From Notolepis coatsorum (taxonomy: Eukaryota; Chordata; Actinopteri; Aulopiformes; Paralepididae): DNA of 64,000 nt. The notes under the pieces were generated by a model. The model had not been told where the DNA came from and made no database searches. It saw only the letters and a list, made by a program, of their open reading frames with translations. Shown piece after piece: positions 1-64,000 of the stretch. The position numbers and the translations under genes were made by a program. Location of the stretch: contig OZ020591.1 of NCBI GenBank assembly GCA_963971535.1, positions 17,966,823 through 18,030,822 on the forward strand, given 5' to 3'. Each line of letters starts with the position of its first letter. Within the stretch, counting starts at the first letter, position 1.

Positions 1-236
1 GACTCTGTTTTGCCCATGTGTAATGATAGTTTGTTATCGGCGAGCCATATGCAGATTTTGCCTAGTTCCGAGCTGAGGGTTTTTTCAACCTGTAACTTGT
101 TCTTGTCAGAGACAAGCAGGGCTGAGTCGTCCACAAACAGGAACAAGTTGCAGTCACAAGCTGACAAAATGTCATTTGCATAAATAGGAACAGTAGCGGT
201 CCTAGTATGCTTCTTGTGGAACACCACAGCTCACTG

Positions 237-294
<58 letters not shown>

Positions 295-975
295 AACCGT
301 TTACCTCCACCATCTGTTCTCTCCCCATCAGGTAGGATTGTATCCAGCTCACTGATTGACAAGCTAAAAGCAATTGGTTTTGATAGTCTATCAGAATGGT
401 GTGATTGACAGTGTCGAAGGCCTTTTGTAGGTCCAGCATGACCATGCCGCAGTATTTGCCCGCGTCCACCTCTTGTTTGATGTGGTCATTCAAATAGAGA
501 AGGCATGCATCAGTGGAGTGGGATGTTCTGCAGCCAAATTGGAATTCGTAGATTCGATTTTTTCCCACGAGGTACTTTTCGACCTGTTCGTATACTATTT
601 TTTCCATGACTTTCGAGATGGAGGTAAGGATAGAAACAGGGCGGTAGTTGCCTGGGTCTAATTTGCTGCCCTTTTTGTGCAGGGGTGTTACTCTCGCAAT
701 TTTGAAGTCCTTGGGGACGTGTCCCTGTTTTATGGAGAGGTTTATTATGTGTGTGATGACTGGGATGATGGCGGCTGCTGAGTCTCTGAGGAATTTGGAG
801 GGGATGTTGTCATGGCCAGTGGCCTTGTTCGGTTGGAGGGCGCTCAGTTTTTTGAGTACCTCATCTGTTCTTACCATTTCCAGTTTGAAGTCGTCTTTGT
901 GGACCCCTAGGTTCTTGTAGTATGCTACTATGTGTTCTACCCCATACTGCCCTGAGTGGGAGGGTAGTTTGTTTA
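1..975 (-). mobile_element. LINE-A copy 1, CR1/L2-group LINE reverse transcriptase fragment
   Basis: The reverse strand encodes the fingers and palm of a non-LTR reverse transcriptase over 62-877. Readable blocks are NKATGHDNIPSKFLRD, PGNYRPVSIL, an FDTVNHTILID block containing the first palm aspartate, and part of the GVPQGS-type region further on. The family belongs to the Jockey superfamily (CR1/L2/Rex1 group); I cannot fix the clade. It is 5' truncated near 975 and runs off the window edge. Two oddities lie inside: a run of 54 G (240-293) where other copies have 7-12 C on the coding strand, and a small in-place inversion at 352-394. The mirrored copy is at 61,925-63,580. Confidence 0.85.
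240..293. repeat. 54-bp G homopolymer inside LINE-A RT coding region
   Basis: An uninterrupted G run lies where the other LINE-A copies carry a short C tract on the coding strand (2,617-2,627, 22,179-22,187, 33,509-33,517, about 62,614-62,625). The tract sits just upstream of the GVPQGS motif. It would encode polyproline and changes the frame at many lengths. It may be real slippage or a sequencing or assembly length error. Confidence 0.9.
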
Positions 976-1024
976 CCAGTAGACATCTGTTTAGGTCTCC
1001 TGGTGCGTGAGGTTATGAATTTAC

Positions 1025-1498
1025 TAGGGATGCACCGATCCGACTTTTTCAATCCCGATACCGATACCTGGGTTTGGGTATCGGCCAATACCGATACAAT
1101 ACCCATTGTTAAATTTTTCTTCCAAAAAAGTTAAAAAAAAAATCCACGTTTTTAATTGTAAAAGGATCACAAGTGTGTTTTTGATTTGTTGTAAACAAAG
1201 ACAGAAAATAAACTTCATTCATTCAATTAATAAACTGTATGCCTCACTGTCACTGTGTGGAAGAGACTGGGATCATTATTTTGTGCAAGGCAACATCAGG
1301 CTTGACTTAAAACATTACTTTCCTAACTTAGTGAAACTAAATGTAACAAATTAACACAGATATAAATGTACTGAATTGTTATTTCTTATTTTATTTATTA
1401 TTAAAAAAAAATATATATATATTTCTTTTACCGATACCCGATCCAGCTATTTTACTGATATCGGCGGCCGATACCAATATCGGATCGGTGCATCCCTA
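1025..1498 (+). mobile_element. Short non-autonomous hAT (MITE), shared by both arms
   Basis: The ends are TAGGGATGCACCGATC and its reverse complement, flanked by the 8-bp TSD GAATTTAC (1,017-1,024 and 1,499-1,506), which is diagnostic of hAT. The interior is AT-rich with GATACCGATA-type sub-terminal motifs and no coding capacity. The same insertion is at 61,402-61,881 in the right arm, so it predates the palindrome. A fragment of a related end is at 38,853-38,935. Confidence 0.9.
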
Positions 1499-1816
1499 GA
1501 ATTTACCCACACGGTTGGTGCCGATTCTTGAAAATCAAAAGGATTTACAAGAACCTGCGCTGGTAAATTAATAACCTCACGCATCGGGAGCAGGGGAGGA
1601 AACTAACTTTTTGGCTTACCAACCAACTGGCGAGTAGATGATATTTTTTTTACCAGCCAAACAGATTTTTTACCAGCCAAAAATAAATCTTTTGTGGAAG
1701 ATCAACAACTCTAACAAAGACTCTTTTTGTATCACAAACGGTACTGTATGCAAATCTGGTATGTCATAAATGTATAGATGTAGCAGTACTGTCTATCTGT
1801 ATGTCGTGTATGTCAT

Positions 1817-1956
1817 GATGAATTGAAAATGGGGGACCCTGATGTAAACAAGACGAAAGTCTTTCTCTGGTCTGCATCCCCTTAACAATTGTGTGTATTG
1901 AGCTGTATTGTACCCATTCTGCAATCTGTTAATAAAGTTTTCAATCAATCAATCAA
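1817..1956 (+). mobile_element. LINE-A 3' tail (severely 5'-truncated copy)
   Basis: About 140 bp match the last bases of the full LINE-A 3' end: AATTGAAAATGGGGGACCC through AATAAAGTTTTCAATC, ending in (AATC)n. Such dead-on-arrival tails recur at least a dozen times here in both orientations. This one is shared with 59,908-60,048. Confidence 0.85.
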
Positions 1957-2496
1957 ACCACAGACGGAACTATGTGTTGGGGAAGGGTTCCGCACGGACC
2001 ATGTTGTTTGTTACTTTCCTGTCAGCACACTAGCTCAACGTCAACAGAGTTCAGTTTAACATTAATAAATGTTTAGCATCGTCTTTCGACATCCCGCCTC
2101 AGACTCCTATCCTTCTCATGATTATGAATATGTAACGGAACGTAGGCCAATCTCGCTAACGTTACTCGACCGAAATATTTAGCAACATGATTCACTGGTA
2201 CTACTAGCTAACGTTAACTAGCTCCCGTCAAACGAACGGGTTGGTATGGCCATTGCGTTATTTATATTTGACATTAGCTATTTATGGGTGGAATATTCTG
2301 ATTCTAGCTCACTAGATCAGTCACATTAAACTTTCTTTGTCTATAGCTTGCTAGATATGTAGCTAATGTTAGCTAGGCTAACGAAGCTGTAGCTAACGTT
2401 ACTGTCCAGTGTCCATGCAAACCACCCATCGAAGGGCTAACGTTAGCTCACGTTAATTACCCCCGTATTATTTTCAGATAACTAACAGCACACCAC

Positions 2497-4120
2497 GGTC
2501 AATCACTCCATTCTGATTGACAAGCTAAAAGCAATTGGTTTTGATAGTCTATCAGTGAGCTGGATGCAATCCTACCTTGAGGGGAGGGAACAGATGGTGG
2601 AGGTAAACGGTACCCTATCCCCCCCCCTCACAGTGAGCTGTGGTGTTCCACAAGGAAGCATACTAGGACCGCTACTGTTCCTAATTTATGCAAATGACAT
2701 GTCGTCAGCTTGTGACTGCAACTTGTTCCTGTTTGCGGACGACTCAGCCCTGCTGGTCTCTGACAAGAACAAGTTACAGGTTGAAAAAACCCTCAGCTCG
2801 GAACTAGGCAGAATCTGCATATGGCTCGCTGATAACAAACTATCATTACACATGGGCAAAACAGAATCCATTCTCTTCGGTTCAAATAACAAACTCAGCA
2901 AGACCGACGGCTTCTCAGTTACAGTGGGTGACAATATTGTCACAAGGAAAGATGAAATTACCTACCTGGGTTCCATCCTAGAGGCTAATCTCTCCTGTGA
3001 CAAAATGGCATCCAATGTAATAAAAAAAGTCAACCAACGAACTCGATTCTTGTACCGGATCTCCTCTCTGGTAAACAAGAATACCCTGAAGACTCTGGCA
3101 GGAGCACTCATTCAGGGGTACTACGACTATGCTTGCACCTCATGGTACCAAAGCACCTCAAAGGCGCTAAAAACAAAATTACAAACATCTCAAAACAAAC
3201 TGGTCAGACTACTGCTTGACCTTACTCCTAGAACCCACCTCACCCCTGCCCACTTTGACAACCTAGGATGGCTTAGAGTAGATGACAGAGTACAGCAACT
3301 TGCAATGGGCCTGGTCTACAAGATACACTACACAACCAAGGTACCCATGTACATGGCAAAATACTTCCCAAAGGTCAGTGAATACCACGATCACAACACC
3401 AGAGGGAGCTCCACAAATCATGTTAAACCCAGATTCGGCTCAAATAAGGGACTAAACACGTTTAGCAATTATGCCACATCAATGTGGAACGCCCTACCCA
3501 AAGCTGTAAAGGAATGTGGATCACTACCCACTTTCAAAACCTCTCTCAAGAGACACCTACGGGAGACTGCAATTCAACACTGGCCCCTGTAAATATCCTA
3601 ACCCAACCCCCTCCAATGTACAGTCATTTACCTAGTATGGTTTTGTCAATAGTCCAATGTACAATTTTGTTTGTTTGTACAGAGTCTCCCCCCCCTCAAT
3701 GTACAGTTTTGCTTGCTTATACAGTGTGCCCCCCCCCCCCCCCAACCACCTCCAATGTAAATTACCCAGTATGGTTGTCAATATCCCAGTGTACCCAACC
3801 CCCCCCACCCAACCTCCTCCAATGTACAGTTTCTACGTCAAATGTATATACTCCCTTTTCTTGACTCCTTCTGTATCACAAACAGTACTGTATTTGCAAA
3901 TCTGGTATGTCATAAATGTATAGATGTAGCAGTACTGACTATCTGTATGTCATGTATGTCATATATGTCCTGATGAATTGAAAATGGGGGACCCTGGTGG
4001 AAACAAGACGAAAGTCTTTCTCTGGTCTGCATCCCCTTAACAATTGTGTGTATTGAGCTGTACTGTATTGTACCCATTCTGCAATCTGTTAATAAAGTTT
4101 TCAATCAATCAATCAATCAA
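2497..4120 (+). mobile_element. LINE-A copy 2, 5'-truncated, private to left arm
   Basis: The reading frame 2,555-3,592 (345 codons) carries the RT palm and thumb: GVPQGSILGP at about residues 30-39, the catalytic FADD box at about 61-64, and KTESILFGSNNKLS downstream, ending in TAIQHWPL. After the stop comes a C-rich 3' UTR with repeated CCTCCAATGTACAGT units. It ends in AATAAAGTTTTCAATC plus (AATC)n. The right arm (around 59,346-59,372) has the uninterrupted target, so this is a post-palindrome insertion. Endonuclease and early RT blocks are missing through 5' truncation. Confidence 0.9.
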
Positions 4121-4330
4121 TGATCCATTACAGCTAACTAGCTAGCCATGTTAACTCCCAGCTATTCCATTTGACATTTCTGACAGGCATTTTCCGAAGT
4201 TCATGGTTTTTTTGTTTTGTTTTCTTTACTTAGTCACCAGTGTGGCGAGTGGTCTTCATGAATCACTCGCCAAACATAAAAAATACTCGCATTTGGTGAG
4301 TAAAATGGCCTAATTTCCTCCCCTGATCGG

Positions 4331-4520
4331 GAGACAAACAGATCACACCAGGAGACCTAAACACATCACACCAGGAGACCTAAACAGATCACATAAGGAG
4401 ACCTAAACAGATCACATCAGGAGACCTAAAGAGATCACATCAGGAGACCTAGACAAATCACATAAGGAGACCTAAACAGATCACATCAGGAGACCTAAAC
4501 AGATCACATCAGGAGACTTA
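4331..4520 (+). repeat. 23-bp tandem repeat, about 8 units
   Basis: The unit AGGAGACCTAAACAGATCAC plus about three bases is repeated with small changes (CATCAGG, CATAAGG, CACCAGG variants). The mirror array is 58,205-58,383 and 59,098-59,148, where a Mutator-like element interrupts it. Single related units also occur next to the LINE-A 5' junctions (near 990-1,010 and 61,900-61,920). Confidence 0.85.
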
Positions 4521-5008
4521 ACCTCTTAAGCCCGGAGCCTATTTTCTGAAAATCCGCCTAAAATACATACCTAAGTAAATGTAATATTGCTCCACTTCTA
4601 CAAGTCCATTTGCATATTCCTGGTATCTAGGGACATCTATGGACCTCAGTGAATGTATTCCCAGTGTCAGAAATATTGTGTCTATTACTAGGCTTGCTTA
4701 AATTGTGATGAAACAAAGGAGAATATGAATTATGATTTTTATTTGCATCTTTGACAGTGAATAACACCATGCTAATAATGACCAAACTTTAAAAACTGCC
4801 ACTGATCTCGTTCAGTACCTCCTTGAGATCATGTACAAAAAAATCTAAGGAAATGAATAAAGGGAAGATGATTAAACAGAAGGTTCTGTAGATACAGTAC
4901 TGATTTCTCCCATCCGGACCAATGCAATTAGAAATATTATTATAGAATATAGAATGGCAGGCTTATAAATTACCTCATTATAGCCAATTCGCACATTTAT
5001 ATCTATAT
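4521..5008. other. Arm-shared AT-rich spacer, no gene seen
   Basis: Mirrored at 57,714-58,204. I see no open reading frame of note, no TIR and no RNA gene. It begins CTTAAGCCCGGAGCC and runs up to the TSD of the 5,009 hAT. Confidence 0.6.
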
Positions 5009-5159
5009 TAAGGCTGTAAAAAGTGAATGCGGTAATAACGCCCGATTCTATTAATGCCACTATTTTTTTTAACTCACGATTAACTTTTTAGAAGAAAAAT
5101 ATATATTTATTATTTTTTTACTTTTTTTTTTTTTAATAGACTTCACTCAGGTGTATTAG

Positions 5160-7075
5160 TTTCAAGTTTCAAGTTTCTTTAATAGTTGTCATACAGAAGT
5201 ACAGAATACTTTTATACAAAATGCTTCTTACTGTTACGCTCCAGAGACTGTGCTAGACAAGATAAGTATCAAATAACATAGTATAGCATGTAAATTAGAA
5301 GTAGAAAGTGAGGTCACAGTGTTCAGTATAGACATATGTACAATGTTCGATGCAGAATAGACGTAACTGAGTTACCATATAATATACAATACTATGCAGT
5401 GTACTAATATACAATACTATATAGTGCAAAGCAGAAATGGGATGAGGTACAATTTAGGTACAATTTACAGTAAGGTGTACGAGTTGTAGTGCAAATCCTT
5501 TATCAATAAATATAAAGTGTGGGGAGTGGGTGCTACAGTGTGTTTGTTTAAAGTGAGTGTGTGCGTGTGGATGTGTGTGCTATGTGCGTTTGATGGTTGT
5601 TGTGTAGTGTTCATTGTTTGATGAGCAGCCTGATGGCCTGGGGATAGAAGCTTCTTCTGAGTCTTTCTGTGCTCGCCTTGAGACTCCGGTATCGCTTGCC
5701 TGACCGCAGCAGTTCAAAGAGGCAGTTGTTCGGGTGACTGGAGTCCTTAATGATTCTCTTAGCCTTGCCCCTGCACCGCTTGTTGTAAATGTTCTGGAGG
5801 GTGGGGAGCCCCCCTCCAATTGTGCGTTCGGCTGAACGTGTCACTCTTTGTAGTCTGCTTCGGTCTTGTGCAGTGCTATTCCCAAACCAGGAGGTGATGT
5901 TGCCAGTCAGGATGCTCTCTATTGTACATGAGTAGAAGTTCTTAAGGATCTTCTGACTGACTTGGAACTTCCTTAGGCGCCTGAGGAAGTAGAGGCGATG
6001 TCGTGCCTTCTTCACAACACTGTCAATGTGTGTGGTCCATGTCAAGTCCTCGGATATGTAGGCTCCGAGGTACTTAAAGCTGTTCACTCTCAACCGGTGC
6101 CCCGTCGATGCTGAGGGGGCTGTAGTCCTTGACCCCCGACCTCCTGAAGTCCACAATCATCTCCTTTGTTTTGCTGACGTTCAGGGAGAGGCTGTTTTCC
6201 TGGCACCATCCCGCCAGGACCTTGACCTCTTCCAGGTAGGCCCTCTCGTCGTTTGCAGAGATCAGGCCCACCACCACTGTGTCGTCAGCAAATTTGATGA
6301 TTGTGTTGCTACTCCGCTGAGCCACACAGTCGTGTGTGTACAGGGAGTAGAGGAGGGGACTCAGAACACAGCCCTGGGGGGCCCCTATGTTGAGGGTGAT
6401 GGATGAGGAGGTGCAGTTGCCTGCTCTCACCACCTGGGGTCTGCCCGTCAGGAAGTCCAAGACCCACTGGCAGAGGTCATAGTTCAAGCCCAGGTCCCTG
6501 AGCTTGGCTATGAGTTTGGAGGGGACTATGGTATTGAATGCCGAGCTGTAGTCGATGAATAGCATTCTCACATAGTTCCCCTTCCTCTTGTCCAGGTGTG
6601 ATGCTGCTGTGTGCAGCACATGGGCTATGGCGTCCTCCGTGGACCTGTTGGGGCGGTATGCAAATTGCAGGGGGTCCATGTTGATGGGGAGGGAGGAGCA
6701 GATGTAGCCCTTTACTAGCTTCTCAAAGCACTTCATGGCTATGGAGGTGAGAGCTACAGGGCGGTAGTCGTTGAGGCAAGCAGGCTTGGATTTTTTGGGT
6801 ACAGGGATGATGGTGGACTTCTTCAGGCAGGTGGGGATGACAGCCTGTTCTAAGGACAGGTTAAATATGTCAGTGAATACTGGGGCCAGTTGGTCGGCAC
6901 AGACTTTTAGGACGCGGCCGGGGATGCCGTCCGGTCCTGCTGCCTTCCTGATATTCACTTTTTTAAAGGTCCGCCTCACCTCATGCTCTGTTACCCTGAA
7001 CACTGAGTCTCCGTCAGCAGCAGACCCCCCCCCCCATTGCCGTGGCTTGTGAGCCCCCTGTCGTCTCCCAGATGA
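5160..7075 (-). mobile_element. L2/Rex1-like LINE, 5'-truncated, private to left arm
   Basis: The reverse strand encodes an RT with [62 protein letters not shown] (first aspartate), [19 protein letters not shown] and FADDTVVV (catalytic pair) in 6,074-7,150. The thumb and C-terminus follow in a second frame, 5,611-6,156 ([46 protein letters not shown]). The frame changes near 6,090, so the copy is dead. The 3' end carries a TTGAAAC-type short tandem tail at about 5,160-5,180. Endonuclease and ORF1 are missing. The right arm lacks it, having about 340 bp of different sequence (57,223-57,560) instead. Confidence 0.88.
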
Positions 7076-7814
7076 CATAAGTGATTTTGGAATGGACTCA
7101 ATGAAAATGAATGGGGAAAAAAATCCGGTACTCCACATTTTCCAGTTCACTGATCCAGCCGGGGTTACTAGAGTTCATTCTGGAGCCTCAGATCCCCGCG
7201 GATCATGGAGTTCTACTGTATCGCGTTGGATCCATACACGTATCGATTTTTTCGAATGGTGTTCAGGAATTGGAATATACCAGTTGGATACCATCTGATG
7301 TCAGGTAAGGACTCTATGTTATCAGTGGTAGGATAATCAGAGTAAGTTTGATGAAGTTATAAGCTGTTTTGTGAAATGTCTTCTTTCGGTTTCACTGTAA
7401 AAGTCCGTGAGGAAATCAACGGAGCGATTATCAGTGCGCGGCCGTAATGTGCGTGCGTGCACGTATAATATTGATCATCTAGCGTTTATTTGAAAACGAT
7501 TCATAAAAAGGCCGACGAATATCAACGTTGTGGAATATTCCACTAAAAGACGATTTTTCATAGAATGCTCCAGAATGAGCTGTTTTTTATATCAAAACGG
7601 GGGCTTTTCTAACTGCTCTGAAACGGCAACGACGCGATAAAAAAACAATCTGCCTTCACAGCACTGACTGGAAAATAGTCTTTGATAATGCGATGGGCAG
7701 ATTAGACACATAGCCATAATTTAAAACATAGATTAGGCGATATTAACGTTAACATTGGCGCCGATGGTGGCATTCAAGCGGTAAAACGGAAAACCAGGCG
7801 TGGCGCTGAAAGTG
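7076..7814. other. Unclassified left-arm-only stretch ending in GTG-TTAA
   Basis: No coding sequence stands out. The right edge reads GGCGCTGAAAGTG followed by TTAA (7,815-7,818), like the termini of the TTAA elements nearby, so this may be one end of a third piggyBac-like element whose other end was overwritten. The right arm has TTAACAC at the matching point and then diverges. Confidence 0.35.
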
Positions 7815-8140
7815 TTAAATGGCTGCATAAAGCAAGCATTTGTTGACTCTCATGTTGATAAGAGTATTAAAACTTGGAACTTGAAAAAGATCTGTTTAAC
7901 ACATTGCCCGCCGGGCATTGTGCCCATCATTGTACCCAGTCTGCCAGCACTATAAGTCTATGGAGTGGCTCACCTTCTTTGCAGGGCTATAACTTTTTTA
8001 ATTGTATTGCTATATTGACATTACTATGGCCCATTCAACATCGATTATCTATCGTTCAGGATGTGGGAACGTTATACTTTTTCATTCATACAAAAATACC
8101 TTTTAGAATATAAGTATGTTTTTATCGTTTTCTGCAGTAA

Positions 8141-8226
8141 GTAAGTAAGTAAGTAAGTATTTATAAAGCACCTTTCATACATGTCATGTAGCTCAAAGTG
8201 CTGATTATTTTACTTAATTACTGAAG
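8141..8226 (-). mobile_element. Very short LINE 3' tail with (ACTT)n end, left arm only
   Basis: On the reverse strand the sequence runs to GGTGCTTTATAAATAC and then (TTAC)n, a common 3' end of fish L2/Rex1-group LINEs. It is flanked by the TSD TGCAGTAA (8,133-8,140; 8,227-8,234). The right arm at about 56,895-56,905 has the single, uninterrupted TGCAGTAA. Confidence 0.75.
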
Positions 8227-8413
8227 TGCAGTAATTCCTAGAATGTGAGTTATAGGCCTAAACGGCGGTGAAAGATCCCAAGTATACGACGTTGATCGCC
8301 TAGGTCCATTTCCGGTTTGTATGTCGCAATAAACGCAGAAATCATATCGATTATTAAGTTTAGAAAGCGATCCATTATGTACATTGTGTCTGTCGGGAGT
8401 GATGCAATGATAT

Positions 8414-8887
8414 ATATATTTTTTTATCTCTTTCTCCTATTTTTCTCTGATTTTCTCCCCGTCCCAATTAGTCGTTGTGCCAATTCCCCCCCTCCCCTAC
8501 CTGGTTGTTGTTTGCATGTTTTCCTACGAGTCGGTACAATGGTGTCCTGATGTCGATCGCACGCTTCCTCCGAGACGTGCGCCGTCAAGCCAGTGGCGCT
8601 TTTTTCACTTGGCAGCGAGGACTCTCATTGGTGAAGTGTAATGCGTGGGAGGGCACGCTATCTCCACCAAGTCCTGCCCCGCTTAGCAAGCGCCGAGACC
8701 TGACCTGTAGGCGTCGTTGTCCACAACACCAGATTCCAACCCGCCAGCTTTCCCAGCCCCTAAATACTGCCAATTGTATTAGTATGAACGGCCAGCCAAG
8801 CTGGTAGCAACGCCGAGAGCTGGGCTCGAACCCAGCGTCTCCTGCGTTGGTGACAAGCGCAATCTCCGCTACACCACCTGACCGCCC
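8414..8887 (-). mobile_element. tRNA-derived SINE, shared by both arms
   Basis: Read on the reverse strand, it starts GGGGCGGTCAGGTGGTGTAG (box A region), has box B GGGTTCGAGCCC about 50 bp later, then a long body, and ends in an A-rich GGGGAGAAAATCAGAGAAA-type tail. The TSD is about 12 bp (ATGCAAYGATAT; around 8,402-8,413 and 8,890-8,901). The counterpart 54,209-56,449 is split by a hAT. Close relatives are at 9,619, 32,555 and 49,210. Confidence 0.85.
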
Positions 8888-9618
8888 CTCATGCAACGAT
8901 ATCTGACGGCCGGATGAGTTTAATCGACGCACACCAGCCATATCCTGTAGGCGAGTGTAACTCGCCCGACCATCCACCAGGCAGCGGTATTGAGCCGTCG
9001 TTACCTTCACCTTCATATGAATTATGAATGCCATGGTGAAAAAATTTAATATTGATCTCAGAATCGCTGGACAGCGTTATTGGCAGAATTCGCATGGCGG
9101 GCATATATCGATGTACAGCGTTTTTGGCAAGGAAAGTGTTAAGGTAGATAACAACATTTTATGTGATTAATTTGCGATTAATCGTGGGTTAACTATGGAC
9201 AATCATGCGATTAATCAGATTAAATATTTTAATCGATTGACAGCACTAATATATATACATATTATCTTTCAAATGACCAAGTTCAATTTGGATTTAGTAT
9301 CACCAGGCGTGCATAGGAACAGATAATTAAATCTACTGTACTTTTTTATTTTCACCACAGTGCAACCGTTTTGAAACAAATTTCAGGTCTAATTGTTGCT
9401 GCATGCTAACAATAGAGAAGAGAAACTAACTGCGTTTCAATATTTGTCAAAAACGTTACCTTTTGTGGTAGAATTATCCCGAATAATAACAGTTATTGAA
9501 ATAATCCATACAGAACTTTGAACCTTGAACCCCATAGAAACTTACAGGAAGTGTAGTTTTGAAAAATTCCAACGCTGATCGACAGATAGCGATGTCTATT
9601 ACAAAATGGCCACAAAAA

Positions 9619-10690
9619 GGGGCGGCTACGTGGCGTAGTGGGCAAGGCGCTCGCCACAAATGACGGAGACGCTGGGCTTGCCTGTTCGAGCCCAGCGCTC
9701 CACATTGCTTTCAGTTTAGCTGGTCGTTCATACTAATACACATTGGCCGTATTAGGGGGTGGGAAACTGATGGGTGGGGATCGGGCGTTGTGGACAGCGA
9801 CTCCTACAGGTCGGTTGGTGCGCCTGCGCAGTAGAATCAGGAAGTATCGGGGGCAGCGTGAGCCTCCCATGCGTTACTCCTCGCCACTGAGAGATCGAGC
9901 TGCGCAGGTGAAAAGATGCGACTGCTGTTACCTCAAGTACCGGAGGGGACTTGTGCTATGTATGACTTAGTCCAGTGGTTCCCAAAGTCGGGGTCGCGAC
10001 CCAAAGGTGGGCGGCGAGCAGCCACGGATGGGCCGCGAGATGATTTAAAAAAAATAATTTTTTTTTTTTTTTTTTTTTTTATTATTTTAAAAAAAATTGT
10101 CAGGTCACTGAACTTAGAAGCAGGCCAGGACAGTGTTTCTAGTTGTATTCTAAAATTATATTCTATTGTATTCTAAAATGTGACTATATGGTTTTATATT
10201 AACTTAATAAATAAACAAAAACGAAAAATCTACTTATTTCAACGAACATTTCAAACTAAATAACAGATTATGCACATAAAACGCTGAAAACAACCGAAGC
10301 AACAATAGTATTTTAATGAGGCTATTATTATTATCATTATTATTTTGCAACAAGTTAGCCCTCTCATAAATAGCACATATAAATGAATAACTAACTTGAA
10401 CTAACTTAATAGGATTGAAGTGATATTTGGCTTAAAAAATCGGTCGCCTGACAAAAAAAAAAGAAAAAAAAGCCAGACAATGTGCATTGGGCCGCGGCTC
10501 TCTGACGCCTTATTTTCTGGGCCCCGGCCTGAAAAGTTTGGGAACCCCTGACTTAGTCCACATTGCAGCCGGCTTGTGGGAGGCAAGAAACAGCGTTCGT
10601 GACAGGGGAGGGTTGAATTGGATGATACGAAATTGGGATGGGAGAAAATATAGAAAAATGGGAGAAAAAGTAGATAAAAAAAAATAAAAA
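9619..10690 (+). mobile_element. tRNA-derived SINE split by a hAT, private to left arm
   Basis: It starts GGGGCGGCTACGTGGCGTAG with box B TGTTCGAGCCC, and ends with GGGAGAAAATATAGAAAAATG and an A-rich tail. The flanks are a 13-bp TSD, ATGGCCACAAAAA (9,606-9,618) and a slightly diverged copy ATGTCCACAGAAA (10,691-10,703). The right arm shows one uninterrupted copy near 53,440-53,455. The body is interrupted at 9,973-10,550. Confidence 0.88.
9973..10550 (+). mobile_element. Non-autonomous hAT (CAGTGGTTCCCAA ends) inside the SINE
   Basis: TIRs are CAGTGGTTCCCAAAGT and its near reverse complement ending GTTTGGGAACCCCTG. The exact 8-bp TSD ACTTAGTC is at 9,965-9,972 and 10,551-10,558. The interior is AT-rich with long A and T runs. 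The GTTCCCAA terminus is common among Charlie-type hATs. Confidence 0.92.
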
Positions 10691-11053
10691 ATGTCCACAG
10701 AAACCGACAATTCCCATGATTCAAGGTTTTACAAAATGGTCACCTCTTGCGGAATATACAGACATTTCAAAGAGGAAAATCGATCTAACACTTTAACCTA
10801 TTCCTAAACAAACGTATTGATGATAATATACATTATACATGCTGTTGTGACATGGTTATGATGTTTATACTTGAATACGTTTGGAGAGAAAAAATCGCTA
10901 CTTTTATAGAACAGTCTGGAAAATATTGATTTATGACCAGATGTAATTTCGGCACCTGTACCGGTCCCGTCGGGTGGAAGAGGTTTTAAACAGATCACAT
11001 CTAAGTTGCACAGCATCTTCAATCTGTGGATCTATTCCCCCATGGATTTATTC

Positions 11054-12645
11054 TAGGGGTGGAACGGTACGCATTCAAACCGTACACCGTTCGGCACGAC
11101 CTCCACGGTTCGGGGGATGCGTGTATTATTTGGTTCAGGGGATGTGCAAAAAAAATCTTCATTTCATTCGGCTGCAGCAGCAGGTGCTAGTCAGTTCGTA
11201 GAAAGTTTGTGGAAATGGCAAGCGCAATATAAATCAATCTTCATTACGACTTTAAAAACTAACATTACATAGGCCTAGGCCTACACACATCTTGCCATAA
11301 CGTTAGCACGGTTTGTGACGCTACAAGTACAATGCACGTTTAACTATGGTAGCCCGCCAGCTCCAATACAGCCAGTGAAATCATTATCAGACATCAATGA
11401 AGTGTTACCGTAGCTAGCAGAGAAGAAAATGAGAGTCTGAGGTGGGGTGTCGAAAGACAATGCTAGGCGTTTATTCAACACCAAAGAAGGCTAACATACA
11501 ACCGTGTTTACTTACTAACTATCCAACCGGGACTATTGCCGCTTTTCAACTGCATGGTATCAACTCGATTCGACTCTACTCTACTTCCACTGGAGGTAGA
11601 TTCGAGAAGGTACGAAGGTAGTAAGGTACCACACGCTAAATTGTCCGTGTGGACCCCCCAACCCATAGACAGTTCCGTGGGTGAATTACGTTAATCCATC
11701 ACAGTTTCACAATTACTGTGTTGCACTCAATATTTAAATAATGTTAGTCTAAATAAATGTAGACAGACAATGTACATATTTTAAAAATAGAATGAACAAA
11801 ACAGTGTTGTTTTGAAACAGTAGTGTGTGTTAGTTTGATTTATGCTGCATTTTATATTGATGGCCTTCTAATTTGTTTGTTTATTTATTTTAAATAACAC
11901 AGTGACATAAGAAATCCAGCCATATTCCTTTCATTGTATTTCAAATACTGCACTTTAATTTCAAGCGGAAAACTAATCTTTCCAATAACCTTCTGTGTAT
12001 TGTCGCAGTGAAAGGGTTAACCGTTTGGTAGTGCGGCAGTGAAAGGGTTAAGAACTGACAATCAGGGAATTTAAACATTGTTGACATTGTTTTTTTTATG
12101 TTTATTTGAAAGAAAAGAAAGTCTAGTGCTGGTTGAGCATATGCATACTTTATGTTGATGGCCTTTGTATATAATGTGGCCACAAAAATAGAAAGGTTTA
12201 ATTATTGTTTGTTTGCACTAAGTTAATACTTTGACCAATGTAGCCTATATTTTTCAGTCAGTTCAGTCTTAGTGTGCCAAACATTATTTAAGGCAAACCG
12301 CTGTAAACCTTATTTTTACCAAATAAATGAGAAGCATGTTTAAATCAGCAATGCCTCCCCTCTTGCTGTACCAAAATCTCTCCTAGCTCTAACTGGTCAC
12401 TGTCAAAATGTTGTGCCTGATGTCAAACTGCCTCATTCTTTCAGTTTTTGCATGACTACGTCCTTGAGAATAACTGAAAAGTTGGATTATTTTTAGGCTA
12501 TATATCTTATGCTGATGTATGGTATTTTTGAAGTGTTCAAACATGTTTCAATAAAAAACAACGTATACCGAACCAAATCGAAAACCGTGACCCAAAAACC
12601 GTGATACGAACTGAACCGTGGATTTTGTGAACCGTTCCACCCCTA
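11054..12645 (+). mobile_element. hAT element (TAGGGGTGGAACGG ends), shared by both arms
   Basis: The TIR TAGGGGTGGAACGGT and its complement are bounded by the exact 8-bp TSD ATTTATTC (11,046-11,053; 12,646-12,653). The interior has no clear transposase. It contains one of the recurring AATAAA/CTTTCGACACC motifs (about 11,430-11,485). The right copy (49,805-53,098) is enlarged by a nested hAT. Confidence 0.92.
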
Positions 12646-13130
12646 ATTTATTCCTGACTGTATTTGGTCAGGGACAGTCTACCGGCTACTGTAACGTTAG
12701 CTATGAGAGGAACAACACAGAAAAATCAGGAGGAGAAAAAGAGGATTTAAAAAAAATTAATAATTGTCACATTATACACCGGCATTAATGTTCCACAAGT
12801 ATATAAGAAATGTGCTCTGGAACCCAAGCCTAACAATAGCAATGGCTTTAACTTTAGTAATTAATGGGAAACCCTGGTTAAGATGAATTGAAAATGGGGG
12901 ACCCTGATGTAAACAAGACGAAAGTCTTTCTCTGGTCTGCATCCCCTTAACAATTGTGTGTATTGAGTTGTACTGTATTGTACCCATTCTGCAATCTGTT
13001 AATCAAATGTTCAATCAATCAATCACATACAATAAGGTTTCTGTTTATTGTAATGCCGTGTAATGTCTGTGTAAAATTTAGTTTTTCATTGGAAATGTGT
13101 CCAGTAAAATGTATATTCATTTATATCTCA
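12646..13130. other. Arm-shared spacer with LINE-A tail and SINE remnant
   Basis: A LINE-A 3' tail lies at 12,883-13,024. A short leftover of a SINE 3' end (CAGGAGGAGAAAAAGAGG, near 12,728-12,746) marks a SINE that is still complete in the right arm at 49,210-49,697, so most of it was deleted here. No gene is seen. Confidence 0.65.
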
Positions 13131-13138
13131 CTTATTAT

Positions 13139-14270
13139 TAGGGCTGCAACTAATGACTAATTTGGTAGTCGACTAATCTGCCGATTATTTTTTCGATTAG
13201 TCGACTAATCGAAAACCAATGTAAACAACAACACCAACATTTTTTTTTTTTTTTTTTTTTTTAAATTACCTATCCTTGTGAAAGTGGCTTCTCAGCTCTG
13301 GTCCAGCTGAAGACAGAGCAGAGGAACAGATTGGACATTGAGCATGACCTCAGAGTTGCTTGTCTACCATCACCCCAGACTTTGAGACTCTTGTCAGGAC
13401 CAAACAACAACATCATAACATGATGATCCCATAGCAAATTAAAATAATGACTCATGAAACATTTGAATTTGGATCTTTAAGCCACTTTAAATGAAAATGT
13501 ATTTGAAGAACAATACAGCAATCACTCATAACAAGATAAATAAATTAAATAATACAAATTAAAGTGGAAGTGTACTTTAAATAACCTTTGTTTGCTGTGT
13601 GTGAGAGGAGTCCGTGTGTGTGTGTGTATGTGTGTGTGTCTTACTCTGATCGCTGTGTGAGTGAGAGGAGTGTGTGTACTGTGTAATTTGTGTGTGTGTC
13701 TTACTCTGATCGCTGTGAGAGTGAGAGGTGTGTACTGTGTAATTTGTGTATGTGTGTGTGTGTCTTACTCTGATCGCTGTGTGTGAGTGAGAGGAGTGTG
13801 AATGTGTGTGTGTCTTACTCTGATCGCTGTGTGTGAGAGAGAGGAGTGTGAATGTGTGTGTGTCTTACTCTGATCGCTGTGTGTGAGTGAGAGGAGTGTG
13901 TATGTGTGTGTGTCTTACTCTGATCGCTGTGTGTGAGTGAGAGGAGTGTGTATGTGTGTGTCTTACTCTGATCGCTGTGTGTGAGTGAGAGGAGTGCGTG
14001 TGTAATGTATTGTGTGTCTAGTCTGATCATCATCTCCTGCAGGGGAACAATGTTTTCAATGTCCAAAATTTGCTATGGGATCATCATGTTATGATGTTGT
14101 CTGGAACCCTGAGAAGCCACTCTCACAAAGATAGGTAGTGCACAAAAAAAAAAAAAAAAAAATTAAATAAATGTTTCTTTTTTTTTATGACTAATCGACA
14201 CAACAATTTCTCGTCAACGATTTTTTATAATCGACGTCGTCGATTATGTCGACTAATCGTTGCAGCCCTA
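13139..14270 (+). mobile_element. hAT element (TAGGGCTGCAAC ends) with transposase C-terminal remnant, left arm only
   Basis: TIRs are TAGGGCTGCAACTAATGACT and GACTAATCGTTGCAGCCCTA. The exact 8-bp TSD CTTATTAT is at 13,131-13,138 and 14,271-14,278. At about 13,272-13,400 the forward strand reads ESGFSALVQLKT and RNRLDIEHDLRVAC, the conserved C-terminal dimerisation region of hAT transposases. An inverted piece of the same region lies at about 14,050-14,145. The centre (13,600-14,040) is a GTGTGT-rich minisatellite. The right arm has the empty site near 47,873-47,880. Confidence 0.92.
13600..14040 (+). repeat. Minisatellite inside hAT, about 8 units
   Basis: Repeats of TGTCTTACTCTGATCGCTGT joined by GTGAGTGAGAGGAGTGTG and variable (TG)n make units of roughly 48-62 bp. 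Spacing differs through microsatellite length. The array is confined to the hAT interior. Confidence 0.85.
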
Positions 14271-14547
14271 CTTATTATACAAACAATATAGGCTACTGTA
14301 GGCCTATTATTATTATTATTATTATTATTATTCATGCATTAGACCCAATTAATCATCTGTCTGCCTCTGTTTAGCTAACAGATCAATGCTGTTAAGAGCT
14401 ATTGTGGAATAACTTGATGATATTATTCAGAGGCAGACAACAGTCTTTGATTAAGGATAGAGTTTACTGACAGAATGACATGTTGCAACATGGAGAGACC
14501 TAGCTTACAGCAATGGACCTATAGCCCAGATCTAGAATGGTGAGCTT

Positions 14548-15202
14548 AGAGCCATATGAAATCCTCGATCACGGAATCGCGGACGGAATCGCGGAATTGA
14601 GCAATAAAAATGGAATCAACTGTAAATATAAAAAAAAATTGGTTTTTTTATGTTGTGGGACTTGTACAGCGCTTTGTTCAACGTTGTCAGTGCTGTAAAG
14701 TTTAAACCTTTTTAAATCTTAGACAAACAAAACACTTTGCTTTCATGAAATATTGTAAGCCGTCATTTGAGGCTTTATAAAAGCAGCACAATGAACACAA
14801 ATCTGTCAGTGCCGAGTCCAACCTCATCTTAAATAACAAACAGCATTGCTTGTTGTAATTAACAAAGAGAGGCAGAGTTGATTTAGCAAAAAAAATATAT
14901 ATATATCATTTATATTTTTATATTTTTTAATAATCAAATTTTATTTTCATATTCGAATCCCATGCCCATCGAACGAAGCTTCGAAGCTTCGAAGTATTTA
15001 AGACAGCCCTATTAAATGGACTGTTATATCTTATTAAATTGTGGACATTTATTCATTCCCACTTATTAGACACTATTTCTGATGGTAAAATTAGCATACA
15101 AAGCAAAATACAGAATTCTGAAATATTAAAACGGAAAAAACGGAATTTGGAAAAGAATTAAATGGAATTTGGAAAAAAATAAAACGGATTTCATATGGCT
15201 CT
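14548..15202 (+). mobile_element. Non-autonomous hAT-like element (AGAGCCATATGAAATCC ends), left arm only
   Basis: TIRs are AGAGCCATATGAAATCC and GGATTTCATATGGCTCT, flanked by the 8-bp TSD GTGAGCTT/GTGAGCTA (14,540-14,547; 15,203-15,210). The interior is AT-rich with ACGGAATT-type repeats. The right arm has the empty site near 47,614-47,621. Confidence 0.85.
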
Positions 15203-15838
15203 GTGAGCTAACAAAGTATTTATACAGGAGTAGACTAAACTAAGTGGAACATTGACATACATAATATGAATTATATGTAGACACATGAATGTGTCTGAAC
15301 AGATCTGTGAATCAAGACAGACATTCAACAGGACTTTCTGATATGTTCCCTGGCAGGACGAACACTAGGGGGTGCTGCGGGATAGTCAGACTGGTGGTCA
15401 GAAGAACGACATCCGGTGTACAGGTGGAAGACACGAAGAAGCCAGGAACACGCCCTCTCTCTGCGCTGACCGTGGATGAGAGCAGACCTGTGTGCGATAG
15501 CGAGCTCCTGCAAGCATCAAGCTAACGGCTAATAAAGTGGCCCAGTGACTTAAGTGTAACTCTGTGTATAGTTTATAAGTGTATAGTATAAAGTGTATAG
15601 TATTGAGACGTCGCGCCAGCGAAGAGAACGGTCAACCGACCCACGGCCACGTGAGAGGACGAGAAGACTCTGCGATTTAGAAGTCTAGGTTGTGAGCTCA
15701 GGTAGCCGCACCGGCTTAGGTAACGTTCACCGTGAGTTAGCCTGTTAGCTCAGCTCGTAGAAGGAGGACGATTCAACCCAAGGCTTCTACTGGACGCTTC
15801 CAGCAGACCACCTACTGACTACCCACATCATCCCGGCC

Positions 15839-16505
15839 GCGTGTACCGGTTCCGCAACAGTAAGTGACTTCCGGGTAGGCCTGATTGGCCCCGACAGGCA
15901 CGTGACGCGGCAAACTCAGGACGCGCAACGAGGCTGCTGAGAGCTGTCGCGCGGAAATAGGCTGTCTATTGCCATTCTCTAACACAAACTCTAACCTTAA
16001 CCAGCTCCTTAACAGCGCCTAAACTTAACCGTTCTAACCTTAACCAACTCCGAAACAATGCCTAACCTTAACCTTAACCTTAACCATGCCTAACCTTAAC
16101 CATAGAAAGAATATTGCCATTCTCTAACACAAACTCTAACCTTAACCAGCTCCTTAACAGCGCCTAAACTTAACCGTTCTAACCTTAACCAACTCCGAAA
16201 CAATGCCTAACCTTAACCTTAACCATGCCTAACCTTAACCGGCGAAAGAATACACGTTAAAAAAAAATCACGTTAAAAAAAATAAATTCGATGGGATTCG
16301 AACTCGTCAACAACGGACCGCAGGATCGCAGGACCGCTGCTCTGCGAGGTGAGCTAAAGCGCTGAATTAAAGTCATAGCGGATTTGGACGGTTACATCAT
16401 TCCGCAAGCTCTGCCGCGCGGCAGAGAAAGTTGCGCGTCACGTGCCTGTCGGGGCCAATCAGGCCTACCCCGGAAGTCACTTACTGTTGCGGAACAGTAA
16501 CACGC
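15839..16505 (+). mobile_element. Mutator-like TIR element with 9-bp TSD, left arm only
   Basis: A long TIR of roughly 75 bp begins GCGTGT and includes TCCGCAACAGTAAGTGACTT and GCCTGATTGGCCCC. The exact 9-bp TSD ATCCCGGCC is at 15,830-15,838 and 16,506-16,514. The right arm has one uninterrupted copy (46,976-46,984). Nine-base TSD plus long TIR fits Mutator-like elements. The interior holds two tandem units rich in CTAACCTTAACC (about 15,967-16,106 and 16,112-16,250) and a tRNA-like segment. There is no transposase. Related elements are at 17,206 and 58,384. Confidence 0.85.
16288..16370 (-). other. tRNA-like segment inside Mutator-like element
   Basis: On the reverse strand the order is a box A-like TTTAGCTCACCTCG, an anticodon-arm-like stretch containing a short duplication, and box B GAGTTCGAATCCC. 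I see no clean acceptor-stem pairing, so it is not called a functional tRNA gene. The equivalent at 58,876-58,962 is closer to consensus. Confidence 0.55.
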
Positions 16506-17205
16506 ATCCCGGCCGGGGTGAACCAGGTGACGGTTTACAGAGACCCCTTTTATCGCAAGAGGAGCACCGACTTCATGTGTGCTAAAGCCAGCCACGGCTA
16601 GACTGTGTAACGTGAACTAGCCATTGTTAGTTAGCGCCGTGGCGGCGAACTTTGCTAGGCACGGGTGTTCATTAAAGGGACAACCCGTGCTTTCTCCTAG
16701 TCTCTGGAATACAGCCTTTTATTTGCTCAGGCTCTCAAGGGAGTGAAAGGGCCATTGTGTTTGCGGCCACAACGTCCCCAAGCTACGACCGGGCGCTCCA
16801 ACAGGGTTTTCTTTATTCTTTTATTTTGATAGTAACTTTAATGTGCCGGCTTAGTACAGGTGTGGGCCCACTTTGTATGTACACGTTCTAGGTTACCCGC
16901 GGGGTTGAACCGTGATTTGTACCAGTTCTGCATTGTGCTGCTGCAGCACCTCCTTAAAGGGAACGTGCACCATTTAATTAACATTGGAGATAATTGTAAT
17001 AACATGTTTAATGTAACTGCTCCTTTCCTTTCTTTTTTCAGTAAAGTGAGATTGATTTTGGATTCGCTGTGTGCGTGTGGTTTCATGGTGTCGTACTGTC
17101 TTAACTACTTTTAATACCCTGTATTTCACCCAGCAGGGTAGGTGTTAATTTCTGGTATGGTACTGCTTTGGGGAGAATTACACCAACCACTACTTCCACC
17201 GGGTG

Positions 17206-18865
17206 GCGTCCTATTTTTCTACAACGGAGTTCGGCGATTTGCGAATCCGATTGGCCACTGACGTTTCTGGTCATGTGACATGTGCAGGGCTCTACGCTAA
17301 CCTTTTTCACTAGGGGCACAGGTGCTCCTAAATGAAAAAAGTTAGGAGCACACAAAGAAATTTAGGAGCACCCAAAAATATTTAGGAGCACAGTGAAAAT
17401 ATTTCAAGTAAAAGAGTTTCTTTTTTTTTTTTTTTTTTTTAATAAATGTATATTTGTACTGTGCATGCATGTGTGTAAATTAGCTCTTGCTACAACCCTG
17501 CATGTTTACATTTTGTATTTTGTACTTGATGTTCATTAACATGTGCTGTCCCTATCAAATAAACTATCAAATCAAACTACTGCTACAAAAGTAACAGTCA
17601 CTTAACTTTAGCTTTTGCCCCTTTTATGCATACAATGCCTATGTTTTGGCTGTGTTTCTCTTCTAGAGAAATAATCCTTTCAGGGTTGCCTATTGAAATA
17701 CTGTACACCTCCAGTACAGAAACATTGTTTATGAGTTTGCGTGTCAGGTAGACCATTGATTGACAGTCGAGTCTGCCAATTACGTCACACCGCTTGCTTT
17801 CGGCCGTCCGGCGCTGCAGCTGGACCCTAACCTCGTTCCCAGCTTTATCTCGAGAGATAAAAGCTGGACCCTATTGCCCACCTCTGCTGTTCGTAACGTT
17901 AGCCAAGTTAGCTGTACACACATACACAGTGGGCCAGTTACTTTGGTGTAGGGGTGTAACAATGCATCGATCCTAAGGGGAAAATTCAACTGCATCGATT
18001 TGAAAATGTTAGAATCAATTATCGCAATTTGAATGTGTACACAGTGTTATGTTGTTATCATGTCCGTTACAGTCAACACAACGGCATACGCTACTGCATC
18101 AACGTTATGATTAACAAAGCAAGGCATTCGTTTTGTTGCATTAACGTTATATTACTATTGCTATCGCTAAATCTAGGTGTTCTAAAATATATTGCTATTG
18201 GTAAGACTAGAAGTTACATGTCTCGGGGAAACTCTCGCATATCGCAATGGTGGCGTTTCAGGAAGTAAACAAGCCAAATGAGAGCTTCCGATTGGTCATT
18301 TGCTTTCTTTCTCATGAAACCAGTCACGTCACTCTACTGTGATTGGACCGCGGCTTGAGTGCAATGTGGGACTTGTAGTTTTTTAACGATCTCGCAGCGG
18401 AGGAAAAAAAAAGACGAGAGAGGCTGTAATCTGTATTCGCACAGCGTGCGCGTAATTGATTTTTACGGTTCGCACACACATATTTTTAGGGGTATATGCG
18501 AGCAATTTGGTCGCACTGTAGAGCCCTGATGTGCGCCCAATAGCGTGACGAGCTGTGTCTTTGCCCATTTCCGCGTCGAACAGCCTGCAAAGCACCTGGC
18601 GTTCTATCGCCATGCTCTAAGACAAACTCTAACCTTAACCAACTTCGAAAGAGTGCCTAAGCTTAACCGTCGGAATCAGGGCAGGCGTTCTATCGCCATG
18701 CTCTAAGACAAACTCTAACCTTAACCGACTTCGAACGAGCGCCTAAGCCTAACCAGTGTAGAAACTTGCGGTCCCACGATTGGGCGTACATGTCACATGA
18801 CCAGAAATGACACTGGCCAATCAGATTCGCAAATATCCGAACTCCGTTGTAGAAAAATAACAGGC
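17206..18865 (+). mobile_element. Mutator-like TIR element with 9-bp TSD, carrying a nested hAT, left arm only
   Basis: The TIR starts GC and shares TATTTTTCTACAACGGAGTT, GATTGGCCA and GGTCATGTGACATGT between both ends. The 9-bp TSD CACCGGGTG is at 17,197-17,205 and 18,866-18,874; the uninterrupted site is at 46,265-46,273. Near the right end it has two CTCTAAGACAAACTCTAACC units, the same interior theme as the 15,839 and 58,384 elements. A hAT-like insertion fills 17,285-18,538. Confidence 0.8.
17285..18538 (+). mobile_element. hAT-like element (CAGGGCTC ends) nested in the Mutator-like element
   Basis: Ends are CAGGGCTCTACGCTAAC and GTAGAGCCCTG. The same termini, with a clean 8-bp TSD, occur at 49,859-51,571. 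Here the TSD is decayed (only ATGTGC is shared). The left part contains repeated TTTAGGAGCAC units. The interior at about 17,757-18,150 shares segments with the hAT at 54,396-56,155. Confidence 0.65.
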
Positions 18866-19359
18866 CACCGGGTGTGAGGGTGTGTGGAGCATACTAGGGG
18901 AGCGTGGGTGATTAGGGGTTACTGAGTATTGCCCTTAAGAGGCGGGAAGGACCAGTACACCAGTCCTGGGTCAGTAAATCCTAAGGCCCTATAGGTCACC
19001 TTTGCTAACCTTAAGCCTAGTACCTCAACACTGCAGTCGGGGACCCGGCTGGACTTAGCTCTGCCGGGTGCCTACTATCCGGTGCCAGTAGCATAGCACC
19101 CTCACCAAGTAGGGATAATCCACCCTTCTACATATTAGGGCTGGGCGATAAAACGATAACTATCGCGATAAATTATTTCCTCGAAATAAACATGAAACGT
19201 GGTCGCAAAGTTTCGATATATCGATTTTCCAAGCTTGGATATGAGCACACGCACTAATAACCAATCAGTGAAGGAGATGGCCGAGAGCGAAGGAGACCCG
19301 GAAGGAGACCCAGAGGTAGGACTCAACAACAAGGCTTGCTAGGCTAATTAGCTTGCACG

Positions 19360-21095
19360 CAGGGGGCGAAACTAGAGAGTGCCACCCGCCATTTGCGCTC
19401 AGTTTATACGTTTGGCGCCTCCCACTATGAGGTCTGCCCGCCGTGTGGCGACCAATCAAATGGTCATGTGAAAACCGAAAATCATGATCCAATTCTGAGC
19501 GGAGTTCTCACTCGCTGTCTGAGCACAGCGAGCCCACTGCTGCTGCTGCTGCTGCTCCTATACTCCCCACCTGTTTCTGTATGCTGCATGTAAACACACA
19601 GTCACCGTGACTGACGTTAGTCTAGTCAGAGAGACCTCCGTGAGCTGATGTTAGCTACTGTTACAAAATGACCCAGTCAACTATTCACTTTTAGTTTAAT
19701 ACATGAGGCATTGTGTAACGTTATCCAGCTGGCTAGCTACTCATAGCTCCCGACATCAACAACTGCAGCAAGTGTCCAGTTACATCGCATCAGCATGCGG
19801 GCTGCTGACTAGGGCCCAGGTGCAGCGCAGGAGAATCCTTTCATGCTGAATGTAAGAGTTTAGGGTCCAGCTGTAGCGCCGGAGAATCCTTGCTGGAGCT
19901 GGAGGCCACTCGAGTATACACACAGACAGTGGAGCTGTTTGCAGACAGCGAAGTGGCGATGTCTCGCAGATAATACAACTACAAGTATGATTATATAATA
20001 TATATATTTTATTAACACTTTGACTGCTGAAAACGCTTAAAAGAGTCATTCCCGGCCATGCTCAAGTTGCCGGAGGACGCTTTACAGCGTCCTTATATCA
20101 ATATTTCAAAAATCTGCGATCGGATTCATATTTCCCCTCCGCTGGCCTGAGATCCACCAGGAGGACCCACTGAGCTCTCTGGCGGTTCAGGAGCGCCATC
20201 TGGTGGCCGATCGGCGCAATCGCCAAACAGGAAGTGCTATGGAGGTTGTGCTGGTCGGCCAGATTACTTCCGGGCACTCTGTTTGGCTACCGGGACTCGA
20301 TCTCGACACAATACATAGCGATCGATTGCCAATAACTCGATAAACAACATGATTTGGACATATATACTATTATACAAGCTGGAAATGGACCCAATATTTC
20401 TACATACCATAATAGGTAAATGACTGTTCCACGCTCATCGCCCAACGGCGCGAGGAGGATACGGTAAGATTCAGCGTTACGTATTCCATATAAACTGTTA
20501 TGATGAACATATCACCCACACTAGATGAATGATATAACGCTGCCCACAGAATTATAAACGATCCCCCGCCCATCCGGTCATCATCAGATCATACGTAGAT
20601 CATTCTAGAAGTACGTCCAATTGAAATTTTTTATATCGCCCCGATTGCCATCAAACTATTTCATCATCAATATAATGCATTTGGGGCTATATATCACGTT
20701 CTGGAGAAAGCTGCAGAAAGAGATGAAAACATACTTGTACATTAGACCATACTTTACTATGAATATGTGAATGAAAAAGTTTAACGTTGCTACACAATGA
20801 ACAATACATATAGGACTTTGAATGGGCCCTAATAATGGCAATGTAGCAATAGAATTTAAAAAGTTATAGCCCTGCAAAGAAGGGGAATTTCTCCATAGAC
20901 AAATAGCGCTGGCAATCCACAGTCATTTTCCGGATTTCTGGCCGGCACCCATAGTGTTAAAAAAAATTATATAAAATAATAATATTTTTTTTTTTATCAA
21001 AAAAAAGTTGGCAGGTAAGAAATCTGCTTGGCGGGTAGATTCTTCCCATCTACCCGCCACTGGCCGGTGAGTCAAAAAGTTAATTTCGCTCCCTG
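19360..21095 (+). mobile_element. Nested hAT (CAGGGGGCGAAACTA ends)
   Basis: Ends CAGGGGGCGAAACTA and TTAATTTCGCTCCCTG have the exact 8-bp TSD CTTGCACG (19,352-19,359; 21,096-21,103). The right end resembles the 1,591 hAT family (GAGTCAAAAAGTTA near the terminus). Confidence 0.85.
20026..20956 (+). mobile_element. piggyBac-like TTAA element inside nested hAT
   Basis: It begins CACTTTGACTGC, ends GGCACCCATAGTG, and has TTAA on both sides (20,022-20,025; 20,957-20,960). The right half is homologous in inverted order to the element at 7,900-9,138. No coding frame is recognised. Part of it (20,026 to about 20,400) is copied inverted at 30,293-30,690. Confidence 0.65.
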
Positions 21096-21466
21096 CTTGC
21101 ACGGCGCTGTTTTATATATTTACGTGCCGAGTATGTGTGTGGCGTGAATTCTGAGGCCACGTTTATAGTAGTGTGGGGTATACAGTGGACCTCGTTTCAA
21201 TATATTGTGGCGGAAGAGAGTATTTTAGTGTCATATTTATTACATTGTCATGAGATACTCCGCTTAGAAACAACAGGCTGGCTAGGATAACTAGCTTGCA
21301 CGGCGCTGTTTTATATATTTACGTGCCGAGTATGTGTGTGGCGTGAATTCTGAGGCCACGTTTATAGTAGTGTGGGGTATACAGTGGACGTCGTTTCAAT
21401 ATATTGTGGCGGAAGAGAGTATTTTAGTGTCATATTTATTACATTGTCATGAGATACTCCGCTTGT
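21096..21466 (+). repeat. Tandem duplication of about 200 bp
   Basis: The segment starting CTTGCACGGCGCTG and running to GAGATACTCCGCTT occurs twice in direct order (from 21,096 and from about 21,295), separated by a short AGAAACAACAGGCTGG linker that resembles the other side of the hAT insertion point. Confidence 0.85.
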
Positions 21467-21729
21467 CGGCTAACTGCTAACGTGCGCGGACTGATGACGA
21501 CATCAACTCGACTCGAGACATTCGCAGCAGCATAAGAAGTTAATTAAACTTGACAGACATTATATCGACGATAATTATCGATATCGAGTTATATGAAAAT
21601 AATTTTATAATTTTATCGCGATAACGTTTTTAGTCATATCGCCCAGCCCTACTACATATAGATATGATGTACAGACTAAGATCATTATGTAGATATGATT
21701 GGGAATGACGTAGAGATATGAGTGAAGGC

Positions 21730-21955
21730 TGTATGTGTGTGTGTGTATGTGTCAGAAAAGGAGAGCATAGATGTGAGATGATTGTATTTTGTGCATATGT
21801 GTACAAGTTGCAAGGGGGGTGGGGTAGTGTGTGTAGATATGTCTGGGAGTGAAGGTGTATGCAATTGTGAGTGTGTGTGTGTGCGTGTGTGTGGGATAGT
21901 AAGAGAGACAGAGAGACAGTGTGTTTGTGTGTGTGTGTGTGTGTGCATGTGGGAT
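21730..21955 (-). repeat. TG-rich microsatellite tract
   Basis: Stretches of (TG)n are separated by conserved spacers. The matching tracts are at 33,070-33,290 (D2) and, in reverse, at 45,690-45,960. Confidence 0.8.
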
Positions 21956-21972
21956 AGTGAATGAATGTCACT

Positions 21973-22116
21973 ATGAATTGAAAATGGGGGACCCTGATGT
22001 AAACAAGACAAACGTCTTTTTCTGGTCTGCAACCCCTTAACAATTGTGTGTATTGAGCCGTACTGTATTGTACCCATTCTGCAATCTGTTAAATAAAGTT
22101 TTCATTCATTCATAGT
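21973..22116 (+). mobile_element. LINE-A 3' tail with (ATTC)n end
   Basis: It runs from AATTGAAAATGGGGGACCC to AATAAAGTTTTCATTC. The same insertion is at 33,303-33,447 (D2) and in reverse at 45,530-45,678, so it predates both the palindrome and the D1/D2 duplication. Confidence 0.85.
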
Positions 22117-23306
22117 AAGAGAGACAGGGAGAGTGTGTGTGTGTGTGTGGAGCAGATGGTGGAGGTAAACGGTACCCTATCCCCCCCCTCACAGTAAGCT
22201 GTGGTGTTCCACAAGGAAGCATACTAGGTCCGCTACTGTTCCTAATTTATGCAAATGACATGTCGTCAGCTTGTGACTGCAACTTGTTCCTGTTTGCGGA
22301 CGACTCAGCCCTGCTGGTCTCTGACAAGAACAAGTTACAGGTTGAAAAAACCCTCAGCTCAGAACTAGGCAAAATCTGCATATGGCTCGCTGATAACAAA
22401 CTATCATTACACATGGGCAAAACAGAGTCCATTCTCTTCGGTTCAAATAACAAACTCAGCAAGACCGACGGCTTCTCAGTTACAGTGGGTGACAATATTG
22501 TCACAAGGAAAGAAGATATTACCTACCTGGGTTCCATCCTAGAGGCAAATCTTTCCTGTGACAAAATGGCATCCAATGTAATAAGAAAAGTCAACCAACG
22601 AACTCGATTCTTGTACCGGATCTCCTCACTGGTAAACAAGAATACCCTGAAGACTCTGGCAGGAGCACTCATTCAAGGGTACTACGACTATGCTTGCGCC
22701 TCATGGTACCAAAGCACCTCAAAGGCGCTAAAAACAAAATTACAAACATCTCAAAACAAACTGGTCAGACTACTGCTTGACCTTACTCCTAGAACCCACC
22801 TTACCCCTGCCCACTTTGACAACCTAGGATGGCTTAGAGTAGACGACAGAGTACAGCAACTTGCAATGGGCCTGGTCTACACGACCAAGGTACCCATGTA
22901 CATGTCAAAATACTTCCCAAAGGTCAGTGAATACCACGATCACAACACCAGAGGGAGCTCCACAAATCATGTTAAACCCAGATTCGGCTCAAACAAGGGA
23001 CTAAACACGTTTCGCAATTATGCCACATCAATGTGGAACGCCCTACCCAAAGCTGTAAAGGAATGTGAATCACTACTAGGGATGGGTATCGTTAGGATTC
23101 TATCGATACTACTACTCTTATCGATACTGCTTAACGGTTCGGTACTTTATCGATACTCTTATCGGTTCTTTTTGGTTCTTTTTTTGCAAGAAAAAAAGAC
23201 AATTAATTAAGAACAGAATCAACATTGCTTTATTATTTATAAATACAACTTTATAAATAAGTATTATAAATAAATATAATTTCTTCAGCAACAACAATGT
23301 TCTTTT

Positions 23307-26300
23307 TTTTTTTTGATCAAATTTTTTTTTATTATTAATTACATGAAACAGGACAACACAATAACCACAGTAACAAAAAACATAACTTCACAGGAGAATA
23401 ACAACAATAATACAGAATAATAAATTATAAGACAAAAAGAAAAAGAAACAGCGTCCAACCTATCAAATATAGGTGGCTACTTCAATAACAAAAAGGGGTC
23501 TTCAAGACATGGCAACCTTTCCCCACCTTTACAAAGTGGAGTGACTTAAAAGATTGTTTATGAGAGTGTTGTCGCAGATTTACTGTAGATAGCCTAGGTC
23601 CCTTACACATGTTCAAGACTGCCAAACTCGCAGACGGTAAAGTGTAAGAAGAAAGAAATTCCTCTTCCAAGTTGGTTGACAGGTCAATCAGTCTGCCAAT
23701 ATTAGTCCCTTGGGGAGATGGCATGTGAATTGACATATAGCGCAGAATAGCTAAATACCAACCCCCCCTAAAATCCCCCCAGCCAAAGTTAAGAAGGACA
23801 AGACAAAAACCAAGACAGACAAGACATTTCCTCCTCCCCCTCCCCAGAGACCGCCGGACCCCCCCGATCAAGCGCCCCAACCCCGCTCAGCCGCACACGG
23901 CGGTCTTTACCTTCTCAGCTGCTGCGAACCACAGGTCAATGCCAGCCTGCCCTACCCCAATCACCCGAGCCGTGGATATCTCAAGATAAATCACATCCAA
24001 TAGAGTTAGGGACCAGTTGATCATTGTCAGCTTCTCAGGCTCCTTCCATCTCATTGCTATAAGCTTCTTCGCTGCTGTGACGCCCGCTAGGACAACCCTT
24101 TTCAGTTGTACGGACGCGGGTAGTGTCGTTATATCGTTCAGGAGTAGCGTAACAGCTGTGAATGGGATAGTTAAGCCACACAGATCTGAAAGTTTGTCCG
24201 TTATTGACCTCCAGAAACGGGCCACTGGTGGGCAATCCCAATACATATGCATATAAGTGCCAGTGGCCTTTTGAGAGCACAAAGTGCACCGAGAGTCGGT
24301 TATCAGTCCCATAGCAAATAGCTTCCTAGGTGTAAGATAGGTCCTATGAATATAATTAAAATTAATTTGCTGGTGATTGGGGTTGCGGGAAGATAATGCC
24401 ACATTTGCCCAAACATCATCCCAGTCAAACTCGGGGTCCAACTCCGGGATATCCACACGCCAGATTGTATCCAATGATAAATTTTTATACGTGGATTGAA
24501 TTAAGAGCGTATAAAAGTCTGAGACAAACCCTCTGGATGTCGTTCTGTCCACTATGAGCCTGAGGAAGGGGTGTGGGTGCAAGGCTTGAGCCCACGGTAC
24601 GCCATGCGCCCTCAGTGCTGACCTTAGTTGAAGGTAAAGAAAGAAGGACTCGCCGGGAAGATCATAAAATTCTCTTAAGTCCTGAAACGCACGGAGGCCG
24701 TTCTTATCATAAATATCCTCCAGAGTATGCACTCCCCTCCTTTGCCATTGAGGAATATTAACCGGCTTGTGTCCAACAAGTAATTGCTGGTTATTAAAAA
24801 TTGGAGAGTCCAGGTGCCAAGGGCATTTAACCCCACACGACCTCTGTACATTACGCCACGTTTGGATCACGTGAGTAATGATCGGTCCATACCTCAGCCG
24901 GCATTTCGCAATAGAGACAGTGGAGTACACTACATCCTGCAATCTTAGCGGAGACACCGCCGCCGCTTCCAAGGAGCGCCACGATACAGCCTCTACAGGG
25001 TCTAGCCAGCACATCAGAGGTCTCAGTGAAAAGGACCAGAAATAAAGTTTAAAATCAGGGATTGCGAGGCCCCCATCTTGTTTCCTACGTTGAGTAGTAG
25101 CCCTTTTGATTCTCGGGCGTTTGTTATTCCAGACAAACTTAGATACCATCGATTGTACCTTGCGCCAGTGGTCTATTGGAGGGGGCAGGGGGAGCATTGA
25201 GCTAATAAAATTTATCCTAGGCAGGATGTTCATTTTGATTATGGAAGCCCGGGCTTGTAAGGAGCTAGGAAGGGACGACCACCTGTCTAGATCCTGGCGT
25301 ATTTTATCATAAGTACCCGTGAAGTTGTACTTAGTAGTTTGGTTCAGCGTGGGGAATATCTCTATGCCCAAGTATTTAAAATGTTCTACTATGGGGATAT
25401 CAGCTGGTAGTCGTACCGCCTTGGCCAGTTCATTAAGAGGTAGGCAGGCTGATTTGTTCCAGTTAATCTTAAAACCTGACAATTTACCAAAGTCGTCGAT
25501 TATCCTCAATAATTTTGTGGCCGACCGGGAGGGGTCGTCCATGAAAATCAGCAGGTCATCCGCATAGAGAGCAATTTTGTGTGGAGTATTGTTGACCATT
25601 ATGGGGACGATGTCCTCCGATTGCCTAATAAATTGGGCCAAAGGTTCGAGGGAAAGCGCGAACAGTCCCGGGCTCAGAGGGCAACCCTGTCTAGAAGATC
25701 TGGAGACTGGAAAGAGTGTGGAACAGTTTTTGCCTGTCAGTATCATCGCAGACGGCGAGGCATACAGGACTTTAATCATATGAATAAAACTCTTTCCAAG
25801 ACCCATGACCTCAAGTACCTTCCACAGGTATGACCACTCAAGTCTGTCAAACGCCTTCATGGCATCCAAAGACAGAACTGTGGATGGAGTTGTATTGTCT
25901 TTACTGTTATCGATTACATGCAACAGCCTCCTAAGATTATCTGCAGCCAGACGCCCCGGGATAAAACCAGTTTGATCGCAGTGTACCAATACAGACATAA
26001 ATCTCTGCAGGCGACGGGCCAGCACCTTGGCAAACACCTTTAAATCGGCCCCGAGAAGACTCAAGGGTCTATAGCTACCACAATCATTGGGATCTTTGTC
26101 CTTTTTGAGAAGTAAAGAAATCAACGCCATATTGACATCTCTTGAGAACTCCCCTTGTTCGATAGCGTAATTGATCATATCGAGCATCAATGGACCCAGT
26201 TGGTCCCAGAAAGCTAAATACACTTCGGGTGGAATACCATCCCAGCCTGGCGCCTTACCCCTCTGCATTTCAACAATAGTCTCCCTCAATTCTACGAGAG

Positions 26301-27965
26301 TAATCGGTCTCCCCAGTTCCTTGGCCTCTTCCTCAGAAATGTGGGGTATCTCAAGCCCGCCAATGAACGATTCAAATCTAGAGTCATCCAGATTACCCTC
26401 TGAGCTATATAACTGTGAGTAAAACTCTTTAAAAGTGTCATTGATCTTTTTCGAATCAGTAGTGACTGCACCCTGGCTCGTCCTAATCGAGGGGATATCT
26501 GAGAAATGATCATTTGAGCGTATTTTCATTGCCAATAGATGGCTAGGTCTGGAGCCGTGAAAATAGTAATTTTGTCTTGTCCTATGTATTAAGAACTCAG
26601 ACTGTTGTTTAAGTATGGAGTTTATTTCTTTTTTGACTATCTTACGTTGTGTGTTTAGTCGTTCATTATAGTCAGTTTGCAAGGATGTGTATAGGTCCGC
26701 ATATAATGATTCCAGTCCTTCTAGCTTTTTTGACCGGGATTTTCGCAAATTGGAGGCAAATAGTGTGACATGACCCCTGATGAATCCTTTCAATGCGTTC
26801 CACAGGACCCTAGGGTCTTCTACCGTGCCAACGTTGATCTGCAAAAATTCAGCTAGTTTACTCCTGAACTCAGAACAGAAGTCATCGTTCTTTAGCAAGG
26901 TCGAATTAAAACGCCATCTGGGGGCTCTTGCGGAGAGCCTGCCAAAGGTTGCCGTAAGGAAAATCCCCTTGTGGTCTGAGAGAGCCAAGGGAACCAATGA
27001 GACATCGAAACTATCAAACATATTAGGGGACGCGAATGCATAGTCAATTCGAGAGAAGCTTTTGTGTCTGGCTGACAGGTGAGAGTAATCTCTGAGGGTG
27101 GGGTTGCATAAGCGCCAGAGGTCTGTGAGCCCCGTGTCTTTGGCCCACATCCTGAGGGCCTCAGAGGCCCGTTTCTGGTCGCTCGTTTCAGAGGTCCCGG
27201 ACCTATCCATCTCCGCATCCCAGCACGCATTAAAATCGCCACCCACAATGAGAGCGTATCCATTAAGTTCCAACATATTCTTCGTGATTGTATTATAGAA
27301 CGCTGAATCAAATGTGTTAGGAGCATACAATGCTATTATAGCCATCTTCCTATGCAAGAATTCAACTTTTGCTATAGTAATCCTTCCCTCCGTGTCCGAC
27401 CATACATCCAAGATTTTGATATCAAGGTTACGTCTTGTAACTATGACTACTCCTTTCGTCTTATCATCGGCTGAGGATGAGGAGATAACGTGATATTGCC
27501 GATTTGCCAGTCTTGACACGTCACCTACCATTAAATGCGTCTCACTAAGGAGAGCAAGGTCAATATTTCTCCTCTTCAATAGCCAAAGGACACTGGCACG
27601 CTTGTGTGGGGCGTTAAGCCCTCCTGCGTTCCAAATTAAAATATTCAATTTAGCCATGGTCGAGCTTGTATAAGTGCGTAGAGAACATACCCGTGCAGCC
27701 AGGCTGAGTACAGAGGTGCCGATCCCGGCGGGCCCGGACGGTCAATCCCAGGAGTTCAGAGGAGGAACACTTACACATATATAAGACAACAGTACATAGA
27801 ACACATAAAAATACCACCCCAGCTACAGCCCCCCCTCCTTCTACTCTAAACCCTAACCCACCCGTCCTACTATAAGTTCCTCTATACCCACTCTCCAATC
27901 CCCACCCTATGCCCCATCCACTGAGGATGGTCATCTTCCTATCACTTCCCACTAGAGACATGGAT
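23307..27965 (-). mobile_element. L1/Tx1-type LINE with intact ORF2, nested in hAT
   Basis: The 15-bp TSD CAACAATGTTCTTTT lies on each side (23,292-23,306; 27,966-27,980). The 3' end is at the left, where the reverse strand ends in an A run (T run 23,303-23,314). Only about 300 bp precede ORF2, so ORF1 and most of the 5' UTR are absent through 5' truncation. It is the youngest layer of the stack LINE-A > hAT > L1. Confidence 0.95.
23887..27657 (-). CDS. LINE ORF2 protein: AP-like endonuclease, reverse transcriptase, C-terminal Cys motif
   Basis: One uninterrupted frame of 1,256 codons. The endonuclease spans about residues 1-235: start NILIWNAGGLN, the ETH site at 39-41, GGDFNA at 139-144, SRIDYAF at 202-208 and SDHKG at 227-231. 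The reverse transcriptase spans about 440-800: GKAPGWDGIP at 467-476, the YRPLSLL block at 529-535, GFIPGR at 564-569, LDAMKAFD at 597-604 with the first catalytic Asp, GCPLSPGLF at 668-676 and YADD at 698-701. A CTLC...HMYWDC zinc-knuckle-like motif lies at 1,124-1,142. Length and layout match ORF2 of the L1/Tx1 group. It would nick target DNA and prime reverse transcription of its own RNA in the nucleus. The start is the first Met, seven residues before the conserved WNAGGLN. The intact frame implies recent insertion. Without ORF1 and a 5' UTR, autonomous mobility is unlikely. Confidence 0.95.
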   Translation of the reverse strand: MAKLNILIWNAGGLNAPHKRASVLWLLKRRNIDLALLSETHLMVGDVSRLANRQYHVISSSSADDKTKGVVIVTRRNLDIKILDVWSDTEGRITIAKVEFLHRKMAIIALYAPNTFDSAFYNTITKNMLELNGYALIVGGDFNACWDAEMDRSGTSETSDQKRASEALRMWAKDTGLTDLWRLCNPTLRDYSHLSARHKSFSRIDYAFASPNMFDSFDVSLVPLALSDHKGIFLTATFGRLSARAPRWRFNSTLLKNDDFCSEFRSKLAEFLQINVGTVEDPRVLWNALKGFIRGHVTLFASNLRKSRSKKLEGLESLYADLYTSLQTDYNERLNTQRKIVKKEINSILKQQSEFLIHRTRQNYYFHGSRPSHLLAMKIRSNDHFSDIPSIRTSQGAVTTDSKKINDTFKEFYSQLYSSEGNLDDSRFESFIGGLEIPHISEEEAKELGRPITLVELRETIVEMQRGKAPGWDGIPPEVYLAFWDQLGPLMLDMINYAIEQGEFSRDVNMALISLLLKKDKDPNDCGSYRPLSLLGADLKVFAKVLARRLQRFMSVLVHCDQTGFIPGRLAADNLRRLLHVIDNSKDNTTPSTVLSLDAMKAFDRLEWSYLWKVLEVMGLGKSFIHMIKVLYASPSAMILTGKNCSTLFPVSRSSRQGCPLSPGLFALSLEPLAQFIRQSEDIVPIMVNNTPHKIALYADDLLIFMDDPSRSATKLLRIIDDFGKLSGFKINWNKSACLPLNELAKAVRLPADIPIVEHFKYLGIEIFPTLNQTTKYNFTGTYDKIRQDLDRWSSLPSSLQARASIIKMNILPRINFISSMLPLPPPIDHWRKVQSMVSKFVWNNKRPRIKRATTQRRKQDGGLAIPDFKLYFWSFSLRPLMCWLDPVEAVSWRSLEAAAVSPLRLQDVVYSTVSIAKCRLRYGPIITHVIQTWRNVQRSCGVKCPWHLDSPIFNNQQLLVGHKPVNIPQWQRRGVHTLEDIYDKNGLRAFQDLREFYDLPGESFFLYLQLRSALRAHGVPWAQALHPHPFLRLIVDRTTSRGFVSDFYTLLIQSTYKNLSLDTIWRVDIPELDPEFDWDDVWANVALSSRNPNHQQINFNYIHRTYLTPRKLFAMGLITDSRCTLCSQKATGTYMHMYWDCPPVARFWRSITDKLSDLCGLTIPFTAVTLLLNDITTLPASVQLKRVVLAGVTAAKKLIAMRWKEPEKLTMINWSLTLLDVIYLEISTARVIGVGQAGIDLWFAAAEKVKTAVCG

Positions 27966-28469
27966 CAACAATGTTCTTTTATATAACTTTATAAATAAAT
28001 ATAATAAATTAATATAATTTCTTCAGCAACAGCAGCAACAATGTTTTAAATGTGTCTGACTCTGAATTATAGACTTTTTATAATAAACAACAAATGCAAA
28101 AGGCTAACAGAACTGTGACACTCGTTCACCCTATCCTCTGTCATCCTTCCTCTAGCTGCTAGGGAGAAAGGACTTTGGGTGGTGGAGGGAGGTAGAGGGA
28201 GGATGTCCCTCTACCTCTAGGGCTCACTGGCCTGGGACATAGTGGCTGACGCCTCAGCTTGACGATCTATAAAAAGTTTAGATTGTAGTATTTGTAGCTA
28301 AACAATTGTTTTGTTTATTAGCCTATTTGTAATAATTCGTTATTAGCCTAGGCAACTCCGTATCTTGGCTTACGGTTACGGCTGCAGTGGATGCAGATGG
28401 AACACTGCGCGCAAGGCAGTCGAATACGCGCATTTCTGCACACTAATATCATGTTTTGCCAACAGATGT

Positions 28470-28605
28470 TTTGATAAATTGATTTGCTCGTATTGCCACC
28501 CTTACTGGCAAATGTTTTGTTGCACTTGTGGCAACGTGCATTGTCGGCATTGACCCTTGTAAAGTATATCCATACTTTAGAACGCTTCGCTCTATCCGCC
28601 ATGAT
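28470..28605 (-). pseudogene. BED zinc-finger remnant of hAT transposase
   Basis: The reverse strand reads MADRAKRSKVWIYFTRV, then CHKCNKTFASKGGNTS. The W/YFT pair, the C-x2-C and KGGNTS are hallmarks of the N-terminal BED finger that binds the ends of hAT transposons. The downstream His pair and the catalytic domain are not recognisable, so only the DNA-binding N-terminus survives, just inside the transposon's right end. Confidence 0.8.
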
Positions 28606-28817
28606 CACGACTCAGTGCATGCAGAGCTGCTGTCTGTGTGCAGAGCGCTATAGCACGGGGCGTCGGGGACACTTTCATTAAGGAGTACCCGTATGTAGGA
28701 CCCGTATGTCTATGTGTAGCACTAGCGAGCGACTCGCGAGGAGTGTGTGTAATAATTGACTCGCTGGCTGCGGCTCGCTTCTCGTGCAGAGACAGAGAGG
28801 ATCGTTCGCAACTTTTA

Positions 28818-28819
<2 letters not shown>

Positions 28820-28856
<37 letters not shown>
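28820..28856. repeat. (AAT)n microsatellite
   Basis: About 12 uninterrupted AAT units lie inside the hAT. Confidence 0.95.
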
Positions 28857-29607
28857 TTCTCTAGAGTATCGATAGCAGTACCGAGGACGTCAGAGCTTAT
28901 AAATACTCCGGTATTTTCTAATATAGTACCGGTCCCCGTTTAAAACCGGGGTCCGGGGGGCATCCCTAATCACTACCCACTTTCAAAAACACTCTCAAAA
29001 AACACCTAGGGGAGACTGCAATTAGAAACTGGCCCCTGTAAATGTCCTAACACAACCCCCTCCAATGTACAGTAAATGACCAAGTATGGTCTTGTCAATA
29101 TTCCAATGTACAGTTTTGGTTGTACAGTTGTACAGTGTCCCCCACCCACCCCTCCTACCCAACCTCCCCCCCCCCCCCCCCCACCCAACCACCTCCAATG
29201 TACAGTCCCCCCCCCACCTACCCAACCTCCTCCAATGTACAGTTTCTACGTCAAATGTATACTCTTTTTCTGGACTCTTTTCGTATCACAAACAGTACTG
29301 TATTTGCAAATCTGGTATGTCATAAATGTATAGATGTAGCAGTACTGTCTATCTGTATGTCATATGTTACGATGAATTGAAAATAGGGGACCCTGATGTA
29401 AACAAGACGAAAGTCTTTCTCTGGTCTGCATCCCCTTAACAATTGTATGTATTGTACTGTACTGTACCCATTCTGCAATCTGTTAATAAAGTTTTCAATC
29501 AATCAATGTGTGTGTTAGAAAGAGAGTAGTTGAGCCTTGTGTGATCTAATCTCCTCCATACTCATGTGTATTTAGTGATGCCAGCCTCCTTAGTCTCTCT
29601 GATCATG

Positions 29608-29733
29608 TTGATTGATTGATTGAAAACTTTATTAACATATTGCAGAATGGGTACAGTACAGCTCAATACATACAATTGTTAAGGGGATGCAGACCAGAGA
29701 AATACTTTCGTCTTGTTTACATCAGGGCCCCCC
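29608..29733 (-). mobile_element. LINE-A 3' tail, reverse orientation (D1)
   Basis: It starts with (TTGA)n followed by the complement of AATAAAGTTTTCAATC and continues to GGGCCCCCCATG. The same insertion is at 35,046-35,170 (D2) and, flipped, at 45,281-45,405. Confidence 0.85.
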
Positions 29734-29925
29734 ATGTTAGTACAGTAACTAGGCTGCACTAGTCTCTCTGATCATGTTAGTACAGTAACTAGGCTGCACT
29801 AGTGTCTCTGATCATGTTTGTACAGTAACTAGGCTGCACTAGTCTCTCTGATCATGTTAGTACAGTAACTAGGCTGCACTAGTCTCTCTGATCATGTTAG
29901 TACAGTAACTAGGCTGCACAGCCGA
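29733..29925 (+). repeat. 40-bp tandem repeat, about 5 units (D1)
   Basis: The unit GTCTCTCTGATCATGTTAGT followed by ACAGTAACTAGGCTGCACTA is repeated with one or two changes. It lies immediately upstream of the unidentified reading frame. The D2 array is at 35,170-35,365. The inverted array is at about 45,125-45,280, where a LINE-A tail interrupts it. Confidence 0.9.
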
Positions 29926-30292
29926 CAAACATAGTTGCTGCCTGCAGTACAATATCCAGGTAAGATGGCGGACGGTTATCCCATGATTTATGGCGTAATG
30001 TCGCATCTAATGTTTTATTTATGGCAGCACCGCTGGTCTAACTGTTGGGTACATTATTTAAGGTTAGGCAATTGTGAAATACTGTAATCACAAACGGGAA
30101 CATATACCTATTGATCAAAGAATAATGCCCAAAGGAGCTTTAGCCCCTTTCGTGACTTTCGGTTTGCAAGCCTGTGGCTTTTGTGACCGGAGTCACTTGC
30201 CCACCCGCCCCGATCACCCAGTAGAGAAACGACCAAGCGTCGTCAAGGGGCTCGCGGTGTGTCAAGAATACATCAGATCTGAATTTCAAAGA
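29926..30292 (+). other. Unidentified ORF segment (D1 copy) with leader-like start
   Basis: After the tandem repeat comes a leader-like stretch with AATATCCAG/GTAAGATGGCGG, which looks like a splice donor or a YY1-type AAGATGGCGG start. A frame follows reading QRIMPKGALAPFVTFGLQ, ACGFCDRSHLPTRPDHPVEK and RPSVVKGLAVCQEYIRSEFQ. The frame is kept through four copies in this window and is longer in the palindrome-centre copies. I recognise no family. The copy is cut at about 30,292 by a junction to an inverted hAT piece. Confidence 0.35.
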
Positions 30293-31806
30293 TTATTTGT
30301 ATGAAATATTGGGTCCATTTCCAGCTTGTATAATAGTATATATGTCCAAATCATGTTGTTTATCGAGTTATTGGCAATCGATCGCTATGTATTGTGTCGA
30401 GATCGAGTCCCGGTAGCCAAACAGAGTGCCCGGAAGTAATCTGGCCGACCAGCACAACCTCCATAGCACTTCCTGTTTGGCGATTGCGCCGATCGGCCAC
30501 CAGATGGCGCTCCTGAACCGCCAGAGAGCTCAGTGGGTCCTCCTGGTGGATCTCAGGCCAGCGGAGGGGAAATATGAATCCGATCGCAGATTTTTGAAAT
30601 ATTGATATAAGGACGCTGTAAAGCGTCCTCCGGCAACTTGAGCATGGCCGGGAATGACTCTTTTAAGCGTTTTCCGGCAGTCAAAGTGTTAATAAAATAT
30701 ATATATTATATAATCATACTTGTAGTTGTATTATCTGCGAGACATCGCCACTTCGCTGTCTGCAAACAGCTCCACTGTCTGTGTGTATACTCGAGTGGCC
30801 TCCAGCTCCAGCAAGGATTCTCCGGCGCTACAGCTGGACCCTAAACTCTTACATTCAGCATGAAAGGATTCTCCTGCGCTGCACCTGGGCCCTAGTCAGC
30901 AGCCCGCATGCTGATGCGATGTAACTGGACACTTGCTGCAGTTGTTGATGTCGGGAGCTATGAGTAGCTAGCCAGCTGGATAACGTTACACAATGCCTCA
31001 TGTATTAAACTAAAAGTGAATAGTTGACTGGGTCATTTTGTAACAGTAGCTAACATCAGCTCACGGAGGTCTCTCTGACTAGACTAACGTCAGTCACGGT
31101 GACTGTGTGTTTACATGCAGCATACAGAAACAGGTGGGGAGTATAGGAGCAGCAGCAGTGGGCTCGCTGTGCTCAGACAGCGAGTGAGAACTCCGCTCAG
31201 AATTGGATCATGATTTTCGGTTTTCACATGACCATTTGATTGGTCGCCACACGGCGGGCAGACCTCATAGTGGGAGGCGCCAAACGTATAAACTGAGCGC
31301 AAATGGCGGGTGGCACTCTCTAGTTTCGCCCCCTGCGTGCAAGCTAATTAGCCTAGCAAGCCTTGTTGTTGAGTCCTACCTCTGGGTCTCCTTCCGGGTC
31401 TCCTTCGCTCTCGGCCATCTCCTTCACTGATTGGTTATTAGTGCGTGTGCTCATATCCAAGCTTGGAAAATCGATATATCGAAACTTTGCGACCACGTTT
31501 CATGTTTATTTCGAGGAAATAATTTATCGCGATAGTTATCGTTTTATCGCCCAGCCCTAATATGTAGAAGGGTGGATTATCCCTACTTGGTGAGGGTGCT
31601 ATGCTACTGGCACCGGATAGTAGGCACCCGGCAGAGCTAAGTCCAGCCGGGTCCCCGACTGCAGTGTTGAGGTACTAGGCTTAAGGTTAGCAAAGGTGAC
31701 CTATAGGGCCTTAGGATTTACTGACCCAGGACTGGTGTACTGGTCCTTCCCGCCTCTTAAGGGCAATACTCAGTAACCCCTAATCACCCACGCTCCCCTA
31801 GTACGC
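30293..31806 (-). repeat. Inverted duplicate of 18,890 to about 20,400
   Basis: Read in reverse it follows the left half of the 19,360 and 19,136 hATs and part of the TTAA element, passes the hAT end TATCGCCCAGCCCTA at about 31,545-31,559, and continues into the flank (AGAAGGGTGGATTATCCC) up to 31,806. It duplicates an insertion-bearing junction, so it arose after the hAT at 19,136 inserted. Confidence 0.9.
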
Positions 31807-32262
31807 TCCACACACTAGGTTAGCTAGCATGAGCTACCGGCAGATGGAAAGACTAACGTTACTGATGAAAATGTGATTTACGTTGGAATACTCCTTTGCC
31901 AACTTGCTGTACTTTGCTTGCAGGTCTGCAGCCATTATTGCTGGATTATGAATAGCCCCAACTTTAGCCAAGATAACGTTATGGCTAAACCTTTAACATT
32001 AGTTAATGCTAGCTTTCGGTTAGCTGTTCAATGCTAATAACACCACCAAGCAAACCCATCTGAGCTCCCCGTCAACACCGCTCTGTCGGGAGGATGGCAT
32101 TTAAGAAAGTATCTGCTGTTAAAATGACAAACAGCATTGACACTTTAATTCACGTCGGTTAAACACACGTTTGTTTTATAATGCTCACTCAGACCGCAGT
32201 GTTGATAAATTACGTGGTATCGGAGCGCAGCATTAGAGGGTACTCGCCGATACCAGCATTTT
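31807..32262 (-). repeat. Duplicate of the interior of the right-arm hAT-like element
   Basis: It matches 47,945 to about 48,385 in inverted orientation (for example GCTAGCATGAGCTACCGGCAG near the left edge and CTCGCCGATACCAGC at the right edge). The right junction to D2 shares ATTTTAG with both parents, a microhomology join. Confidence 0.88.
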
Positions 32263-32554
32263 AGTGTCATATTTATTACATTGTCATGAGATACTCCGCT
32301 TGTCGGCTAACTGCTAACGTGCGCGGACTGATGACGACATCAACTCGACTCGAGACATTCGCAGCAGCATAAGAAGTTAATTAAACTTGACAGACATTAT
32401 ATCGACGATAATTATCGATATCGAGTTATATGAAAATAATTTTATAATTTTATCGCGATAACGTTTTTAGTCATATCGCCCAGCCCTACTACATATAGAT
32501 ATGATGTACAGACTAAGATCATTATGTAGATATGATTGGGAATGACGTAGAGAT

Positions 32555-33037
32555 TTTTTTTTGATCCACTTTTTCTCCCATTTTTCTATATTTTCTCCCA
32601 TCCCAATTTCGTATCATCCAATTCAACCCTCCCCTGTCACGAACGCTGTTTCTTGCCTCCCACAAGCCGGCTGCAATGTGGACTAAGTCATACATAGCAC
32701 AAGTCCCCTCCGGTACTTGAGGTAACAGCAGTCGCATCTTTTCACCTGCGCAGCTCGATCTCTCAGTGTCGAGGAGTAACGCGTGGGAGGCTCACGCTGC
32801 CCCCGACACTTCCTGATTCTACTGCGCAGGCGCACCAACCGACTTGTAGGAGTCGCTTGTTCACAACGTTCGATCCCCACCCTTCAGTTTTCCCTCCCCG
32901 TAATACGGCCAATGTGTATTACTGCGGACGACCAGCCAAACTGAAAAACAATGTGGAGAGCTGGATTCGAACACGCGAATCCTAGCGTCTCCACACTGGT
33001 GGCGAGTGCCTTGCCCACTACACCACCTAGCCGCCCT
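32555..33037 (-). mobile_element. tRNA-derived SINE, private to D2
   Basis: The reverse strand begins GGGCGGCTAGGTGGTGTAGT, has box B-like GTTCGAATCCAGC and an A-rich 3' end (TTTTCTCCCA repeats on the forward strand). The TSD GGAATGACGTAGAGAT is at 32,539-32,554 and about 33,040-33,055. D1 has one uninterrupted copy at about 21,700-21,718. Confidence 0.9.
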
Positions 33038-33479
33038 CAGGAATGACGTAGAGATATGAGTGAAGGCTGTATGTGTGTGTGTGTATGTGTCAGAAAAGGA
33101 GAGCATAGATGTGAGATGATTGTATTTTGTGCATATGTGTACAAGTTGCAAGGGGGGTGGGGTAGTGTGTGTAGATATGTCTGGGAGTGAAGGTGTATGC
33201 AATTGTGAGTGTGCGTGTGTGTGGGATAGTAAGAGAGACAGAGAGACAGTGTGTTTGTGTGTGTGTGTGTGTGTGCATGTGGGATAGTGAATGAATGTCA
33301 CTATGAATTGAAAATGGGGGACCCTGATGTAAACAAGACAAACGTCTTTTTCTGGTCTGCAACCCCTTAACAATTGTGTGTATTGAGCCGTACTGTATTG
33401 TACCCATTCTGCAATCTGTTAAATAAAGTTTTCATTCATTCATAGTAAGAGAGACAGGGAGAGTGTGTGTGTGTGTGTG

Positions 33480-34942
33480 GAGCAGATGGTGGAGGTAAAC
33501 GGTACCCTATCCCCCCCCTCACAGTAAGCTGTGGTGTTCCACAAGGAAGCATACTAGGTCCGCTACTGTTCCTAATTTATGCAAATGACATGTCGTCAGC
33601 TTGTGACTGCAACTTGTTCCTGTTTGCGGACGACTCAGCCCTGCTGGTCTCTGACAAGAACAAGTTACAGGTTGAAAAAACCCTCAGCTCAGAACTAGGC
33701 AAAATCTGCATATGGCTCGCTGATAACAAACTATCATTACACATGGGCAAAACAGAGTCCATTCTCTTCGGTTCAAATAACAAACTCAGCAAGACCGACG
33801 GCTTCTCAGTTACAGTGGGTGACAATATTGTCACAAGGAAAGAAGATATTACCTACCTGGGTTCCATCCTAGAGGCAAATCTTTCCTGTGACAAAATGGC
33901 ATCCAATGTAATAAGAAAAGTCAACCAACGAACTCGATTCTTGTACCGGATCTCCTCACTGGTAAACAAGAATACCCTGAAGACTCTGGCAGGAGCACTC
34001 ATTCAAGGGTACTACGACTATGCTTGCGCCTCATGGTACCAAAGCACCTCAAAGGCGCTAAAAACAAAATTACAAACATCTCAAAACAAACTGGTCAGAC
34101 TACTGCTTGACCTTACTCCTAGAACCCACCTTACCCCTGCCCACTTTGACAACCTAGGATGGCTTAGAGTAGACGACAGAGTACAGCAACTTGCAATGGG
34201 CCTGGTCTACACGACCAAGGTACCCATGTACATGTCAAAATACTTCCCAAAGGTCAGTGAATACCACGATCACAACACCAGAGGGAGCTCCACAAATCAT
34301 GTTAAACCCAGATTCGGCTCAAACAAGGGACTAAACACGTTTCGCAATTATGCCACATCAATGTGGAACGCCCTACCCAAAGCTGTAAAGGAATGTGAAT
34401 CACTACCCACTTTCAAAAACACTCTCAAAAAACACCTAGGGGAGACTGCAATTAGAAACTGGCCCCTGTAAATGTCCTAACACAACCCCCTCCAATGTAC
34501 AGTAAATGACCAAGTATGGTCTTGTCAATATTCCAATGTACAGTTTTGGTTGTACAGTTGTACAGTGTCCCCCACCCACCCCTCCTACCCAACCTCCCCC
34601 CCCCCCCCCCCCCCCCACCCAACCACCTCCAATGTACAGTCCCCCCCCCACCTACCCAACCTCCTCCAATGTACAGTTTCTACGTCAAATGTATACTCTT
34701 TTTCTGGACTCTTTTCGTATCACAAACAGTACTGTATTTGCAAATCTGGTATGTCATAAATGTATAGATGTAGCAGTACTGTCTATCTGTATGTCATATG
34801 TTACGATGAATTGAAAATAGGGGACCCTGATGTAAACAAGACGAAAGTCTTTCTCTGGTCTGCATCCCCTTAACAATTGTATGTATTGAGCTGTACTGTA
34901 CTGTACCCATTCTGCAATCTGTTAATAAAGTTTTCAATCAAT
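33480..34942 (+). mobile_element. LINE-A copy 4 (D2), uninterrupted 3' half
   Basis: The frame reaches a stop at 34,471. It includes GVPQGSILGP, FADDSALLVSDKN, KTESILFGS, ALIQGYYDYACASW, HNTRGSSTNHVKPRFGS and a terminal TAIRNWPL. The C-rich 3' UTR with CCTCCAATGTACAGT units follows, then AATAAAGTTTTCAATC. It is the reference empty site for the hAT in D1. Confidence 0.92.
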
Positions 34943-35045
34943 CAATGTGTGTGTTAGAAAGAGAGTAGTTGAGCCTTGTGTGATCTAATCTCCTCCATAC
35001 TCATGTGTATTTAGTGATGCCAGCCTCCTTAGTCTCTCTGATCAT

Positions 35046-35365
35046 GTTGATTGATTGATTGAAAACTTTATTAACATATTGCAGAATGGGTACAGTACAG
35101 CTCAATACATACAATTGTTAAGGGGATGCAGACCAGAGAAATACTTTCGTCTTGTTTACATCAGGGCCCCCCATGTTAGTACAGTAACTAGGCTGCACTA
35201 GTCTCTCTGATCATGTTAGTACAGTAACTAGGCTGCACTAGTGTCTCTGATCATGTTTGTACAGTAACTAGGCTGCACTAGTCTCTCTGATCATGTTAGT
35301 ACAGTAACTAGGCTGCACTAGTCTCTCTGATCATGTTAGTACAGTAACTAGGCTGCACAGCCGAC
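35046..35365. repeat. Reverse LINE-A tail plus 40-bp tandem array (D2)
   Basis: Same content and order as 29,608-29,925. Confidence 0.88.
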
Positions 35366-35698
35366 AAACATAGTTGCTGCCTGCAGTACAATATCCAGGT
35401 AAGATGGCGGACGGTTATCCCATGATTTATGGCGTAATGTCGCATCTAATGTTTTATTTATGGCAGCACCGCTGGTCTAACTGTTGGGTACATTATTTAA
35501 GGTTAGGCAATTGTGAAATACTGTAATCACAAACGGGAACATATACCTATTGATCAAAGAATAATGCCCAAAGGAGCTTTAGCCCCTTTCGTGACTTTCG
35601 GTTTGCAAGCCTGTGGCTTTTGTGACCGGAGTCACTTGCCCACCCGCCCCGATCACCCAGTAGAGAAACGACCAAGCGTCGTCAAGGGGCTCGCGGTG
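35366..35698 (+). other. Unidentified ORF segment (D2), interrupted by transposon; continues at 44,302
   Basis: Same frame as 29,926-30,256 up to GVVKG-like sequence ending in CTCGCGGTG, where the 8.6-kb element enters. The 6 bp GCGGTG (35,693-35,698) is repeated at 44,302-44,307 and the remainder (TGTCAAGAATACATCAG onward) follows there. D1 and the right-arm copy show the uninterrupted sequence. Confidence 0.5.
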
Positions 35699-35737
35699 TA
35701 TGGAAGCAAATGAGTGCCATAAGTATTTGAATTTAAT

Positions 35738-35903
35738 CAGACACCGCATTTATAGCATTGAAAATAATTACTTTGAAAACATGTATAATAACTTTGAAAA
35801 CATGTATCTGAATTTTTTCGGACACCGCATTTATAGTTTCAGACACCGCATTTATAGTTCCAGACACCGCATTTATAGTTTCAGACACCGAATTTATAGC
35901 ATT
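35738..35903 (+). repeat. Sub-terminal minisatellite of the IS3EU-like element (left)
   Basis: About five copies of CAGACACCGCATTTATAG separated by short AT-rich spacers. The mirror set, with fewer copies, is at about 44,117-44,270. Such sub-terminal arrays often act as transposase binding sites, which is inference here. Confidence 0.88.
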
Positions 35904-36423
35904 GCAAATAAATACTTTGAAAATCATGTATCTGAATTTTTTTGCTCAGAGTTTACCAAAAATGCAGTGTTAATAAAAAAATTCGAGTGCATAATAAAAT
36001 TCAATGTAAAAATGCAGTGTTCATTAAAAAATTCGATGCATAATTGCGGTGTATATAATTCGATGTCAAAAATTGCGGTGTGTGGATTTCGACGTAAAAA
36101 ACCCAACATCCGGGTTACCCAGAGTCCCAGACAGGATAAAGCAATCGAGCTGGATGTGATCGAACTGACTTCTGGCCTATCACTGCACGGCGTTGTCAGT
36201 CATGTGATCACAACAACCCAGGAAGCCGGGCTCCGGTAAGTCAGTTAGTTCTGTGTTCCGTGTTGCAATAAACGTTCAACGATGTCAACAAAACGGTATC
36301 TTATTACCGCTTTCCTCCCGACGACAAAGAGAAAAGAAGGTGGCTGAAGCCTGAAGTTGATACAGTAAGTTTGATCTCAATGATAAACAATAATTAACAG
36401 GTAGGCTAACGGCAGGCACCACT

Positions 36424-36570
36424 ACGAATTGAAAATGGGGGACCCTGATGTAAACAAGACGAAAGTCTTTCTCTGGTCTGCATCCCCTTAACAATTGTGT
36501 GTATTGAGCCGTACTGTATTGTACCCATTCTGCAATCTGTTAAATAAAGTTTCCAATCATTCATTCAGGC
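36424..36570 (+). mobile_element. LINE-A 3' tail inside the IS3EU-like left TIR
   Basis: From AATTGAAAATGGGGGACCC to AATAAAGTTTCCAATC, (ATTC)n. The mirror copy is at 43,454-43,599, so it predates the inverted arrangement. Confidence 0.85.
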
Positions 36571-36944
36571 TAGGCTAACATTAGGTACTACTACTAGTTA
36601 GGTAACGTTAGCTAGAATCCAAATAGAAAATCAAGAATCCAAATCAAAAGTCTTATATAAGGTTATGAGATGAACATGTATGTTATGTATGTTATGAAAT
36701 GAATATGTATGTAATATGTAATAAAAACGCAGCTCAACGCATACATTTGATCTAGAACCCCGTTTGTTGTCCCCTAACTGTTATACGAAGATGGCCGGCG
36801 GTCTCGTGACAACCAGAATACAAAACATTACCTGTTGTTATTGTTAAGTCGCTATCTTGTGATAGTAACATGGTCGTGGTGTGAATTACCTCTAAATTAA
36901 AGTATTTTTGGATGACACAACACAGTAATAAGAAGGATGGCAAG

Positions 36945-37950
36945 TAGGCCTGCCGCGATAAGCAATAAATCGATTAATTGCCGCGATAATTAAAATGAAT
37001 GCAATGATTTTGACGGGCGCGATTAATTGCTATTTGCGCGTTTGTTTTAATGAGGCGGACCCAGTGCCCCTTGTCAGTCACTGTCCGTGTTGTGTCTATT
37101 CTACTAGCATTAACGTTACTCATACAAACAGAGTAAACACAGTTTTCAATCAATCAATCAATAACAACATTAACGAGACCCTCGTTGTGTCTATTCTGCT
37201 AACGCTAACGTTACCTCTCACACTATTCTACAAGCGTTAACGTTAGCTAGGCTGTCTATGCTAACGTTAACGAGCATTAGGCTAACAAGCTGTAACGTTA
37301 CCAGTCGCGTCTATTTGCTAACGTTAGCATTAGGTAATAACCGGTTTAAAATGGATGGTGATTACCTCACGTTGTGTCTATTCTACTAGCATTAACGTTA
37401 CTCATACAAACAATCAATAGCGAGTTATATTGATCACGCTATGTACGATAGCCATGCTAAAACGCTAGCACAACATTAGCACCTAACCTAACAACAAGCC
37501 TTAACAAGTCAGCGATCTTTTTGCGAGACTAAACTCTCCGCTCGGTGGCAAATTGTGTTGATGTCGGTTTTGTTTAATCAATAAATGAGGCAGAATACAC
37601 AGTGACTGTATCCTTTGTTTATTGCACTTGTGCCTGCTGCAAACATAATGATTATGAAATCCTAGAGACGCGTCTCTATTCAGTGGTCTGCAGTGTTTCA
37701 CGTGACTTTTCTGGTACCCAAAAAGTACCTGAAATAATCACAACAATACTTCCGGTCCGGTCGGTGGGCTTCAAAATAAAAGTCTTAAACACCGGAAAAG
37801 ACGGAGCGGTGGGCTTCAAAATAAAAGTTTTGGGAAATAAATTTCTCCAAAAAAAAAAAAATTCTCTAACCGGTCGCAATAATATCGCTTATCGCGATAT
37901 TTTCGGGGGCAATTAATCGCCCAGCAAAATGTGTTATCGTGGCAGGCCTA
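36945..37950 (+). mobile_element. hAT (TAGGCCTGCCGCGATAA ends), private to left TIR
   Basis: TIRs TAGGCCTGCCGCGATAA and TTATCGTGGCAGGCCTA have the exact 8-bp TSD ATGGCAAG (36,937-36,944; 37,951-37,958). The right TIR has the empty site near 43,077-43,084. The interior is rich in CTAACGTTA and includes a repeated GTGGGCTTCAAAATAAAAGT segment (about 37,766 and 37,811). Confidence 0.93.
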
Positions 37951-39220
37951 ATGGCAAGTGTATGATGGCATGCATGTACAATAATGCTGTGTATACCCTA
38001 ATTATATTTATTCTTAATGTACTGTATATATATCCACATGTGTTTGTACATATAACTGCATATAAACCTTTTACATATCTGTAGATACTACTATATCTAT
38101 ATCTGTACATATCCCTTACCTACTCTTACTAGTTACGCTGCTGGCCAGTATGACTACCATAGTGTCTTTGTATACCTGCTGTATCAATGTACATAATAAT
38201 ACAACTCTGTACATACATATGATCTGATTAGCATTATTACTCAGTAGTACTGATTTATATATTTTAAACAATATAATGAATTAAGGTTTTGTTTTATTTG
38301 TCACATAAGGTACATGTACATTACAGTGAAACACTTGGTTCTGTATGAGCCTCCTGAGATTGTGCTTCATAGAAGTTTTTCTAGAAGTTAGACATCTCTT
38401 TGATCCAATGACCTTGTAGTAGACAGAAATCTATTTGTTTGTTTCTTCATATCACAGTTTACAATTTATTTTCTTTTTGCAGGCATGACTTCACCCCAAC
38501 ATCCCCTGAGTGGAACATGGAAAGAGTGTTGACCTTGATGTTTATCGTTGTCTTTCAACCATATTGTTTGTTACTGTTTAATAAATTGTTTGTTACTGTT
38601 GATGTTTAATAAATGTTTATCGTCGTCTTTCAACACCCTGCCTCAGACTCCTATCCATGGTAACTCCCAGCTATTACTAAAGTTGATTTCAAGACGTGAC
38701 TCGGGGGCGTTCCAAGGGTGCGTTCCAGCAGAGGTGTTCATTGACTCCAGTGTTTATTATGTATTTTCACAGCAGAAAAACACTCAAGTTATTCCTTTCT
38801 TCCGTTCAGAATCAGCCAGCCTGTTGTATATTGAACAGCCCAGTATATGTATTAGGGATGCACAGTATGGAGGTTTTTTCAGCCGATAACGGATCACTAC
38901 CTGCTGCTCATGGCGAATACTGATAACTTCATAACGTGTAGTTTATACACAACTGAGGGTCTACAGATCTAAAGGACAACAACCAATCAGAGCACTTGTC
39001 TGCCATAAAAACATAATACATCTGTAAAATAACAAGGGAACAAAGGTGAATTGTGCCACATTTATTTTAAACGTGTTTTATGTTTACTCTGGTGTTTAAA
39101 TTTCTGTGAATATAGTTTGTATTATGTACTGTTTACATTTTGTACAATCGTCGTTTCTGTAAATGAGGGAAACCTCAGAGGCTTACGATTTTAAATAAAG
39201 GTTGAAATGAAAAAATTTGG

Positions 39221-39457
39221 TTACAGAAAAAGACCTAACCTCTCTTTCTCAGTCATCAGATAGAACATGCTCACAACATTGAACAGCAGCAATGTAGATC
39301 TCACAGACTGGGATGCAGCTAGTAGGTCAACAGCTTCTCTTAAAGCAGCCATTAGTCCATCAGTCAGTGGGCTCTCTGTGTTTGGGACAATGACACTAGA
39401 GTGGCCATCAGGAGCAAATCCACTGTTCTCCCACTCAATCTGAGGAATATCCACACC
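39221..39457 (-). CDS. Integrase-like gene, last exon (left TIR copy)
   Basis: An acceptor AG at 39,458-39,459 precedes GTGGATATTCC. The frame reads VDIPQIEWENSGFAPDGHS, then VIVPNTESPLTDGLMAALRE, and ends at the stop at 39,221. It is the tail downstream of the integrase core in this vertebrate gene type. The inverted twin is 41,573-41,809, differing at one residue I noticed (Leu versus Arg in AVDL/RAAS). Confidence 0.7.
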   Translation of the reverse strand, partial: GVDIPQIEWENSGFAPDGHSSVIVPNTESPLTDGLMAALREAVDLLAASQSVRSTLLLFNVVSMFYLMTEKERLGLFL

Positions 39458-39822
39458 CTAAAAACAACAGAAATAGAAAGCCTTATTTGTGGTATTAATT
39501 ATCTTGATAGACAGCAGCAGTAAGGTGGGCACTTATGGTTTTTGAAATCTGTATGCTCCTACTCATTTATCTTTCTGTTTTCACATACTGTAACTCATTT
39601 TCTAGGACTATAAGCCCTAAACCACTGCCCATGTTGTTTACCAAATGTTCATGGCTCTTATTCTGACCTACACTTTTGTAATTCACTCAGCATATGAATT
39701 GTTCCCACATGTAAGAGAAATTACATTTTCTCATCAGGAAACCTTTCTTATGCATTTGACACATCCCAACTTTTGCCATACAGTATAACTATGCTATAGT
39801 TCAAATATTTTCACCTATTTAC

Positions 39823-40099
39823 CTTGCTGTCAGATAGCCCTTTCTGGTGGGGAACAGGCTTTCGTCCCAGCTCCCACAGCTGATTTGGGGTCATATGGCC
39901 TTCTGTTCTTATAGGATGATTTGCCCAGCCACTGCGGAATGTGTCCAGGTCATCGTGAAGCCGTGGCAGGAACACATAATGGCAACAGAGGTGTGTAGCA
40001 TTGCCAATGTTGAGGAACCCCTCTTCTTCAAGGTAGTGTAGAGCATCATAGTAGATGACTGTAACAGCTGTCCACATGTCTCGCCATAGCCTCTCTATC
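39823..40099 (-). CDS. Integrase-like gene, catalytic-Glu exon (left TIR copy)
   Basis: An acceptor (TTTTCCAG) precedes it and a donor (AAG/GTAAAT) follows. It encodes IERLWRDMWTAVTVIYYDAL, then HYLEEEGFLN, and later WANHPIRTEGHMTPNQLWELG. The IERLWRD block matches the position of the catalytic glutamate in rve-type DDE integrases, and the HPxRTExxxxPxQLW segment is characteristic of the integrase-core (rva_4-like) proteins common in fish. Intact as an exon here; only its 3' third is kept in the right copy (41,112-41,207). Confidence 0.75.
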
Positions 40100-40779
40100 C
40101 TGGAAAATTGCGAGTTTACCAGAACATTTTAAAGTTAAAGGACAGGGAATGGCAATATTTGCATTTGTGGCAGATTTGACATGGAATTATTATGTATGTA
40201 TAATAAACAACTGATCATGTAAGATCTCAGCAGTTTCTTTTGTTGAGAAAAGGTTTCCAGCAACAACAAATGCACAGATGGATTTTATTTTAAATGCAAT
40301 CCAATGATCATTGTGTGTATTTCTTTATCTACCCTTTCATGAGTCATTATTGTCAGTCCAAAACAAGAGATTATGTTTTTGTAACATGTTTCTAAAACAT
40401 CTCGTGTTATTTACATACTAAGACAATAGGTGTGACATACAAATGTAATTCGACACACACTTCCCAGCAAAAACTGTAAATTTTTATTTTTGCAGCAAGG
40501 AAGAGATTGTTTAATTTGCATGATGAAGAGGTCACAGTTAAGTACCCTTTGACTGACATCAACTCCCACCGTAGAGAGGAATTTTACCTCACACTATTGC
40601 AAATAACAGTACTGCTTCTAGAAGGTATATGTGTAGCAAACAGTACAGTTCTGGCATGGCAGCAGTAAGATGGTGTCTTTCAACTAGCTTATATACAATA
40701 TAATATATACAATAATACAATAAATTCACCAAACACTACACAATACCAATGCTGTAGACTGATGAAAATATAATTTATT

Positions 40780-40829
40780 TATCTGGCCTTCTTCCAAGAA
40801 TCTGTCAAGAAATTTGGTTTCCCTCTTAG
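40780..40829 (+). CDS. Integrase-like gene, upstream exon end
   Basis: The forward frame reads LAFFQESVKKFGFPLR up to a donor (CTTAG/GTAAAT) at 40,829/40,830. The exon start is not visible and may be truncated. Confidence 0.55.
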
Positions 40830-40910
40830 GTAAATATTTCCTGAGGCAGTGGGGGGCCATTGAAACCAACACTTAATGTGGTCTTTGTTGTAATTGTTGG
40901 TATATTTTAG

Positions 40911-41021
40911 GGTACGAGCTGATCAGGGGGTGGAAAATGTGGACGTTCCACGTCTCATGTTTACAGTCCGTGGCACTGGAAGGGGCAGCTTTATATCTGG
41001 CAAGAGTGTTCACAACCAACG
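40911..41021 (+). CDS. Integrase-like gene, exon with second catalytic Asp
   Basis: Bounded by acceptor TATATTTTAG and donor CG/GTAAGC. The frame reads [36 protein letters not shown]. The RADQGVEN block carries the second aspartate of the DDE triad, and GRxSFIxGxSVHNQR is the conserved run that leads into the IERLWRD exon. The first Asp of the triad is not seen in the window. This shows the gene is spliced, as in several vertebrate DNA transposons. Confidence 0.75.
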
Positions 41022-41111
41022 GTAAGCCCAAAAGATCAGAGATTGCTAGTTGAAAGACACCATCTCACTGCTGCCATGCCAGAACTGTACTGTTTGCTAC
41101 ACATATACCGC

Positions 41112-41207
41112 AACAGAAGGCCATATGACCCCAAATCAGCTGTGGGAGCTGGGACGAAGCTGGGACGAAAGCCTGTTCCCCACCAGAAAGGGCTATCTGA
41201 CAGCAAG
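41112..41207 (+). pseudogene. Integrase-like gene, truncated catalytic exon (right TIR copy)
   Basis: Only the HMTPNQLWELG-to-SDSK end of the exon remains, with its donor (AAG/GTAAAT). The 5' part with the IERLWRD block is deleted together with about 740 bp present in the left copy. A short GCTGGGACGAA duplication is also present. The forward-strand exon series therefore lacks the catalytic glutamate. Confidence 0.7.
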
Positions 41208-41572
41208 GTAAATAGGTGAAAATATTTGAACTATAGCATAGTTATACTGTATGGCAAAAGTTGGGATGTGTCAAATGCATAAGAAAGGTTTCCTGATGAG
41301 AAAATGTAATTTCTCTTACATGTGGGAACAATTCATATGCTGAGTGAATTACAAACGTGTAGGTCAGAATAAGAGCCATGAACATTTGGTAAACAACATG
41401 GGCAGTGGTTTAGGGCTTATAGTCCTAGAAAATGAGTTACAGTATGTGAAAACAGAAAGATAAATGAGTAGGAGCATACAGATTTCAAAAACCATAAGTG
41501 CCCACCTTACTGCTGCTGTCTATCAAGATAATTAATACCACAAATAAGGCTTTCTATTTCTGTTGTTTTTAG

Positions 41573-41809
41573 GGTGTGGATATTCCTCAGATTGAGTGGG
41601 AGAACAGTGGATTTGCTCCTGATGGCCACTCTAGTGTCATTGTCCCAAACACAGAGAGCCCACTGACTGATGGACTAATGGCTGCTTTAAGAGAAGCTGT
41701 TGACCTACGAGCTGCATCCCAGTCTGTGAGATCTACATTGCTGCTGTTCAATGTTGTGAGCATGTTCTATCTGATGACTGAGAAAGAGAGGTTAGGTCTT
41801 TTTCTGTAA
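41573..41809 (+). CDS. Integrase-like gene, last exon (right TIR copy)
   Basis: Inverted twin of 39,221-39,457, with the same acceptor (GTTTTTAG) and stop. See that entry for content. Confidence 0.7.
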   Translation, partial: GVDIPQIEWENSGFAPDGHSSVIVPNTESPLTDGLMAALREAVDLRAASQSVRSTLLLFNVVSMFYLMTEKERLGLFL

Positions 41810-41999
41810 CCAAATTTTTTCATTTCAACCTTTATTTAAAATCGTAAGCCTCTGAGGTTTCCCTCATTTACAGAAACGACGATTGTACAAAATGTAAACA
41901 GTACATAATACAAACTATATTCACAGAAATTTAAACACCAGAGTAAACATAAAACACGTTTAAAATAAATGTGGCACAATTCACCTTTTGTTCCCTTGT

Positions 42000-44116
42000 T
42001 ATTTTACAGATGTATTATGTTTTTATGGCAGACAAGTGCTCTGATTGGTTGTTGTCCTTTAGATCTGTAGACCCTCAGTTGTGTATAAACTACACGTTAT
42101 GAAGTTATCAGTATTCGCCATGAGCAGCAGGTAGTGATCCGTTATCGGCTGAAAAAACGTCCATACTGTGCATCCCTAATACATATACTGGGCTGTTCAA
42201 TATACAACAGGCTGGCTGATTCTGAACGGAAGAAAGGAATAACTTGAGTGTTTTTCTGCTGTGAAAATACATAATAAACACTGGAGTCAATGAACACCTC
42301 TGCTGGAACGCACCCTTGGAACGCCCCCGAGTCACGTCTTGAAATCAACTTTAGTAATAGCTGGGAGTTACCATGGATAGGAGTCTGAGGCAGGGTGTTG
42401 AAAGACGACGATAAACATTTATTAAACATCAACAGTAACAAACAATTTATTAAACAGTAACAAACAATATGGTTGAAAGACAACGATAAACATCAAGGTC
42501 AACACTCTTTCCATGTTCCACTCAGGGGATGTTGGGGTGAAGTCATGCCTGCAAAAAGAAAATAAATTGTAAACTGTGATATGAAGAAACAAACAAATAG
42601 ATTTCTGTCTACTACAAGGTCATTGGATCAAAGAGATGTCTAACTTCTAGAAAAACTTCTATGAAGCACAATCTCAGGAGGCTCATACAGAACCAAGTGT
42701 TTCACTGTAATGTACATGTACCTTATGTGACAAATAAAACAAAACCTTAATTCATTATATTGTTTAAAATATATAAATCAGTACTACTGAGTAATAATGC
42801 TAATCAGATCATATGTATGTACAGAGTTGTAGTATTATTATGTACATTGATACAGCAGGTATACAAAGACACTATGGTAGTCATACTGGCCAGCAGCGTA
42901 ACTAGTAAGAGTAGGTAAGGGATATGTACAGATATAGATATAGTAGTATCTACAGATATGTAAAAGGTTTATATGCAGTTATATGTACAAACACATGTGG
43001 ATATATATACAGTACATTAAGAATAAATATAATTAGGGTATACACAGCATTATTGTACATGCATGCCATCATACACTTGCCATCCTTCTTATTACTGTGT
43101 TGTGTCATCCAAAAATACTTTAATTTAGAGGTAATTCACACCACGACCATGTTACTATCACAAGATAGCGACTTAACAATAACAACAGGTAATGTTTTGT
43201 ATTCTGGTTGTCACGAGACCGCCGGCCATCTTCGTATAACAGTTAGGGGACAACAAACGGGGTTCTAGATCAAATGTATGCGTTGAGCTGCGTTTTTATT
43301 ACATATTACATACATATTCATTTCATAACATACATAACATACATGTTCATCTCATAACCTTATATAAGACTTTTGATTTGGATTCTTGATTTTCGATTTG
43401 GATTCTAGCTAACGTTACCTAACTAGTAGTAGTACCTAATGTTAGCCTAGCCTGAATGAATGATTGGAAACTTTATTTAACAGATTGCAGAATGGGTACA
43501 ATACAGTACGGCTCAATACACACAATTGTTAAGGGGATGCAGACCAGAGAAAGACTTTCGTCTTGTTTACATCAGGGTCCCCCATTTTCAATTCGTAGTG
43601 GTGCCTGCCGTTAGCCTACCTGTTAATTATTGTTTATCATTGAGATCAAACTTACTGTATCAACTTCAGGCTTCAGCCACCTTCTCTTCTCTTTGTCGTC
43701 GGGAGGAAAGCGGTAATAAGATACCGTTTTGTTGACATCGTTGAACGTTTATTGCAACACGGAACACAGAACTAACTGACTTACCGGAGCCCGGCTTCCT
43801 GGGTTGTTGTGATCACATGACTGACAAAGCCGTGCAGTGATAGGCCAGAAGTCAGTTCGATCACATCCAGCTCGATTGCTTTATCCTGTCCGGGACTCTG
43901 GGTAACCCGGATGTTGGGTTTTTTACGTCGAAATCCACACACCGCAATTTTTTACATCGAATTATATACACCGCAATTATGCATCGAATTTTTTAATGAA
44001 CACTGCATTTTTACATTGAATTTTATTATGCACTCGAAATTTTTTATTAACACTGCATTTTTGGTAAACTCTGAGCAAAAAAATTCAGATACATGATTTT
44101 CAAAGTATTTATTTGC
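42000..44116 (-). repeat. Right TIR body of the IS3EU-like element
   Basis: Reverse complement of about 35,900-39,080 without the private hAT. It contains the paired LINE-A tail (43,454-43,599), the AATAAA/CTTTCAACACC motif (about 42,375-42,430) and a hAT-end fragment (42,108-42,185). Confidence 0.88.
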
Positions 44117-44301
44117 AATGCTATAAATTCGGTGTCTGAAACTATAAATGCGGTGTCTGGAACTATAAATGCGGTGTCTGAAAAAAATTCAGATACATGT
44201 TTTCAAAGTTATTATACATGTTTTCAAAGTAATTATTTTCAATGCTATAAATGCGGTGTCTGATTAAATTCAAATACTTATGGCACTCATTTGCTTCCAT
44301 A

Positions 44302-44535
44302 GCGGTGTGTCAAGAATACATCAGATCTGAATTTCAAAGATACCCAGCGTACAATATGGGTCTAACACAGCTTCACGATGGGGTCTGGAAGCTCGGAGTT
44401 GCTAATAAACAGTTTAAAACATTGTTACTCGACGAGTGGTATTTACAGACCGAACGTCCATCTCCGCCGTTGGTGTCACAGCGCATGCGCACCATGCCGC
44501 GTTCACGTTACTGGGAAGAAGCGGAAGAACCAGAG
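44302..44535 (+). other. Unidentified ORF, second part (left arm of palindrome centre)
   Basis: It continues the frame interrupted at 35,698: CQEYIRSEFQRYPAYNMGLT, QLHDGVWKLGVANKQFKTLL and LDEWYLQTERPSPPLVSQRM. It ends at the palindrome spacer. A perfect GCGCATGCGC (44,481-44,490), the core of an NRF-1 site, lies near its end, as in the inverted copy. No family is recognised. Confidence 0.4.
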
Positions 44536-44722
44536 GACATCTCGTTGCTACAACTAGGAAGCCTTCACGCTTTGACTCTATATATATCTATGGATGAAAC
44601 GCCCACATCCATACTTCCGCAATTCGTGACGCGAAGTGGGAGATATGGGGTCTATAAAAGAATCCCATATGTCCTAGTAGGAATTACCACTAGGAGGCTG
44701 ACGTGAATGGTTTTTCCCAGTC
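44536..44722. other. Central spacer of the giant palindrome
   Basis: About 187 bp of single-copy sequence sit between inverted arms that both end in CGGAAGAACCAG. The forward frame stays open across it (TPTSILPQFVTRSGRYGVYK), but this may be chance. Contains CTATATATATCTATGG. Confidence 0.7.
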
Positions 44723-45135
44723 GGAAACTGGTTCTTCCGCTTCTTCCCAGTAACGTGAACTTGGAATGGTGCGCATGCGCTGTGACACCAACGGCGGAGA
44801 TGGACGTTCGGTCTGTAAATACCACTCGTCGAGTAACAATGTTTTAAACTGTTTATTAGCAACTCCGAGCTTCCAGACCCCATCGTGAAGCTGTGTTAGA
44901 CCCATATTGTACGCTGGGTATCTTTGAAATTCAGATCTGATGTATTCTTGACACACCGCGAGCCCCTTGACGACGCTTGGTCGTTTCTCTACTGGGTGAT
45001 CGGGGCGGGTGGGCAAGTGACTCCGGTCACAAAAGCCACAGGCTTGCAAACCGAAAGTCACGAAAGGGGCTAGGGATAACCGTCCGCCATCTTACCTGGA
45101 TATTGTTTAGGCAGCAACTATGTTTGTCGGCTGTG
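44723..45135 (-). other. Unidentified ORF, right-arm copy (reverse strand)
   Basis: On the reverse strand it runs from leader AATATCCAGGTAAGATGGCGG through FVTFGLQACGFCDRSHLPTR to QTERPSPPLVSQRMRT. It is the longest uninterrupted version of the frame. Compared with D1, about 150 bp between the leader and the FVTFG block are missing. GCGCATGCGC recurs at 44,771-44,780. Product unknown. Confidence 0.4.
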
Positions 45136-45680
45136 CAGCCTAGTTACTGTATACTAACATGATCAGAGAGACTAGTGCAGCCTAGTTACTGTACTAACAT
45201 GATCAGAGAGACTAGTGCAGCATAGTTACTGTACCAACATGATCAGAGGGACTAGTGCAGCCTAGTTACTGTACTAACATGGGGGGCCCTGATGTAAACA
45301 AGACGAAAGTCTTTGGTCTGCATCCCCTTAACAATTGTATGTATTGAGCTGTACTGTACCCATTCTGCAATATGTTAATAAAGTTTTCAATCAATCAATC
45401 AATCAACATGATCAGAGAGACTAAGGAGGCTGGCATCACTAAATACACATACGTGTGGAGGAGATTAGATCACACAAGGCTCAACTACTCTCTTTGTAAC
45501 ACACACACACTCTCCCTGTCTCTCTTACTATGAATGAATGAATGAAAACTTTATTTAACAGATTGCAGAATGGGTACAATACAGTACGGCTCAATACACA
45601 CAATTGTTAAGGGGATGCAGACCAGAAAAAGATGTTTGTTTTGTTTACATCAGGGTCCCCCATTTTCAATTCATAGTGAC
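45125..45680 (-). repeat. 40-bp array and two LINE-A tails, right arm
   Basis: Inverted counterpart of 29,600-29,925 and 21,973-22,116. One 40-bp unit is split by a LINE-A tail (45,281-45,405, forward), and a second tail (45,530-45,678) is reverse. Between them, around 45,500-45,510, is the empty site of LINE-A copies 3 and 4. Confidence 0.85.
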
Positions 45681-45689
45681 ATTCATTCA

Positions 45690-45960
45690 CTATCCCGCAC
45701 ACACACACACACACACAAACACACTATGTCTCTCCGTCTCTCTTACTAGTATCCCACACACACGCACGCACACACACACACACACACACACACTCACAAT
45801 TGCATACACATAGCCTTCACTCCCAGACATATCTACACACACTACCCCACCCCCCTTGCAACTTGTACACATATTCACAAAATACAATCATCTCATATCT
45901 ATGCTCTCCTTTTCTGACACATACACACACACACATACAGCCTTCACTCATATCTCTACG
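45690..45960. repeat. CA-rich microsatellite tract
   Basis: Reverse counterpart of the TG tracts at 21,730 and 33,070, with different repeat lengths. Confidence 0.85.
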
Positions 45961-46013
45961 TCATTCCCAATCATATCTACGTAATGATCTCTGTACATCA
46001 TATCTATATGTAG

Positions 46014-47872
46014 AAGGGTGGATTATCCCTACTTGGTGAGGGTGCTATGCTACTGGCACCACTAGGCACCCCCGGCAGAGCTAAGTCCAGCCGGGTCCCC
46101 GACTGCAGTGTTGAGGTACTAGGCTTAAGGTTAGCAAAGGTGACCTATAGGTCCTTAGGATTTACTGACCCAGGACTGGTGTACTGGTCCTTCCTGCCTC
46201 TTAAGGGCAATACTCGGTAACCCCTAATCACCCACGCTCCCCTAGTACGCTCCACACCCCCTCACACCCGGTGGAAGTAGTGGTTGGTGTATTTCTCCCC
46301 AAAGCAGTACCATACCTGAAATTAACACCTACCCTGCTGGGTGAAATACAGGGTATTGAAAGTAGTTAAGACAGTACGACACCATGAAACCACACGCACA
46401 CAGCGAATCCAAAATCAATCTCACTTTACTGAAAAAAGAAAGGAAAGGAGCAGTTACATTAAACATGTTATTACAATTATCTCCAATGTTAATTAAATGG
46501 TGCACGTTCCCTTTAAGGAGGTGCTGCAGCAGCACAATGCAGAACTGGTACAAATCACGGTTCAACCCCGCGGGTAACCTAGAATGTGTACATACAAAGT
46601 GGGCCCACACCTGTACTAAGCCGGCACATTAAAGTTACTATCAAAAGAAAAGAATAAATAAAAGAATAAAGAAAACCCTGTTGGAGCGCCCGGTCGTAGC
46701 TTGGGGACGTTGTGGCCGCAAACACAATGGCCCTTTCACTCCCTTGAGAGCCTGAGCAAATAAAAGGCTGTATTCCAGAGACCAGGAGAAAGCACGGGTT
46801 GTCCCTTTAATGAACACGCGTGCCTAGCAAAGTTTGCCGCCACGGCGCTAACTAACACTGGCAAGTTCACGTTACACAGTCTACCCGTGGCTGGCTTTAG
46901 CACGCATGTAGCATGAAGTCGGTGCTCCTCTTGCGATAAAAGGGGTCTCTGTAGACCGTCACCTGGTTCACCCACGGCCGGGATGATGTGGGTAGTCAGT
47001 AGGTGGTCTGCTGGAAGCCTTGGGTTGAATCGTCCTCCTTCCATGGGTAGCTTGGGGCGCGCAATGAGCTGAGCTAACGGGCTAACTCACGGTGAACGTT
47101 ACCTAATAGCCGGTGCGGCTACCTGAGCTCACGACCTAGACTTCTAATTCGCAGAGTCTTCTCGTCCTCTCACGTGGCGTGGGTCGGTTGACCGTTCTCT
47201 TCGCTGGCGCGACGTCTCAATACTATACACTTTATACTATATACTTATACACTATACACAGCGTTACACTTAAGTCACTGGGCCACTTTATTAGCCGTTA
47301 GCTTGATGCTTGCAGGAGCTCGCTATCGCACACCTGCTCTCGTCCACGGTCAGCGCAGAGAGAGGGCGTGTTCCTGGCTTCTTCGTGACTTCCACCTGTA
47401 CACCGGACGTCGTTCTTCTGACCACCAGTCTGACTATCCCGCAGCACCCCCTAGTGTTCGTCCTGCCAGGGAACATATCACAAAGTCCTGTTGAATGTCT
47501 GTCTTGATTCACAGATCTGTTCACAGACACATTCATGTGTCTACATATAATTCATATTATGTATGTCAATGTTCTTCCACTTAGTTTAGTCTACTCCTGT
47601 ATAAATACTTTGTTAGCTCGCCATTCTAGATCTGGGCTATTCGGCCATTGCTGTAAGCTAGGTCTCTCCATGTTGCAACATGTCATTCTGTCAGTAAACT
47701 CTATCCTTAATCAAAGACTGTTGTCTGCCTCTGAATAATATCAAGTTATTCCACAATAGCTCTTAACAGCATTGATCTGTTAGCTAAACAGAGGCAGACA
47801 GATGATTAATTGGGTCTAATGCATGAATAATAATAATAGGCCTACAGTAGCCTATATTGTTTGTATAATAAG
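46014..47872 (-). other. Unclassified arm-shared block, right arm (uninterrupted version)
   Basis: Equivalent to 14,279-19,127 without private insertions. It shows empty sites for the hAT at 19,136 (46,006-46,013), for both Mutator-like elements (46,265-46,273 and 46,976-46,984) and for the hAT at 14,548 (about 47,614-47,621). I recognise no gene. A duplicate of 46,013-46,254 is at 31,565-31,806. Confidence 0.6.
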
Positions 47873-47897
47873 TGAGATATAAATTAATATACATTTT

Positions 47898-48878
47898 AAA
47901 GTTCCGATACCAGTATCGGAAATGCCGCCGATACTGCCTAAAATGCTGGTATCGGCGAGTACCCTCTAATGCTGCGCTCCGATACCACGTAATTTATCAA
48001 CACTGCGGTCTGAGTGAGCATTATAAAACAAACGTGTGTTTAACCGACCGTGAATTAAAGTGTCAATGCTGTTTGTCATTTTAACAGCAGATACTTTCTT
48101 AAATGCCATCCTCCCGACAGAGCGGTGTTGACGGGGAGCTCAGATGGGTTTGCTTGGTGGTGTTATTAGCATTGAACAGCTAACCGAAAGCTAGCATTAA
48201 CTAATGTTAAAGGTTTAGCCATAACGTTATCTTGGCTAAAGTTGGGGCTATTCATAATCCAGCAATAATGGCTGCAGACCTGCAAGCAAAGTACAGCAAG
48301 TTGGCAAAGGAGTATTCCAACGTAAATCACATTTTCACCAGTAACGTTAGTCTTTCCATCTGCCGGTAGCTCATGCTAGCTAACCTAGCTCACGTTAGCG
48401 TCGTCACTGAACCACCTCGCGTACACAATTAATGACATGTTGCGGACAGCCATATCAGTGACAATGTTTAGCTTTTAGTGCCAAATGATAAGAGTCTGAG
48501 GCGGAGTCTCAAAAGAGAATGTTGAATATTTATTGTGCAAAATTCACAACAGAGCCTCTACTACTAACTGAACCGGAGCCTTCTGGTAGCAAGTGCAGCA
48601 ACTAATAATGTCTGTGTGGATCATTGGAGTAGGGTATATCTGCAGTGCTGCAGCCCCACTCATTGATTAATGATACTAATACAAATCTATACAATCACCT
48701 GTTGTTGAATAAATACCATTACTTTCTAGTTATTACAAAAAAACAGTATATAAAACAGTAGCTGTATATATATATTTTTTTAATGTATGCACTGGTATCG
48801 GATCAGTATCGGTATCGACCCAAAGCTTAGGTATCGGAATCGGATCGGAAAGGAAAAAATGGTATCGGAACATCTCTA
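47898..48878 (+). mobile_element. hAT-like element (TAGAGATGTTCCGATACC end), right arm only, left end lost
   Basis: The right end reads GGTATCGGAACATCTCTA. The left side begins inside the TIR (AGTTCCGATACCAGTATCGG), so the first bases and the TSD are lost. The left arm (13,100-13,106) is uninterrupted there. The interior 47,945-48,385 was copied to 31,807-32,262. It contains another AATAAA motif instance at about 48,490-48,535. Confidence 0.7.
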
Positions 48879-48948
48879 CTGGACACAAATTTCCAATGAA
48901 AAACTTAATTTTACACATGTAACAGTGAATACAAACCTTATTGTAATG

Positions 48949-49085
48949 TGATTGATTGATTGAACATTTGATTAAGCAGAATGGGTACAATACAATACAG
49001 CTCAATACACACAATTGTTAAGGGGATGCAGACCAGAGAAAGACTTTCGTCTTGTTTACATCAGGGTCCCCCATTTTCAATTCAT
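48949..49085 (-). mobile_element. LINE-A 3' tail, reverse, right arm
   Basis: Counterpart of 12,883-13,024. Confidence 0.85.
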
Positions 49086-49209
49086 CTTAACCAGGGTTTC
49101 CCATTAATTACTCAAGTTAAAGCCATTGCTATTGTTAGGCTTTGGTTCCAGAGCACATTTCTTATAAGACTTGTGGAACATTAATGCCGGTGTATAATGT
49201 GACAATTCT

Positions 49210-49697
49210 TTATTTTTTTTTAATCCTCTTTTTCTCCTCCTGATTTTTCTGTGTTTTTCCTCCCATCCCAATTTAGTCGTTATGCCAATTCCCCCCTCCC
49301 CTACCTGGTCGTTGCACGCATGTGCCCCCTACTGGTCGTTCTAGGGAGCCCTGAGGTCTATCGCATGCTTCTCGATATGGAGACAGCCAGCTGCTCTCTT
49401 TTCACCTGCCAGCGCGGACTCTCATTGGCGAGGAGTAACGTGTAGGAGGCTCACACTGCCCCCGCCCTCTCCTGTCTTTTGCTGTGCAGACCTGCACCTG
49501 TGCCCTGTCCGACCTGTAGGAGTCGCTGTCCACAACGTCCAGATTACCACCCCATCGACTTCCCTCCCGCTAACTCTGCCAATTGAGTTAGTATGACGGC
49601 CGGCCCAAGCCGGAGGCAACGCTGACAGCCGGAGTCGATACCGGTGTCTCGTGCGTTGGTGACGAGCACAATGTCCGCTCCGCCACCCAGCCGCCTT
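49210..49697 (-). mobile_element. tRNA-derived SINE, right arm
   Basis: TSD ATGTGACAATTCT on both sides (about 49,197-49,209 and 49,698-49,710). The body matches the other SINEs (CCCATCCCAATTTAGTCGTT, GTAGGAGTCGCTGTCCACAA) with a poorer box B. Only a 3' remnant remains in the left arm near 12,728-12,746. Confidence 0.85.
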
Positions 49698-49804
49698 TAT
49701 GTGACAATTCTACGTAGATTGCCTAACTGATTAACACTAGCCATCATAGCTAACGTTACAGTAGCCGGTAGACTGTCCCTGACCAAATATAGTCAGGAAT
49801 AAAT

Positions 49805-52800
49805 TAGGGGTGGAACGGTTCACAAAATCCACGGTTCAGTTCGTATCACGGTTTTGGGCAGGGCTCCAGACTAACTTTTTTCACCACCGTCCCAGAACCG
49901 TCCCGAAATACAATTTTAACCGTCCCAAAGTGAATGTAACCGTCCCAAAAATCAAATGTATTTTCTTTACTTTGGTTTTGTCGTCTATAGTTGTTATTGC
50001 CATAAGAAACACCATTCAGAGAAGGGGAGAATAAATTGATTTAGTCAAAAGGCTCCCATGGTGGAAAGATTTCACAAGAATAAAAAGTGTTTAACAAGGT
50101 GCTAGTATAGGGATATTTGGTCACGGTGCTGTTATAGTCAACCAATTGGAGCCATGTTGATTATTCCTTCCATAGGAAAATATGTTTAAATGTATTTTAT
50201 TTCGTTTTAGTTTTTTTTGTTATTACAAATGTGTGTTTATGGTTGAAAATGTTAGAGATAAATAAAGATCAAATCAAATCTAACTGAATAAGTTATCCCT
50301 CTTCTAACAAGAAAGAAAAACGTAGTTTAGCTTTAAACTATATAATGTAATTGCGTCCAGAGATTCCACCTTTGATAACTAAAGTAATGACACTTGACTA
50401 GTAATGAAACATGTACCTTAGATCGCGCTGTCCTCCTGGTCGATATTGATAATTGCTGCTAAATTCCAGCGGGCCCTCCTCACTGAATATGGATTCATTG
50501 TGTAGCTGAAGTGAAGTTTGCCTATAGGGCTGTCGTCTATTTCTCCGCGTTCGTTTAGATAAATGTAACGTTATGCCAATTAACTCGCAATAGTAGTAAC
50601 ATTACGTGTTAGTATAGAGTCGAATAGAAATCCTTTAATAATCAAGAGGGAAATTCGGCACTACAGAGCAGACTATGTATCGCTCACATTGAACAACAAT
50701 AAACATTTAGGTCAATAGGACTAAAATAGGAATAACAATATAATAATATTAAAAATAAGAATAAAATAGTGTGAACTATGGATTAATCAGTGGCAGTCTG
50801 ATACGTTAGTCAGTAACGTTAGCTAGCAATAAGCAGCTATAACTAGAACGCGTCGATAACTGTATACAGTTCCAATAGACTAACATTACACTTCTGTGAT
50901 TTAAATGTGTCCTCCTCACCTTAGACTCAGGGGTAGTATTGCTGGATGCAGTTCCCTGTTGGTCATTTTGGGTCTGTGTTTATCCTCTTCAAATAGCGCA
51001 GCATGTTTGCGGTGCTCTCTTCACTGAGAGGATGCCACAGTATAGCGCGCGTTTTTAAAAAATTTTTTTTTTAACATTCTGATCTTTCCGCGGTTCTTGT
51101 ACAGTGGTCTCGTGCCGTGCGACTGTCAATTACCAGCTGTCATTCACTGTCAACCAGGGTTAAATACCAGTGGAGAAAGCCTAGGTAAGAGAGATTTCCC
51201 TCACCTGTTAACACGTTTTTCTTTTTCGATGCAAGATTCATTTGGGGTGTGACGCTTCTGCAGCGCGACGAGATGAGATGAGAGGTGGGTAGGAGTTTGA
51301 TGCTGGATTAGCGTATCGCTGCGTTGGGAGGCGGAGATAGTCATTGGATTTGGCAAATCACGCTACGTTTAGACTTCAGTGAACTTAGTCAGCACGAGAC
51401 ATTCACCATTTGACAGCAATATATGCACGCACTGACAGTCGGCCAATTGACATTTCCTGTGAAAAAAAAATCCTCTCCGTCCCGGTTGCGTCCCAGAAAA
51501 GATTTCTGTTCGTCCCAAATCAATATTTGATCGTCCCCGGGACGACGGGACATCGTTAGTCTCGAGCCCTGGTTTTGGGGCCACGGTTTTCGATTTGGTT
51601 CGGTATACGTTGTTTTTTATTGAAACATGTTTGAACACTTCAAAAATACCATACATCAGCATAAGATATATAGCCTAAAAATAATCCAACTTTTCAGTTA
51701 TTCTCAAGGACGTAGTCATGCAAAAACTGAAAGAATGAGGCAGTTTGACATCAGGCACAACATTTTGACAGTGACCAGTTAGAGCTAGGAGAGATTTTGG
51801 TACAGCAAGAGGGGAGGCATTGCTGATTTAAACATGCTTCTCATTTATTTGGTAAAAAATAAGGTTTACAGCGGTTTGCCTTAAATAATGTTTGGCACAC
51901 TAAGTCCGAACTGACTGAAAAATATAGGCTACATTGGTCAAAGTATTAACTTAGTGCAAACAAACGAAATTATTAAACCTTTCTATTTTTGTGGCCACAT
52001 TATATACAAAGGCCATCAACATAAAGTATGCATATGCTCAACCAGCACTAGACTTTCTTTTCTTTAAAATAAACGTAAAAAAAACAATGTCAACAATGTT
52101 TAAATTCCCTGATTGTCAGTTCTTAACCCTTTCACTGCCGCACTACCAAACGGTTAACCCTTTCACTGAGACAATACACAGAAGGTTAATGGAAAGATTA
52201 GTTTTCCGCTTGAAATTAAAGTGCAGTAATACAATGAAAGGAATATGGCTGGATTTATTATGTCACTGTTATTTAAAATAAATAAACAAACTAATTAGAA
52301 GGCCATCAATATAAAATGCAGCATAAATCAAACACTACTGTTTCAAAACAACACTGTTCTGTTCATTCTATTTTTAAAATATGTACATTGTCTGTCTACA
52401 TTTATTTAGACTAACATTATTTAAATATTGAGTGCAACACAGTAATTGTGAAACTGTGGTGGATTAACGTAATTCACCCACGGAACTGTCTATGGGTTGG
52501 GGGGTCCACACGGACAATTTAGCGTGTGGTACCTTACTACCTTCGTACCTTCTCGAATCTACCTCCAGTGGAAGTAGAGTAGAGTCTAATCGAGTTGATA
52601 CCATGCAGTGGAAAAGCAGCAATAGTCCCGGATGGATAGTTAGTAAGTAAACACAGTTGTATGTTGGCCTTCTTGGGTGTTGAATAAACGCCTAGCATTG
52701 TCTTTCGACACCCCACCTCAGACTCTCATTTTCTTCTCTGCTAGCTACGGTAACACTTCATTGATGTCTGATAATGATTTCACTGGCTGTATTGGAGCTG

Positions 52801-53098
52801 GCGGGCTACCATAGTTAAACGTGCATTGTACTTGTAGCGTCACAAACCGTGCTAACGTTATGGCAAGATGTGTGTAGGCCTATGTTAATGCCTGTTTTTA
52901 AAGTCGTAATGAAGATTGATTTATATTGCGCTTGCCATTTCCACAAACTTTCTACGAACTGACTAGCACCTGCTGCTGCAGCCGAATTAAATGAAGATTT
53001 CTTTTGCACATCCCCTGAACCGAACAATACACCATGCCCCGAACCGTGGAGGTCGTGCCGAACGGTGTACGGTTTGAATGCGTACCGTTCCACCCCTA
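49805..53098 (-). mobile_element. hAT element shared with 11,054, enlarged by a nested hAT
   Basis: Flanked by GAATAAAT (49,797-49,804; 53,099-53,106), the complement of the left-arm TSD, so it is the same ancestral insertion. It contains 49,859-51,571. Confidence 0.92.
49859..51571 (+). mobile_element. hAT (CAGGGCTCCAGACTAAC ends) nested in hAT, right arm only
   Basis: Ends CAGGGCTCCAGACTAAC and GTTAGTCTCGAGCCCTG are flanked by the exact 8-bp TSD GTTTTGGG (49,851-49,858; 51,572-51,579). The left-arm hAT keeps one uninterrupted copy near 12,580-12,600. Short repeated ACCGTCCCA units lie near both ends. No transposase was recognised over 1.7 kb. Confidence 0.93.
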
Positions 53099-54395
53099 GA
53101 ATAAATACATGGGGGAATAGATCCACAGATTGAAGATGCTGTGCAACTTAGATGTGATCTGTTTAAAACCTCTTCCACCCGACGGGACCGGTACAGGTGC
53201 CGAAATTACATCTGGTCATAAATCAATATTTTCCAGACTGTTCTATAAAAGTAGCAATTTTTTTTTCAAACGTATTCAAGTATAAACATCATAACCATGT
53301 CACAACAGCATGTATAATGTATATTATCATCAATACGTTTGTTTAGGAATAGGTTAAAGTGTTGGATCGATTTTCCTCTTTGAAATGTCTGTATATTCCG
53401 CAAGAGGCGACCATTTTGTAAAACCTTGAATCATGGGAATTGTCGGTTTTTGTGGCCATTTTGTAATAGACATCGCTATCTGTCGATCAGCGTTGGAATT
53501 TTTCAAAACTACACTTCCTGTAAGTTTCTATGGGGTTCAAGGTTCAAAGTTCTGTATGGATTATTTCAATAACTGTTATTATTCGGGATAATTCTACCAC
53601 AAAAGGTAACGTTTTTGACAAATATTGAAACGCAGTTAGTTTCTCTTCCCTATTGTTAGCATGCAGCAACAATTAGATCTGAAATTAGTTTCAAAACGGT
53701 TGCACTGTGGTAAAAATAAAAGTACAGTCGATTTCATTATCTGTTCCTATGCACGCCTGGTGATACTAAATCCAAATTGAACTCGGGCATTTGAAAGATA
53801 ATATGTATATATATTAGTGCTTTCAATCGATTAAAATATTTAATCTGATTAATCTCATGATTGTCCATAGTTAACCCACGATCAATCGCAAATTAATCGC
53901 ATCTTCTTTAAATTTTTTTATCTACCTTAACACTTTCCTTGCCTAAAACGCTGTACATCGATATTGCCCGCCATGCGAATTCTGCCAATAACGCTGTCCA
54001 GCGATTCTGAGATCAATATTTAATTTTTTCGCCATGGCATTCATAATTCATATATACACCCGCAACGCTGCAGCTGGACCCTAAAGGTGAAGGCAACGAC
54101 GGCTCAATACCGCTGCCTGGTGGATGGTCGGGCGAGTTACACTCGCCTACAGGATATGGCTGGTGTGCGTCGATTAAACTCATCCGGCCGTCAGATATCG
54201 TTGCATGAGGGGCGGTCAGGTGGTGTAGCGGAGATTGCGCTTGTCACCAACGCAGGAGACGCTGGGTTCGAGCCCAGCTCTCGGCGTTGCTACCAGCTTG
54301 GCTGGCCGTTCATAGTCTAATACAATTGGCAGTATTTAGGGGGTGGGAAAGCTGGCGGGTGGGAATCTGGTGTTGTGGACAACGACGCCTACAGG

Positions 54396-56155
54396 TAGGG
54401 CTGGGCGATATGACGATATTATATAAATATCGGGTACAGTTCATTAACGATACACTTTTTAAACGTATCGTGGATATCGTGATGTTTTGCCCAAGAGGAT
54501 TGTGTCTCGTCAATCTGGTCCACACGTTCAAACTTTTGAACAGCGCCGCCCCACACACACACTACTGCATCAAAGTTACTACTTATGATAACAAAGTAGG
54601 GCTGGGCGATATGGAAAAAAATCATATCGCGATAACGATATGATAATTTTATTTTATTTCTCGATATCGATAATTATCGAATTGTTATAAGTATAAAAAA
54701 ACGTTTTTTTTTTTTTTTTAACAACAGATGTATGTTTATTTTGCAGCAATTCTTTGTCATTGCTGCCATCTTTAGTGTTACATCCCCTCACACTCCAGTT
54801 CTCAGGCTGCAGCTGGTTTAAAAGCAAGTAAACCGGCTTCTCTGCTGGCTGTGGCTCCAGAGGAGTTGAACAGTTCTGGCTCTGCTAGTTTATTTTGGAT
54901 CTTTTGGCGCTTTTTTGGTGGACAAACCACCGCACATGTGCACTGTGACTCGTGACTGGAGTCTAGTTCTGCTAGCACACATAGCCTACTGTGTACAGAC
55001 GGTTTCAAAATGTATTTTAAATTAGAAAGCAAACAAAATAAATGGACAAGAGAAAAATAAATCTGAATTTGGTCAGTATTGTCATTTGAACAAGCAAAGC
55101 CATTACTTTAAGTTGCAGGCAAGAAAGACAAGTCTGTCCACTGTCTCTGGTTTTAAAACTGCCCTGTTGCAAAAAAAAAAAAAAAAAAAAAAAAACGATT
55201 TTTCGATTTTTTTTTTATTTCGATATTCGATATCGATTATTAAAATATATCGCGATATTTATCGTTATCGTTATATCGCCCAGCCCTATAACAAAGGCAT
55301 TCGTTTTGTGGCATTAACGTTATATAGTTACACGTTCAATAACATCAGCGTATTTACATAGCAACGTCCGAGGTCGACCTAGATAGATGGCAAGCATTAG
55401 TCGTTCATATCTCAGCCCGTGCTGACTCAGTTGTGCCCATTCTGCGGTCTGTTAATAAAGTTTTCAATCAGACAGATGTATGGAAAGGCTTTTATTATAA
55501 CATCCGTTGCAGTAAAATCATTATGCCTCCAGTCGTTTAGTCATCCTGCGGAGCTAAAAGCTAAACGCTACCATTGTTGTTGTCATTGAGCTCTTGTCAA
55601 ATCAATGGCGGATATAGCGGAAGTAAAAAATTAATACGCGCTTGCCGATTGGTGCTAAGAACAGCAGGGCGGGTGCAAGCGGTGTGACGTAATTGGCAGA
55701 CTCGACTGTCAATCAAAATGATTCTGTTTGCCGTCTGAATGAATGAAAACGTTATTAACAGATTGCAGCATGGGTATAATACAGTACAGCTCAATACAAC
55801 AACAGTGGACTGGAGGATGCAGACCAGAGAGACTTTCGTCTTGTTTACATCAGGGTCCCCCATTTTCAATTCATCATATTTCATATCTAAATCATATAAT
55901 ATCTCATTGCTAAATATATGCAATATATAATCTAATAATCCAATAATCTAAATCTAATATATAATATAAAAATGCTAAATGCATGGGTATTTTATTTTGT
56001 CTTTAATGTTAGCTTGCAAACTCAAATACTGTCTTGGTAAGCCTCATAATGAATTGTTTGGGGAAAAAAAGAAAAACATTGTGATGCGTATCGTGTATCG
56101 CCGAAAGGTCAGAAAATATCGTGATATCATATTTAGGCCATATCGCCCAGCCCTA
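54396..56155 (+). mobile_element. hAT (TAGGGCTGGGCGATA ends) inside the SINE
   Basis: Exact 8-bp TSD CCTACAGG at 54,388-54,395 and 56,156-56,163. Contains a second element of the same terminal family and a reverse LINE-A tail (55,737-55,877). Interior blocks match the element at 17,285-18,538. Confidence 0.92.
54597..55288 (+). mobile_element. hAT nested in a hAT of the same terminal family
   Basis: TIRs TAGGGCTGGGCGATATGG and TATATCGCCCAGCCCTA have the exact 8-bp TSD TAACAAAG (54,589-54,596; 55,289-55,296). The related interior at 18,108-18,116 gives the uninterrupted context. It is AT-rich with an A run of about 26 at about 55,171-55,194. Confidence 0.92.
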
Positions 56156-57222
56156 CCTACAGGTCAGGTCTCGGCGCTTGCTAAGCGGGGCAGGACTTGG
56201 TGGAGATAGCGTGCCCTCCCACGCGTTACACTTCACCAATGAGAGTCCTCGCTGCCAAGTGAAAAGAGCGTCACTGGCTTGACGGCGCACGTCTCGGAGG
56301 AAGCGTGCGATCGACATCAGGACACCCTTGTACCGACTCGTAGGAGAACATGCGAACAACAACCAGGTAGGGGAGGGGGGGAATTGGCACAACGACTAAT
56401 TGGGACGGGGAGAAAATCAGAGAAAAATAGGAGAAAGAGATAAAAAAATATATCATTGCATCACTCCCGACAGACACAATGTACAATGCACAATGCACAA
56501 TGATCGCTTTCTAAACTTAATAATCGATATGATTTCGGCGTTTATTGCGACATACAAACCGGAAATGGACCTAGGCGATCGACGTCGTATACTTGGGATC
56601 TTTCACCGCCAGTCTCTTTGACCCACGGTAAGAGGACACTAACGTTATTTTCAACCCAATTGTGAGTTTCCTTGTTTGCAAACCATCTGATCAATATATC
56701 CACCCATACTACATAAAGCAGTTACTGATGATTGGGGAATTATAAACGACCCCCCCCCCCCCCTTTCCTCCACGCATGATGAAGCATAACATATACCGAT
56801 CATATACAGTTTAATTTTTTAATATAGCGTGTATAGGGGGGAAACGGCAATTGATAATCTATATATGCGTTTAGGCCTATAACTCACGTTCTAGGAATTA
56901 CTGCAGAAAACGATAAACATACTAATATATTCTAGAAGGTATTTTTGTATGAATGAAAAAGTATAACGTTCCCACATCCTGAACGATAGATAATCGATGT
57001 TGAATGGGCCATAGTAATGTCAATATAGCAATACAATTTAAAAAGTTATAGCCCTGCAAAGAAGGTGAGCCACTCCATAGACTTATAGTGCTGGCAGACT
57101 GGGTACAATGATGGGCACAATGCCCGGCGGGCAATGTGTTAAACAGATCTTTTTCAAGTTCCAAGTTTTAATACTCTTATCAACATGAGAGTCAACAAAT
57201 GCTTGCTTTATGCAGCCATTTA

Positions 57223-57560
57223 ACACAAAAGGATGACCCATTGCAAATTTGCATCAAATTCAAAACAGAGTGATGCACAAAATAACTTAAAAGAAAACAA
57301 TAATTTAAAACAATGAATAAAGTGTGCATGAAATAATAGGGGAAATAAAACGTTAGGAACTTGTTACATTCACCCACACAAGGGCTGAGGACTCACCCCC
57401 CCCCCTCTCTCTCTCACACACACACTCTCTCAGCTCTCTTTCTCTCTTGCCCCTTCCTCATCTCTCTCACCCCCCCCCCTCTCTATCTCTCTCACACACA
57501 CACACACACACACACTTTGAGTCAGAAACAAACATAGTATCAATGTTAGTATCAATAATA
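57223..57560. other. Right-arm-only stretch with CT/CA-rich low complexity
   Basis: Occupies the place of the left-arm L2/Rex1-like LINE. Contains C runs, CTCTCT and CACACA tracts. No gene is seen. Confidence 0.6.
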
Positions 57561-58383
57561 CACCTGAGTGAAGTCTAGTTAAAAAAAAAGTAAAACAATT
57601 ATATATATATTTTCTTTTTTTTCTAAAAAGTTAATCGTGAGTTAAAAAAAATAGTGGCGTTAATAGAATCGGGCGTTAATACCGCATTCACTTTTTACAG
57701 CCTTAATATATATAAAAATGTGCGAATTGGCTATAATAAGGTAATTTATAAGCCTGGTTAGCCTGCTATTCTATATTCTATCTATATAATAATATTTCTA
57801 ATGGCATTGGTCCGGATGGGAGAATTCAGTACTGTATCTACAGAACCTTCTGTTTAATCATCTTCCCTTTATTCATTTTCTTAGATTTTTTTGTACATGA
57901 TCTCAAGGAGGTACTGAACGAGATCAGTGGCAGTTTTTAATGTTTGGTCATTATTAGCGGGTGTTATTCACTGTCAAAGATGCAAAGAAAAATCATAATT
58001 CATATTCTCCCTTGTTTCATCACAACTTAAGCAAGCCTAGTAATAGACACAATATTTCTGACACTGGGAATACATTCACTGAGGTCCATAGATGTCCCTA
58101 GATACCAGGAATATGTAAATGGACCTTGTAGAAGTGGAGCAATATTACATTTACTTAGGTATGTATTTTAGGCAGATTTTCAGAAAATAGGCTCCGGGCT
58201 TAAGAGGTTAAGTCTCCTGATGTGATCTGTTTAGGTCTCCTGATGTGATCTGTTTAGGTCTCCTGATGTGATCTGTTTAGGTCTCCTGATGTGATCTCTT
58301 TAGGTCTCCTGATGTGATCTGTTTAGGTCTCCTTATGTGATCTGTTTAGGTCTCCTGGTGTGATCTGTTTAGGTCTCCTGGTG

Positions 58384-59097
58384 GCGTGAATATTTTAGGC
58401 AACCAACTTGTGTTTAGCGTTTCTCTGATTGGCCAATACGCCCATGTGACCACGGCAGCGCGAGAGAGCTGCAGTGCGGAAATAGGCTGTCTATTGCCTC
58501 GCGCTGCAGCGCGGAAATAGGCTGTCTATTGCCATTCTCTAAGACAAACTCTAACCTTAACCAGCTCCTTAACAGCGCCTAAACTTAACCCTTCTAACCT
58601 TAAGCAACTCCGAAACAATGCCTAACCTTAACCAACTCCGAAACAATGCCTAAACTTAACCGGCGAAAGAATGCACGTTAAAAAATATTGCCATTCTCTA
58701 AGACAAACTCTAACCTTAACCAGCTCCTTAACAGCGCCTAAACTTAACCCTTCTAACCTTAAGCAACTCCGAAACAATGCCTAACCTTAACCAACTCCGA
58801 AACAATGCTTAAATTTATGCCTAAACTTAACGGCGAAAGAATGCGAATGCACGTTAAAAAAATAAAATAAAATTGAAGGGAATCGAACTTGTCAGCAACG
58901 GGCCGTAGGATCCACAGCAATGCAGCGCTGCCAATTGAGCTAGTTCTGGATAGTAAAAAAGGGCGGATTACTGCTACATAATGCTGCCGCGACGGAGCTC
59001 CGCGGCAGAGCCGCTACGTGCCGCGGCAGAGCGGGGGCGTGGCTAGACGCAAGTTGGGCGTGGTTAGACACAAGTTGGTTGCCTTTAATATTTAGGC
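58384..59097 (+). mobile_element. Mutator-like TIR element with 9-bp TSD, right arm only
   Basis: Both ends start with GC and share AGGCAACCAACTTGTGT. The exact 9-bp TSD CTCCTGGTG is at 58,375-58,383 and 59,098-59,106, inside a tandem repeat. The interior carries two tandem CTCTAAGACAAACTCTAACC units (about 58,498-58,685 and 58,687-58,850) and a tRNA-like segment, the same plan as 15,839-16,505 although outer TIR sequences differ. Confidence 0.87.
58876..58962 (-). other. tRNA-like segment inside Mutator-like element
   Basis: The reverse strand reads box A TAGCTCAATTGGCAGCGC and box B AAGTTCGATTCCC at tRNA-like spacing. Better conserved than 16,288-16,370. Acceptor-stem pairing is not convincing, so it is not called a functional tRNA gene. 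Confidence 0.6.
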
Positions 59098-59151
59098 CTC
59101 CTGGTGTGATCTGTTTAGGTCTCCTGATGTGATCTGTTTATGTCTCCCGAT

Positions 59152-61309
59152 CAGGGGAGGAAATTAGGCCATTTTACTCGCCAAATGCGAGTATTTTTTA
59201 TGTTTGGCGAGTGATTCTTGAAGACCACTCGCCACACTGGCGACTAAGTAAAGAAAACAAAACAAAAAAACCATGAACTTCGGAAAATGCCTGTCAGAAA
59301 TGTCAACTGGAATAGCTTGGAGTTAACATGGCTAGCTAGTTAGCTGTAATGGATCATACATGACGTGGTGTGCTGTTAGTTATCTGAAAATAATACGGGG
59401 GTAATTAACGTGAGCTAACGTTAGCCCTTCGACGAGTGGTTTGCATGGACACTGGACAGTAACGTTAGCTACAGCTTCGTTAGCCTAGCTAACATTAGCT
59501 ACATATCTAGCAAGCTATAGACAAAGAAAGTTTAATGTGACTGATCTAGTGAGCTAGAATCAGAATATTCCACCCATAAATAGCTAATGTCAAATATAAA
59601 TAACGCAATGGCCATACCAACCCGTTCGTTTGACGGGAGCTAGTTAACGTTAGCTAGTAGTACCAGTGAATCATGTTGCTAAATATTTTGGTCGATTAAC
59701 GTTAGCGAGATTGGCCTACATTCCGTTACATATTCATAATCATGAGAAGGATAGGAGTCTGAGGCGGGATGTCGAAAGACGATGCTAAACATTTATTAAT
59801 GTTAAACTGAACTCTGTTGACGTTGAGCTAGTGTGCTGACGGGAAAGTAACAAACAACATGGTCCGTGCGGAACCCTTCCCCAACACATAGTTCCATGGG
59901 TGGTTTGATTGATTGATTGATTGAAAACTTTAACAGATTGCAGAATGGGTACAGTACAGCTCAATACACACAATTGTTAAGGGGATGCAGACCAGAGAAA
60001 GACTTTCGTCTTGTTTACATCAGGGACCCCCATTTTCAATTCATCATAACATATATGACATACACGACATACAGATAGACAGTACTGCTTCCAGGGTTTC
60101 CGTTAGATTTTTTTTTTGCAGGTCTGAGTGTCCGGTAGATTTCAATCTACCGGACAAATGGGATAAATTCCGGTCAGAGTTTATTGAGCTTAAAAACAAT
60201 TGATAGACCTATATAAAGAATGACATCATCAAGGCATTTATAATATTTTAACTTAAAACTAGGCTACTTTTGCGTATATACAGTCATTAATATATTCCAA
60301 ATAAAATAAGTCCCTCGAGACTTCGTGCTGCTGCCGACTTGAGGTGTCGGTGGGCAGTCTGCCCGACCTTAATAAACAGCAGTCTGTTATAATCACATTT
60401 TTATGAGCTAACGAATTCCGTTATATTGGACATTTGTATTAATTATATCAAGCGAAGAACTGAGAAATTTGGCAGAGAGAGACGGCAACATTATCGTGGG
60501 TTTGCGCCGTGATGTATATCTCCACCTCCCAACGACTTGGTGCTGCTCATAATGTCCGGTGAAAATAATTCCCTCTAAGCACAATTTGATTATTTGAATT
60601 GTATTAAAATAGGCTCAAATTAAATAGCCTATGCGATGAACGAAACAATCATTACATTTGTCGTTGCTTCACCAAGCAGCCGGTCTAATGACACCGCTGT
60701 GTCAGCGCGAGCTGGCTGCTGATATATTTACGTGAAGCATGGAGCACTGGAGCAGGCAGAGCAGAGCAGCGGTGTCAGCAGCGCCCCCACCCAACAGCTG
60801 AATTGCCAATGGCTGAATTTGAGTACTGCACCCTGCCAAGCCATGCTTCACGTAATCAGCAGCCAGCTCGCGCTGACAGCAGGATGTCATTATTAGACCG
60901 GCTGCTTGGTGAAGCAACGACAAACGTAATGATTGTTTCGTTCATCGCATAGGCTATTTAATTTTAGCCTATTTTAATACAATTCAAATAATTTAATTGT
61001 GTTTAGAGGGAATTATTTTCACCGGACATTATGACCGGAGAGATTAAATATGTCGGACTTCAACAGATTTTGCCGGTCAAATACCGGTAATTACCGGCTA
61101 ACGGAAACGCTGACTGCTACATCTATACATTTATGACATACCAGATTTGCAAATACAGTACTGTTTGTGATACAAAAAGAGTCTTTGTTAGAGTTGTTGA
61201 TCTTCCACAAAAGATTTATTTTTGGCTGGTAAAAAATCTGTTTGGCTGGTAAAAAAAATCATCTACTCGCCAGTTGGTTGGTAAGCCAAAAAGTTAGTTT
61301 CTTCCCCTG
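59152..61309 (-). mobile_element. hAT element, right-arm counterpart of 1,591
   Basis: TSD CTCCCGAT at 59,144-59,151 and 61,310-61,317. Contains a reverse LINE-A tail (59,908-60,048) and a private nested hAT. Lacks the LINE-A insertion seen in the left copy. Confidence 0.9.
60092..61112 (+). mobile_element. hAT (CAGGGTTTCCGTTAG ends) nested, right arm only
   Basis: Ends CAGGGTTTCCGTTAG and CTAACGGAAACGCTG have TSD ACTGCTTC/ACTGCTAC (60,084-60,091; 61,113-61,120). The left arm is uninterrupted near 1,782-1,792. The interior is a large hairpin: 60,590-60,740 is repeated in reverse at about 60,840-61,015. Confidence 0.88.
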
Positions 61310-61401
61310 CTCCCGATGCGTGAAGTTATGAATTTACCGGCGCAGGTTCTTGTAAATCCTTTTGATTTTCAAGAATCTGCACCAACCGTGTGGGTAAATG
61401 C

Positions 61402-61881
61402 TAGGGATGCACCGATCCGATATTGGTATCGGCCGCCGATATCAGTAAAATAGCTGGATCGGGTATCGGTAAAAGAAATATATATATATATTTTTTAATA
61501 ATAAAGAAAATAAGAAATAACAATTCAGTACATTTATATCTGTGTTAATTTGTTACATTTAGTTTCACTAAGTTAGGAAAGTAATGTTTTAAGTCAAGCC
61601 TGATGTTGCCTTGCACAAAATAATGATCCCAGTCTCTTCCACACAGTGACAGTGAGGCATACAGTTTATTAATTGAATGAATGAAGTTTATTTTCTGTCT
61701 TTGTTTACAAAAAAATCAAAAACACACTTGTGATCCTTTGCACAAAAAAAAACGTGGATAAAAAAAATAATTTGACTTTTTTGGAAGACAAATTTAACAA
61801 TGGGTATTGTATCGGTATTGGCCGATACCCAAACCCAGGTATCGGTATCGGGATTGAAAAAGTCGGATCGGTGCATCCCTA
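61402..61881 (-). mobile_element. Short hAT (MITE), right-arm counterpart of 1,025
   Basis: Same TIR family; flanks GTAAATGC (61,394-61,401) and GTAAATTC (61,882-61,889), the complement of the left-arm TSD with one change. Confidence 0.9.
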
Positions 61882-61924
61882 GTAAATTCATAACCTCACG
61901 CACCAGGAGACCTAAACAGATGTT

Positions 61925-63580
61925 TACTGGTAAACAAACTACCCTCCCACTCAGGGCATTATGGGGTAGAACACATGGTAGCATACAAGAACCTAGGGGT
62001 CCACAAAGACGACTTCAAACTGGAAATGGTAAGAACAGATGAGGTACTCAAAAAACTGAGCGCCCTCCAACCGAACAAGGCCACTGGTCATGACAACATC
62101 CCCTCCAAATACCTCAGAGACTCAGCAGCCGCCATCATCCCAGTCATCACACACATAATAAACCTCTCCATAAAACAGGGACACGTCCCCAAGGACTTCA
62201 AAATTGCGAGAGTAACACCCTGCACAAAAAGGGCAGCAAATTAGACCCAGGCAACTACCGCCCTGTTTCTATCCTTACCTCCATCTCGAAAGTCATGGAA
62301 AAAATAGTATACGAACAGGTCGAAAAGTACCTCGCGGAAAAAAATCTAATCTACGAATTCCAATCTGGCTTCAGAACATCCCACTCCACTGACACATGCC
62401 TTCTCTATTTGAACGACCACATCAAACAAGAGGTGGACGTGGGCAGATACTGCGGCATGGTCATGCTGGACCTACAAAAGGCCTTCGACACTGTCAATCA
62501 CACCATTCTGATTGACAAGCTAAAAGCAATTGGTTTTGATAGTCTATCAGTGAGCTGGATACAATCCTACCTGGAGGGGAGAGAACAGATGGTGGAGGTA
62601 AACGGTACCCTATCCCCCCCCCCCTCACAGTGAACTGTGGTGTTCCACAAGGAAGCATACTAGGACCGCTACTGTTCCTAATTTATGCAAATTACATGTC
62701 GTCAGCCCTGCTTGTCTCTGACAAGAACAAGTTACAGGTTGAAAAAACCCTCAGCTCGGAACTAGGCAAAATCTGCATATGGCTCGCCGATAACAAACTA
62801 TCATTACACATGGGCAAAACGGAGTCCATTCTCTTCGGTTCAAATAACAAACTCAGCAAGACCGACAGCTTCTCAGTTACAGTGGGTGACAATATTGTCA
62901 CAAAGAAAGATGAAATTACCTACCTGGGTTTCCTAGAGGCTAATCTTTCCTGTGACAAAATGGCATCCAATGTAATAAAAAAAGTCAACCAACAAACTCG
63001 ATTCTTGTACTGGATCTCCTCTCTGGTAAACAAGAATACACTGAAGACTCTGGCAGGAGCACTCATTCAACGGTACTACGACTATGCTTGCACCTCATGG
63101 TACCAAAGCACCTCGAAGGCGCTAAAAACAAAATTACAAACATCTCAAAACAAACTGATCAGACTACTGCTTGGCCTGACTCCTAGAACCCACCTCACCC
63201 CTCACATCAATGTGGAACGCCCTACCCAAAGCTGTAAAGGAATGTGAATCACTACCCACTTTCAAAAACACTCTCAAAAGAACACTTACGGGGGACTGCA
63301 ATTCGAAACTGGCCCCTGCAAATGTCCTAACCCAAACCCCTCCAATGTACAGTAGATTACCAAGTATGGCTTTGTCAATATTCCAATGTACAGTGTCCCC
63401 TTCCCACCCCCTACCCAACCACCCACCCACCCAACCACCTCCAATGTACAGTTCCCCCCCCACCCACCCCACCTACCCAACCTCCTCCAATTTCTATGTC
63501 AAATATACTCTCTTTTCTGGAGTCTTTTTGTATCACAAACAGTACTGTATTTGCAAATCTGGTATGTCATAAATGTATAG
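61925..63580 (+). mobile_element. LINE-A copy 5, right arm
   Basis: Covers the RT from NKATGHDNIPSKYLRD to KTESILFGSNN in several frames (61,975-62,244; 62,295-62,633; 62,630-63,247). The frame shifts near 62,220 and at the C tract near 62,614. A stretch including the second-Asp FADD region is shortened near 62,700, and about 270 bp (the DNLGW-to-NYATS region) are missing near 63,205. The C-rich 3' UTR follows. The element stops at AATGTATAG, where a different sequence begins. Its ancestral micro-order at 62,508-62,550 shows that the left copy is the inverted one. Confidence 0.88.
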
Positions 63581-64000
63581 TGTTACGAAGGATCAGATTA
63601 AACCGAATATATATATTTATTGATTGATATATATTGCATAATATTTGTATATCGTTTGATATCCCTTGTATATTCCTTGTACATATACACGGAATATCCC
63701 TTTAGCCTAGTACAGACCATAATATTTCATTCTCCTATTGGACAGCGGTCCACAGGCGCCATAGCCATACCTCCAAGGTCTGGTTCAAAGTCACCGCCGG
63801 GGACTTGCCTGGACATGAACGGTTCTGCGCAAGGATATGAGACAGGAATAAAGCTGGTACTAGTTTGTTCACCTAAACGTATAAATACGGCGCAGGTGAA
63901 TACAGAAGTAGAGTTACCCAATAAGTTGAAGCCTCACCCACGATACAACGTGTGGTGAAGTATGGCCTGTTTGGCCCCAAATAGAGCATTGAGACCGCGT
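63581..64000 (+). mobile_element. Possible 5' end of an LTR element (fossil), runs off window
   Basis: LINE-A sequence ends abruptly at 63,580 and a new sequence starts TGTTACGAAGG. Within it are a CCTATTGGACAGCGG block and a TATA-like ACGTATAAATACGGC (about 63,878), an order seen in LTR promoters. The far boundary lies outside the window, so the family cannot be given. Confidence 0.3.

Follow-up and report, generated by a model that had tools for sequence, protein, structure and literature searches.

The window, a 64,000-nucleotide stretch of Notolepis coatsorum contig OZ020591.1, contains an 8603-bp element at positions 35699-44301 (Table 1). The element reads GCGGTG-TATGGAAGC...GCTTCCATA-GCGGTG, with the ends (TATGG..CCATA) and the target site duplication (TSD) exact, and the bounds given in the first-pass annotation were thereby confirmed. 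The joined flanks match paralogous empty sites in the window with 100% identity across the junction. One such site had been reported; two are present.

Table 1. Features of the palindromic element and its surroundings (window positions).
Feature	Position	Strand	Basis
Left TSD, GCGGTG	35693..35698		flank comparison
Right TSD, GCGGTG	44302..44307		flank comparison
Paralogous empty site	30110..30293	+	joined-flank match
Second paralogous empty site, inverted	44804..45072	-	joined-flank match
Left palindrome arm, with 1006-bp insertion	35699..40688	+	self-alignment; alignment to clean copy C1
Right palindrome arm, inner part (most of E exon) deleted	41045..44301	-	self-alignment; copy alignments
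Unpaired loop, 356 bp	40689..41044	+	self-alignment
AT-rich filler at palindrome centre, ~94 bp	40689..40782		matches confined to palindrome-centre loci
Insertion, left arm only, ends TAGGCCTGCC/GGCAGGCCTA, 8-bp TSD ATGGCAAG	36945..37950		self-alignment, sequence
518-bp terminal repeat common to the family's 5'-type ends, 92.2%	35699..36216	+	alignment
3' piece of exon between first and second catalytic D, FFQESVKKFGFPLR	40783..40829	+	sequence, donor GTAAAT
Second-catalytic-D exon (13 protein letters not shown, ...SVHNQR)	40911..41021	+	rva_4 67-104, E=1.6e-10; acceptor TTTTAG, donor GTAAGC
Catalytic-E exon (RIERLWRDMW...), left arm, open	39823..40099	-	rva_4 103-182, E=4.4e-25; end inferred from GTA donor
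C-terminal exon, left-arm copy, GVDIPQIEWENSG...	39221..39457	-	sequence
C-terminal exon, right-arm copy	41573..41809	+	sequence

The element is a member of a young family within its own 3.42-Gb genome. Its 24-bp terminus occurred 552 + 548 times genome-wide (two mismatches or fewer) and the reversed control 0 times, so chance was ruled out. Identical ends and inverted arms were present in 10/10 further copies, whole or as adjacent pieces, and in one copy of subfamily B. A check for copies with other ends or TSD lengths left the annotation standing, with an exact 6-bp TSD in 34 of the 37 large copies for which both ends were read. The three misses comprised a copy with 7 matching flank bases rather than 6 (C4:102376408), one with 5/6 matching, and one with unrelated flanks. 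Three short copies with the same ends (133-234 bp) were read. Two of them, of 133 and 160 bp, had 6-bp TSDs, one end being retained over ~108-120 bp and the other over 40-58 bp; the 4-kb arms are thus dispensable in cis. The centre breakpoint was common to 43 places in the assembly (including unplaced contigs and one identical-flank pair, so that distinct insertions are somewhat fewer), and 42 of these were letter-identical over 41 bp, which argues for a single origin of the palindrome.

Self-alignment paired 35699-36945 with 44301-43075 (97.9% identity), 37951-39907 with 43083-41112 (99.1%) and 40624-40688 with 41109-41045 (98.5%). The insertion between the first two blocks is one that we take to be hAT-like. 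Terminal inverted repeats (TIRs) of 3.3-5 kb had been described, and the arms are indeed long, with a net pairable length of ~3.2 kb in the window copy, at the low end of that range. In the cleanest of the copies read (C1:180042415-180050908, 8494 bp), the arms measure 4067 bp, are 99.83% identical and flank a loop of ~357 bp. The loop of subfamily B aligned in 9 of 11 copies tested (whole in 7, in pieces in 2), with no alignment in C4a or C8. Among the loci >1 kb searched, the ~94-bp filler had no match outside those with a palindrome centre. The first 518 bp contain subterminal repeats (AGACACCGCATTTATAG five times and AACTTTGAAAACATGTAT twice, with two substitutions or fewer). As the terminal repeat common to the family's 5'-type and 3'-type ends is ~490-540 bp long, and 518 bp in this copy of the window, the long TIRs look peculiar to this derivative; the 4-kb arms are the 3' half duplicated in inverted orientation.

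Of the transposase gene, the palindrome contains the 3' half alone: the loop houses the second-D exon, and the arms carry the E and C-terminal exons. The palindrome breakpoint falls within the exon between the first and second catalytic D, and the second D and the E are spaced by 34. Coding fragments of a DDE (rve-like) integrase with splice sites were present, with remnants of four exon kinds, in line with the proposal of at least four. The recommended profile search matched rva_4 for the E exon and the second-D exon; neither arm copy of the C-terminal exon had a Pfam match. The description of a spliced integrase at the centre was correct in part: a single catalytic exon plus part of another exon is found there, and the others are in the arms. 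In the window copy, the second-D exon is oriented toward the right arm, whose E exon is broken, and the 3' part of the left-arm E exon is changed by a 210-bp deletion.

The first-D exon, with its HTH-like region, was unmatched in all 12 palindromic copies read over their full length, which include the window copy and C4a, a copy with 5000 N. The query P0001 (the first-D exon of a relative on C13) gave nothing better than E=0.4 in these copies and one partial subfamily-B locus, and a full match in L053. A complete transposase gene in the palindrome, as the first-pass annotation had implied for the window element, was therefore rejected. Since the palindrome has the 3' half of the gene only and the first-D exon is unmatched in the copies read, the window element is best regarded as non-autonomous, one half of an element duplicated in inverted orientation. 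We also considered whether subfamily B in general carries a frameshift in the second-D exon and rejected this, a longer A-run being present in the C1:55.58-Mb copy only (1 of the 15 sequences matched). In this comparison, which covered that spot alone, the run was normal in the other 14, one of them a non-palindromic relative.

The first-D exon was located in other elements with ends identical to those of the palindrome. In one of these (C13:179977073-180009679; TSD TTAGGG), a single strand carries the first-D exon, then the second-D exon and then the E exon; over 1859 bp, the 3' half of this element shares 96.5% identity with the subfamily-B arm. Both first-D elements with both ends read, on C13 and C35, have 5'-type sequence at each end. 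A further 6 kb read next to the C13 element's 3' half revealed no true 3' end; it contained LINE-like frames and, apart from a dispersed repeat, no arm sequence. An ordinary 5'-to-3' element, with a 5'-type end and a 3'-type end, was not found, and hence we infer the ancestor. A further observation was that one centre place (C7:19.561 Mb) has, 5-6 kb away, pieces that match P0001 1-32 and P0001 44-115 but exclude the first D, so the gene halves are sometimes neighbours.

These data bear on whether the family could be autonomous, with giant TIRs as its normal architecture and a transposase gene that extends from the loop into one of the arms. The second-D exon of the loop does read into an arm holding the E and C-terminal exons, the A-run is frameshifted in a single subfamily-B copy, and all six one-arm 210-bp deletions sit in the arm behind the gene, the arm ahead keeping the block. 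However, the first-D exon is unmatched in the 12 end-to-end copies, the coding part of the loop begins mid-exon after a filler confined to palindrome-centre loci, and none of the five places with a full-length first-D exon at >=98% is among the 43 centre places. We consider autonomy very unlikely.

The arms of the palindrome appear to evolve partly in concert. Thirteen subfamily variants, seven of them within 31 bp, were present in both arms in 4/4 subfamily copies. Among 12 copies, the 210-bp deletion was found in one arm in six, both arms in two and neither arm in two, and was unscorable in two; in L025, the alignment extends across the 210-bp block. C1 and C21b carry a 124-bp insertion in each arm, C24 and C4b in a single arm. 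Of 153 private arm differences, 113 were confined to one arm, so the exchange is intermittent rather than continuous; the other 40, private but present in both arms, may include differences that mark subfamily B, as B entered as one copy. Gene conversion would account for the mosaic, and exchange with other copies, rather than from arm to arm, may also be a source of two-arm variants. Flipping of the loop relative to the inner arms was unsupported, as most shared inner-arm differences were in one phase. In the loop-oriented copies, sites 3247, 3318, 3319, 3322, 3323, 3628, 3687, 3853, 4001 and 4046 were each single-phase, and inner site 3782 and outer sites 348 and 2307 were in mixed phase.

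Some library chemistries are known to generate long perfect palindromes artefactually, and hairpin reads could in principle have produced false palindromes in this assembly. This explanation is scarcely credible here, given the many copies with exact TSDs outside both ends, the insertions and deletions specific to one arm, the identical centre breakpoint at 43 places, and the two paralogous empty sites.

The ends, the TSDs and the Pfam rva_4 match (E=4.4e-25) fit an IS3EU-type family, as the first-pass annotation had suggested. In the text available from PMC10045372 and PMC12730594, IS3EU elements have TA..TA ends (TAYGG..CCRTA in the rust-fungus members) and a TSD usually of 6 bp; the palindrome family has TATGG..CCATA and, in 34/37 large copies, 6 bp. 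IS481EU, with TNT..AYA ends and TSDs of ~4, 15 or 25 bp in that part of PMC10045372, was ruled out by the 6-bp TSDs; the TAT..ATA ends literally fit TNT..AYA, and TSD length alone separates the two. The rva_4 profile represents an integrase core, and among the matches listed no statement in the literature was found naming it as a marker of IS3EU. The first-D exon of the other elements scored below the cut-off (E=0.0032), as did the IS3-like HTH match (HTH_21, E=0.0038). The HHCC zinc motif was sought in P0001, that exon alone, with no CxxC and no HxxxH found. A separate rve-type superfamily, Ginger-like or new, is a distinctly improbable alternative. The sections of PMC10045372 consulted treat IS3EU/GingerRoot as a single group that is not separated from IS481EU in the tree, and our placement draws on ends, TSDs and profile matches; against a separate superfamily stand the TATGG..CCATA ends, the 6-bp TSDs and the lack of an HHCC-like motif in the first-D exon reading frame.

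Taken together, the palindrome is very probably a non-autonomous IS3EU-type member that arose by a one-time inverted joining of 3' halves, was mobilised in trans, amplified recently and underwent patchy arm conversion. In this single event, two inverted 3' halves of an IS3EU element would have been joined around a ~357-bp loop with ~94 bp of filler, leaving the second-D exon region on one side, with an E exon, a C-terminal exon, 3' non-coding DNA and a terminus on each side. As both outer ends are normal termini, the palindrome could move as a unit, with IS3EU transposase supplied by elements retaining the first-D exon producing the 6-bp TSDs. Recent amplification would have carried the centre to its 43 places, and patchy gene conversion between the arms of a copy would allow new variants to end up in both. 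For the joining, we infer an error of gap repair in which the template was switched within the ~500-bp terminal repeat. Two ordinary elements inserted head to head, fused by a deletion and since moved as a unit would yield the same final anatomy, and the filler at the joint would fit end joining. Such a history requires two adjacent inverted insertions plus a deletion, however, and the inverted 5'-type ends on both sides in C35 and C13 suggest a recurring end-linked process; we regard it as the less likely course, though one deserving serious consideration.

Like MITEs, the palindrome has identical ends and was probably moved in trans, but it measures 8.6 kb and carries gene fragments. Foldback elements such as Tetris reportedly have long, structurally changing TIRs that recruit internal sequence. 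Relative to IS3EU elements as characterised in the excerpted sources above, the ends of TAYGG..CCRTA form, the 6-bp TSDs, a probable DDE core and the lack of HHCC in P0001 are shared. The window copy differs in lacking the 5' gene half, and with it the first-D exon of a complete, autonomous transposase gene, and in having palindromic 4-kb arms in place of a ~490-540-bp repeat. No description of palindromic IS3EU elements was found in the literature searched outside Repbase. Galileo, in the portion of PMC4168063 consulted, likewise has long, structurally changing TIRs that recruit internal sequence; it belongs to another superfamily (P) with a 7-bp TSD, the second-longest TIRs are quoted at ~1.6 kb, and coding exons inside TIRs are not described there.

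The closest structural parallel is maize Mu killer, in which, as in the palindrome, part of a transposase gene is inversely duplicated and one terminal region is present twice (PMC3440606, in part). Mu killer is described there as a locus, whereas the palindrome is a multicopy family with TSDs, known from sequence. By this analogy, the 8.6-kb palindrome might be a Mu-killer-like element that is mobile and resides in an animal genome, repressing its parent IS3EU family as it spreads, although we think this improbable. If true, read-through transcription would yield long hairpin RNA targeting the active IS3EU family, gene conversion would keep the arms matching, and a parasite's derivative would repress its own parent while spreading. 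The palindrome offers a testable counterpart to maize Mu killer, a rearranged transposon that silences its parent. A single genome here shows a DNA transposon giving rise to a large, successful palindromic derivative, and the 210-bp deletion and 124-bp insertion, present in one, both or neither arm, provide natural markers for arm exchange in a mobile palindrome.

The element at 35699-44301 is 8603 bp long and consists of two halves that are mutual inverted copies, ending in TATGGAAGCAAATGAG and its complement, with GCGGTG flanking each side. The left arm is broken by a 1006-bp insertion (36945-37950) whose termini are TAGGCCTGCC/GGCAGGCCTA and which has the 8-bp duplication ATGGCAAG; most of one exon is gone from the right arm. 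The flanks, joined without the element, were matched twice more in the window, each at 100% across the junction, so the element probably inserted after these local duplications had formed. The real, well-bounded element of the first-pass annotation was confirmed.

Features of the window element and its empty sites
Feature	Position	Strand or orientation	Detail
Unpaired loop	40689-41044
Empty-site match	30110-30293
Empty-site match	44804-45072	inverted
PF24764 (rva_4) match	39811-40128	minus	profile 103-182, E=4.4e-25
PF24764 (rva_4) match	40903-41022	plus	profile 67-104, E=1.6e-10
Second-D exon	40911-41021		acceptor TTTTAG, donor GTAAGC
E exon start	40099	minus	after TTTCCAG

The window as a whole (1-64000) forms an extensive, imperfect inverted duplication whose centre lies near 31-32 kb; its blocks are mostly 90-98% identical (277-1787 pairs with 62624-61113, for instance, and 10688-12600 with 53462-51571). 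Younger 99% blocks are also present, such as 21702-23076/33040-34406 and 28968-30260/34398-35699. An open frame of 1284 aa at 23887-27741 (minus strand) appears to resemble a LINE endonuclease/reverse-transcriptase polyprotein, and shorter reverse transcriptase-like frames lie at 2486-3592, 22119-23210 and 33449-34471.

The analysis of the 3.42-Gb genome identified the 24-bp terminus at 552 forward and 548 reverse sites (at most two mismatches), and the reversed control at none; the places listed, the first 100 of the matches, were all exact. Ten other large copies were fully read (one, C4a, with 5000 N inside), and all ten had the same ends and inverted arms. The cleanest, C1:180042415-180050908, is 8494 bp, with arms of 4067 bp that are 99.83% identical and a loop of ~357 bp. 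Copies whose two arms each have a complete E exon make up subfamily B; the one read whole (C4:91679889-91688530) is 8642 bp, with arms of 4143 bp (99.83%), and four other, partial B loci matched it at 99.2-99.8% in the longest alignment. Judged by their ends among the matches listed, eight B copies are 8.62-8.64 kb and seven others 8.0-14.5 kb.

An exact 6-bp target site duplication (TSD) flanked 34 of 37 large copies, namely the window element, the ten copies, the whole B copy and 25 further end pairs from the terminus list, of which the ends alone were read. Two of the 34, C8:188466544 and C8:188743959, have identical flanks and hence are not independent. The exceptions were C4:102376408 (seven matching bases), C35:90671201 (five of six matching) and C43:111435586-111473017, whose flanks are unrelated and which is perhaps not one insertion. 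The C6:130240852 copy, also one of the 34, has a doubled right end (C6:130250017-130250110, L112): two terminal sequences stand in tandem at a distance of 34 bp, and beside them the 6-bp TSD CTGTGG was read by eye. Two small copies of 133 and 160 bp (L066 and L064) have 6-bp TSDs and retain ~108-120 bp at one terminus and 40-58 bp at the opposite one; a third (L065) was without a TSD.

The proposed spliced DDE integrase was upheld in part: the rva_4 matches carry splice sites, but the first-D exon was unmatched and the gene is incomplete. The second D and E are 34 residues apart. The second-D exon of the window element is read rightward, toward the broken E exon, and the E exon that stays open is on the left side in the opposite direction. 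A C-terminal exon without a Pfam match is present in both arms. The first-D ORF of a relative on C13 (P0001) found nothing better than E=0.4 in the window element, the ten copies, the whole B copy and one partial B locus, and E=1e-160 in locus L053 as a positive comparison.

The missing 5' half was found at C13:179977073-180009679, a 32.6-kb element (~18 kb read) that has the TSD TTAGGG, begins with the same terminus as the palindromes and contains LINE-like insertions. On one strand it carries, in this order, the first-D ORF, ending MHIDTNHKLIR at the first D, a short exon (FGGIDGFSRKV), a third exon (MYLGAASNN...FFQESVEKFGFPLR), the second-D exon and the E exon. P0001 matched helix-turn-helix profiles and the start of rva_4, but weakly and under curated cut-offs (best HTH_8, E=0.00039; rva_4 2-21, E=0.0032). 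Its genome search, with 150 of 157 candidates scored, gave 126 matches: five full-length at 98-100%, 23 partial at 78-97% (own count), and the rest lower. Two of the five, C13 and C3161, show no difference across 3249 bp and are perhaps a single element.

The C13 element has inverted 5'-type sequence at both ends (L053 versus L061, about 95%), and C35:99137568-99143436 (L058 and L063; 5869 bp, TSD CACGAC) has 5'-type inverted arms of 1.2 kb at 96.4%; inverted duplications of the other half therefore exist too, and the C35 element is a counterpart of the 3'-half palindrome. Both were counted separately from the 37 copies. The stretch common to 5'-type and 3'-type ends measures 489 bp for C1, 518 bp for the window element and 540 bp for B; among the elements examined, none combined a 5'-type end with a 3'-type end as an ordinary element would. 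Transposase from elements retaining the 5' half would act on these common ends; as the 133- and 160-bp copies keep little of the ends yet have 6-bp TSDs, little more would be needed.

The coding loop starts within the exon between the first and second D, after ~94 bp of filler whose matches are confined to loci with the palindrome centre. The same filler/exon junction was found at 43 places and is letter-identical across 41 bp at 42 of these, so the palindrome arose a single time before it spread; the number of distinct insertions is somewhat below 43, since unplaced contigs and the C8 pair are included. The palindrome's origin probably lies in faulty gap repair, in which synthesis switching between the two terminal repeats would copy the 3' half twice, the ends then being joined with filler. 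One of the 43 centres, at C7:19.561 Mb, has 5' exon pieces 5-6 kb off, and the locus (C7:19555466-19561399; L024, L059) is a possible chimera of both halves.

To compare the arms, both arms of 12 copies (one a partial B locus) were aligned, with at least eight copies scored per site. Thirteen variants were present in both arms of C1, C24, C21b and C4b, seven of them within 31 bp and perhaps one event; 12 were in neither arm of the other scored copies, and variant 840 was also in one arm of two others. Given the common centre breakpoint, independent palindromes do not explain these two-arm variants; there must have been transfer of sequence, either from arm to arm or from one copy to another.

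Six copies (C13, C43, C24, C3246, C21a and C4b) had a 210-bp deletion in a single arm, in all six the one behind the second-D exon; C1 and the window element had it in both arms, C21b and B in neither, and C4a and C8 were not scorable. The alignment of L025, a relative that is not palindromic, runs through this block, so the deletion is derived. The right arm of the window element and the deleted arms of C13 and C43 have an extra 11-bp duplication. A 124-bp insertion was shared by the two arms in C1 and C21b and confined to a single arm in C24 and C4b; its likely source is a ~145-bp dispersed repeat matched 14 times elsewhere in the window (for example, 21969-22113, 33299-33443, 45531-45678 and 3975-4115), also found within the arms (element 722-869). 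Ten inner-arm sites with differences common to several copies hold one phase to the loop; inner site 3782 and outer sites 348 and 2307 do not. The arms are mosaics of one another, probably through gene conversion between paired arms, although 113 of 153 private variants were in one arm only, which counts against frequent exchange.

TA..TA ends and, in most cases, 6-bp TSDs characterise IS3EU families (PMC10045372), and those of rust fungi end in TAYGG..CCRTA (PMC12730594). The window element fits IS3EU as a non-autonomous member, and the superfamily naming holds as to ends and TSDs, pending a phylogeny that includes Repbase proteins. Palindromic IS3EU elements were not found described in the literature listings searched, Repbase being outside their scope; what is new is a half element doubled, which arose once, spread although it has no full transposase gene and has arms mosaic of each other. 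Long, changing terminal inverted repeats are known in Galileo (PMC4168063). Maize Mu killer is a partial inverted duplication of mudrA with one terminal region twice, for which a hairpin RNA against the active family is proposed (PMC3440606); by speculative analogy, read-through RNA of the palindrome would form a long hairpin directed at the 3' exons of its active family. Several other rva_4 families occur in the same genome (L009-L022; C23:84.8 Mb, C6:176.6 Mb, C8:170.5 Mb, C4:60.5 Mb and others), and in some of them integrase frames of 241-308 aa run without interruption.
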